Shown here: one piece after another, positions 1-64,000 of the stretch
How the letters are laid out: every line of letters starts with the position of its first letter
Numbering within the stretch: position 1 is the first letter of the stretch
Assembly: GCA_001598975.1 (NCBI GenBank)
Contig: BBXU01001113.1
Location: 1 to 64,000 of the forward strand
DNA length: 64,000 nt
Source: Parachlorella kessleri
Lineage: Eukaryota > Chlorophyta > Trebouxiophyceae > Chlorellales > Chlorellaceae
Direction: 5' to 3'
Made by a program: the position numbers and the translations under genes
The notes under the pieces: model-generated
Seen by the model: the letters and a program-made list of their open reading frames with translations, nothing else
Told to the model about the DNA's origin: nothing
The model's database searches: none

Positions 1-127
1 CCTTCCTCAACGTTTCCCTCACGTCCCCACCTCCGCCTCTAACCCACCCGTAGCTAGGGCATGGCCATTAGCAGGAGCTACGCGCTGTGCTGCGCTTACA
101 CACCACCTCCTGTCTCTCTTCCTACAG

Positions 128-3100
128 GGACGTGCTGGAGCTGGTCTTGCAGCGAGACCCCGCGGCCATCACAGCGGTGGACGTGGCCCACGGCGCGTCC
201 CCGCTGCACTGGGCGGCGCTGCTGGGGGACTGGGGCAGTGCACACCTGCTGCTGGACAAGCGCGCTGACGTCCTGGTGCGCTGGGAGGGGGGGGGGCGGC
301 GCAAGTGTGATGCTGGTTGCTGTGTTTGTACACCAGGGATTGTGCAGGGCGGTAGGAGGGCAAGCTGCACTCAGCAGTGAGTGGTGGGAGTGGTCTGCAG
401 CTGGAGGGAGTGGCAGTGGGGGGTGCGGAGCCATGTGGGAGGGGCTGGTCTGTGATGCAGCAGTGGCCTGAATGGACTAGGCGCCAGTCTGATGGGCAGA
501 AGTGCATGCACCAGGCTGAAGGACCACCCAAGGCTTGCCGGCCGTGATTTGCCATAGCGCTTGTATCAACCCCCCCCTGTGGCAGCCAGTGCCTTCCTCA
601 GGGGAGTCGGGACGCTTTATGACCAACTCCACAACAACCAGACAGTGCTGAAGCGCCAAGCCCCCCGGCGAGAACAATCCCCCCCCCACCCCCACACCCT
701 TCTCCTGACCCTTGTTCCGCATGTGTGTGCAGTGCGCGTGCTGGGAGGGGGGGCTGCTGCCGCTGCACTGCGCTGCCCTGAGGGGCCACCGCTCCCTCCT
801 GGAGCTGCTGCTGGACCGGGGGTCACCCATCGACGCACCCACCACAACACGCGGCGCCACCGCACTCATCCTGGCGGCAGGTGGGCGCCCCCCTCCCCTC
901 CCTCTCTCGACACTCTACTTTCCTCCTCCCTCCATTAGCTGTCGTGCTCCAGTGCCCCCGCTCCTGCCCCCCGTTGGTGGCTCTGGGGCGCCTGCTCCTG
1001 TTCCTGCTCACCTTCCCTGCTGCCTCCCCAACGTTGGCTGTCACGGGGGCGGGCCCCCAGCAGGGAGGCGGCTGGGTCTCCAGCAGCCCCCCTTTGTGCC
1101 GCCCCTCCCCCTGATGTGCATGCCTGTCCCCACGTGGCAAACCTTGGAGAGTGCTGTGGCAGTGCACAGGGGAGAGAACTACCCCCGGCGCAGCCATACC
1201 ACTTACCCTAAGTTGACATCACATCCTTTCCTGTCGCTGGGATGACATCCATGCGCCATGTCAGCGCCTGCCCGCTGCAGAGCAGGGCTTCCTGCACTGT
1301 GTGGAGGCCCTGCTGGCCCGCCAAGCCAACCTGGGCCTGGCTGACAGGCAGGGGGTCACCCCGCTGCTGGCGGCGGCGGCCGGGGGCCACTCTGGCACGG
1401 CACGGCTGCTGCTGCAGCGGGGCGCGGACCCCGGGGCGCGCGACAGTGTTCAGAGGAGGTGAGTGGAGGGTGGGGGGGTGGGTGGGTGGGTGGGGGGCCC
1501 TGATGTGGAGGGTGTCCCCGAGGCACAAGGGTGTTATCGAGGAGGTGGGTGGGTCTGCTAGGTTGCTGGGTTGCCCCAGGACAGCATTCAGGTCGGCCCC
1601 TGCTGGCAGCTTGTTGTGCAACTGGTAGTGCTCTCCCGGGTGATAGACCCCCGCACGGCATCAAATCCCCCGCATCCGGGCACTTAAAAAGAGCAGCGGC
1701 CAGGTCGGTAGTGGTACTTGCGCAGAACGGCAGCCTGCAGGGCTGGCAACATGAGGTGGAGGTGTGTGTGTGCAGGACGACGCTGCACTGGGCTGCCTAC
1801 CACGGTTTGGATGACGTGGCAGAAGAGGTGTTGCAGGGGGGCGCTATGGAGGTGGACGCTGAGGATGCTGGGCAGTGAGTAGCGCAGCACTGCCCCTTAG
1901 TCGTAGTTTAGGGGAGTTGTCTGGGGTGTCTGTGGATGGGATGTGTGGGTGGCTGGGTGGTGGTTCAGAGGATGGGGAGGGTGGGATCGTCCAGGTCACA
2001 GGAAGAATGCTGGGCAGTGGTTGCTCACAGCTTGGCCTGCTGAGTAAAATCCTGCTTATGCTGGGCCTGTATGGTTCCCGGATGGTGGGGGTCCTCGGCG
2101 ATGAGACCAAGCGTGACTGTATGCAGAGGCAACATGGAATTCGGACGGTGGGTTTGCACGGAGTTCCGAGCCTTGCTGCCAGGGGCCGCGGAGCACCTCG
2201 GGTAGCGCTTGCTGCCAAGCTGCTTGCCGGCCGTATGGCCATGTCTCTGTGCACAAGGGGGGGTACACCCCGCCGCTGCCCACAGTGCCCGGACCTGAGC
2301 TGCACGCTTTCCGTGGTACCTTTTTTTGAGTGGTGAGTTTCTGTGTGTTCTGCACGTACCTCTGTGTTACCCATGCCGGTCGGTGCCTGCTGCCACCACC
2401 CTCCGCCGCAGGGAGACGCCGCTGGCGCTGGCCGCCCGCCGCGGCTGCTCCTCACTTGTGGAGACCCTGCTGCAGCGGGGGGCGACCGTGGACAGGCCTG
2501 GGGCACAGGGCATGACACCACTCATGAGCGCCGCCTTCTTTGGGCATGCGCCCGTGGTGCGGGCCCTGCTGGGCAGGTGGGGCGGGTTGGGTGAGGGGGT
2601 GCGGGCTCGAGGCGCTTGTTGACGATATGGCGGCGACAGACAGTGCGAGGCCTGGCTGAGCACGCGTGGGCTTGTTGCCCATGCACTGCTTATCTTTCTG
2701 AGGTTGCTCCGGGGTTTGCTTGGGCTGGGTGGGAACCAAGGCTGACCTGTTTGCATGAAGTAAGGCGGTGTGCCTCGAGCAGTGTCCTGGCTATGAGTCA
2801 CAGGGTGGGGGGGGGGGGGGTCGCGGGTGCGCCAGGGTGGGTACCTGTGGGTGGGCCATAGCTGCGTGAGTGTGGTGTTGCTGGCTTATGAGACGTGCAA
2901 AGTTGGTGGCTGTCAAGGGGCTTGTTGGTGGTTGCACAGTGTCTCAGGACTGTTTGAGTGGAGCCACCTGCGCCTCTGGCCTGAACAGGTTGGGAAGCAA
3001 GCAATAACGGAGCTAGCAAAACAGTTGAGATGCACTGCACGTGACTGCAGAGGTTAGACAGCAGTTTGGCAAGAGCCAGCTGCAATACACTTCATGTGAT

Positions 3101-3850
3101 ACATACCGAGCTACCACGAACATGGGTGCTGCAAGCAAGGGCCCTTTGTGCAACCCTTGTATGGAACATGGGGGCTTGATAGAGAGGCATTCCTGGCTGG
3201 CGTGTGGCACTTCATCTGCTTTTACTCAAATGCCGGCGCGGGTGCGATGGACAGGCCAACCCTGGCACGGTGTCAGGCCCGGCCTCTGTTGTTGGCGAGA
3301 CTTCCGTAGCATGCCTGGGTCTGCCCTCCGCGCAGGGGCGCCAGCGTGCGTGCTGCTGATGCAGCCCGCGGGCGGTCCCCCCTGCACTGGTCCGCGGCAT
3401 CGGATTCCGCGGACGTGGCGCAGCTGCTGCTGGAGAGTGCTGCTGACGTGGCGCTGCTGGACAGGTGGGAGCGCAGTGTGCACAGCGTGGCACAGCACTA
3501 TGGCTGTACACACAGCCCTGCGCACCAGATATACTGCATGCAGTTGGGCAGCCGCAGCAACGCCTTGAGCTAACTGAGGCTCCACGGAATCTTGGGGATT
3601 GCCCAGATGCTTGCATATACACATATAAACAGTCAAGGTTCGGCAGAGTTGTTCGGCCCTCCCACGGTCCCCGCAGTTGTTGCTGACAGGATGATTGGGG
3701 GTGAAGCCTTGCTAGCCTTGCATGATGACAAGGCACGTTGTCTTCTGCAGGCGTGGGATGACTCCTATGGATTTAGCGGTGGAGTCTGGCGCAGAGGATG
3801 TCATCCAGCTAATGAGATCACTGGCCGACAGGGTCAATGCGCAAGGCTAA
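128..3850 (+). CDS. ankyrin-repeat protein, 5' end outside window
   Basis: Multi-exon gene, 5'-truncated. Exons: 128-275, 733-880, 1281-1458, 1776-1874, 2412-2576, 3336-3464, 3751-3850 (stop TAA). Every exon encodes ankyrin-type helix pairs: SPLHWAALLGD, LPLHCAALRGH, TPLLAAAAGGH, TTLHWAAYHG, TPLALAARRGC, TPLMSAAFFGH, SPLHWSAASDS and TPMDLAVESGA, about eight repeats. Phases agree at all junctions; the 275/733 junction is the least certain because the donor (GTGCGC) is weak and the joined residues fit the ankyrin consensus poorly. Ankyrin repeats are protein-interaction scaffolds. No catalytic or membrane domain is visible in the part present, so the partner and compartment cannot be named. The C-terminus follows the last repeat almost directly, so any additional domain would lie upstream of the window. 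Confidence 0.85.
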
Positions 3851-4238
3851 CCCACTGCTGAGAGCTGGGCCTCAAGGAGGGAAGCTGTCATTGTGATTTG
3901 GTAAGGGTGACAGGTAATGCGGGTCAGAGAGGGGGTGTGGGCATACTGGGCTGCCAGAGCTGTATGCAGTTATTCTCTGTTACTTGTTGTATAGGGTCCA
4001 TCCTGCTGGTTGAGGCTGCACCATCCCCTTCACTTTCACAAGGAGGCTGATAGGGGGATGAAATTTGGCAGTCAGCAGACAGAGCTGGAGCAATGCAAGT
4101 GATGCCTCTAGTCTTGTAGACCGCCCTGTGCCTGGGCTGTCGCTTGTGCCAACCGCACCTCGCTGGCGCACCCTGGGGAGGCGCCTTGGTGCCCCGCCGG
4201 GATTCTGTTGCATTCATGCGTGTTTTATTTGTGGGGGC

Positions 4239-4243
4239 TGTAA
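4239..4243 (+). terminator. candidate TGTAA poly(A) signal of the ankyrin gene
   Basis: TGTAA, the usual chlorophyte polyadenylation motif, lies about 390 nt after the ankyrin stop codon. The motif is short and can occur by chance. Confidence 0.35.
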
Positions 4244-5680
4244 AATCCAGGAGAGGGAGCATATTGGGTGCGCCATGGGTAGTGTGCTTCGCTGTATGGA
4301 TCCTAGCTAGCTGCACCCGGTGGTGCGTACTTGCTCCCTGCTTCAAGAAGCTGGGTGACATCTGAGATCTGCTTGTGTCGTTAAGTTGTCATTGCCCCTG
4401 GACTCAATTGATCGGGTTGCTGCATATCATGTGTTGATGCATGTATGCACCTCCGCTCGCTTCGGTGTCAGTGGAGGTTCCTACGTTTCAAGGGAGGTTC
4501 CTCGGATGGTTGACTGGAATGCTTGAATGATCATTTCTATGCAGAGGCTGTACACCCAGCGTACTGCTAGGCGTACCAGCGGCATCATTTTTATGCCTGA
4601 GTACTCTTTAAGTCAGAAATCGTCATCCCATGCAATGGACCTTTAGCAAGTTACACTTCAGCCAACTATAAGTAAAACTTTTCATGCCAACTCTGCCTTC
4701 CCAAAGGCACCTGGCGCTTTACACAGTCAACCGTCCTCAGCACATGCAGTCTAGCGCAGTCATTCTCGCCCTGCCCTCCAGACAAAACGAGGAGCAAACC
4801 TGCCCTGCACAGGTCACAGAAAACATGGGAACCGACCGACGCAGCAGCAGCGAGGCAAGAGTCCCAGGCCTACGCCCTCTGGGCTGGGCATCAAAATAGA
4901 GACGTGAGATCTGGACCCAGCTAATGGCAAGGGACCTAGGACAGCAGGTAGATAAAAGCATGTACATGTGGTGTACACATGACCTAAAGCTGCACAAGCT
5001 GTATGTTCCCTATTGACACTAACGACTTAGAAAGCCTGAACAAGAAGTCAAAGACACGCGCACACACACGCAAACAGTGGACTATAGTCACCACAGCGGC
5101 AGCGCTGCCCCGCGCAACCCCCTGTCATCGCAATGCCCCCGCATATTGCTGGCAAGGGAGCATGTTCTAACAAGGCAAAGCACATGGGGGCTGCGGAGCG
5201 GCTACAAGTTGCAGGCAAGCCTGGCATGCATTCAGCGACCCCGGATGGGAGTTAGTACGCCTCACCAGCCACAGGGCAGATCTCAAGGGCACGACACTTT
5301 AGGCTGTCAGAGCCAAGCCCAAGACCCAGCAGAGACACACCTATCACTGGCCACCCCAGGTTGAAGAACTATATGGTGTTGGACATAATGAGCCGCACTC
5401 ATCAGGTTGCCCAGTGAAGCAGGGGGCACCGCTGCCTATTGACTGTTGGCTGCAGCTGCTGAATTTAATACGGGCCCAGCATGTGATGCCAACAACCGCT
5501 ATTGCCATCAACGACTTCAGGCAGCCAATGCAGCAGCCGGCCATGTCCAAGCCAAGGGGAACGACAGCCTTGGGCTCGCGGGGGGACTGTAGCACAGCAT
5601 CCCTACACCTCCGTACATCTTGCTCACTGCAGTCCCAGCCTGCGCGACACTCAATGCACCCATTATCAGTACAATCTTTA

Positions 5681-5685
5681 TTACA
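5681..5685 (-). terminator. candidate TGTAA poly(A) signal of casein kinase 1
   Basis: TTACA on the + strand reads TGTAA on the minus strand, about 280 nt downstream of the kinase stop codon. Confidence 0.4.
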
Positions 5686-5966
5686 AGCTGGAAAAAGCCG
5701 TATGGTATCCCTTGTCTAAAACAATATTCAGTCATCATTACGACCTTCTGCAGCCAGGCAGCTATGCCACAATTGCCTCGCCCACAACACCAGCCCTGCT
5801 CCTCCCCCATCACTGCCTGCCCCGCCACCCAGGCCTCCACCAGCCAGCAGCCCTGCAGGGCCCTGCCCAGTGCACCACCCAGCTACCCTGCACTGCACTG
5901 CGCTGCAAATTAGTCCGACAAACGTCTACCCACAGACAACCTGCTAGCCTTCCACTTCCACTCTAC

Positions 5967-8964
5967 TCAGGCACCCACCCACCTGCGCAGTGCCTGTTCC
6001 GCCTCCTGGCGTGCTTCCTCCTGCCGCTCAGCGGGCCGCGAGGACGAAGGCCGGTTGCCCTGCTGCTGGTACTTGAGGATTGTCCAGTCAAACACGTAGT
6101 CCCACGTGAATCCTGCATAGGCGGAGGAATGCATCGCATCGGTTGATTAGCTGGCTCCCATACTGCAGAATCCAGCTCCCAAACACATGCTAAGACAAAT
6201 TGCCGAGCAGTTCGCACCGGTGAGAGGCTGCAACACCATCCTGGCTCGCAATTGACTAACCCCTGCCCCTTAAAAAGGCAGCAGCTACTGCAAGTGGTGC
6301 TCAGCCTTGCGCCTTAAACAAATGGTCTTGGTCACTCCTGCCATCCCTCGTTTGTCCACTGCTGATTGCATGCCAAGTGGCCACCCCTTCTGCTCCCGCC
6401 ATCACAATACTGCGCTCACCCTCGCGCACGAACAGGTCGCGGAAGAGCTTGCGCAGGTAGGAGTAGTCGGGCTTGTCGTCAAAGCGCAGCGAGCGCACGT
6501 ACTGGAAGTACACCACAAACTCGGTAGGGAAGCCCTTGCACAGCACCTCCGTGGGCGTGGCCATCTTCTTCTCGCTGATCTTCTCATACCTGCACACACA
6601 CATCACAAATTAAAGCAGCGCTCAATGTCCTCACCACTGGCTACAGGGCACGGGCTGGCGCTGTCTAATGCTGACCGTGGGACACCAAAGCAGAAGCTGA
6701 GCAAAAACCAGTCACTGGTGTTGACAAATCCTGCAGGGCAAAAGCTACCCAGCCCTTTCCTACGCGCTCAGCCACGCCCGCTTAGCTATAAATTCAATAC
6801 ACGTAGCCGCCGCCGCAGCCCACTCACTTCTGCTTCTTGGTGGCTGCTTTGAGTCCCTGCCAGGGCAGGCTGCCACGCAGGAAGTACATCAGCACATAGC
6901 CCAGGGATTCCAGGTCATCGCGCCGAGACTGCACAATGATACGGTGGTGGATTTCGAGCAGCTCTGATGGTGGATCTCGAGCACGCTCACCTCAATAAAA
7001 CCAGCCTTCAACCAACTTCACCACAGCCCTACTTGCGGCAGTCTGCACGCCTACAGCTCGTTCGCCCCCCCCCCCCCCCCTTCTTTTGGCATCCCCCATG
7101 CTTCACTTCACCAAAAAACAAACTCCTTGGTCTTTGACGTAAGGCAACTTTGCTTGCTAGGCTATTCTCAACACCACCACAAGGCATCAGCAAATCCAAC
7201 ACACGACACTCTGCAATCCAGTAGCCAGTAGCGCTCCTGCACTCTGCAGCCCTGACAATAGTTTCCTCGCAGCGAAGCCCAACCGGACCTGCTCAATGCC
7301 CAGGTGGGTGTTGATGGAGGCATAGCGCGCTGTGCCGGTGAGGTTCTTGTTCTCCCGGTAGGGGATATGGATGTGCGACTTAGGGTCGCGGTACTTCTTG
7401 GCCAGCCCAAAGTCAATAATGTACACCTGCATGGTATTTGATGCTCGCACTTATAGCACTGCCGGCAGTAGCAATCAAACACAGGCCGGCAACCAAACAA
7501 CAGCCCACGCACAGTCCACGTGCCAAGGTTTGGTGAGTACAGTCGGCATCTGCAACAGTCTACCTTCAGGAAGCCAGCATAACCTAGCATGTGCCTGAAT
7601 TCATCTAGAAGACTTGCAGCAACCATGACAAAAGAAGACATAATAAATAAGACATAATTATATATCGAACATATGCATACAAATATAAGCGGGTCATACC
7701 TGGTTCGCGCGGCGGCCCAGCCCCATCAGGAAGTTGTCAGGCTTGATGTCCCGGTGAATGAAGCTCTTGCTGTGCATATACTCTATGCGCGACAGCTGCA
7801 TGGCACCAGCTGGCAAATCCTTCAAACTCCACACGCTATGTCATCCCACTCCCCGCAAGCTTCAGCTCACCAGCAACAAGAGACGCTTGAAATATGTTGC
7901 TTACTAGTGCTGATAGCTCTCCTGCTCTGCGCGAGCACATCGCCCCACCGGTCACTGCAGGGGACCCCTCCTATGCTCAAGGAGCGCCCTGTGCACTGCC
8001 ACACAATTCTGCAGCCCCGCTCCCAAGCATGACTCTTATGGACTACCAGTGGGACAGCACAAGTCCTAGCTGCTGGCACTTCCTTGCACCCACCATCTGA
8101 TCCGCCAGCATCAGCACCGTCTTCAAGCTGAACTTCCGGTTGCAGAAGTTGAAGAGGTCCTCCAAGCTGGGTCCCAGCAGGTCAATGACCATCACGTTGT
8201 AGTCACCCTCCACCCCATACCACCGGATGTTGGGTATGCCGGCTGCACAGCAGGCGGGCGCACTATATGCAACGTCAGGGATAAAACTAGTTGCCTGCCT
8301 GTGGCACACTTCCATTTAGGACGCCACAGCAAAGCTGGCCAATACCTACAAGAGCCTCCTGCCGCTCAAACTAACGAGAGATGCTAAAGCCAGCATCCAG
8401 ACGTCAAAGCCAGGCCATTCGTGTCTGGATATACTCACTGCCGCCCTGGAGGATTTTATACAGCTTGGACTCATAGAGCAGCTGCGGGTGCTTAGTCTTG
8501 GAGGACTCCTGCAAATGACCCAAGGCTAGGCTCATACTTGAGTTGTCTTCACAGCCTGCTCATCTAGACACCCACCGCTTCAACTAGGCAGCAGCCCCAG
8601 TTTGCTGCCGCACTGCAACAGTTTGCTGCCGTACCCTCAACTCACCAACTTGATGCCCACCTCCTCCCCCGTCAGCAGGTGGGTGCCTGCGGGTGGCAGC
8701 AGCCCTCAGCACCGAGAACTAGGTTGGTACAGGACAGGCCAGGGCCAGTGAGCGCCCCATGAGAACGCGGTCCAACCCAGCTTACCGATATAGATATCAC
8801 CAAAACTTCCGCTGCCTATCTTCCGCCCTAATCTGTACTTCCCCTGCGGAACACAGCATTGCACAGGGCGTTGAGCGCTTGATCCACGGGGCTATATCAG
8901 CTGCGTCCCATCCAAAGCCTCCAGGGCTCGGCAGCCTCCAGCTCACCGCAATCCTTATATCCAT
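5967..8964 (-). CDS. casein kinase 1 (CK1 delta/epsilon/CKL type) Ser/Thr protein kinase
   Basis: Ten exons in transcript order: 8964-8947, 8843-8786, 8686-8646, 8508-8439, 8242-8094, 7795-7700, 7426-7289, 6928-6828, 6589-6420, 6112-5967; 328 residues. The N-terminus [18 protein letters not shown] is typical of the family. Seen: Gly loop GSGSFG (16-21), ATP lysine in VGIKL (K38), catalytic loop HRDIKPDN with D128, and [10 protein letters not shown] with D149; these positions equal those of animal CK1 delta. The CK1-specific stretches GIPNIRWYG and [12 protein letters not shown] are present. The seventh exon uses a weak donor (GTCCGG). The protein ends only about 30 residues after the kinase fold, in a Gln/Glu/Arg-rich tail with stop at 5967-5969. 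Plant CKL proteins usually have 100 or more extra C-terminal residues. A GTGGGT donor just before the stop could lead to another exon that I cannot see. CK1 phosphorylates acidic or pre-phosphorylated Ser/Thr sites in trafficking, clock and cytoskeletal pathways. Confidence 0.95.
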
Positions 8965-10932
8965 TGCTGCCTTAGCTCCTCCTCCAGTTCATCCAGGCCA
9001 CCGCAAGGCTCCTTCCCTGGCTGCTAAGAAATCAGCAAGGCAGCGAGGGCTCTCTGAACAGCTATGTAAAGATATCCCAGCCTGTTGCGGACAGGAGGAC
9101 TTCACCTGTTTGCCCCTGAGAGGAAAGTCCAGTACGTTTGATCCTGGCAAGGGGCCCACCGAGGACAAATTCTACAGCTCACTTGCATCATCCTTTTTGC
9201 CTGTTTCATGCATATACGATGAGTGGCTTTCTTTACTCAGGTTGAGCGCATTACTGGCTGCCGGGGACCCATCATAGCACGCCCCTGGGGTCCATATGGT
9301 ATTTCGACGAGCCGCCTGTTCTTGTGGGGCAGGAGTGCTGCTACCGCTCTTTAGTGAAGCACACCCGGCACCCAGCGACTGGCACACTTGTGCGCTGCTT
9401 GACTGCAGCAAGGTACTTGTGGGCGCAGCTGCAGGTGTAGGTAAGGTGGTCAGTGTGTACCTACTATATCCTGCCCGCTGGCCGGGAGTCTGGGACTAAC
9501 GGCCAGCCGTTCATGGACATGGCTTTCACACCCCACCGACGTCCCTCCCCCGCCAACTTGGAGCCGGCGCACCTGGTGTGTTGCACAAGGCTCTGGACTG
9601 AAAGACCTGGGAGGTGCCATTGTTTATTGGTGAGAGACCCTGCAGCCGGGGCTAGCGCAGACAGCGTAGGAGCTACCAGGGGCTCTGTCCTTGCCCCTGC
9701 CACAAGGTCAATTTGTCTGAAGGTGCATCTTGGCCGATCCAGCGAGCTTAGGCAAGGTGTAGCTTCACTTCCCGCTCCCGAACCACGGCCGTTGGGTCCA
9801 TGCTTCCTTGTCGTGACATACCATGGGAGCAGAAGTGGTGAGTTGAAGGTTGACGGTGAGGCTTCCAGTTCCAGCAGGCCCCTAGTCCTTTGATGAACGT
9901 ATGCAGTTGCAGCAGTTGATGCTGCTGCCCTTGCAGTCGTAGCTTGCCTTGAATATATAACTGTGGTGGACAAGGCTGTACCGGTGCACCCAGTTTACAG
10001 CTGACTTGGGGTGGGGTTAAGGATGGTTTGCTCCTTGGTGTGGGCTTTCACCACATATATCGCATCGCCATTCCTAGTGACACATAACCCTTCTGCCCCC
10101 CATCATCATGCCCAGCTCAGCTGAACGGGACTTGGTGCTGATCATGTCCCTATCACGAAGTCTTCCACATCGTGAGAGCTATGCTCGCTTTTGTTCAATC
10201 TACAGGCTGGCCAAGCCCCACAGGAGAGAACTACTGGCTCGGGATCTATGACAATAATCCAAAACACCTCTTGCACCCAGCCTTCTCACCTTGTCCCTAT
10301 ATATCCCCTGATCCACATACCAGCCATTTTGGTAAGCACCTAAGCCAGGTTAGGCAGAAGGATGCCGTCTGGGGTTCACCTGGGTGTATATCTTCTGACA
10401 GCCGCCGGCGTACCAAAACTGTTCTGCGTCATTCAGCCGCTCTTCGGGCTTCTAGGATCGTGCCGTGTTCGGCGCTTGACCGCCCTCGTGGCAGGCGCGC
10501 GAGCCTGAGGCGCGAGCAAAAGTTTGGCGAGAGCAACAGCCAGTGAGCTCAGGACCGTAAGATAGGATCGCCATGCTCCAAAAGTCTATCGTAGTCAGCG
10601 CCGCCATGACGCACTAAGAACCGTTCACCCCCCGCCTAGCAAAGGAAGCAGCACTGCCCGCTGGATACTGTAGATATTACAGTTTGCAACCACAGCTTGG
10701 AGATGTTGCTAAAAACAAATTCATGTTTGAGTCCCTCACGACGCAAAGACTTGCTTGTACCTCCTCGGTACTGCATTAGAGGCGGCACAGCCCGAGTGGT
10801 TCCAGTTTCCCTCGTTTGCCTGTTTTAAGTTTCATTAATCCATTCCTCCGTATCAGTGCGCCGCACATTGCGTAAGCTCTCGTTTCTTCGCATCTTAGTT
10901 CGGCGCAGCCCCCTTCAAAGGGCTTTAACAGC
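8965..10932. promoter_or_regulatory. divergent intergenic region between casein kinase 1 and ABCF1
   Basis: Nearly 2 kb between two divergent start codons. It must contain both promoters and 5' UTRs. Long ORFs on both strands (for example 9464-9973) overlap each other and carry no recognisable domain. No tRNA or repeat was recognised. Confidence 0.4.
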
Positions 10933-13900
10933 ATGCCTTCTGATCGCAAGAAGAAGCAAGCAGCAATCAAGAAGAATGCCTCCAAGGCATCTTTGAAGAG
11001 CGAGAGCAGCGAAGTTGGCGCCGCAGAAAATAGCAGCAACAACGTCATCGACACGCTGGCTGCAGCCCTTGAGGAAGCCAAAGTGAATGACCGCTCATGC
11101 ACTGGCGTGTTAATGAGCCACCCCCAGAGCCGAGACATCCAGTTCAGCTCCTTCGGGCTGCTCTACCACGGCCACGAGCTGTTGGCCGATACCAACCTAG
11201 AACTCAACTATGGCAGGTGAGGAGGGTGTTGGTCCCGGTACGCAGGGAGCGCTGTGCAGGCCTTGCTTCCTGCAGCCTGCCTCAAGTGGCTCTCACACTT
11301 TGTGAAGCACGTGGCCTGCAGTAAAGCAGTGTTTCAGGAGTATAGCACAGCTTGCGTCTTTTTGCTGGCCTCAACTGGCCTCGAAATCCCTGCGGTGCCA
11401 ACTTCATATCGCTTGGAAGCGCTTAAGGGGCCTGGCAAGGCGCTGGGATGGGAGTCTCACTTTCCCTTTGTCACTCTGCAGGCGCTACGGCGTCATTGGT
11501 GCCAACGGGTGCGGCAAAACAACCCTGCTGCGCGCTCTGGCGGCGCGCGATGTGCCCATCCCCGAGCACATCAACCTCTACCTGGTGGACCGGGAGATTG
11601 CGGCCACCGACATGACCGCGCTGGAGGCGGTGATGGCCGTGCAGGAGGAGAAGACTCGGCTGGAGGCTGAGGCTGAGGTACTAATGCAGCTGGAGGGACC
11701 AGAGGCGGAGGCACGGCTGGAGGATATCTATGAAAGGTGAGCAGCTGCTGCTGGCAACAAAGTGCCAAGGCGGGGCGGTTGGGGTCGGTTTGGGACAAGC
11801 TGAACAAGTTTGAGGCGAGGGAACTCTGCAAGAGGGAAGGGGGAGTGGGAAGGGGAAGTGGGGGGGTTGCCGTGTTGCGAGTATCTGTGCCTGTGATGAG
11901 CCCATGGGGTAATCTTCGTGCGGGGGGTTATGGGGTGGGTAGTAGGCTACTGCGCCAGGCCGGTGCCAACTCCGTGGTGGCTGTGGTGCCCTCCCTTCTG
12001 TTTGCTCGTGGCCAGGCCAGTGGAAATCGTGGAAGAGGGGGCAAGTAGAAGTCCAGAGTGGCACTTCTTGAAGCCGTGGTTGGGAGTGTCCGCATTTCAA
12101 TATTTGGCTGTAAGAAGTGCCGCTCCGCATTGGTTACGATTGTGAGTGGGCTATGGTCTTCATGGCAGTTGCTACTGTTCGACTGGGCAAATTTCCGGCT
12201 GGCCATTTGCCACGTACGTGATGCTGGGCCTTTCCTTCTCAAGCATAGCACGTCCTGGCTGGCTTACTTGAGTGAAACCAAGAGTGACTTTTATAACCTG
12301 CAGACTCGCTGTGCCATGCCTCGAGGCGCTGTGCTGGCCTATCTAGTTCACTAAATTCAAACCACAAGAGCTTGCCACTGAGTTTTTGGGTAACTCGGCT
12401 CAACTCCAACTCTCTTCTTTGCCCGCAGGTTGGATGCCATGGACTCCGACACCGCGGAGATGCGTGCCGCGTCCATCCTGCACGGCCTGGGCTTCAGCAA
12501 GAGCATGCAGGCGCAGCGCACGGCCGACTTCTCTGGCGGGTGGCGCATGCGCATCTCGCTGGCGCGGGCGCTGTTTGTGGACCCCACATTCCTCATCCTG
12601 GATGAACCCACAAACCACCTGGACTTGGAGGTGCGATGATGCGAAGATCATTTTGGTGGTGGCAACAATACAACCTACTTGCAAGGGCAGCGGAAAGCTG
12701 TAAGACTACGCTGGTGGTGCGGTAGGGTCAGGGAGGCCATGCCAAGGCAGACGCAGACTCACCAAGAGTTGTAAGGGTGGGGATTGTCAGCCGCTGCGAG
12801 ATCGTTGGTACATAGCTTGCTCCGCCAACATTGTTGAACTGTCTATCCCCCGCGGTGAAAGAGGTTGGCGGGTAATGGCAGCACCCCAAATTCTAACTTG
12901 GGTACAGTCTGTGGCTTCCCCCCAACAAGGCCATGGCTTTACATCCCGCCTCACACCTTCCATCCTCCATTCTGGGTTCTTACAGCCGCCTGGCCGCTGG
13001 TCACGGCATGCTTGCCGCATGGCTGACGCTAGTTTCCTGGCCGCATGCGCCTCTTGCAGGCGTGTGTGTGGCTGGAGGACGCGCTGAAGAACTTCAAGCG
13101 CATCCTGCTGATGGTGTCCCACTCCCAGGACTTCCTCAACGGCGTGTGCACCAATATCATCCACATGCACCAGAAGAAGCTCAAGTACTACACAGGTGGG
13201 TGGTGGAGGTGAAGGAGGGCCGGCATGGGAGAGTTGGGTGGGTATTCCTCTTTCTTTGTGGACTGAAAGGTTCAATGGTCCAAGGGCACCCCATGGCTAC
13301 CGTGTCTGACGGAGGTATGGGGAGGGAAAGCTGGGCAGCAAGGCTGTGCCAAAATGCCTTCAAGCGTATGTAGATGAGGGAAGTGGTGGCTGGGCTGCCC
13401 AACGGAACCGGACAGATCATCGAACATGGCTGGCCTTGAAGCCCCAGTCACAAGTAGGTGCACAGGGCGGCAGTAGTTGGACCAACCCGGGCCTGGGCAT
13501 GCAGCTTACCCCAAGGTCTTGCAGCGGGCTGAACAGAGTCTCCACCCGCGGTGCATATGCAGGCAAGAACTGGGGCGCATGTTGGCACTCGGGCCCCCTG
13601 GACCAGTGCTCAGCGTCTGACTTACCTGTGCATGAGCTTCCCTGCAGGCAGCTACGATACGTACATCCGCACCCGTGCCAAGCTTGGCCAGAGCTGAGCT
13701 TCTTACTAAGTTGTGCGTGCGCCTCCCTGCCTGCAGGCAACTATGATACATACATCCGCACGCGTGCTGAGCTGGAGGAGAACCAGATGAAGAAGTACAA
13801 GTGGGAGCAGGAGCAGATCGCAAACATGAAGGACTACATAGCGCGCTTTGGCCACGGCTCAGCCAAGCTGGCGCGCCAGGCACAGGTGCAGCCCACCATT

Positions 13901-16877
13901 GTGCAGCCTTTGCTAGCCATGTGGTGGTCGACCCCCGGTTTTTCACCCAGTGTATGGACCTCTAGCGCCGCATGTTCTTTTCGGAGGTGGCTGCTTGTCC
14001 CAGGCTGATGGCAGGCATGCTGGAGGGACACCTTGCATGTGTCGGAGCAGGGTCGGAAGGATGTAGTGGCAGCCCTGCCGCCACACAAGCTGCTGAGCGG
14101 GAGTATGAAGCTATCGTGTGCAAGCCATGGACACACGCTGTGGACCTGGGGCCGAGGATGGTGCCGCCCTGCTGCCTTCTAGTCTAGTGTAGTCTAGTCA
14201 GCCTAACAGCGTACCGGTGCCCTCCTTCCCGGGTGCAGAGTAAGGAGAAGGTGCTAGCCAAGATGGTGCGGGAAGGGCTGACGGAGAAGGTGGAGGGCGA
14301 CAGGGTGGTGCGGTTCCGCTTTGAGAACGTCGGCAAGCTGCCGCCGCCGGTGAGTGCCTTGGACTCGAGAGGCTGCCGTCGTGGCGGTCTCCAGGTGGTG
14401 CAGCTGCAGGCCCTGAAGGCTTTCACAAACTTGCAGCTCAGCGAGGGGAGGGCCAGCATGGCTGGGGGCGGGGTGGATGTGGTCAGCCGGCCGGTGCTGA
14501 TGTGGCAGTGTGCAGGTCCTGCATCCGGCGTCTCCCTGCTGGATGGCTGCAGGATTCCTCGAGTTTGGGCTGCACTGTCGAGCTGCTGGTGAAGCCCAGA
14601 AGTGTGTGAACTGTGTTTCTGGCATGCGGCGCGCTAGGCATGACAGTGCTGAGCCGTGACTTGGGAGTGCCATCGCAGGTGCTGCAATTTACAGAGGTGG
14701 CGTTTGGGTACTCGCCAGACAAGATCCTGTATCGGAATGTGGACTTGGGAATCGACTTGGATTCTCGAGTAGCCTTGGTGAGCTGTTTGTCCCGTCTCTA
14801 AACTCCGCAGTGCATGTTTTTGGTTGGTGCCACCGCCTTCGGGCGCCATTGTCCTTGGGCTACGCTGTAGTCATCCAATCGTCTAGCGGCAGGGAGGTGC
14901 ACGGTAGTACCCAGCCGTGCGCCTGCAAGCGGCAATGGCTAGTGATGTGTTCTCGAAGGCATGCTACTTTAGGGATTGGACTGCGGCCAGTGCCATGGTC
15001 CGGTTGTTGGGCTTCAGTATTTCTTAACTGGAAGCCACTAATTTGACAGCTTGTTCCTCACAGCCAGCTGTCACCGCAAACCTGTCACAGGGCCGCTCCG
15101 GGCAGCGAACTTGGGCACGGCTGCTTCCGAGCAGCTGTGTAAGCCAGGGCTGCTGCATGGCTGATGGGGTGTGACCTTCCTCCTCGCAGGTGGGTCCCAA
15201 CGGCTGCGGCAAGTCAACACTACTCAAGCTGATGACAGGGGCCTTGGATCCTGTGGATGGCATGGTGAAGCGGCACAACCACCTCAAGATAGGGCAGTAC
15301 CACCAGCACCTTACAGAGCTCCTACCAATGGACCTGAACCCACTGGAATACATGGTAAGTTCGCCTGCGGTGTATGGCGAAGCTGCCGTATGTCACTTCT
15401 CCTTGAATGCTTCTTGCCCGACCGGAAGGGTAGGCGATTGTGGGCTGTGGTGGGGTGAGAGATGGGGAGCAGGCTGTGCTGCAACCAATCTTGCCATAGC
15501 ACCCCAGTGCGCCTGCACCTGCTGCTTCTGTTCAGCCTAATAAGTGTCTGCGCATTGCCGGCGACAGTCCGTGTCATCCCCTTCTTTGTCAGCACTGGCA
15601 AGTCTAGTTTAGCCTCCTCGACAGGTGCCACCCCCTGGCCTTGTGGCTCGGTGTGCCTGTGGCTCCATGTGCTGCCCATGGCAGCTGCTTGACTGCCCAA
15701 AACCAGGGCGAGAGGAGCGCACAGGTCATGACGCCTGAGCACTCTCAAGTTACCCTCTGACTACTCTGTGTTTCTCTTTGCAGCTGCGCGAGTTTGGGCA
15801 GGACCAGGGGGAGGAGAAGATGCGCTCCGCCGTCGGCCGCTTTGGCATCACCGGCCCTGCGCAGACGCTGGCCATGAGCAAGCTCTCAGACGGCCTCAAG
15901 TCGCGCGTGGTGTTTGCCTGGCTGGCGTTCCGCACGCCACACATGCTGCTGCTGGACGAGCCGACAAATCACTTGGATATCGAGACGATCGACTCGCTGG
16001 CGGAAGCCATCAACAGTGAGTGGAAGGGGCGTGGCGCGGCGCCTGAGCCTTGGCTGGGGGGTGGGCAATGCACACACAGAGGTGGCCTATTGCTTTCAGG
16101 ATAGTAGTAGTATTCTAGCTGGGACTAGCGTCAAGCCAGCCTATCGAGGGTGGAGCTCACCATGCTGGGGGGCTGTGCCTGCTGCATGCTATTGGTGGTA
16201 GGGGGCGGTGATGCCTGAAGATCTGTTCTTGTTAATGGTGGCAGGTAATGCGAACTGAGGAGAGGTAGGGGGTATCACACCGTTGTGGCTGACACAGTCA
16301 TGCTCTGGGGCTTGCCTGAGTTGTGTTCCGGTTGTTGCCTGCAGACTGGGACGGCGGGCTTGTGCTGGTGTCGCACGACTTCCGGCTCATCTCCCAGGTG
16401 GGTGAAAACACGCCTATTTGCAGCTATTTGCATTCCATGGCAAGCTGTGGTGCACTGGCCATCGTCAGTCGCTCCCGTGACTCCAACTCACAAACTCAGC
16501 TGCGTGGCCGCCCTGTGCCTCTGGCCCTGCTTATTACATGGGCTGGTTGAACGGCCTGAGCTTTGGCATTTTGTTCGCCGGCTGCCAGCGCCCCACCCAG
16601 TAGGCTAACCCCTTATGCCATCAGTAGCGGGTCCGTTGCCTTAGGAATTGCAGTGGAGCTCGGTGCTCGGCCTTGGCTAGGCAGCCATCTTGGGTGTGGT
16701 GTATGTTGGCGGGGAGAGAGCTGAGCTAACTTTACAATTTTCTTGGCGCAGGTGGCAAATGAGATCCTGGTAGTTGAGGGCGGGAAGGTGCAGCGGTGGA
16801 ATGGCGACATCCAGTCGTACAAGCAACATCTCAAGGCCACCAACGAGGCGCTCTCAAAGCGCAAGGACCTGCATTGA
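10933..16877 (+). CDS. ABCF1: ABCF1-type ABC protein (GCN20/ABCF subfamily, soluble twin ATPase)
   Basis: Eleven exons: 10933-11216, 11482-11736, 12429-12630, 13060-13195, 13737-13885, 14239-14349, 14679-14777, 15190-15354, 15784-16015, 16345-16397, 16752-16877; 603 residues, close to plant ABCF1 (about 595). A Lys-rich N-terminus is followed by two nucleotide-binding domains and no membrane span. NBD1: Walker [10 protein letters not shown] (101-109), signature SGGWRMR (215 on), Walker B/D-loop LDEPTNHLD (about 236-245). An ABCF linker with [17 protein letters not shown] follows. NBD2: GPNGCGKST (414-422), signature LSDGLKSR (501 on), [15 protein letters not shown]-switch [15 protein letters not shown] proteins act on ribosomes (GCN20/EF3-like translation control), not as transporters. 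In plant ABCF1 the NBD2 signature usually reads LSDGQ; here Gln is replaced by Leu505. The intron before 13737 carries a duplicated exon start (see separate entry). Confidence 0.96.
13648..13697 (+). pseudogene. duplicated, probably unused copy of the start of ABCF1 exon 5
   Basis: Directly after a good acceptor (cctgcag) this intronic stretch repeats the first 45 or so bases of the true exon at 13737. It encodes [13 protein letters not shown] against [13 protein letters not shown], with mostly synonymous differences. In the ABCF1 frame it reaches TGA at 13695-13697, and it has no matching donor. It is either a decaying exon duplication or a decoy/poison exon. Confidence 0.6.
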
Positions 16878-17862
16878 GACGGTCGCTGCATCAACCTCAG
16901 TGGCGTGTTAGGCCGGCCTCAGCGTGGGAACTTGCCCAAGCAAGGTGGCTTACATCTGGCAACAGCAAGGGTGCCGGCATTGCACTTCACGTTGGTTGCT
17001 GTCTCAACGCTTGGCTCTGGGTTGTTGGCTGTTTGGTGCTGTGGAGGGGCGGCTCTGTCCCTCTGTGCTTTGCTTGCCAGCATTCTCCTCAAATGTCCCA
17101 TGTCCCCGCTGGGCAGGTAGCTTAGGAGGTGGCGGCAGGTGTTAGGAGTGGTGAACCAGGTCCTAGTCCTCTCTACCTGGGCACTTGTAGTGGTACATCA
17201 AGAAATGCATGACTGTGACATTGAGATGGTTCAAAGTGTGGTTGGTCGGTGTGCAGGCACGGCATTGATACCTTGAGGGGGTGATTGAGCAAGTTTGTTA
17301 GCGCTGGTATCCACTTGTTATATCATTTTTCTTGGCTTCTTGACATTGCTTTCCGTGCTTGTGCTGACACATTTGATTCCAGTCACCTGCTGCACCTGTC
17401 TGCGTTTGCTTGGCTGGTTGGACGGCCCCGTAGCCTCTTGACACTGCAGTCCTATCTGTAACCACAGGTTGTTGGAGACGAAGAGTGATCAAGTCTTCCC
17501 CAAGCTTCGCAGTCACTTCAAAACCCTGCCGGGTTGGGGTCAGCTGCAATATGAAACGCACCCACCTGTTCAACCTAGGCAGCACTTCGTCCACCAGCTA
17601 CACAAGAAGTGTGGGGTGAGTTGGCTGGTGCAGTTTCTTTGCGCTTCAAGGCCACCCAGTGAGGCTGCTCACTGTCCCTCTCCTGTTCCTGCTCTGGACT
17701 CTCTGCTGTGTGGCGGCAAACCAGGTGTCAAGGCGCAAGAGTCCAGCTGGGCGCCCATGGGGCTAGATGGTTCAGCCAAGCACATCTGTTAGCAAGTGTA
17801 CTTACAAAAGGGAAGACATGAAGCTGGTTGTATTTTAGTGCGCCGTCGTTTGCGTGACCTTG
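16878..17862 (+). other. ABCF1 3' UTR and SDHAF4 upstream region
   Basis: About 1 kb between two genes on the same strand. A TGTAA at 17457-17461 is the likely ABCF1 poly(A) signal. The remainder would hold the SDHAF4 promoter. Nothing else was recognised. Confidence 0.45.
17457..17461 (+). terminator. candidate TGTAA poly(A) signal of ABCF1
   Basis: TGTAA about 580 nt after the ABCF1 stop codon and about 400 nt before the next start codon. Confidence 0.4.
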
Positions 17863-18839
17863 ATGACCACCTTGCTCCGTGCTGCAGCGCTTCAGCTGCG
17901 TCCGCAGTCTTTTGAGGCAGCACCAGCCTTGAGTCTTCAGACGTGGTTCGCCGTAAGAAGTGCCACCACCTCTGCGGCCAGCCCCGACCCCTTCACCCAG
18001 CAGCTGCAGCAGAAGACGGAGCAGGAGATTCTGGAACTCATAGAGAAGTCAAGAGCTGTCAAAGTTGCAGCCGGCCAGGCTGTGGAGGAGGAGCCAGCAG
18101 CTGTAGTTGAGGAGGAGCCTGAGGTGGGTTGCCCAACGCAGCGGTCATTCTTCTGTTGGGCACTTTAGCAGCTCTCGCGCAATAGAGCACGACTAGGCTG
18201 TCTTTTTTATTGCCTGTTGCGGGGTATGCTCTGGAACTTGCAGGCCTTGCAAGTGTGCATGGCCACAAGTTGAGGTGGTCGCGTTGTGTGGTCTTTGAAA
18301 CTGATACACCTCGTATGGCAACAAGCTGTGCATAGACGACTCATGGCGTCTGGCAGAGTGCCCTTACAACATAGTACTGTAAATGAGAAAGGGTTAACAA
18401 TTGTGGTGAAACCCGCTAAAGGTGCAAGCCTGCAGTTCCAGCTTTGGTAGCGCTGAGTTCTTGCAGTAGTGCTGCTGGTATACCAACTCTGTATCAGGGA
18501 TGGCTTATGCAGGACCGTAAGAGTGAGACAGGGGAGATTGGAGGTCCCAAGGGACCCGAGCCAACTCGCTTTGGTACGTACTGGGCTGTCTGCAAAGCAC
18601 CTGCACCTGCGGTTTATGGCTGGTGATGGTGTCCACGGCTGTATTTCCTATACCTGCCCACAGTTTGCTGACGGTGGTAGGCACTGCAAAGAGAGGTGCG
18701 ATAGGGGGTGAACTGTACTGACAGGGCTGGGTGCAGGATGCTCTGGGCTTGCCTCAGTTCTGTGTTGTTTTCACTTGCTGGCCTGCTGCATCGTGCTGCA
18801 GGTGACTGGGAAGTCGCGGGCCGAGCATCTGACTTTTGA
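17863..18839 (+). CDS. SDHAF4: succinate dehydrogenase assembly factor 4 (SDHAF4/DUF1674), mitochondrial
   Basis: Three exons: 17863-18123, 18513-18573, 18802-18839; 119 residues. The C-terminal signature is assembled exactly across two introns: SETGEIGGPKGPEPTRF joins GDWEVAGRASDF and the stop. The family hallmark is GGPxGPEPTRYGDWE...G..DF at the extreme C-terminus. The N-terminus (MTTLLRAAALQLRP...) is basic and lacks acids, as in a mitochondrial targeting peptide, and is followed by an acidic linker. SDHAF4 binds flavinated SDHA in the matrix, protects it from autoxidation and promotes SDHA-SDHB assembly in complex II. I chose the ATG at 17863; the in-frame GTG nine bases upstream is not a eukaryotic start. 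Confidence 0.93.
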
Positions 18840-18880
18840 ACGGATGGAAAAGGAGCCACTTGTGTTGCCAAGCCTTCTAC

Positions 18881-18885
18881 TGTAA
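18881..18885 (+). terminator. candidate TGTAA poly(A) signal of SDHAF4
   Basis: TGTAA only 42 nt after the stop codon. The 3' UTR would be short, but space is limited because the convergent PRPF39 gene ends at 19061. Confidence 0.35.
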
Positions 18886-19060
18886 CGACTGGCATATGCC
18901 TAAGGGGACGTAGGGGTGCCTGGCAGCCATCTTATGTTGGACGCTTGACTGTCACCATGGCATACCAACTGGCAAGTGTTTACTGACATGCATAGTCGCA
19001 ATGGGAGGATACATGTCAGCATCCCCAGTAAGCATGCCAGAGCACACCGTCACTGTCAAC

Positions 19061-22000
19061 TCAATAGTAGCCGCTGTAATAGCCCCCATAGCTGCCATAC
19101 CCCGCCCCGTAGCCGCCGCCGTAATAGCCAGCCGAGCCGTAATACCCCATCGCAGATGACGCATTGGCCATGGCGGCCTGCGCTGCAGCAGCAGCAGCCG
19201 CATCCCCCCCGGCTTCGCCAGCGCCTGCCAGCTTAGCTGACTGTAGGGCCGCAGCGCTGCCACCGTCAGCGCCGCCCCGCTTGCGCCCTGCAAGCGCCAG
19301 CGGCAGCTTGAACCGCTGGTAGTGCAGCTGCTCCGCCCGGTGCAGGTCTTCCGCCCTGCCGTGCAAATCCGCAAAGGCCACCATGCGTTCGCTGAGCTCT
19401 TCTCTATCTGCCTCTGAGAGGCCTCTGGGCCCTAGCGCCTCTGCTGTGCCTGCTGGGCTCGCTGCTGCTGCTGCTGGGCCAGGGGGCGCCTCCCCCGCTG
19501 CCGCTGCTACATGCTCACCGCCATTGACTGCCCCGCCGGCCCCCTGAACTGCATGCTCAGGTCCAGCGGCCGCCTGTGCGTGAGCTGCGGACGTAGAGCC
19601 GTTGCCTGTTGCTGCCTCCTGCCCAGCTGTGGCAATGCTTTGGGGAGTGGTGGGCGGGGCACTGGCTCTCTCATACAGTTCCAGCACCCGGCCTACGTAC
19701 CCCTCCCCTCCAAGCACTGTCTCTAGGTGCACGGCGCCCTCCCAGAGTGGCCGGCAATGCGGCACCCGTTCAAGGGCTTCTCTGTAGACCTGCTGAGCCC
19801 GCTGCGCCTGCCCCAGCACGGCTTGCAGGAAGTGTGCGTACTGCACCACAAGGAAGGCATAGCTGGCCGCCTTGCTGCTGCTGCCGCCATCGGCTGGCCC
19901 CTCCGCTGCTGCTGTGGTAGACCCCGGCTGCCCCGGTTCTGCACCTCCACCCGTATCAACACCACTGCTGCCGCGCTCCGCCGCCTTCACATCCGCCGCT
20001 GCAGCCGCTATGTGCTCCTCAAACACGCGGCAGGCCGCCTGCACGTCGCCCTGCCGCCGCTCAAAATTGGCCCGCTGCAGCGTGCACTGCACGAGCGCCG
20101 GCGCCAGCTCTGATGCCACCCTGTCATAGCCGGCACGTGCCGCCTCGAGGGCGGGGGCATCGCCGCTGGAGGCGGGAGGGATCTCGCTCCGCCGCGCGGC
20201 AAAGAGGGCTAGCTGCGGGCTGCGCTTGCAGTAGAGGGTGGCGGCGCGGGTGAGGGCGTCGCGAGAGCGCTCGGCTTCGGCTTTGCCGTCCAGGTAACGG
20301 ATGTACCGCATCCAGAACTCTGCAAAGCGCGGCGCAGCAGGGCCACACAAGTGGCACGTCACCAAAAAGCGACAACTGCAGCAAGCCACCCAAGGTGACC
20401 AAGTTCACGGCAATTTAACAAAGCATGGGGTTAGCGCCGGGAAGATAAGGCCCAGGCAGCTGTCGAATGCACGTAGGGTGTGTGAGAGCAGCACATGCCC
20501 TCGCCAAGGCCCGCCAAGGGATGTGCAGCCAACACCTTGTCAGGGGAGCATCCACCCTTATGTACAAGCACAACATCCACTGCCCAAACTTGCCTCGCTA
20601 CTCCATCCCGACGGACCTCCCCTGCTCTCTCTCCACATGCCACACCTACTCGTTCAGTTCACACATGGGGCCAGGCAGCGCCCAACATAGTAAGCCAGCA
20701 GCAGCGTGGACCTCGCTGCTATCCCAGTCCCAGGCCCCTAGCTAACCTCCACGAGAGCACTACTACACTCGCCCCAACCTCTCCTCTGTTAGCACCACCT
20801 GCCACCGCTAACCATGCACCCACCTGGGTAGTTAGCGCACGCCACCAGGCACCGCTCGTACAGCCGCACAGTTGCTGCATCGTCAGCGCAGGCCTCGCTG
20901 TAGTCCAAGTACCGCGCCCACACTGCCAGCTGAGAGGGCTCCATGGGCTTCACGTGGAAGTAAGGACGACGTAGGGCCGACTCATACGGCACCCTGGAAA
21001 CAGCGCAGAACAGGAGCACATTTGCACCCAGCCCAGCCCTCCGTACAGCTACACCCTACCTCCACTCTGTTGCACTACCTGCCACCCTTACTGAGAACAG
21101 GGAGGAACGATCAGTTCCAATCAGTTCCGCGACGAATAGAACAACCCTCGGGCGTTCATCCGCTGTGCCTCACCCCCAACATTCATGCCTGCTTTTACTG
21201 CGACGCTTGTCTTCCTCAACGCCAACCTAAGAGCAGATAGGACCCTCCCCAGCCATGAGCCACGGCAGCTACACACTCCAGCTCGGGAAGTGACCTGACT
21301 TGATGAGTCATCTGCGTCAGCGGCAGATCAGCCTCCCTCACCTTCGAGCAAGTTCCTCCTTGGTAACCTTGTAGACTGCCTCCCGCCTCGCCACCCACTG
21401 CCGCTTGATGTCCGCATCAGCAATGTCCGGCACAGTGACAGGGGGCTCAGCACCAAGGGTACCAGCCCCATCAGCAGGCCCTTGTAAACCAGGGGCCGCA
21501 CCGTCAGCCTCGGTCGCTGCTCCGGCATGCTGTTGCTTAGCTGCAGCACCATGTGCGGCAGGCTGGGCAGCAGCTGTGTCCTCCCCAGCAGCCCTCACAT
21601 CTGCATGCTGGCCGTCTGCCTCCATAGGGGCAGGCCCCTGGCCCTCTTCAGCTGCTGGCTGACTGGGCCCCCGCTCGGCAGCCATGGCGCCATTGGCCGT
21701 GGCCCCGCCATCCGCCTCTGCATTGGCGGCAGGGGCTGCGGCTTCGGTAGCAGCCGCGTCACTCGCTGCAACCTCGGCTTCGGCCATGTCAGCATCCTCC
21801 AGGCTGTGTGAGCCTTGCTCTTGGGCCGCAGAGCCATCCCCGAGCTGCGCTGCGTTTGCTGCCTCTGCGGGTGATGCCGCCTCCGGACCCGATGCCGCCT
21901 CCGCTGGTTGCAAGGCCGCAGTGTGGTCCTCCCCTAACGCTGGCTGCCCCTGCTGCTCCTCCACAGCTGTTGCCTCGACAGCACTGTCAGCCTCCATGGG

Positions 22001-24276
22001 AGCCGCCCCTCCTGCTTGCCCAGCACCCCCTTCCCGCTGCTGCTGATCACCCCCCGGCTCCTGCGCCCCTCCTGGCGTACTGTGCTGCAGGGAACCATTG
22101 GCAACGGGCGCCTGAGCATCACTTACTACCCCATCGCCTGCCTCTGCACCTGCAGCTGCATCTGCTGCCAATGGATGTGTTACATCTGTGGTTGCAGCAA
22201 CTGCAGCCTCTGCACCAGTTTCTGCCGCTGCTACCGACGCCAATTCTGCCGCTTGCACAGCGGCAGCGGCGCGCTTTTTGGCTGCGGCTGCCTCCAAGGC
22301 CGTCCGCAGGGCCGCCTCCAACTCCGCGCGAATCTGCTCTGCCTCCTCGGGAGTCGCCATCTCAGCCGCTGTGCGGTCGCGGGCAAAGGCCTGGAACCTG
22401 CAATGCACAACACGCTCATCGCTTAGGGTAGCCGCTCGAGCCTGGGCTTGCATAGCACCGTCAGAACCATCTCAACCTGGGTATTATTTAAAGGCTGGCT
22501 ATGCTACCAAGACAGGTCACAGCCCTCATAGAGCTACACACGCATGGTCCTAGGAGGACTAGCAAACTTGCAAGTACCCAAGGATTGCGCTCTTTCCCTC
22601 TGTGCTCCACGCTGAACCTTAATCACAGATGCATGTATAGCCTAGCTCATCCCACTTGTTGTGCTGCAAGGTACAGCAGCAGAGTTGTCTACCAGCTGAG
22701 TCCCAAGCCTGACTTACTCGCTGTGGTATCTGTCCAAGTCTCGAAGCGGCAGCGCCAGGATGCGCGTGTACAACGCCGCGACCGCAGGCGCGTTGCTGAT
22801 GTTGTGCTCGTAGCGGAGGTAGCGGTCCCACAGGCCGTGGGCATTGTAGTCCGCGCCCACATACGCCGCAGCGCGCTCAAACAGCCTGCGATTGTGGGCA
22901 CAGGGAGTTCCTGTTCCTACCGCGAGAGATGCCTGGGAGAATCGCACCTGGGAGGATCTCAACCACCCAGCGCAGCCTGCACAGTTGATGCCAAGGGCGG
23001 AGCCCAAGGCTGGAGGACAGACACAGGACTCGACTCAACTTCACAGAGTGACGCTCAGCCGCATAGCAATCAAGCGCACAGCTCTTTTAGCAGAAAATCC
23101 GCCACCCATGCCACCATGGGCGCACCCTCCCCTCCGTGCCCTCCGCTCTCATCAAAGAAAAGAGCACCACCGCATCCCCGATTCGCACGCCAGTGTCATC
23201 ACAACAAGGTACCCAGAGCAGATTAGCAAGCCCCGTATGGCTTTTCCTACTCACCCCTCCATCTCCTCCTGCGTGGCCCCGGAGTTGAGGCGGTATGTGC
23301 AGTAGTGCGCCCACATGTCTACGCTGTAAGGCACCGCCGCCACTCCCCTCTCATACACATGCCCCGCGAGCTCTAGCTGGCCATGCCGAGCCTCCGCCTC
23401 TGCGTACTTCTTCCAATAGCCAAAGCAGAGTGGGAACTCTGCCAGGAAGGCGTCAAACACCTCCCTCAGGCCTTGGATGTCATCCTGTAGGGGGGGAACA
23501 GGGTGGGCCAGAAGGGCGCAAGGGCAGGTTTGGGGGGACCAGCGTTGCAGTAGGTGGTATTGACTGGACCAAGGGCACAGGCAGAAGGAGAGACAGAGGA
23601 AATCACATGCAGCTGCACGCCAGGACCTGGGGCGGGGCGGCAGAGAGGCAGCACTAGAGGGTTCGCAGCTGGCGCCTGTTCCACGGCCTGGTGACCAGCG
23701 CAACACCAGGTGTAGCTGCAGGGCATACAGTACACATGGCCCGGTATGCCTCTGCTGGGCCTGAAGCAGGGGGCCGGCGCTCAAGGGAGGGAGCGTGGCT
23801 CGATCAGTTCCTGCGGGCCTTACAACGAGCCTTCCAAATAGTGCTCACCGCCTGCTCCGCGGCGCTGACCAGGGACGTCCAGCTGGCGAAATCCCCTGGC
23901 GTCTCCCTGACTTTGGCCCAAAGCTCAGCGTGCTTGTCTTGCGGCACGTCTGCCTGCTGGGGAGCATCCTGCAGGGTCTCACCCGGCTGCTGCTGCTGCT
24001 CTTGCTGCTGCTCCTGCTGCTTTTGCTGCTCCTGCTCCTCTTCATCGGCGTGCATGCCTCCTACAACAGTAAGACAAACAGGGTTTAAACCCCTAGCGCA
24101 ACAGGTGCACGCCATAGCAGCACCCCAGTCCTAAGCAGCCGATGACGGACGCAGCGATACTCACCAGCCTCGCCCTGCCGGTCAGCAAGAGAAGCGGTGG
24201 GGTCGTTGTCCATGCTCACTGCCTGGTCAGCCTGCTGATGTGCTGGTGCCTCGTCATTTGCATCTTGAGGCTCCAT
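19061..24276 (-). CDS. PRPF39: pre-mRNA-processing factor 39 (PRPF39/Prp39), U1 snRNP HAT-repeat protein
   Basis: Seven exons in transcript order: 24276-24165, 24060-23849, 23484-23255, 22885-22718, 22397-21342, 20993-20824, 20319-19061; 1068 residues, all junctions in phase. HAT (half-a-TPR) motifs are clear: ELWAKVRETPGDFASWTSLV, PLCFGYWKKYAEAEARHG, VDMWAHYCTYRL, GLWDRYLRYEHNI, QLAVWARYLDYSEA and EFWMRYIRYLDG, with spacing as in Prp39. Prp39 is a U1 snRNP component (homodimer in metazoans and plants) that helps define the 5' splice site. The N-terminus is acidic with a Gln/Glu run encoded by imperfect CAG repeats (24000-24050). Exon 5 adds about 250 residues of Ala/Glu/Gln-rich low complexity inside the HAT array. 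The last exon ends in a Gly/Tyr-rich, prion-like tail. Normal family length is about 650-800 residues. Confidence 0.92.
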
Positions 24277-24595
24277 GCCTGACCAATTAAGAAGTGCAGG
24301 GAGGCAGCTGTAACAGTGTAAGAGGGTATAGAATCCTTATGCATCCGTACGGCAGCGGTGATCGCGCCGTGGGGGTTGCCATTGGCGGGAGAGAGGGGCC
24401 CCTTTCAAGTTGGTCTACGTTCCCCCACAGAGCCCGCGGACATCTTCCCAATTTATTAGACCCCTGCGGCATTGAGGTTGTAGGAGCCTGAGATAGCAGA
24501 GCCGCCTGCAACTGATCTAGCCGGCTTGGGATTGCCCGTAAGGGGGGAAGCAGGGCCGCTTGCCAGGCCCTTGGGGTGCCAACAGTGTGGTTATC
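24277..24595. promoter_or_regulatory. shared divergent promoter of PRPF39 and the nucleotide-sugar transporter
   Basis: Only about 320 nt separate the PRPF39 start from the first transporter ATG in head-to-head orientation. A bidirectional promoter is inferred from this arrangement. No specific motif is assigned. Confidence 0.5.
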
Positions 24596-26886
24596 ATGTT
24601 AACCTCACCATCAGCTAAGCTGCGTAGCACACCCAACTCCCCTGCGGATCAGTACCAGGCCCATGGGACCACTATGTCCAAGGCCACCAGTGACGATGAG
24701 GAGTCGCTTCTCAAGGTGGAACTCAACCCTGGGGGCAAGCTGCACGCCGACAGTGCGCCTCAGCGCAGGATCCTGGGGGTCCCAGCCTCCTTGTTCGCCG
24801 GCGGGCTGTACTGCCTAGCGTCTATGGGCATGGTGCTGCTCAACAAGGTGCGCTTTGTGACCTATGCTAGGTGTCTGACGGCCACACCTGACTGGCAGCG
24901 GCCCTGCAGGTGCTGGGGCTCGCAGGGCGACTAGGGGTAACCCTGCGGGGGCTGGGCGGCACGCCGATTTGGTTGCCCAGGCCAGCCACCTGTTGCGCTT
25001 GCCCAGCGGCTGTGCGCCTTGTTTAGCCTCCCAGTGCCTGGGCTTGCTGGCTGCAGGTGGCCCTGTCTACCTTCCATTTCCGTTCGGCCAACGCGCTGCT
25101 GTTCTTCCAGTGCCTGGTCTGCGTCGTGTCTGTGAAGCTGTGCGAGGTGTTGGGCGTCGTGAAAAACGTGGAGCCTTTCAGCTTGAAGGTCACACGTGTT
25201 TGGTGAGCGAAGCTTGTGCAAAGGCCGTGCCATGTGTTCTGAAGTGGCCGTCTAGAAAAAGCTTATTCAGCAGTGCTGATGTCGTGGCCGCTGATGCTCC
25301 CTGGCATGCGCCAGTCCTTCCGCCCCGGGGTGTTGCCTTCAGTGTGCTTTGTACACTGCCTTTGGGGTAGCAGCTTGCAACACTAGATCTCGTCTGGTAT
25401 GTTTGCAGCAATACCAACAAACAGCAGTTCTTGGCACATGCTGCAGGTTCCCAGTGAACCTCATCTTTGTGGGCATGATCGGCACCTCCTTCTGGGCTCT
25501 TCAAACCCTCAATGTGGCCATGGTCACGGTGCGATTTCGCTACCTCTGGTTGACCATGCTGCTTGTGCCTGTGGGTGTCTTTATTTTGTGGGGGCTGGAA
25601 GCCCTCCTGCTCCTCTAAGGGGAGCACAAGCCTGTTTGACCATCATCTGCAAGCCCTACGCCTTCCATTGAGCATCTGTGACGCCTCCGCCTCTAGTTCC
25701 CCTGCCGGCTGTCCTGCGACCTCAACACATTTGTCCACACCGGCTCCTTGTGCTATTGTTATGCAGGTTCTCAAGCAGCTGGCCAACCTCTTTACAGTGG
25801 GTGGCGACTATTACTTTTACGGCCGCACATACAGCCTGGGCGTGTGGGGCTGCATGCTGCTCATGATCGTGTCGGCGCTGTGCAGCGCTTACACCGACCT
25901 GACATTTGATGCCAACGGCTACTTTTGGCAGACTGTCAACTGTGGCTTTGCAGCAGCTTACAGCTTGTATCTGCGCGGGGTGATGGACCGTGTGCCGGCA
26001 GTCACATCCACTGGCAAGAAGCTGGACGAGTTCTCTATGGTGGGTGATAAGTGCACTGCTTATTTAGTGTTCAGCTGGCTGGTATCGATGGGTATGGAGT
26101 GCGGTCTGCGACGTGATGTCGGGCTCTGGTGGCTTGCAGATCGGCTAGTGTACCTAGGATGCTCCTTCTTAGCTGCCTGCTGCGCTGACCAGGCAGCCTT
26201 ACTGGCTTACATTTGCCGATAGCAAAGCCTAGCTGGCTCATTTTGCCAATGGCAATGCTATTATGCTGCACACCACCTGTCCACCTACCTGCTCTGCTTG
26301 CAGGTCTACTACAACAACCTTCTGTCCTTGCCACCGATCCTCATAATGATGTTTGGCAATGGCGAGGTGTTCAGCGTGTGGTCGGAACCTGATCTGTGGA
26401 ACCCTAGCTTCCTCACTGTGGCAGCACTCAGCGGGATCATAGGCTTTGGCATCAGGTGAGGCTGACAGCTGATATGAAGCAAATGCTGCTATTACGAATG
26501 TCTGCCTGCCTGACACTTCTCTCACCTTTATCCCTTCCAGTAGAAGCACCCCCCTGGGACTGCTGTGGCCCTTGCTAGTCTCCTGCTTGCCCTGACTCAA
26601 GGGCATGCCAAGTTTTTCTTCTAACCAAGTGCACCGGCTTGCAACTGTGTGTGGGTGCACTATCTCAAGCTTAGCTTTAACCTCTCTGTGCAGCTTCACA
26701 TCCCTGTGGTTCATCAGCACCACAACGCCGACTATCTACAGCCTGGTGGGCTCCCTCAACAAGGTCCCCCTGGCCATCATTGGCTTGTTTGCCTTCCACA
26801 CGCCCTGGACCACCGAGAACCTGCTTAGCATCATGGTAGGCCTGGTGGCGGGCGTGCTCTTTGTGATAGCCAAGTCACGGAGCTAA
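24596..26886 (+). CDS. GDP-mannose-type nucleotide-sugar transporter (GONST/VRG4-like), Golgi
   Basis: Six exons: 24596-24847, 25057-25202, 25447-25528, 25767-26039, 26304-26455, 26694-26886; 365 residues from this ATG. A second in-frame ATG at 24674 (MSKATSDDEESLL, giving 339 residues) is also plausible. A hydrophilic acidic N-terminus is followed by about ten hydrophobic spans of the drug/metabolite-transporter fold. Diagnostic stretches: MVLLNKVALSTF in TM1, FWALQTLNVAMVTVLKQLANL, and YSLVGSLNKVPLAIIG near the C-terminus. The last matches the GALNK/GSLNK substrate motif of GDP-mannose/GDP-fucose transporters and plant GONST proteins. The protein would exchange cytosolic GDP-sugar for luminal GMP, feeding glycosylation and wall polysaccharide synthesis. 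The exact sugar cannot be decided from sequence. Confidence 0.92.
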
Positions 26887-27378
26887 CAAGCGGCCGCGGC
26901 ATCACAAAGCAGGCAGCCTGTTTGGTTGGGATCTAGGCTCGCGATCTTATCTGGCGCCTCCCATATGGATTGAGTACGGCACCTGCTAGTTGTTCACACT
27001 TGATTTTGCAAGTTGATTAGTTGGGATACCTCAGTCGCCCATGCCTTCATACTTGATTACGTTAACAAACTTCATGATAATCCGTTTTTATTGTCAGTTG
27101 TGCATAGAGTAGGTTATTCGGGGCAGGTATGCAAGCGCCTGCCCATCCCTTTCTTAACTTTTCTGTGCACGGCCTCGTGGCGTCCCTGGTTGCTAGTATC
27201 CCGGCCTGGTCATAGTGCCACCGTATGTATAACCTCGGACACTATTTGTGCTGGTTCGTCTTCTTGTGTACCCCCTCGATTCGTGCAGTGGAACTGGGTC
27301 CAGCCAAGGGGACTTAGCCCAAGCTGTGCAACCCAACATAAGTCATGCAGTTCCTTTACAAATTAGTACTATCGCCGG
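26887..27378. other. tail-to-tail intergenic region
   Basis: About 490 nt between the 3' ends of the transporter and GCP4. Both 3' UTRs must lie here. I see no gene, and no convincing poly(A) motif for the transporter. Confidence 0.5.
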
Positions 27379-30300
27379 CTAAGAGTGACCCTCGCTTTGT
27401 AGCCCTGCTCCCATGGGCTTCAAAGCTGCAGAGAGCACCCCAGCGCTGTTGAAGTTATTGTAGTTGAGCCGCAGCAGCAGCTGGCGCAGCGCAGGGGCGC
27501 GGTTCGCTGACTGCAGCTTGTTTGACTGGAGCAGCGTGCTCAGCATGGTCATCCGTACTCGGAACGTATTGCCCACGTCTCGCAGTAGGGGCTGCGCATC
27601 TGCTTCCCTAGTCTGCCTTCTGGCAAGCCCCTGCATAAAGGACGACATGCCAGCCCAATTTTCTAGACGGTTGCACATAGGTGCATGAAACATGTCGCTG
27701 CCCAGGTTCCTCGGAGCATACCTTGCATGCCCTGCTGCCGCTTCAGAGTTACAAATCTCCTACCTGATGGTGGCAGTCTGCCTCCACTGACAACACCACT
27801 TCCACCCACCTGGACCAGCTTGGAGAGGCGGGTACACGCGTCAAATATGGCCTCCACGATCTGCATGAGCTGCTTCAGGTCCAGGAAAGTTTGGATGACC
27901 AGCGAGTCCACGTAGTCGCGGTGGGCAGCGTCAGCCGCCATGAAGTCCTCAGCATGGAGAATGGCCTCATGCAGCTGCGCAAAGCGGCTGTCGATGACAT
28001 CCACCTGAAGGGCAGGGCCAGATGGGGGTGTAAGCCTCTATTGAACACAGCAGCTGCCTGCTGTGGGTCATACAGCAATGGGTGGCTGCGCACCCACATG
28101 CAGCAGGGAGCCAGGGATGGATGGAGGGCAAGCTTGACCTTTGTATGGCCCTGCATTGAGCAATCTCTTGCATGCACTTCTCTTCAATGGGCCAGCCTCC
28201 CAGGGCTCAGGGGACCGCTACTGCTCCTTCTGATGCCATCACTCCCACTGGCGCTTCACCCATCCCATACATGCTGCAATGCTGCCAGCTTCACAGCGCA
28301 CTTGGGAGCAACCACCCGGCAGCGGCAACATTATGACCTGCAACTTGTTGTTGCCTGATGTACGGTACCATTCTTGCCTGGATGTACATCTCCAGGTTGT
28401 GTATGAAGTGGGCCATGCGTTGCCGCAGCTGCCACAGCTGCGACCTCAGCCCCGGCGACAGCCGCGGCCCGTCTGCCGCCGCCGCAGCGGGGTGCTGAAG
28501 CGCCTGCAGGGTCGACCAGGCCCCTTCCAGCGACAGCTGAACCCGCCGCAGCCGGAACAGGTACTGCCACACTGCGCCATACTTGCTGAGCACCTGCACC
28601 AAGCACCAGGCCAAGGCCTCACAAGTGTGAGGATGCCTAGAGCCAAGCTGTCTCCAGCTCCGAGGCTCGGTCACCCTATGGGCTGCAAGCACATGGAAGG
28701 TACACTAGCTGCATGCATTCTGTATATCGTGTCAAGAGCTGTACATGGTGTAAAGAGCTGAAGCCGTTTGCACCCTCCATGCTCACGCAACTTAGGCAAA
28801 GACCCCCGCAGTCTACTTTGACATCTAACAAGCTCCCCAACAAGGTTGAGATCTCCAAGCACTTGCCTCTGGCGGGAGGAGCAGCTGCAGCGGCCAGTCC
28901 ACCACACTCTCAAGGTACAGCCCATCCCACGAGTCCAGGGCAGGCACGGCGACGTTGGCGGTGTGCGCAGGGTGCCAGGCAGGCAGGGCAAGCAGTAGCT
29001 CTGCCAGAGTGGGGGCCCCGCTCACTGTTGCTGTTGCTGTTGCAGCTGTTTCGCCCTCTGACTCTGCCGATGCTGCTGCTGTCGCTGCTGCTGCTGCCGC
29101 CCCTGCTGCTGGGTGTGCCCAGCGCAGATGCCAGTGAGAGAAGTGGGGGTCGACATCAGCCGTGCTCTTGAGCGAGGCCTGCTGAAACACCAGTCCGATG
29201 TCGACCTCAGCGGTGCTGGACTTGGGTGGCGCCTGGAGCAATGGCTGCGCCTGCAGCTTAACACAGGGGCAGGCTCACCTGCGCTTCTCTTTGCCAAGAC
29301 ACTTTGCTGCATGTCCGTAGGCAAGAACTGCTGCTGGCCTGTGGTCAGTGGCTGTTCCTGCCGCAGCCAGTCCTGTGCAAACACCTACCCACTCGATACC
29401 ACCGCGAAGACATTTGTGAAGGAGGAGAAACCTTGGTAAGCTCCATGAACGCTCTTCTGCGCACCTCGTCTAGAAACTGCTGGTAGAAGTCGCCCCTGCC
29501 TAGCAAGAAGTAGTTGCGCAGCGAGCTCAGGTTGCCCAGGAGGTCGGAGCGGTGCAGGACGAGCGTCCATAGCAGGCCCGCCACGCTGCGCCGCATGCGC
29601 TCTACGAGGCTGTCAAATTCGGCGGGCCTGCACAGCCAGGAACTCGGTTTCATGAGGAAGGGCATGTTGCACAAGCAAGTGCCTGCGTTTCCCCATGCGT
29701 GTTGCCAGGCTGTTGAGGGTGGCGGGCCTGCATCAAGATGGAAAGCAAGCGGGCAGGCAGATAGTATCAGACAGAGCCCGGCGCAAGCTGCGAAGGAGTG
29801 ATAAATGGGATTTGGTCCACAGCGGAGTGCAATGTCCGGCCGTGTCAGCACAAATATGAGCACTCAGCTGGGAGAAAGAATGTCCCCTACGGTTGAAGAG
29901 CTATCATGAGAGCGTCCTAGACTGCTCGTGGTTCTTCCTATGACTGGCACCACCACGGGCCTAACTTCATCGGCTGTCATGGCAGTCCCTCACCCAGGAG
30001 CTCCACCTACGGCTTGCGACTATCACGAGCAAATGACATCAGCATATGGAAGCATTTACCCTCACACCGCTGCCTTACCTGAACTCCTCGCGCTGCTGCA
30101 GCTGGTGCAGCTCCTCACAGAAGCCCAGCATCTCAGAGCTTGCCTGCAGGGCCTGGCCCGGCCCCGCTGCGGCTGCTGCCACAATGGGCTGCTTCAGCAC
30201 TCGGACCGCCTTGCCAACAAAGAGGATGGCGTCTGCAGTGGACAGGGAGATGCCGGGAGGCAGGGCAGACACGCTGACCTGCATTGCACACAGGAAGCTG

Positions 30301-31780
30301 AAGCCTGCAGGAAGTTCCTATGCTGTGCGACTTGAAGGTTGCATGAAGGGAGCTAGATACCTGCCCAAGAGTCCTTTTTACTAGGCACGTTCAGCTCCCA
30401 GGCACCTTACGTTTCTAGCCTGTGCAGTGATCTAGGCACTTGCCTCGAAGCCAGAGTGCCACTCAAGCGGGTCCCAGTCTTGCGGAGGACTGAGCCCTGT
30501 ACCAGAAGCCGACCGCAAGGGGGATGGTGATGATTGCCGCAGCTGAGCCTCTGAAGCTGCCCCAAGTGCTGCACTTTGCTGGATGAAGAACTCGCCAGCG
30601 CTGTCCAGCAACAGCCCATGCACTAGCCAGGACTCGAGTTGTTTGAACATCACCTGCGGGAAAGCGCTGAGAGCGTGCGTGGCTTGTAACACCGCAACAA
30701 CAAATCCTTGCATGGGCAGAGGTGCCACATAGGTGCACAATTAGGCTTGCTGCATCAGGAGGTGCCCAACAAAGCCGATGACAGGGAGCAGGTCCTCACT
30801 AGTAACACTGCATCCGCGGCTTGCCTAACCTGGTAGCAATGCCAGAACAGGCGCTGAGCACACGACTGCACTACGGGCTGGCCACTCCGCGCTTTGGCTG
30901 CCAGCAGCTGCATAACTCGGCTCCCAGGCATGCCACCCCTTCCATGCACCTCAGTAACCAGCGTGTGCACCTCAGGGAGTAGCACCTGCAGTACACGGAG
31001 TCACCCTGCTTACGCAGGGGGACGGCAAGTTGCGCCTCTCGACGTTGTTGTGCATACACAGCAACAGGCAAAACTTGAGCCAAGTCCTGCGGAGTGTTGC
31101 TGGGCTAAGCTTTTTGATTTTTGTAAACCAATTAAAGGAGGCTTGCCTGGAAGTCCGCCAGGAACTGCTGCAGTGTAAGCAGTGGCGGCACAGGAAAGTG
31201 TAGGAGGTGTTGCTCTACCTGCAGCACCGCCTGGCGGTACACCTCCAGAAGTTCTGCAAGGAAAAGCACAAGTATATCATATATCGCGACAGTCTCCTGC
31301 CAGGCGACTTAGTTAGCGGAGCCCTATCCTTTGTTTCACGATCTATTGGTCAGTATTGGATGCAGCAACTAGTCAAAGCACCCACAGCCTTGCCTGAGAT
31401 GCCGTTAGCCAAAGCCTGCGAGTACAGCGAGCCACCAGCACCGGCCTGTTCCAAACTGGCTGAAAGGTCTGCATAGAGAGCTCCCAGCCGGCACAACGTA
31501 TCCAGAACCTCCCTGTATAGACCAAACATGGGTATCAGCTCCGTGCTGCGTTGCTAAGGGATTCCCTCAGTCTGCCCAAAGCCCATCTCACTAAGGCCAG
31601 GGGAGCTCGCTGATCAGATCACCTATCAGCTGGGGAGACCCAGTCGATCACATCAGAAAGCCTGAAATAGGTAGAGCCGTTTTGGCTGCTAGTGGGGACA
31701 AATACGTCTCCAGGGAAGCCCACCAGGGCGACCAGCAGCTCAGGCAGCAGGTTGGCATACAGTGGATGAACGACGTCCAT
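27379..31780 (-). CDS. TUBGCP4: gamma-tubulin complex component 4 (GCP4)
   Basis: Eleven exons in transcript order: 31780-31623, 31512-31394, 31253-31147, 30985-30830, 30653-30444, 30278-30079, 29627-29432, 29250-28867, 28593-28378, 28004-27764, 27662-27379; 756 residues, all in phase. It matches GCP4 from end to end: LLPELLVALVGFPGDVF (cf. animal ELLLALSGYPG), QLESWLVHGLLLDSAGEFF, YFLLGRGDFYQQFLDEVR, VVDWPLQLLL, KYGAVWQYLFRLRRVQLSL and LLLRLNYNNFNSAG at the C-terminus. GCP4 is a Spc97/Spc98-family subunit of the gamma-tubulin ring complex that nucleates microtubules. It is the short GCP without the long N-terminal extensions of GCP2/3/5/6. Five of its ten introns start with GC rather than GT (after exons 2, 3, 5, 8 and 9). 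Confidence 0.94.
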
Positions 31781-32018
31781 GGTATTCTGAGTGTGATCAA
31801 GCAGTGTCCAAGGCAAGCAGCAGCCCAAAGCAGCCCGAACAACAGCACTTGGGGGGCCTTGTTCGAAAATTGCTTCCAGCATATTGTGGTTGTTGCAACA
31901 TGTTGCAACACATGTTGGGGGTTCCTTGGCGCGCAATGCGTTTGTGGCATGGCACAGATCACTCAATCCCTTTGCAGCTATACTTTCTCTCTTGAGTGTC
32001 TGTGTGCAGCGAGTCACC
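31781..32018. promoter_or_regulatory. shared divergent promoter of GCP4 and methionine synthase
   Basis: Only 238 nt separate the two start codons, so regulatory elements are necessarily close or shared. The interval contains a tandem 10-bp palindrome (separate entry). Confidence 0.6.
31891..31910. promoter_or_regulatory. two abutting copies of the palindrome TGTTGCAACA
   Basis: TGTTGCAACA is a perfect 10-bp inverted repeat and occurs twice with no gap, followed by another ATGTTG. It sits about 110 bp from each start codon of the GCP4/methionine synthase pair. The form suits a dimeric transcription factor; which one is unknown. Confidence 0.4.
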
Positions 32019-35000
32019 ATGGAGCTCTTAGCTTGGGGGCGTTCCAACCCCATACATGCGCTAGTTGCCGTGCTTGGTACCGCACTTGTTGGCGTAGTGT
32101 CCCTACCGCTGCTGGCGAGCCTCCTGGTGCTATCACTTCCTGTGCTGGTCCCCGCTCTGGCCTTCGTTGTGGTAAGTGCAAAGTTGCTGTCGTCTAGTTG
32201 ATGTTTGCACAGCGGAAGGGTAATTGGCAGCACCTGCCGCACTTGCAGGCGATAGGCTACTTAAATGCGGGCAAGTACGCTAGCCCAACAGCAGGTACTC
32301 ACTTTGGCTTGCCCATGATCCCTGCCCAGCTTGTGCCTTTGAGCCTCTGCATGCAATCTGGTGTTTGTGTTTATGCCTAGATTGTTAATGTCTCAACGAG
32401 CCTGCAGACCGGGCGTGACGGCAGCTGGTTGACCAGCTTGGTGCCAGCCGCCCTGACTGCTGCACAAGTGCAGGTGGGGCTACCACAGTCAACGGCCAGG
32501 CCAGGGACGCCACTCCCAGCAGCAGCGCTGTAGAAGCGAAGCCTGAGGCTGTGCAAGGAGCCAGTTCAGCGTCATCGGCGCCTAGCCTGCCACAAGTAGC
32601 GAAGGAGGCAGCCGTGCCCAGCAAGCCTGGCCCCGAGGCTGGTGAGGCTGCCACAGCCAGCGTCCCAGCGCCACTAGTGGTGGAGCAACGGGCAGCAGCG
32701 CCTGGTCCAGCATCCAAGGAGCCTGAGGCTGCCAGCACAGTGGCAGGAGTTGCGGAAGGCGGGTATAAGTCATGGGCGGACCCAGTGAAGAAGTCGGCAG
32801 CCTTTGGCGAGCTGGAGGCGCTGATGAAGGAGCGCATCATCTTCATTGACGGCGCCATGGGCACGCAGATACAAAAGTACAGGCTGCAGGAGGCGGACTT
32901 CCGCGGCGAGAGGTGGGTGAAGCATGTGTAGTGCTGTCCGCTGCAATTCGTGCCGTGGGAGGGAGCCCCTTTGTGTACCAATATGTGCTTCATTGATATA
33001 TAGAGCCACCCTCTTTGCTTGTGGTTAGTATTTGACTTTGCTCTTGTTAGTAAGGGTGGCAGGTTGTGCGCATGGAGAGAGACGGACAGTACTGACAGGG
33101 CTGGACGCAGAAATGCTCCTCTGTCTTGCCTCTGTGTGTTGCATGGTGGACCACTGGCAGCCACTGGGTCTAAGCATCTGGCTTAGCACCGCAAGAGACG
33201 GTGTTTAGGAGTTCTTGCTTACGTATTCTGCTGCTGCACCTTTTCTGATTGTGCCCCAGGTACAAGGACCATCCGCACGAGCTGAAGGGCAACAACGACC
33301 TGCTGGTCGTCACAAGGCCCGATGTGATTGAGGCCATCCACACCGCTTACCTGGAGGCGGGCGCGGACATCATTGAGACCAACACCTTCAACGGCACGCG
33401 CGCCTCCCAGGTGTGACCGACATACCAGGCACATTGGCAGCAGCTTGCCCAGCAGGACTGTGTCAGGTGGAGGGCGGGGTTTCGTATCCATACTGTTCTT
33501 GTGTCCTTGTGAAGTGCTCGGCAGCACAGTCTCGCGGCACCCAACCTCATGTGGAAATCATATGTGCAAGCTCCAGGTGAGGACAGTTGTAAGACATGTA
33601 AGTCCGACTGTTGAACGCCTGCAGTCCGACTACCAGCTGGACCAGCTGGAGGAGGTACGGCTCATCAACATTGAGGCTGCCCGGCTGGCCAAGCGCTGCA
33701 CTTCCGCCTACATGGCTAAGCACGCCGGCAGCAAGAAGTTTGTGGCGGGCGCAGTGGGGCCCACGAGCAAGACGCTGAGCGTGTCACCCTCCGTGGAAAA
33801 TCCAGCCTTCAGGTGATGTATTTGTTTAGCTTTTGATGCTCGGGGGGTCGTAAAAATAGTAGCCACTGGTCAGCCGTATTGGACACCAGTCTATGCTTCT
33901 CAGGTCTGCATTACTGTTTTGTAACCTTCGATGAACAAGGCCGGTCTGCCAGGTAGTCTGTGCCCCGCAGGTGAAAGGACCTGTTTCGGTACTCCATAAG
34001 CTCAACATAGTCACTTGCCTGCAAACTTGTGTAGGGGTGTCACCTATGATGAGGTGGAGGCGGGGTACTATGAGCAGGTGGAGGCGCTGTACGATGGCGG
34101 CGTGGACTTGTTCCTGGTAGAAACCATCTTTGACACCCTCAACGCCAAGGCCGCACTGTTCGCCCTGGAGCGCTTTTTTGCTGAGAAGGTAGGTTTGCTA
34201 GAGACTAGTGTGAAGCTGCACTTTGTTTGAGTATTCCCTAGGTGTCCAGGAGATACATACACAGCGCTCTGTTGGGCTCAGCATGACGGGTTGTGCACAT
34301 GAGTTTGAGGCGGATGCTGTACAGTAAGGTTCACTTCAAGGTTAGGAGGTGGTATGCATGATGAACCTGCTAAGAAATGTTGTCAACGAAGACTAGATTA
34401 GATTAGATGTGTGCTGCAGGGCGTGCGCATCCCTGTGTTTGTGTCGGGCACCATCGTGGACAACTCAGGCCGCACGCTGAGCGGGCAGACCAACGAGGCT
34501 TTCTGGAACAGCGTCAGCCACGCCAAGCCCCTGGCAGTGGGCCTCAACTGCGCCCTGGGCGCCAGCGATATGAAGAAGTATGTATCCAACCTGTCAAGCT
34601 GCGCGGACTGCTATGTGTTCTGCTACCCCAACGCCGGCCTGCCCAATGCCATGGGTGGCTACGACCAGAAGGGCCCTGAGATGGCTGAGGAGATTCGTCC
34701 CTTCTGTGAGTGGCCACGTGATCGGATCGGTGTCTGGCATCTGCATTAGCACATGTACCAGTCACTATCTACATCTGATAGCACCAGCATATGCATCCTT
34801 ATGCCTGGGAAGAGTCACCCGTTGGCTGTGTGGGGTGCTGTCAATACCAGCCGGCATGGACTTCGGTGCGGATAGATGTTCAGCTACCTGTACAAAATAC
34901 ATCTGGCCGCACATTAATAACTTAATGAGAGCTTGCCTGTACTAGGCGATGCAGGCGAGGAGGGCCTGGTTAATGCCATTGGCGGCTGCTGTGGCACTGG

Positions 35001-38000
35001 CCCTGAGCACATTGCCGCCATTCGGGAGATGGCCTTGGCCTACCCGGCGCGGCCGTGCCATGCTGTGCATGAAGTGATGCGTCTGAGCGGCCTGGAGCCC
35101 CTCAACTATGCGCCCAACACAGCCAACATGCGCGAGACCTTCCTCATGATTGGAGAGCGCTGCAATGTGGCTGGCTCCATAATTTACAAGAAGGCCATTG
35201 TGGATGGCGACTATGATAAGGCTGCCCAGATCGCTCTGCAGCAGGTAGACTGTTGTAGCTTGGCATGATTGCTTTGTGAAGCAGCTGCAGGGCATGTGCA
35301 AACAGCTACAGCCAGGCTGTACTTCTTCGTACCTGGTTCCTGACTTGCTGATTTGCGATAGCCCCAGTCAGTACGCTTGCCATTGTAGATTTGTAGCCAA
35401 GGCCTTCACACGTTTTTGGGGTGATTGCGGCTTTTTGGCAGTTTAACTGGGAGTTTCTCTTTCCTAGGTGTGGTGACTGTCAGTTGTTGTATGCAGCTTT
35501 GGGAAGTCTGGCAGGTGGATGGTAAACAGCTGGCAGGTTTCGTTGCTGGCATGTCGCTTGCGTGGTACTGATATTGCTATTTATGTTGGCGCTGGAGGTT
35601 GTAACGGACGTGTGGCCACATTGTTTGTGCAGGTGAACCAGGGCGCGCACGTGCTGGACATCAACATGGACGACGGGCTAATCGAGGGTGTGGGAGCCAT
35701 GACCCGCTTCGTGAACCTGCTGGTATCTGATCCCGAGATCTCCAAGGTGCCCTTCATGATCGACTCCTCCAAGTTCCATATCATCGAGGCAGGACTCAAG
35801 TGCTGCCAGGTGAGGAAAATTGATAACATAGTTGTAGTATTCACTGCTGGCAAGTTGGCTTGCATGATGGTGTGAAAGGCATGGTTGTTACTGCCTTGCT
35901 TGTGGAAGCCTTGCAGGGCCAGTGAAGAGCTTTCACCGGTTTAGGGAGAAGCAGCAACCTATGTTTTGCTTGGGGCTCTTTCATATTGTTGCATGGCGGC
36001 ATGCTGTAAATGAGTTCAAGTTTGATGGTTTGAGTTCTGGTGTGATCTGGTTGGAAGGCGGCTGACTGAGGGCAGCCCCGGGTAAGTTACGCTGCTTCCG
36101 TTGCTGCAGGGCAAGTGCATCGTGAACAGTATCAGCCTGAAGGAGGGCGAGGAGAAGTTCAAGCAGCAGGCCCAGATTGTCAAGCGTCATGGGGCCGCCC
36201 TGGTGGTCATGGCCTTTGACGAGGAGGGGCAGGCGGCAACTCGTGATGAGAAGGTGAGCAGGGGTTGTGAGGGTTCCTCAGCGCTGTTGTTCAATTTTGC
36301 AAACCATGCATGGGCGAGGCGCCACGCGGTCAGTGTTGCTTCAAAAGCTGTGCTGTGATTTCCGTTATCTTGCTTGGTACTCCCAACAGAGACCGGTTCA
36401 CTTGCTCCTCTTGTGCAGCTTGGGTGATTGGATACATAAGCCCAGCAGCATCGCTCACCAGCAGTCCCTTGCATTCATATCCTCTGCCAGGGATCCAGGG
36501 TGTCTTAGCCTTGGAGCCCATGCACCCTCGTTTGCTATGGTTGTTGCAGGTGCGCATCTGCCGGCGTGCATACCGTATCCTGGTGGAGGAGGTGGGCTTC
36601 AACCCCCAGGACATCATCTTTGACCCCAACATTCTCACCATTGGCACCGGCATGTCGGAGCACAACAACTATGCGGTGGACTTCATTGAGGCCACAGCTG
36701 AGATCAAGAAGGTCTGCCCTGGCGCCAAGATCAGGTCAGCACTGCAAATTGTCAGGATGAGTATGGCATGGCTTTCCACCTGAGCACCGGCCTTGCCTTA
36801 ATGTGCAGTGAATATGCTGAGTGTGGGGTTGCAGCATTGTAGTGTGATGGGCCTTGAAGCAAGGAGCTTGGCAACTAGTGCAAGGCCTGCGAACCCTCTC
36901 TGGGTTGGCCCCTGACTGACTTGCTGAATGTGTGTGGTGCAGTGGCGGCGTGTCCAACATCGCCTTCTCCTTCCGCGGCAATGAGCCCGTGCGGCGTGCC
37001 TTCCACTCGGCCTTCCTGCACCACGCCTGCAAGGCGGGCATGGACATGGGCATCGTCAATGCCGCGCAGGTGCCCAGCCTGCCTTTGGAAGGATGCTATG
37101 ACTCGTAATTTAGAACTTCGTACAATGAATCTTCGCTGCTGGCTGATTGATCATGCAGTGGCGTACATGTGCTGACTCGAGAGTCCTTGAGGGCACGTGG
37201 CCTTGTATATCTGGTGCTGTCCACACTGTGTTAGCCTCCACTGCTTGGCACTTCCATTCCCCTGGGGAGAAAAGGGGCTCCAAGGCTGCCGTGACTGCAC
37301 CTGCTGCAGGTCCAGGCGGACGTGTATGAGAAGATCGACAAGGAGCTGCTGGGGTATGTGGAGGATGTGCTGCTGAACAGGCGGGCGGACTCTACCGAGC
37401 GCATGCTGGAGTATGCGGCCACGCTGGACCCCAAGAGCAAGCCCACCGCCGTGCGGAAGCTGAACGCTGAGCCGGAGGTGAAGATCACTCCCAGGCTGAA
37501 CCCGCTGCCAGCTGGCGTGGACCCGCTGGCGCCAGACGCTGACCTGCCGCCGGTGCCAGCTTACAAGCGCTGGGAGGACCCGGTGAAGAAGTCGGCAGCC
37601 TTTGGCGAGCTGGAGGCGCTGATGAAGGAGCGCATCATCTTCATTGACGGCGCCATGGGCACGCAGATACAAAAATACAGGCTGCAGGAGGCAGACTTCC
37701 GCGGCGACAGGTGAGTGAATCAGTGCGTGTGTGGTGAGGGGAGGCATGCGGGAGTGCTGGTGGCTGCACCAGTAGCTTGAGGGAGGACACCCTTGTGCTG
37801 AAAAGAACGGGCTACAGTCCTGCATTGGGATTCCTATGTGTTGTGATTGAGTGCTTCACCTCGTCACACTGTCGAGGGTTTGTCACCCATATCACACTGC
37901 TGTAGCCCGCTGGACCATTCCTAGCAAGCTGGGCTGTTTGTAAGCGGGGCCACAGCAAGGCACGAGGGGTGGTTTGGAAGGGGATCCCCCTGGGCAAGGT

Positions 38001-41000
38001 GGTCTCATGTTGCCCCTGACTGTGCGCCAGGTACAAGGACCACCCGCACGAGCTGAAGGGCAACAACGACCTGCTGGTCGTCACAAGGCCCGATGTGATT
38101 GAGGCCATCCACACCGCTTACCTGGAGGCGGGCGCGGACATCATTGAGACTAATACCTTCAACGGGACGCGCGCCTCCCAGGTGTGACCGAAATACCAGG
38201 CACAATGACAGCAAGCTTGCCCAGCTGTTGCAGGGCTATTCATGGACGAAAGATGAGCTTTGGCTTGTTTCTTGGTTCTAGGCGGCCATGATCGGCAATA
38301 CACCTTTGAACTGTTTGGAGGTGGCAAACCCCAAACGGAGGACGCTGCACATGACAGATTGCTGCTACTCCTCGACGCCTGCAGTCCGACTACCAGCTGG
38401 ACCAGCTGGAGGAGGTCCGGCTGATCAACATTGAGGCTGCACAACTGGCCAAGCGCTGCACGGCTGCCTACATGGCCAAGCACCCCGGCAGCAAGAAGTT
38501 TGTGGCGGGCGCAGTGGGGCCCACGAGCAAGACACTGAGCGTGTCACCCTCTGTGGAAAACCCAGCCTTCAGGTAATGCATTTGTTTAGCTTTTCGATGC
38601 ATGGGGTCGTCAAAACAGTAGCCACTGGTTAGCACTTTTGACAGCTGATGGACACCAGTCTATGCTTTTCCCATCCCCAGGCTTAAATGGTTCTTTGTAG
38701 GTTACGATAAACAAGGCCACGTCTGCCAGGTATGTGGGCCCGCAAGTGCCAGGCCTTGTTTCAGATGTTTGTAACCTCAACATAGTTACTTACTCGCAAT
38801 GCTTGTGTAGGGGTGTCACCTATGATGAGGTGGAGGCGGGGTACTACGAGCAGGTGGAGGCGCTGTACGATGGCGGCGTGGACCTGTTCCTGGTGGAGAC
38901 CATCTTTGACACCCTCAACGCCAAGGCCGCACTGTTCGCCCTGGAGCGCTTCTTTGCTGAGAAGGTGGGCTGGCCTTCTGGCATACACCTATGTGCATGG
39001 AACGCAAAACAAGCCAAGCCGGCTGTGGTTGTGGTTGTGGCTCGGTTGAGTTTGGTGTGCCTACGTAGCCCCTTTTCGTTTCGGCAAGCTTTATGTTTTG
39101 CAGCATCTGAAAAGTTGACAGCTCCGGGTCTGTGGACTTGGTGGGTGCATTTGTGCCGGTCCATGCTCTCTTACGAGGGCGATGCCACCTTGTTTCCAGT
39201 TTGACAGGTTGGCGTCAATCTTCTCAAAGGGAGTAACCACACAGGAACGTGGCAATGACCGAGGGGGGTCCCCTCTTCTGCTGGCCTTGGAATGGAAGAT
39301 AGCGCCATCATTGCAAGAGCCTTGTCTGCTTCGCAGGGCGTGCGCATCCCTGTGTTTGTGTCGGGCACCATCGTGGACAACTCAGGCCGCACGCTGAGCG
39401 GGCAGACCAACGAGGCTTTCTGGAACAGTGTCAGCCACGCCAAGCCCCTGGCAGTGGGGCTCAACTGCGCCCTGGGTGCCAGCGATATGAAGAAGTATGT
39501 GGCCAACCTGTCAAGCTGCGCGGACTGCTACGTATTCTGCTACCCCAACGCCGGCCTGCCCAATGCCATGGGTGGCTACGACCAGAAGGGCCCTGAGATG
39601 GCCGAGGAGATCCGCCCCTTCTGTGAGTGGCCACGTGGCTGGCCCAGCATATGCCCACGTATGGGATCTGTTCACACCCCACATTGGTGGTTGCGTAGTT
39701 GCAGCGTGCAAGATACGCATGTATGTTGAAGATAGCATTCGCTTTTGGGAGATGCGCATGACATCTACTCAGAAGCTTTTGTGTGTGAGGTGTCTTTGTT
39801 TTTAAAACAACACAACTGCTGTTGAAGACTCAATTTGGGCATTCCAGGTGCTTGACCCAGTCTCGTTAAATTGGTGCAGGTGAGGAGGGCCTGGTGAACG
39901 CCATTGGTGGCTGCTGTGGCACAGGCCCTGAGCACATTGCCGCCATTCGGGAGATGGCCTTGGCCTACCCGGCGCGAAAGTGCCATGCTGTGCCTGATCT
40001 GATGCGCCTGAGCGGCCTGGAGCCCCTCAACTATGAGCCAGATGGCGCTAGCATGCGCCAGACCTTCCTGAACATTGGCGAGCGCTGCAACGTGGCTGGC
40101 TCTATAATCTACAAAAAGGCCATTGTGGCCGGCGACTACGACAAGGCTGCCCAGATTGCGCTGCAGCAGGTGAGCTGCTGCGGCTGTCATTTGTGCAACG
40201 ATGGGGCGTTGGCGTAAGGACTGCAGTAAGGGCAGAAAGTGCTGCTCGCCTACCAGCGGCACTGTCTGCGTTGCCTGCTCAAATTGCAGAGTGTGGGGTT
40301 GCCGGTGGGAATTTAGCCATGCCTAGCACTTCAGTCTCCCATCCTTTCACCCTGGCTAGGAGCAATTCAGTGCATGGTCTTGCGCGCCTGAAGGCCTGCA
40401 CTTGTGCCTATGGTAGCCCTATGCCGTGACAACATGGATGGCTCCTTGCCATGTTGCACCTTGTGCGAGGGCAGGTGAACCAGGGCGCGCACGTGCTGGA
40501 CATCAACATGGACGACGGGCTGATCGAGGGTGTGGGAGCCATGACCCGCTTCGTGAACCTGCTGGTATCTGATCCCGAGATCTCCAAGGTGCCCTTCATG
40601 ATCGACTCCTCAAAATTCCACATCATCGAGGCAGGACTCAAGTGCTGCCAGGTATGTGCTCCAGGGCGTGCTGAGTGTTATTGCCTGCATGACATTGCGA
40701 AATGGGTACTATGGGGGCGAACAGTGCTCTCAGCATGGTTGGCAAATCATTGTTTACAATGGCCAAAAGCGTGACATAGCGTTCCAGCTTCCACCCTTGC
40801 TTGTTCTTGTACCTTGCTGTGTCATGGGTTTGTAACATAAAGCTGGCCCCTGGGTCGGGACCCTTATAGCCAAACAACGACTGGGCATGGGTGCAGGGCA
40901 AGTGCATCGTGAACAGCATCAGCCTGAAGGAGGGCGAGGAGAAGTTCAAGCAGCAGGCACAGATTGTCAAGCGTCATGGGGCCGCCCTGGTGGTCATGGC

Positions 41001-44000
41001 CTTCGATGAGGAGGGGCAGGCAGCCAGCTATTCGGAGAAGGTGCGGTAGTGTGTGGTCATTTTTGGGTCATAGCGAGTGCGGCAGGCTGCCATGGCAAGT
41101 GTTGTATGAGTGCCCACATAGGTGTAAAGGCCTCGAATGCATTGGCCTAGCGTTCCATGGGCAGCGCAGGAATAGATTCGGCATGGACGCAGAACGCTTA
41201 CGCTGGTCATTAGGTGAGCGCCTGATACTGTCCTGACCGCCTGTAAGAACTTGCACGTGCAGGTGCGCATCTGCCAGCGGGCGTATCGCATCCTGGTGGA
41301 GGAGGTGGGCTTCAACCCGCAGGACATAATCTTTGACCCCAACATCCTCACCGTTGGCACTGGCCTGTCGGAGCACAACAACTACGCGGTGGACTTCATC
41401 CGCGCGACCCGCGAGATCAAGCGGCAATGCCCTGGCGCCAAGATCAGGTGAGTAAGTTACATGTCGTTGCTGCGGCTTAGGGTTACCTGTTGCTTTCGGT
41501 GTCTGACCCGCAAGTGCTGCTGCTGGATTTGCGGCACGCTGCTGCGGCTCAGGGTTGCCCTAGTGGAGGTTCTAACCCGCATGTGCTGCTGCTGGATGCG
41601 CGGCACGCTGTCTTGGTGGCTGACATGGGCAGCCAGTGTGGCGGCAGGCTGCAAGCCTTATCTGGGACGAAGAGCCCAGCCTGCTTTGGAGAAGTTACAT
41701 TGTGTATGGGGGTTGCTTAAACTACAACTGAGGTACCTCTTCTATGTGCAGCGGCGGCGTGTCCAACATCGCCTTCTCCTTCCGCGGCAATGAGGCCGTG
41801 CGCCGTGCCTTCCACTCGTCCTTCCTGCACCACGCCTGCAAGGCCGGCATGGACATGGGCATCGTCAATGCCGCCCAGGTGGGCGGCGTCAGCTACCTCC
41901 CTTTCTTATATGAAATGTTCCCCACCTTCGTTCTAAGCCACCCCAATGGCAGCCGCTCTTTCTCTCCAGAGACCCACGCGGTCCACCCGCCCACCAACCC
42001 ACTGACACTGCTGTTGCCTGCCAGCTGGCCTGTGCTGGACCGTGTCCGGGCTTGGTTGGTGGCATGGTATATATCTGGTATTGGGCGCTGAGCTCTCTGA
42101 GGAGAGGGAAGTTGAAGCTCTCCGCAGATCTATCAGCAGCAGTGTGTGTGCCAGCCCTTAGGGGGAGAAGCTCGTACAAATGAACCTACCAGAGACAATT
42201 CAGGCAGCCAGCTCAGCATAACATGCTTGCTGCAAGGAATTGCAGGTCATTGCTGACGAGTACTCTAAGATTGACAAGGAGCTGTTAGAGTTTGTGGAGG
42301 ATGTGCTGCTCAACCGCTGCGAGAATGCGACTGAGCGTATGCTGGAGTATGCGGCCACGCTGGAGCCCAAGTGCAAGCCCACAGATGTGAAGAAGAAGGG
42401 GCAGGGCGTGGGAGCAGATGCCAAGAAGCAGGTGCTGCGCGGTGCCTGTGCTGTGTGTGGTGCGTGGGTAGCGCCGGGCTATTTGATTGACGTGCGTACT
42501 GTATGGAAGACTTGTGTGTCGCTCATGGCCCTGGTAAGGTTGAGCGCCTGTACCTCCGCCTGGCGCACTGTTTACACGGCAAGAGCAGTCTAGTCTAGTC
42601 TTATTTGGTGCCATGATGAACACTGCACTCTGCCTTGCCCTGCTGCTGCTTGCAGGGCCCATCCTGGCGCGAGCTGGCAGTTGAGAAGCGTATCGAGCAT
42701 GCGCTGATCAAGGGCATTGACGAATTTGTCGTGGCAGATACAGAGGAGGCGCGAACTTCCGGGCGCTACCCAGCCCCTCTTAATGTGAGTGCACCTGGTG
42801 TGTGCGCGCCTTCTGGGAGGGTTGCTGATGACATATCTTGGCTAGCCGAAGGGCCCTTTAACGCTATGTCACCAGCGGTGGCAGCTGTCTTGGTGTCGTC
42901 TTATTGTAGAGCGCTGCAGGGTGCCTGCACAGTGAGGGGAGCTGGCAACAGCTTAGGAACTATTTAAGCAGCTATCCTTAGCCTTTAGGAGTAAGGAAGC
43001 CCATCGCGCTTTCTGTCTGCTGCAGGTGATTGAAGGACCCCTCATGGATGGCATGAATGTGGTGGGAGACCTCTTCGGTGCCGGCAAGATGTTCCTGCCG
43101 CAGGTAGGAGTGACTGCAAGCCGCAGCAACTCACCATATCTACATGGACCTACTCTCCTGGTCAGCCCTGCTAAACCCTTTGCACCAGCCTGCACTATGA
43201 CCTCCTATCTGCGCGGTTTTGCTAGTTGCAAACGGCGCTGTGCTCCCTAGGCAGTCTTTCAGTGTGGTGGTGTACCGCCCTGGTACAAACTGTGCCTGGC
43301 TCCCCCACCTGCGCCAGGCTAGGGCATACCTTGTTCTCTGTTCACATTAAAGGCTGCTGTGGCCCCAAGTTCGCCATGCCACAGTGATGGGCATGCTTGC
43401 CTGTGGTGCCACTGCAGGTCATTAAGTCCGCTCGCGTGATGAAGCGGGCGGTGGCTCACCTCATCCCGTACATTGAGGAGGAGAAGCTTAGGACTGGTAG
43501 CACTGGCAACGACAACGCGGGGGTCATCATCATGGCCACAGTCAAGGGCGACGTGCACGACATTGGCAAGAACATCGTGGGCGTGGTGCTGGGCTGCAAC
43601 AACTTCAAGGTGTGGGCGGCTGGGATGCGTCAGTGGCGTGGTTGTGGGCTGGCAGGGCTGCTGATAAAGTCAATACCATGCTCTATTAACTGATGCAGCT
43701 AGCACCCGCCAAACTGCTGTCTCACCCCTTCTTGTCATGTGCATCCCATACTGAATACGAGATGTACTAAAATGCCAAGGGTGGTTGGTAGCTAGCAAGC
43801 CCTGGGTTCAGACGGACAGCAACCCGCTGTTTCTCAGCTTATCCTGCCAATATTGAAGGTTGCCCACCTTTGTCAGGTTTGTGAGAGGGGTTTGCGAGAT
43901 GAGGGGTTAGGCATCCATATCACCTCCAACCCCTCGTGCTACAAAGCAGGTGATAGACCTGGGGGTGATGACGCCCTGGGACAAGATCCTTGCGGCTGCC

Positions 44001-47000
44001 AAGGAGCACCAGGCCGACATCATCGGTCTCAGCGGCCTCATCACTCCCAGCCTGGATGAGATGGTCACAGGTGGGTGCAGGCACAACCCAGCGCAACACT
44101 GTGTTAATGCGCCACCTGTGTGCAGTGCTGTGCAGGATTATGTAACAGGATAGTGTGGAGTGCAGCGTGCTTGCAGCAATGGCGTGCAAGCGACATCAGC
44201 TACATGAGGGTTGTATCCTCCCAATTGCAGTTGCCAAGAAGATGGAGGAGCAGGGCCTCAAGCTTCCACTGCTTATCGGCGGGGCCACCACGTCCAAGAT
44301 GCACACTGCAGTCAAGATCGCGCCCCAGGCAAGAAACGATGGCAAGGGTGGCACATCTCATTGGCCAGAGCAGTGTGTGGGCGAGAGCAGCTGCTGCTGG
44401 AGGGTTCCGCTCAGCTTGGAAGCTCTCAAGTACAATTGTCTCAAATGACGCCTTGCATTTTCATGAAAAAACCGTGCGCATGCACGCACATACACCATAT
44501 TTTTGAGCCAGTACCGTGGTTGTGCTAGCTTGCTTACATACCTGGCTTCCTGGCTGCCTGTGTGGCTGCAGTACTCTGGCCCTGTGGTCTACGTTCTGGA
44601 TGCCTCTCGCTCCGTGCCCGTGGCCCAGGCGCTGCTGGACCCCAAGAACAAGGTGGAGTTTGCTGACGACATCAGGTGGGGGACACAGAGACTGTCGCGG
44701 GGGCAGTGTTGAGCATCAGTGGGGGAGTGCGAGATTTCTGGGCTGTAGAGTCGCTGCGTCAGTCAGTGGCTCACCGCACCGGGTTTTTGGTAGTTTTCAC
44801 AAACCTTGTGTGCTCGTTCCTTCGTACGTATAAGGGAACCTGATGTCCTCCTATCGGCACCTGACTCTTTCTCCTGCCTCCCTGCTGGGCGGCCATGATG
44901 GTAAGGCTTGCCTGCATGGTTGGCAGTCAACTACTGGGCCTCCCTGTCGCCGACCTGCTGCAGGGAGCAGTACGCCGAGATGCGTGAGGAGTTCTACTCA
45001 GGGCTGGAGGATCGCAAGTACCTGCCATTGCCGGAAGCCCGGAAGAAGGCATTGCAGGTAGGGGTCCAGAGCCTACACCAATGTGGATACACTGCTTAGG
45101 CGAGGTGCCGATACCCCGGTACTGCCGTGCTGACTATGGACCTTACCATCTTGCTGTTAGGGGCGCTTGCTAAAACTAGCAATCCACAAAAAGGCAGTGC
45201 TGGGCGCCAATCGTCCTGCTGCTGCCCGTGCGCCGGCGTCTGTCTAGCCTCCTTAAAAGCCATTCCTTGCTCCTGTGCCCGTCGGTAGCTGGACTGGAAG
45301 GACCCCGCCCTGAGGCCCGTCGTGCCGCGCCTGCTGGGGACCAAGGCGTATGTCGACTTCCCCATCGAGGAGGTGCTGCCATACATTGACTGGAACCCCT
45401 TCTTCCAGGTGAGAACCAGCCCTGCGTTGGGAGGGAGTAATGGGGGGAGGGTGCAGTACACTTCTGTCACTCCTGGCGCAGTACACTTCTGGCAGGGCTG
45501 GCATGGGGCGGTGATGGTGGTTGTGGAGCAATCCCAGGGCTAGTGAAGCCTGTCTAGGGGTGGTCGGTGGTTGCTTGGTGCGATAGGGTGCCACATTGCG
45601 GTCGAGTGGCCTGCGGACGGCGCATGGCCTCTTCTATCCTCTGTGTGGGCAAATACAAATGGAGCGGTGCCGATGACTGGAGTGGATGGTGTGAGTGCTG
45701 GTGTCTTGTGAGGCTGCAGGTGTGGCAGCTCCGTGGCCGGTACCCCAACCGCGGCTACCCCAAGATCTTCAATGATGAGGCGGTGGGTGCGGAGGCCAAG
45801 AAGCTGTTTGAGGAGGCCCAAGTCGTGCTCAAGGTGGGTGCTATGAGCTGGTGCTGGAGCTTGCGCTGTGAGCCGGGAAGTTGAGAAGTAGCACCTGCGT
45901 ATGCGTGCCTGCGTAATCCTCAAATTTTGATGGTGTTTCCAAGCGAAGTGCTATATGTACGCGAGGGGATTGAAAGCTGTCCTACTTTCCTGTTGAAGGC
46001 AGCCTGCCGGCTGCGATGTGCCTGTACCTCTGCTGTTCAGCAGACACCGGAGAAGCTTTCTAAAAGTCTCAGCCGCCATGATTTCTCCCACCAAGGACAT
46101 GTTCTCTCTCAAAAGGTTCTTCCTCCCTTTCTCCTGTGTGCAGGAGATCGTAGAGGCGAAGTCCCTGCAGCTGGTGGGCATTGTTGGCATCTACCCTGCC
46201 AACGCCGCCGGTGACGACATTGAGGTGTATGCGGACGAGGCCAGGGCCGAGGTGGTGAACAAGTTCTACGGCCTGCGCCAGCAGGTGAGGGTGCCGGGTT
46301 GCGTTGCAGGCGCTGCCTGGAAAAGCCGGCTGGGGAGTTGGCTGATATTCTGGGACGGGTGGTAGCTGTATATCGTGATGCCCTGTTGCATGAGCATGGT
46401 TTTTAAGCTCCGTCCGAACCAGCAGCAGCGTTTGTGGAAGACCTGCTGATGGAATGCAGTGGTTGCATGCATGCATGTCCTGCTGCTATCAGCAAGTGCA
46501 CCAAGTATACTACTTGTGTGTGCACGTGTGTTTCCCCAGGCTGAGAAGGACACTGATGAGCCCTACCACTGCCTATCGGACTTCATCGCCCCCAAGGAGA
46601 CTGGCATTCCTGATTACCTGGGCCTCTTCGCCAACGCAGGTGTGGTGGTGACAGTACCATAGCAAGCCAGTGTGGTGACAGGCTGGTTTTATTTGCTTGC
46701 AGTACCTTGCATGCCTGCCAGGCTACAACTCCTGCATGGGATTCTTCCGTTACCAAGGCGCGGGCTCGGCACCTTGTCACAAATCACCAGCTCAGCGGGT
46801 CATGCAATATGCCGCCCTGTGGCTTATCTGGCATTGTCATACAAGCCCGACCCCTGCTTGCCACCGCTCCTCTGTGTGCGTGCACCAGACGCTATGCGGG
46901 TGCGCGAGCGTTGGCAAACACCTCTGGCTGTGCAAGTGTTGTATGCCTCTTGCTGTGCCCTGTTGCAGCCATGGGCGTGGACAAGCTGGTTGCCAAGCAC

Positions 47001-48012
47001 AAGGCTGCTGGCGACGACTACAGCTACATCATGACGGAAGCCATCGCCGACCGCCTGGCAGAGGCCTTTGCCGAGAAGCTGCACGAGCTGGTGCGGCGGG
47101 AGCTGTGGGGCTACGCCAAGGATGAGGACATGAGCGTGGACGACATGCTGAAGGTCAAGTACCAGGTGGGTGGCCGGCTGGAGGCGAGAGGGGCTGGCCA
47201 GCGTGGCCATGTAAGAGGGTGGTGCAGCTTGGCGCTTGGCGAGGGTTTCTGGTTGGAGTCTGTTGTGGCCTGCCCTAGGGTTCACAAGGAGCTTCAGGGA
47301 GATTTAGCAGGGCCCCACGATGTGCTGGGGTGGCCACAAGGTTACACAAGTGGCCTTGCAGATCATACTTACCGGTCTGGAAGTACTACGTCTTTGGAAT
47401 GTGTGCCCCTTGAAGTACACAGGAAGAGTTATGGATGTTGGTTATGTGCGCAGGGCATTCGCCCAGCGCCTGGCTACCCCTCGCAGCCCGACCACACAGA
47501 AAAGCGCGCAATGTGGGACCTCATGAAGGTGGAAGAGCAGGTGGGGCGATACCCTCAACAATTTGCTTGGTGTGCATTAGACTCCTGGGGCTCCTGCCGC
47601 CGCCTTCAGTGCTGCTGGTGCAGGCAAGGTCACCCCCTGGTGTGCCATCTTCACACAGGCTACCATGCAGCCCTGCATTTGCGGTGAGGAGAGCCGATGA
47701 GAGTGTTGTGTAGGTGGTCGCTGTAGGACTTGGTGCGCAGCCACCGTTATTTATGTGGCACATGCAAAGTTGTGTGAGTGTGTTTCCCTTGCCCTGCCTT
47801 CACCCCTCCAGGTGGGCATGCGGCTGACCGAGTCGCTGGCCATGATCCCGGCCGCCGCGGTGTCGGGCCTGTACTTTGCCTCGCCCCAGGCACAGTACTT
47901 TGCCGTGGGCAAGATCACTCAGGACCAGGTGGAGGACTACGCGGCCCGCAAGAAGATGCCTGTGGAGGAGGCGGAGCGGTGGCTCAGGACCATGCTGTCC
48001 TACGAGCCCTGA
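32019..48012 (+). CDS. METH: cobalamin-dependent methionine synthase with tandemly duplicated homocysteine/folate module and hydrophobic N-terminus
   Basis: 37 exons, 2134 residues (usual MetH about 1230): 32019-32171, 32249-32294, 32474-32912, 33260-33410, 33625-33812, 34035-34188, 34420-34705, 34955-35244, 35633-35809, 36110-36253, 36550-36734, 36943-37069, 37310-37710, 38031-38181, 38385-38572, 38811-38964, 39337-39622, 39880-40169, 40475-40651, 40897-41040, 41263-41447, 41752-41878, 42246-42431, 42656-42784, 43026-43103, 43418-43609, 43950-44070, 44231-44328, 44572-44675, 44964-45057, 45289-45408, 45720-45833, 46144-46284, 46540-46639, 46969-47165, 47454-47540, 47812-48012. Order: hydrophobic 12-50; Pro/Ala/Glu linker to 165; unit 1 (homocysteine + pterin) 167-830; linker; unit 2 870-1540; cap and B12 domain (DVHDIG, axial His1659; [18 protein letters not shown]); AdoMet activation domain (RPAPGY at 2042). 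Zn cysteines GLNC/GGCC are intact in both units: 421/484/485 and 1122/1185/1186. It transfers methyl from 5-methyl-THF via cobalamin to homocysteine. Exons 1-2 are assigned by phase; no ATG precedes the conserved start of unit 1 in exon 3. Confidence 0.93.
32771..37454 (+). repeat. methionine synthase duplication, unit 1
   Basis: First copy of a roughly 4.8-kb genomic segment coding for the homocysteine and pterin domains plus the first helices of the cobalamin cap. Its nine complete internal exons measure 151, 188, 154, 286, 290, 177, 144, 185 and 127 nt. Proteins of the two copies are nearly identical; intron starts are alignable in places (33813 on against 38573 on). Confidence 0.93.
37569..42390 (+). 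repeat. methionine synthase duplication, unit 2
   Basis: Second copy, offset 4798 nt at its start, with the same nine internal exon lengths and phases. It is followed by the unique cap, cobalamin and activation exons. Introns differ clearly from those of unit 1 in sequence and length, which argues against an assembly collapse or duplication artefact. Confidence 0.93.
41470..41610 (+). repeat. tandem repeat of about 70 bp in a methionine synthase intron
   Basis: 41470-41541 and 41542-41610 share ctgcggct.aggg near the start and gtgctgctgctggat.. with cggcacgctg at the end. The repeat lies in the intron of unit 2 that precedes the exon at 41752; the equivalent intron of unit 1 lacks it. Confidence 0.7.
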
Positions 48013-49269
48013 CGCGCGCTGGCTGCGCCTGCTCACTGTTGGGGTCGGGAAGTTGGTGTACCGGGTTTGGCTGGTGCAGGAGGGAAGTGCAGGGTGGTGG
48101 GCAAGGAGCATGTGGTATTGCGAGCGCTGAGGAAGGGGCCATGCGTCAAGTGTTGTGGTGCAGGTGTACTTGAGGCGTCAAGTACACTTGCTGTGTCAAG
48201 TGTTGTCAGATCCTGTGAACAGTGATTTGGGCTAGGTAGCATGCCAGGGAAGCTTGCATTGAAGCCTTAGTAAGACACATGACATTAGTTTGTGTGCTGG
48301 GTAGCCGTTGTATGCCCTGAGTTGCATGCTCCAGTCTGTAGCTTTAACCGAGCAGCGTGACCGCGACAGGTGTGGTGTTGTGAGGGAGTCGGGAACTGCC
48401 ACAGCTTGTATTACATGGTGGCAGTCTTGTATGCGCGTCAAAGAACTCGGGTCTTGGGTCAAATCAAATGCGCGTCAAATTAATTGGGTCTTGCTTCTCG
48501 TGAGGACTGCTGAAGTTCATGTAGGCGTGTTTGGAATATTGCTTTCAGAACTGCACGTTGGAAGCTTACAAGGCAATGCTGATTGTGTTTGACTAGGTCA
48601 GGGTGATTTGTGGGTTGATCGCCTTTGCCATGAACCCCTATGCTGGTTGATCAGCAGTGCGATGGGCGTGCAGTTAGTGCCTTTTGGCCAACCTGGGTGA
48701 GGCCCTGCACCCAGCCTAGATAGATGCTAAAGCAGAGCATACTTGCACCCAGCCCCTTCAGGACAGCTGACCCCTATCACTCCTTCCTTCACATGGCCTG
48801 CCAAGATTCACGTACCCCCCCTCACACCGATCAAAGCAGTTGGCAGCCACTCTTTGAGGGGGCAGGACAGCTGCGTTTGTGTTTGTAAGACTACATGCTG
48901 TTCTCCCCAGCGCGCGCAGAGTCAACACCTCCCCGCCTTGTGGGGTATTCAGTACTGGGAGATCACAGTATTTCTACTTGTCACCAGCAATCTAGGAGGG
49001 GCGGACTGACCTCAGCAGAGGTACGAGAGTGCCATACATGTCATGACATGTTAGCCTGCCAAGAGCCGCTGGCTCGGCCTTCGAGTCCGTTCTGCGATCC
49101 AAAGTTTACTACTTGTAGCAGGGGCTTTGCGGTAGCAGCTTAAGCGCTGCGATCCGTGGGGGTGCAGTTGGACGGGGAAGAATCTAATTAACACAGTGCA
49201 CTGCAAACGAGTTGTTGACGGTCGTACTGAGTCTACTGTTCAGATCCCTGCAGTGCCAGCTGATGCTCC
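48013..49269 (+). other. methionine synthase 3' region and upstream region of the next gene
   Basis: About 1.25 kb without a supportable gene. It contains a strong hairpin (48164-48187) and a TGTAA at 48884-48888 that could be the methionine synthase poly(A) signal. Confidence 0.45.
48164..48187 (+). repeat. perfect 10-bp inverted repeat with 4-nt loop in the methionine synthase 3' region
   Basis: GTGTACTTGA and TCAAGTACAC flank the loop GGCG. Copies of GTCAAGTGTTGT stand on both sides (about 48145 and 48195). It could fold as an RNA hairpin in the 3' UTR, about 155 nt after the stop codon. Confidence 0.7.
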
Positions 49270-52200
49270 ATGGGTTCTGGAGCCAGCAAGCCTACAGAGG
49301 TGAGCACACAGCCCACACCTAGGAGACTGTTGCTTTGCGCTGCTCCGGACTTCGGCACTCCCTTACTTGCCCTCCGCCAGCCTTCTTAGCCACGTTCAGC
49401 GGCCTGCTTGTCTCAGACTCTCTAAACTTTGTGGGTGCTAGCAGGCAATAAGTCCGATCATCCAGGGGGCGCCCAAGCTGGTAGCACGGGACTGGCGGCG
49501 GCAAAAAGATGGCAGCCTCTCCTGCAAGCTTACTGAGACCGACATAAGCACATGCCAGCTGGTTGTGTCAGGTGGGTCTGACTACGGCGTGTCCTTTCCC
49601 ATATGAAGCGTCACGACGCTTGCCTGCTGACCTGTCAGGCAGGGAACCGAGAACGAGGCTTGCGCGGCTTGTTATTGCTGCAAGGCCAGCAGCCCACCAA
49701 CTTCAAACTGCGTCAGCAGCCTCCCAAACCCTACCTCATTTATGCGTGGAATGAAAGCCCGTACAGGGCGGTCAGCCACTTCTCTCCTTGTTGCCATGAT
49801 GCCCAGCCTAGCTGCCATCTACACATGAGAGACAAACGCTCATCCTTCCTGGCGGCCACTGTGTCGTGCCATGCCATGCCCCCGCAGCGGAGGTGCTGTC
49901 AGACCTTGGGTGGACTGGCCAGGAGGAGGTCACCAAGGCAGTGAGCAAGGCGTCTGGTGAGGAGTGGCCGGACCAAGTTGACGTGGGCGTGTGGCAGGCG
50001 GCTGGCACGTACATCTTCCGCTTGCAGGTGCGCTGCTGCTGCTGCCGTTGTGCTCCTGCTCAGGGTATGCTGAATCGCTAAATGGTGCTGGTGCCACCCT
50101 TGCAACTCACTGCATGGGCAGGCTGTTTGCGTTGCACGGCAGGACGCTGTCGTGAAGCCTGCAGTAGGCTGAGCCAGTAGCTACGGCGAGTGGCCCAGGG
50201 AATGCACTTCTAAGCTTATGGTGCTCTGGCATGCCCTTCCAGCTGGGGCTTTACCCTACGAATTGTTACTCGGTATGACCGTGTTGCCATGCTTTCCTCC
50301 TTTGGCAATGCAGGGAGGATTCAGCCAGGCTTTGGGCGATTATGCACCGGCTGCTGGGGATGAGCTTAGGCTGTGGTTTAAGCACACCGCCAGCCCTTCC
50401 CACGCTGTGCTGACCATCGGGGTGTGGCGCAGTGGCGCCCCACTGCCTGGCAAGCAGGCCACAGGCGCAGCGGGGGCCAACAGCAAAAAGCAGCCGGCTG
50501 AAGCCAACGGCAGGGAGAAGCATGCCCTGGAGCCACAGGACTCTGCTGCCCTGGTATCTGACCTTGTGAGCAAGGCACTGGAGCAGGCAGTGACAGCGGC
50601 TGACGGGGTCTCCAATGCCCCTGCTGCGGCAGATGAGGGTATAACTATGGTCGCAGTGCAGCAGGCTAATGGGCCGGATACCCCAGAGCAGCTGCCCGGC
50701 TTGGGAGCAGTTGGTCTCTTGGAGGCGGCAGCAGACAGCCCTGGCCAGCCTAAGGCAGCCCTAGCAGTGGGAGGGGTTATGGAGGCAGCGGCTGAAGGGA
50801 CGAGTCTTATCCAGGCAGGAGCAGAGGTTAGTGGGGCAGCGGAGCAGGCAGAGCTGGATGGGGCCAATGTGCCGAAGGAGGATGGCGTGGTGGCGGCGCT
50901 GGGGCATGCTGTGGAGCATGCTGTGGAGCATGCTATGGTGCAGCTGGAGCATGCCATTGTCACCACCATCAAAGACCGGTGGGTAGGTTGGCCCTGCCGT
51001 TGTATGCCTTAGTGCACTGTAATCCATTGGTGTGCAGCATGCTTCATGTGGCAAGAAAGATGAAAATCATGTGGCAAGAAGGGGTGACACAGGTCTGGAG
51101 TGGTGTCCTGGTCGCAAGACTCGGGTGGGCAGACTCCTTGCGTCTGCGTTAATGGGGAGCAGTGCACTGCCTTAACATGTCAGCGCACTAAGAAGGCAGC
51201 CCGCGACTAACCTTTAAGCCAGGTATGCCCTGCCCAGTCAAGGCATTGCCATCCTGGCCCATCACCCAGCTGTGGTGGAGTGCAGGCACCAGCATCCATT
51301 CGGTGAGGAGGAAGATGCAGACCCGTCCCAGCCGCTGGAATGGAGCGAGGGGGCCAGCCGGTTCGACAGGCTGAGGGACCTCCAGCGCCTGGCTCACACA
51401 GCTGGGGTGCCAGCGGACTTGACCACGGAACTGAATATAGCGCTGCTGAAGGCTTCAGAGGTGCAACTGGGGACCATCTACCGCGCGGTGAGAGTGGTGT
51501 AACCAATGGCTGGCACATGGTGTGTCCTTACGTATTGATCTAGTTGCCTCGTATTGAAACCTAGGCCTGTGCGATTGCTGGCTTAAACTCCAGCCACCAG
51601 GCTCGCTCGTGGTGCATGCTTGATTGCTGCTGATACACACACGTTCTTTGCTTGGTCTGTCCCAGGCACGGCGGGGTGCACGGGCCGGGGGCGCCAGGCG
51701 TGCGCTGCGCCTGCTTCGTGCGCTCCTACCCCCACCAGAGCAGGCCCAGGCCTCAGCAGGCGCAGCAGACCCCTGGGGGCAGCTGGAAGCCGTGCAGCTG
51801 GCTATGGAGGCTGCAGCAGTGGAGCCAGCGCAACTGAATGAGCTAGAGGCGGCATGGTTGGTTGAGATGTCACCTGCCCAGCGGTCGGCCATCCACACAG
51901 CCACGCTGCGGGCGGCGGGCGTGGGCACGGAGGGCATGCAAGCCCTGGGTGCTGCTGCTGTGGCCGCACTGCAGCAGCAGCAGGAGCAGGGGCGCGAGCA
52001 CCAGCAGGCGTCTGACCCGCAGCAGGGTACAGAGGAGGCTGCCAGCAATGACAGCTATGCGATGCTGGAGGCGATGCAGAGGGCCCTGGGCGAGGCAGGC
52101 ACTGCCCGGCTGGAGCCAGGGCTTGTGCTAGAGCTGGAGGTGGCTTGTCTGGGCATGGGCCTGGTCCAGCAGCAAGCCATCCACACAGCCGTTCTGCGGG

Positions 52201-52844
52201 CCGCTTCAGCGGCGCCTGAGAAGCTGCCCCGACTGGTCACAGCGGTGGTAGCGGCGTTGCCGGCGCCCTTGGGACCAGCACCCACAGCCGAGGAGGCGGC
52301 CAGCAGCAGCCCTGACAGCGCCAGTAGCAGCAGCGAAGAGGACGCCTGCTTGCAGCTGCGCACCCTGCAGCTCTTATTCAGCCAGGCGGCTGGCGGCCCT
52401 GCCGCTGCTGCGGAGGTGGCAGAGTTCGAGGCTGCCTGGTTTGGGGCAACCGCGCCCCAGCGCAGCTGCATCTTCAGGGCACTGCGCCGTGCGGGAGAGC
52501 TGGCACAGGCAGCTGAGCAGGGCGAGAATGAAATCTCAGCTGGCAACACTGCCAGCAGCTACCAGGGCGTGGGCCAGCTGGCAGCCACGGCAGTCGGCTC
52601 CCTTGAGAAGTGCAAGGCTGCCTCCCAAGGTGATCCCCACGAGCAGCTCTGTCAACTACAGGCCCTACTGGACAGTGCCCAGCCAGGGAGCTTGCCGCAG
52701 CCGCTGCTGGCCCGCTTCGAGCTGGTGTGGCTGGGCCTGGAGAGCGACAGCCAGTGGCAGTTTTGCAAAGTGATGCTGGAGGATGCACACAAGGCTGGGG
52801 GTCTGAGGGACGCCCTGGATGCCATTGTGGCCTCCTCGTGGTGA
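49270..52844 (+). CDS. unrecognised protein with myristoylation-like N-terminus and tandem helical repeats
   Basis: Model: 49270-49299, 49445-49571, 49643-49770, 49893-50027, 50314-50978, 51223-51487, 51666-52844; 842 residues. The junction 49770/49893 is uncertain (weak GTCAGC donor, acceptor choice open); the others are in phase. It begins MGSGASKPTE, which fits the N-myristoylation pattern MGxxxSK. A compact, probably beta-rich region follows (...GTYIFRLQ, ...LRLWFKH.., VLTIGVW), then about 150 Ala/Glu-rich residues. The C-terminal half holds about five degenerate repeats of 70-95 residues. Each has the pattern L-x-x-[LM/V]-Q-x-[LA], then [LE]-x-E-[LF]-E-x-A-[WC]-[LF], then Q-x-x-[AC]-I-[HF]-x-A-x-L-R-A. 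They start near 51365, 51782, 52062, 52356 and 52646. I do not recognise the family. A membrane-attached scaffold is a guess from the N-terminus and repeats only. Confidence 0.75.
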
Positions 52845-53538
52845 TCTTAAAATAGTGATCAAATGCTTCTTGGGGCAAGCACTGTTTGTGGCAAGAGGGC
52901 TGTGTGATGCGCACCACAGTGGGCAAGTTTGCCTCTGCATGTTGTTGGTGGTAGACAGTGTGGACTGCCAGACGACAGCTTGGGCACCAGCCGTCATTGT
53001 GTGTTCTGTGACTTGATGTATATGCTTTACATGTTTGTGGTAGTCGAGGAGGATGTGATACATGGAACATTCAAAAGTGGATGGACCAGCCAAGACTGCA
53101 CTTTGTTGAGGCCTGGATTGAAGTACAGACGCCAGTGGAGGCCACAAAGGCTGTATGGAGTGTTTTTATTGAGATGCTCCAGGTGCATCGCTCCAGGCAG
53201 AAAGGCAAGCTGTAGTCGTGTCAGACCACCACCACCACCACCAAGGGCGGGCTCTCCTGGTTTGTGATATTTACAGGTACACAGCTTTGCAGCAGCACCA
53301 CGCCCTGGGTACAAGCCCCGAATGCATACAGAGGAGGTATAAGAGCCCTGCTGCCATCCTTGCGGCGGGCAAGCAGTATATTGGAAGGTGATTTCAAGGC
53401 AGTGACGGTTCACGCGGTGGCAACAAGGTACTTTGGCTGTCAGTCAGTCCCACAGCGGAAGGTGTGTACTAGCGGCAGTCAAGGGTGGTACTGGGCCACG
53501 TCCGTCGGCAACACAGGCGGGTTGGTTTGGTGGGTGCT
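52845..53538. other. tail-to-tail intergenic region
   Basis: About 690 nt between the 3' ends of the repeat protein and beta-tubulin. It must hold both 3' UTRs. A CCA trinucleotide run lies at about 53227-53242. No gene is seen. Confidence 0.5.
53271..53275 (-). terminator. candidate TGTAA poly(A) signal of beta-tubulin
   Basis: TGTAA on the minus strand, about 265 nt downstream of the beta-tubulin stop codon. Confidence 0.4.
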
Positions 53539-58233
<4,695 letters not shown>

Positions 58234-58562
58234 CTTGCTTCTGCGGGCTAGTCTGTGGGAACCAGGAGTTGGGCGTAGGAAATAATGTCGGAGGTGACAG
58301 GATTTGCCCTTCCTCACTTCAAATCCAAGGGGCGGGAAGTGAAGAGCTTGACATGCTCGACAGGGGGAGCGATTTGAGAGCTGAAGACCTGCGCTGAATG
58401 TGCGTTGACTATCTCGCGAGTCTTAAGAGCCGCAAGGTGCTGGCTAGAGTGGAGATTACATGCCATTCAGTTGTTTGAGACACCTCACTGTGCCAGGGGC
58501 TGACGGGGGCTCCTAGGCTTCCTTTCCAAACATATCAATCTCAACCACTTACCAAGGCACGA
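58234..58562. promoter_or_regulatory. shared divergent promoter of beta-tubulin and the coiled-coil gene
   Basis: About 330 nt separate the two start codons head-to-head. It includes GGCGGGAA at 58331-58338, which fits the E2F/DP consensus TTCCCGCC on the minus strand. An 8-base match is weak evidence. Confidence 0.45.
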
Positions 58563-61500
58563 ATGGGCGGCGCCGAGCAACGCTTCACGGACTGCCAGAT
58601 AGACGCAGCTCTTCAGGAGGCTGAGCTGTTGTTGGGGTTGGAGGGCAGCCAAGGGTCCAAGCCCCAGTCTTGCTCTGATGGCAGGCCTTGGGAGGACTCT
58701 TGGCAGGAACAGGGGCCCTCAGCAGATAACCCACACCCGCTGCACGTCTCGGGGCTGAACGAAGAGGTGCGGAAGCCTCCTTGGCCTCGGAACTTGCTGA
58801 CCTTTACAAGGGACTCATCCTGCAGTCTTGCAAGTCCTGGCTGTGGGAGTTCCACAGCAGGCTTACAAGCTGTATCTGAAGCTTGCGCCCCAGATACTTG
58901 AACTGAACTTATGCAGCTCAGGGCGGGGTGCAGGTTTTCCAGCTGCGTATTGCTGCACACGAGAAGGAAGTGGAACTTGTTGAACTCAGAGCGCAGCTGA
59001 GGCACCTCACTGTGAGTAACAAAATGTTGCACGCGGCTGCTGAAGCCGTATCTTTGTTGTTCCGAGCATTATCTGGCCCTCCTTTTCCTTACATGCAATG
59101 CGTCCATGTTCTCCTTCTGTCTATGCTTCTCAATGGTGGGGTTGATCCGTGCAGGAGCACAGCACACAGGTGCAGCAGAAGCTTGAGCAGCTGCTGCACT
59201 CTCGGGAGGCACAGTTGTCCACATTGCAGGTAGAGTTCACTATGATGCCAAATGCAAGCAGCAAAGATATCAGCTCTATGTAACAACAGGAAATGAAGCC
59301 TCGGTGCTACCAAATCTGTGCAGCAATGCAACGATAGCGGTGGGCTAGGGCCCGGCATAGGGGGTACAGCTCCACGCCGGGCCTGTGAACTGCTGTGATT
59401 CGTTCCTGGAGGCGGTGAAAGCCACACGTGAATTCCTGCTGTGGTGTAGGACGCTGTGGACCTCAGGGACCAAGCACTTGAAAAGCTGGCTGAGCAGTTG
59501 CGAGCGTACCAGGGGCTTGGGCCTGATGCGGTGGCGGTAATGCAGCGCGAGCATGCCGTCATGTCTGCTGAAAAGGTGGGTGTTGGAAGATATGTTATCT
59601 CTGAGCACTCCTCAGCAGCGGCCAGTGATGGCGGTTACAACAAGCCTAGGTACCCTTGCGCTCTTTGTGCAGCGGCAGCTGGGAACTCCACTTCAGCGAA
59701 TCACTATGTATGGCCTGCTTAGGAAGGGTGATGAAGCTTGCCATTGGATGCCAATTGGATGTCTATGTCCACAGGGCACATTGGAGCAGTCGATTGGAGA
59801 CATGCGGCAGCGGCTGGCACAGCAGGGCCAGCGACTGTCCGACAGTCTGCAGTGCTGGGAGCGAGTGCAGGCAGAGTTGCAGCAGGAGAACGCTATGTTA
59901 GCTGGAACGCTGGCGCAGCGCACAGCCGACTACCAGGATGTGCTACAGGAGAAGGAGGTATATGCTCTGTGCCAACCTTGGGCTGGCCTATGTGATGTGT
60001 GTTGATGAAGGTTTAGGGGCAGGGGCTCCTTTGCCTCCGTTGCGCCACGCTGGCCGCACTCCTGCGGGGAAGACTCTGGAGGGACAGGAGTAGAGCGCTG
60101 GTGCACCTGCATGCCTGGGATGGAACATGAGGCAGGAAGCCGTGGTCACCTTTGTCTTTTACTGTTACCTTTTCCGTTGTCTTTTATTGTTAGTTTACTG
60201 TGTTTCCCGCAAACCTCATGCAGGTTTTACGTGCAAAGTTGGGATTGCTGGAGGCACGTGCACACCACAACTCCATGGCCGTCGTTCCAGTTAGCTCCCC
60301 GGCAGCAGTTGCCCCCGCCAGTTTGCCTGCAGCGCATGCGTTGGCAACAGAGCAGGCAGAGCAGCTGCGGGCGAAGCTGAGTGTAGCAGCAGACAAGCTG
60401 GAAGCACGGGACGCCACATGCCGCAAGTACAAGGTGGGCAGTCTCAGTCACTGTGATTCCCAAGGAGCAAGGGAAGAGGAAGGCTGCAAGGATTGACCAT
60501 GTACTGGGCGGTGCTACTTGCGTTCTTGTAGCCCATTAGGGGCAAGCAATCACCATGCACCCCAGATCTTGTGTTAGCCCGACCCTGGCTGCATGCCACA
60601 CATGCTGATGTGGTTTCACTAACCCCAGCCAGTGACCACCATGCTGACACACAGTTTGCTTCAGGAAGTTGTATCAAATTTTTGGAACCGGATATTCATA
60701 AGATGATGCAGGAGGCAGTGAGGGCTCTCAAGCGCAGAGTTGCTGAACTGGAGCAGCAGCTGCAGCTGAAGGAAGCTGAGGCCCAGGCCGTCCAGGACGA
60801 GCAGCGGCAGGGCCATGAACGCAGCGCTGATGTGGCTGCCGGCATGGCCAAGCTGGAGGAGCTGCTGCAAGGTGAATTGGTTGACGGTTAAGCTAGCGGG
60901 GTTTGTCAGCTCTGCTCGTAGGAGTAGGGCAAGCTTGTTCGCTGGCGAGGTATGCACCCCGGCTTGAGACTGCAAGGCTGATGAGGGGGTACGATCTGTG
61001 GGCTTGTGCAAGCTGGCTGAAGCCCGTGCAGTAGCCCTTGATTGATACCAAGCACTGGGTGAGAAATCGAGCTTGCATGCCTGGTCTATGGATGGCAGCC
61101 TCACCTATTTGTGTTCGTCAGTTTGTCCTGCAGAGGCGCGGCAGCAGTGCCAGGCTTACAGGGGCCGCCTAAGCGAGCTTGAGCAGCAGCTGCAGCGTCG
61201 CGAGTTCGAGCGTGCACAGTGGGAGTGGCGGGCTCAGGATGCGGAGTCCAAGGCAGCTGCCGCGGAGGAGCGAGCCCAGGCTGGGAGTGAAGCTGCTGAC
61301 GCGGGCCATGCGGCAGCTCTCAGGCTTGCAGAGCAGCGGGCTGGGCAGGCTGAGGCTAGGGCTGCCGAGAAAGAGGCTCAAGCCAAAGCAGCCTCCCTCC
61401 AAGTGCTGGTGGGTCAGGGGTGGGACTCAAGTCCCTGCCAAGTCTCTGCTATTTGTGCATGCACCGCACGTTGTGTTGGACATGGCATGGTGTGTGGCTG

Positions 61501-62417
61501 TGGTCAGTAGGAACGTGCGACATGGACCGCCCTTGGTATATACTTACAGGCACGCTGCGGTGCGTGGCTGCTGCCGGGCCTGGTCAGGATGCAGCCACCC
61601 GGGAAGGTGGTGTGTTGCAATTGTTGGCATCCAGCTACCACAGCTGTTCCAAGTGCCGCTTGCCATCTTTTTCTGTCTGCAGCACTTGGAGAAGCAGGTA
61701 GCGCGGCTTCGGGCTGAGCTTGATGAGCTGAGGCGGCAGTATGGGGCACGCAGCAGGGAAGCAGAGGTGCAGCAGCACCAGCAGCAGCAGGGCACTTCGG
61801 CAGAGGTTTCCCGGCTGCAGGAGCTGGTGCGCAGCAAGCAAGCGGCCCTTGTTGAGCTTCAGCAGCGGCTGGCGACAGCAGAGAGCAGGCACAAGCAGGT
61901 GAGCATACGAAGTGAGGATGAAGGCACTGCAGGGGTTCTGTGTAGTGCCTTGCGTTTTTAACGCAATCGATGAGGAATTGTACAAGGGTTGCAATGGACA
62001 AAGAGGCACTGAGCTGGCCAGCCTGGGCTAGACTGGCTTGCGAGTCTATGATGTTGGTGTGAAATGGGGAGAAAGTGGATCAGACTGTGTTGTACTGTGT
62101 TCCATCGGGCCCCTGCGCCAGTTGTTACTTGTTTGCAAGTTCCTGCTCTAGTGCATGTCATGTTTACCTTGTTTGTTGCAGGAGTTGTGCAAAAGTCTTG
62201 CTGTCCTTAAAAGTCTACCAACATTGCCTTCCTAGCATGCATGCAGGTTGAGCAAAGCTTGCGGGAACAGGCCCAGTCCAAAGGGGTTGCCCTGGTTGAT
62301 GCCGAGAAGCGGTTCAAACAGCTAGAGTCTGTCATGCGTCGGCTGGCTGCTAAAAAGCAGCAGGCTCTGCAGCAGGGCAGCACGGAGCAGTTCCTGATTG
62401 GCACTCGAGTAGTGTGA
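58563..62417 (+). CDS. unrecognised long coiled-coil protein
   Basis: Ten exons: 58563-58766, 58934-59011, 59155-59229, 59450-59575, 59775-59957, 60224-60433, 60712-60871, 61134-61408, 61683-61898, 62247-62417; 565 residues. The first donor is uncertain; GTATCT at 58873 is an alternative that adds 35 residues. After a polar N-terminus of about 70 residues the protein is almost wholly heptad-like, rich in Glu, Gln, Ala, Arg and Leu, with LKRRVAELEQQLQLKEAEAQ and LEKQVARLRAELDELRRQY as clear examples. A Pro/Ala/Val hinge lies near 60280-60340. No catalytic, GRIP or membrane segment is seen. Such proteins are typically centrosomal, ciliary or Golgi tethers; which one cannot be told. Its head-to-head position with beta-tubulin is compatible with a microtubule role but proves nothing. 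Confidence 0.8.
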
Positions 62418-64000
62418 TTTGGATGTGCAATACCTGTCTCTTGATGTGTTGGCATGAGTTGCAATGGGGACCTGTTGGCTGTCCAAACCCCAGGGCAACG
62501 TCACTGTCAGTTGTTTCCCAACCATTGTTCCGACTGTTGTTGCTACGCCTTGGGCAGGTCTGGTGCATTAGAGCTGCCCATGTGAAGGTTTGGCTCTCGT
62601 GATGGTGCACTGCAGCTGATGCTTGCTTGCTTCGTTTATTGACAAGGCGAAAGAACATTAGGAGAAGTTGATGGCATAAACCTACAAGCGTGCCGTCAAC
62701 AAGGCACAACAGTGCAATGGGTTGAGCTGGGGGCATGTGAGCCCGCCGCTACACTACACAGACTAAACGGCTTACTTGACAAGGCACCACCACGGCACGC
62801 CTGCCCAAAAACATTATCATATAATGAATGCCGCTGGCTAACTCCCAACGCAGTCCGCAATGCTAGCCAACGCCTCTGAGGTACAAGGGTCCTAACACCC
62901 AAAACTGGTCGATGCACAAACAAAAACGCAGCAAGGCAGGGGGGGTTTACGGCTGAAGGGTGGTGCGGCAGCCGCCAACGTTGCCCTGCAGCCTAGAGAT
63001 CCTTCTGTGGCAGCTGCCGGCGCCGCGCTCCACAGAGGACAAAACTGGCAGATACCACCGCTGCTGCCATGCCCAAATAAAGCTGCACAGGTACGGCCCC
63101 AGCTTGACAGATACTCCACTGCCACCAACAACACGGGTTGGGGACCTAACAGCTTGTCCTGCTGTAAGAAACACCAAACGACGTCGACGGACATACAAAT
63201 GGTAAACACACCCAGCGCAAGGTTAGGTTAGGTTGCGTGTACATATCCCAGGGAACCGCTGGCAGATGAAAGCCGCAAAACGAGGGGGGGACGCAAAGGG
63301 AGAAAGGAAAAGCAGACCATGCCAGCGACAGCACATGCATGCAACGCCTGGGAAGGAGAGACACCAGGCGGCACGGCCGCTGGAGGCATGCACACATATC
63401 ACAGTAGTCACGCTACGAGCATCGGAGGTGCATCGGGGGATTTGTTCTTGTGCCCGGCATCCAGGCATGCGTTCAGGTGCCCCTACAGCCATGCTCCCAC
63501 ATCCACAAAACCCAGCAGCCCCGTAGGCCGCTTGACCTGCCCCCCCCACACTGCCTGACCTCCCAGCCCTAGCTAGCACAATGGTCCCTGTATTTGTGCA
63601 ACAGCAGAGCCGCAGTACTTCATGCCATACCACCACCTGTGTTTGCACATGCACACCTCCCACCTTCCCCAATCAATACCGTGCCAAATCAGAGCCAGAG
63701 CAGACGCCCACCACGGGCTGCCTGAAGCTCCTCATCGAGCAGAACGCCCCAGGTTCACTCACACAGACTGCCCTGCCTTCCATGTTGGTTCGAGTATGAT
63801 CCCAAAAGGCGCCGAAGAACATCGAAGCATGCGAGCAAAGCAGCGGAGCGCAGTCTCTAAGAACGACCGGAGCCGAAGAGCTGGGAGAAAAATGTATGAA
63901 GCACGAAAAGTGTTGCTATCCTATCGAAGTAGAGGGTTAGAGGGAGGAGATAGTGTACAAACAAGCAGGTAAATGCCAAAGCACCCGCTCAACCTTGGCA
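62418..64000. other. 3' flank of the coiled-coil gene, no gene recognised
   Basis: About 1.6 kb with only short overlapping ORFs. A TGTAA at 63163-63167 could end the coiled-coil transcript. The far end may be the 3' UTR or promoter of a gene outside the window. Confidence 0.4.

Follow-up and report, generated by a model that had tools for sequence, protein, structure and literature searches.

The window, that is, the whole 64,000-nucleotide stretch of Parachlorella kessleri DNA that was analyzed, contains a gene for a B12-dependent methionine synthase (MetH), termed METH, at approximately 32019 to 48012 on the + strand. The domain plan of its product is [Hcy-Fol]-linker-[Hcy-Fol]-Cap-Cob-Act, all in one frame. 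The parts are listed below with reference to P0010, which is the annotated product of this gene in another P. kessleri assembly.

32019..32171, + strand: probable first coding exon (provisional), with an open frame between the ATG and a gtaagt donor; it encodes a hydrophobic N-terminal segment without charged residues, the last 12 residues of which are not shown here; many green METH proteins have a similar N terminus.
32521..32912, + strand: exon with an Ala/Pro-rich spacer, then the start of the unit 1 Hcy barrel (Hcy from 32833); 5' edge not fixed, perhaps 32425.
33260..37069, + strand: unit 1, nine exons with the remainder of Hcy-1, ending at 35073, and most of Fol-1 (35140 to 37387), placed by exon pairs and domain borders.
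37310..37710, + strand: junction exon of 401 nt with the end of Fol-1, an 81-residue linker (37388 to 37630) conserved in green algae, and the start of Hcy-2 (from 37631).
38031..41878, + strand: unit 2, nine exons with lengths and phases as in unit 1, placed by exon pairs; Hcy-2 and Fol-2.
42246..42431, + strand: exon with the end of Fol-2 (to 42323), then a 36-residue tail ahead of the Cap domain.
42656..44673, + strand: single Cap and cobalamin-binding region with the motif GDVHDIGKN; B12-binding_2 and B12-binding occur once each in P0010 (Pfam).
45289..48012, + strand: single activation (AdoMet) domain up to the stop codon; Met_synt_B12 occurs once in P0010.

From 32521 to 48012, 35 exons joined into 2052 codons with no internal stops, and the introns were GT-AG in 33 of 34 cases and GC-AG in one. 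The single open frame of 2134 codons described in the initial annotation corresponds to these plus 82 codons upstream, where the first exons are uncertain. Nine exon pairs of equal length (151, 188, 154, 286, 290, 177, 144, 185, and 127 nt) were found as that annotation had reported, each flanked by consensus splice sites, with 85.9 to 97.7% identity between the paired exons of units 1 and 2. The zinc Cys residues also lay where it had placed them (421/484/485 and 1122/1185/1186), and its reading of the gene as encoding one cobalamin half fused to two complete Hcy/Fol units in a single protein held. The NCBI model P0010 uses a different 5' exon, and the start at 32019 is favored as the probable one because relatives have a similar hydrophobic N terminus. 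A hydrophobic N-terminal hairpin was common among green METH proteins in a comparison of 49 hand-picked green and 11 stramenopile proteins. At gathering scores, Rfam gave no matches within the 64-kb window.

The window translation and P0010 agreed letter for letter from P0010 residue 21 on (100% identity and coverage). Pfam identified S-methyl_trans (PF02574) and Pterin_bind (PF00809) twice each in P0010, and B12-binding_2 (PF02607), B12-binding (PF02310), and Met_synt_B12 (PF02965) once each. All the elements of a METH were present, namely, an Hcy barrel with three zinc Cys, a pterin (methyl-THF) barrel, a Cap/cobalamin domain with the DxHxxG motif, here in GDVHDIGKN, and a C-terminal AdoMet activation domain. 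All 13 matches to the cobalamin half in the P. kessleri genome fell within the METH gene (E 1e-3). The domain order is that of canonical MetH/MTR (4ccz; Thermus 8g3h and 8ssc), with an Hcy barrel carrying three zinc Cys, Fol, Cap/Cob, and Act, and unit 2, the sole unit used as query, matched residues 1 to 630 of 631 of 4ccz, which is the human enzyme according to the available text of PMC13376404. The usual rule of one copy of each domain per chain, which is not strictly defining for MetH/MTR, is broken by the presence of Hcy and Fol twice and of Cob and Act once. Unlike canonical MetH/MTR, tandem METH carries the N-terminal half two to four times ahead of one C-terminal half, with a conserved linker, and the P. 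kessleri protein fits this class in that its complete units are joined by the 81-residue linker of its group. A separate PF01717 (MetE-like) locus is also present in the genome. The cobalamin-independent MetE likewise consists of two related tandem barrels, attributed to an old duplication in the part of PMC539065 available, but it belongs to another family and lacks a cobalamin half.

Units that are 86 to 98% identical per exon can mislead assemblers and gene finders, and the repeat might in principle reflect a duplicated assembly or two adjacent genes fused on paper, which we consider extremely improbable. The junction between units 1 and 2 is coded in one uninterrupted exon, and the paired introns have diverged: 8 of 10 aligned at 61.8 to 68.8% identity, compared with 61.1 to 66.9% for shuffled copies (scores exceeding the shuffled ones by 0.8 to 4.3 SD), and clear alignment between units was confined to introns 2 and 3 (73 and 80%). 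The window contains no letter N. The identical protein P0010 is encoded on a 3.93-Mb contig of another assembly, compared with the 119,956-base contig of the window. Assembly doubling is thus unlikely, given that most paired introns align about as well as shuffled ones and that the second assembly has the same protein. Many other genomes also encode multi-unit METH, and P0081 and P0128, which bear MMETSP transcript names, are two-unit proteins. On the junction exon, the diverged introns, and the second assembly, both an assembly artefact and two separate genes were rejected; the artefact reading is strongly disfavored.

The initial annotation knew of no described MetH with this layout, but the layout is not singular. 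A search for relatives near 2100 residues recovered such METH proteins, and two to four complete Hcy-Fol units were present in 153 of 229 fetched proteins, a share inflated by the three protein searches, each comprising the best 120 of about 8000 scored and ranking multi-unit proteins first, as scores add. None of the 229 had a second complete B12 or Act domain. The holders were chlorophytes, Chlorokybus, Mesostigma, diatoms, a pelagophyte, and labyrinthulids. Database entries P0004 to P0009 (Chlorella sorokiniana, Trebouxia, Chlamydomonas incerta, Volvox, and C. eustigma), labeled methionine synthase or hypothetical protein, contain three units. Among complete proteins, METH had a single unit in 30 of 74 green-like and 4 of 36 stramenopile-like cases (last unit nearer Parachlorella or nearer Nitzschia, respectively), some of which may be collapsed or cut gene models; this count covers only proteins starting with M and having clean full domains (110 of 229), near-identical ones included. 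The METH models of Chlamydomonas reinhardtii, Aureococcus, and some Trebouxia were visibly damaged. Assemblies and gene models can lose or merge METH units.

No second Hcy-Fol unit was found at 80 bacterial MetH loci, the best of at least 594, picked nonrandomly by likeness to eukaryotic METH; 71 had one intact Hcy-Fol-B12-Act open reading frame (ORF), 6 had the same split over two ORFs, and 3 had a split hit or an additional Hcy ORF standing alone. The tandem-unit plan of green-algal METH was not found described in the open-licence papers searched, and METH repeats are not mentioned in the available part of PMC12803021. The nearest precedent found is a remark by Bromke and Hesse (2015; PMC4523565) on doubling of the MetH/pterin-binding domain in Phaeodactylum tricornutum METH (Phatr2 23399), which the accessible text treats as a mutation-duplication of a single diatom that still requires verification; that text contains nothing on green-algal repeats, three or four units, the linker, or concerted evolution. 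The 2,280 nt given there for P. tricornutum amount to 760 codons, near the 753-residue repeat of Nitzschia P0132.

The positions scored were hand-picked from motifs of the family, and only 1 of 29 differed between P. kessleri units 1 and 2 (position 351, also variable in the last units of other proteins); a dead first unit was rejected at the sequence level, the motif residues being kept. Redundancy was reduced by the last unit alone, at 95% identity, leaving 136 of 153 proteins; of their 153 upstream units, 152, 152, and 150 kept the three zinc Cys, respectively. Among the 26 other motif positions, 21 were kept in 152 to 153 of the 153 upstream units and another in 146; the remaining four are variable in last units too. 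Of 616 columns, 232 were conserved in last units. First and last units differed at 2460 places, 115 of them within these 232 columns; the first unit was the odd one in 87 of the 115 and the last in 28, with three proteins supplying 58 of the 87. Damaged zinc sites in the first unit were restricted to 3 of the 136 proteins (P0155, P0204, and P0183), and a zinc Cys was changed in the last unit of P0175 only. Nearly all METH units look catalytically intact, judging from these residues.

Units were more alike within their own protein than to the units of other proteins in 34 of 38 hand-picked multi-unit proteins, consistent with concerted evolution; the exceptions were C. eustigma, P0011, C. reinhardtii (a tie; damaged model), and P0155. 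In a tree of 26 units from 13 species, every first/last pair was sister with bootstrap 100. Ancient units diverging by position were rejected (first units as one clade, p-AU 1.5e-87). Unit number also differed among close relatives, with two in Chlorella vulgaris, three in C. sorokiniana, and one in C. variabilis, and in one alga, or near strains, METH versions of 2144 aa and 1439 aa occur, 2 of the 6 pairs compared matching at 180/180 N-terminal residues. The strong homogenisation within each protein, the shifts between one and three units in Chlorella, and these long and short versions would fit a reading of the extra units as catalytically competent passengers, idle with this cobalamin, whose copying and likeness are due to gene conversion and unequal crossing-over. 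We consider this unlikely. Frequent tandem recombination should also yield and fix single-unit genes, yet two or more units are widespread in both groups; the linkers are near-constant in length and conserved in sequence; and several diverged first units (P0011, P0002, P0057, P0199, and P0014) still match their own last unit at 26/26 key positions.

Green-like linkers had a median length of 82 residues (interquartile range [IQR], 81 to 83; range, 64 to 162; 73 linkers in 58 proteins) and stramenopile-like linkers a median of 130 (IQR, 129 to 134; range, 71 to 140; 80 linkers in 78 proteins), with the sequence conserved within each group. That each group has its own conserved linker, of about 82 and about 130 residues, suggests two ancient origins of tandem METH. 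A P(x)PxY stretch was present in 64 of 73 green-like linkers. Together with the hydrophobic N terminus of many green METH proteins, this stretch would fit a role of the repeat in regulation or assembly, either through unit-skipping isoforms or through dimerisation, folate-enzyme channelling, or membrane placement by the upstream unit. Since paired exons have equal length and phase, a transcript joining exon k of unit 1 to exon k+1 of unit 2 would stay in frame, and in the available text of PMC4523565 the second P. tricornutum copy lies within a 2,280-nt in-frame "intron" with ESTs. The zinc and pterin-site residues kept in upstream units, however, exceed the needs of a scaffold, and we consider this explanation fairly improbable.

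The favored reading, held at roughly even confidence, is that the upstream halves function as working heads with one cobalamin in common. Each unit would bind homocysteine and methyl-THF, and the single cobalamin domain, on a flexible tether, would move to any head that carries substrate. With several heads to each cobalamin, cob(I)alamin would be likelier to find a Fol barrel with its substrate in place, as would methylcobalamin an Hcy barrel, and each scarce B12 would turn over more and spend less time as oxidisable cob(I). In the available text of PMC13376404, the Hcy and Fol N-terminal half of human MTR is a rigid block with a flexible tether to the C-terminal half, the modules adopt many orientations with Cob moving ∼50 Å, and cob(I) oxidation occurs about once per 2000 reactions. 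Recombination between near-identical units may shift copy number between one and four, and selection would tend to keep more than one.

Some observations count against shared heads. Single-unit METH proteins exist, so one head suffices, and the layout was absent from the 80 bacterial loci, though marine bacteria meet low B12 too. Labyrinthulids are nonphotosynthetic, and the few proteins listed above have damaged zinc sites in the first unit or a changed zinc Cys in the last. Moreover, homogenisation alone would keep residues alike, so that the conserved residues of upstream units count as independent evidence only in part. We put forward more tentatively, as somewhat doubtful in its entirety, that multi-headed METH is a standing algal design of one cobalamin with two to four substrate halves that arose at least twice (green lineage and stramenopiles), in which recombination keeps the units alike and selection keeps them multiple, giving more turnover and less oxidative loss of scarce B12 in oxygen-rich cells, with green METH also tethered to membrane or lipid by a proline-knot hairpin. 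METH sets the algal need for B12 and is thereby at the root of B12 exchange between algae and bacteria. If multi-headed METH is indeed the enzyme of Chlamydomonas, Volvox, Chlorella, and many diatoms, kinetic models built on E. coli or human MetH may not fit, and it may be asked whether turnover per cobalamin grows with head number.

As to how the units are kept alike, the idea that only exons are homogenised did not hold in that form, introns 2 and 3 being alignable too. Given these introns, and differences at 49 of 298 four-fold sites between the P. kessleri units, codon bias and partial conversion tracts are both possible sources of the likeness. METH is a clear natural example of concerted evolution within a single protein-coding gene, across the green and stramenopile radiations.

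The initial annotation read METH, at about 32019 to 48012 (+), as a methionine synthase gene with two units, each a homocysteine barrel (Hcy) plus a pterin barrel (Fol), and this model was upheld by nine exon pairs of equal length, a single open frame and an uninterrupted junction exon. In the window, the nine pairs had consensus splice sites on both sides and 85.9 to 97.7% identity. From 32521 onward, 35 exons joined into one frame of 2,052 codons, with intron borders that were GT-AG in 33 cases and GC-AG in one. The units were connected within one exon:

37310 to 37710, forward strand: junction exon of 401 nt, coding unbroken for the end of Fol-1, a linker of 81 residues and the beginning of Hcy-2

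P0010, the protein annotated for METH (Parachlorella kessleri, N2152v2_002123, 2,099 aa), contained the Pfam domains S-methyl_trans and Pterin_bind twice each and B12-binding_2, B12-binding and Met_synt_B12 once each. All 13 genome matches to the C-terminal half (cap, cobalamin and activation domains; Cap/Cob/Act) fell inside METH alone (E 1e-3). P0010 was 100% identical across the whole query, with an annotated start not the same as that initially proposed, and is encoded on a 3.93-Mb contig rather than the 119,956-base contig of the window; hence, a second assembly has the two-unit layout too. A plain assembly duplication of the unit was also disfavored by the mostly diverged paired introns: 8 of 10 showed 61.8 to 68.8% identity, against 61.1 to 66.9% in shuffled copies, with scores 0.8 to 4.3 SD above shuffled, while introns 2 and 3 aligned clearly between units (73 and 80%).

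Relatives were collected in three protein searches (229 proteins, given P numbers), a redundant pool favoring multi-unit proteins, so that counts are not frequencies. At least two complete Hcy-Fol units were found in 153 of the 229 listed proteins (two in 137, three in 15 and four in one). Split gene models provide further cases beyond these 153, such as that of Bryopsis, with four Hcy domains and one broken Fol match. None of the 229 had a second complete B12 or activation domain. Multi-unit proteins occurred in chlorophytes (Chlorella, Micractinium, Nannochloris, Myrmecia, Trebouxia, Botryococcus, Chlamydomonas, Volvox, Dunaliella, Haematococcus, Bryopsis, Ostreobium and a pedinophyte), streptophytes (Chlorokybus and Mesostigma), diatoms (Nitzschia and Epithemia), the pelagophyte Chrysophaeum and the labyrinthulids Mucochytrium and Hondaea; P0081 and P0128, both with two units, are entered under MMETSP transcript names. 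Green algal relatives near 2,100 residues, proposed as a check, were present, for example the 2,144-aa entries P0038 to P0046. Among complete proteins, a single unit was found in 30 of the 74 green-like ones and in 4 of the 36 stramenopile-like ones (last unit nearer to that of Parachlorella or Nitzschia, respectively). As a control, no second Hcy-Fol unit was detected in 80 bacterial MetH loci (the best 80 of at least 594), one of which (L092) had an additional lone Hcy ORF upstream. Entries P0038 to P0046 (two units) and P0093 to P0101 (1,439 aa, one unit) come from one green alga or near strains, with 180/180 N-terminal residues alike in 2 of 6 compared pairs; either assembly collapse or unit-number polymorphism could account for them. 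P0225, a partial two-unit entry named Sphagnum compactum, a moss, was placed with stramenopile units in the tree, and its label is probably due to contamination.

The initial annotation knew of no described MetH with this layout; none was found for green algae in open-licence papers, but a doubling had been remarked in Phaeodactylum tricornutum. In the accessible text of Bromke and Hesse 2015 (PMC4523565), the nearest printed remark found in the open-licence literature, a doubled MetH/pterin domain lies in a 2,280-nt in-frame "intron" and verification is asked for. Repeated units were not mentioned in the accessible portions of four algal METH or folate papers (PMC11439496, PMC6451014, PMC10828217 and PMC11302038). 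The multi-unit plan is therefore a MetH variant new to description, as judged from open-licence papers, and is present in public green-algal entries.

Thirty-eight multi-unit proteins were picked by hand for comparison; in 34 of them, each within-protein pair of units was more alike than any unit was to another protein's, mostly at 94 to 100% identity, with the nearest outside unit at 75 to 98%. The exceptions were C. eustigma, P0011, C. reinhardtii (a tie, in a damaged model) and P0155. Units grouped mostly by species in a 102-unit tree, and in a 26-unit test, 13/13 first/last pairs were sisters with bootstrap 100, and a single clade of first units was rejected. Such likeness could mean that units were duplicated repeatedly or that they evolved in concert. 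The linkers, conserved in length and pattern per group, favor concerted evolution. Green-like linkers (73 from 58 proteins) had a median of 82 residues (IQR, 81 to 83; range, 64 to 162) and a common pattern, DPLAP...LPPVPxY, present in Chlorokybus as well; stramenopile-like linkers (80 from 78 proteins) had a median of 130 (IQR, 129 to 134; range, 71 to 140) and a different shared pattern. The simplest reading would be one origin per group followed by homogenization. Unit 1 of C. eustigma fell outside the clade of its own units 2 and 3 and the UWO241 units in the 102-unit tree, as would be expected of a doubling older than the split between the two. Mesostigma P0065 and Closterium P0158 share a similar extra N-terminal segment before the Hcy barrel (PF16561 in the search); P0065 has it a second time within its linker of 162 residues, and the segment was therefore duplicated along with the unit.

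Across 153 upstream units from 136 proteins (non-redundant at 95% identity on the last unit), the three zinc cysteines were retained in 152, 152 and 150. At 26 other motif positions, 21 were retained in 152 to 153 units and one in 146 (five gaps), and the remaining four were variable in last units as well. Units 1 and 2 of the window differed at one of 29 motif positions, Met for Asn at position 351, a Met found in 12/153 upstream and 8/136 last units. First and last units differed at 2,460 places, 115 of them within 232 conserved columns (of 616), where the odd residue was in the first unit 87 times and in the last 28 times. P0155, P0204 and P0183 contributed 58 of the 87; their first-unit zinc cysteines were changed with the last unit intact, and they may represent faulty gene models or truly decaying heads. 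Homogenization keeps units alike, which weakens conservation as a test; still, first units 10 to 21% off the last unit (P0011, P0002, P0057, P0199 and P0014) agreed at all 26 key positions compared.

In human MTR, according to the accessible text of PMC13376404, the two barrels, Hcy and Fol, make up a single rigid N-half with a flexible connection to Cap-Cob-Act, and a distance of about 50 Å between barrels must be covered by Cob. The repeated piece of P. kessleri METH corresponds to one such N-half. Judged from sequence, the likeliest arrangement is a single Cob domain able to use either N-half. Several heads would provide more loaded heads per cobalamin, which could shorten the life of cob(I) and so reduce oxidative losses.

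A strongly hydrophobic stretch preceded unit 1 in 35 of 49 green proteins, among which the window model and P0010 represent one gene and P0001 and P0012 were measured on the wrong stretch, versus 0 of 11 stramenopile proteins. In the window it corresponds to:

32019 to 32171, forward strand: uncharged hydrophobic N-terminal segment, also seen at the N-termini of P0003, P0023, P0041, P0064 and others

The segment is absent from the NCBI model; the start proposed at 32019 is supported, as its exon codes for a hydrophobic stretch like the N-termini of relatives. In green METH proteins it often spans about 37 to 48 residues with an [ASTLV]PxxxP motif, which was inside the longest uncharged run in 19 of the 35 (shuffled runs: mean, 2.7; maximum, 8; 200 trials); a twentieth protein, P0008, had it solely outside that run. 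The motif is reminiscent of the oleosin proline knot, and the segment suggests a membrane or lipid-droplet hairpin.

Elsewhere in the genome, exons at 14148 to 18095 (+) of contig C994 matched PF01717, a MetE-like locus besides METH, so both kinds of methionine synthase, B12-dependent and B12-independent, are probably present in P. kessleri. A separate PF02574 gene at 3093 to 4440 (-) of contig C855 is probably a stand-alone homocysteine S-methyltransferase. Neighboring ORFs in the window were as follows:

13346 to 14008, forward strand: match to an ABC-transporter linker domain, PF12848
19061 to 20389, reverse strand: match to the PRP39 HAT-repeat family, PF23241
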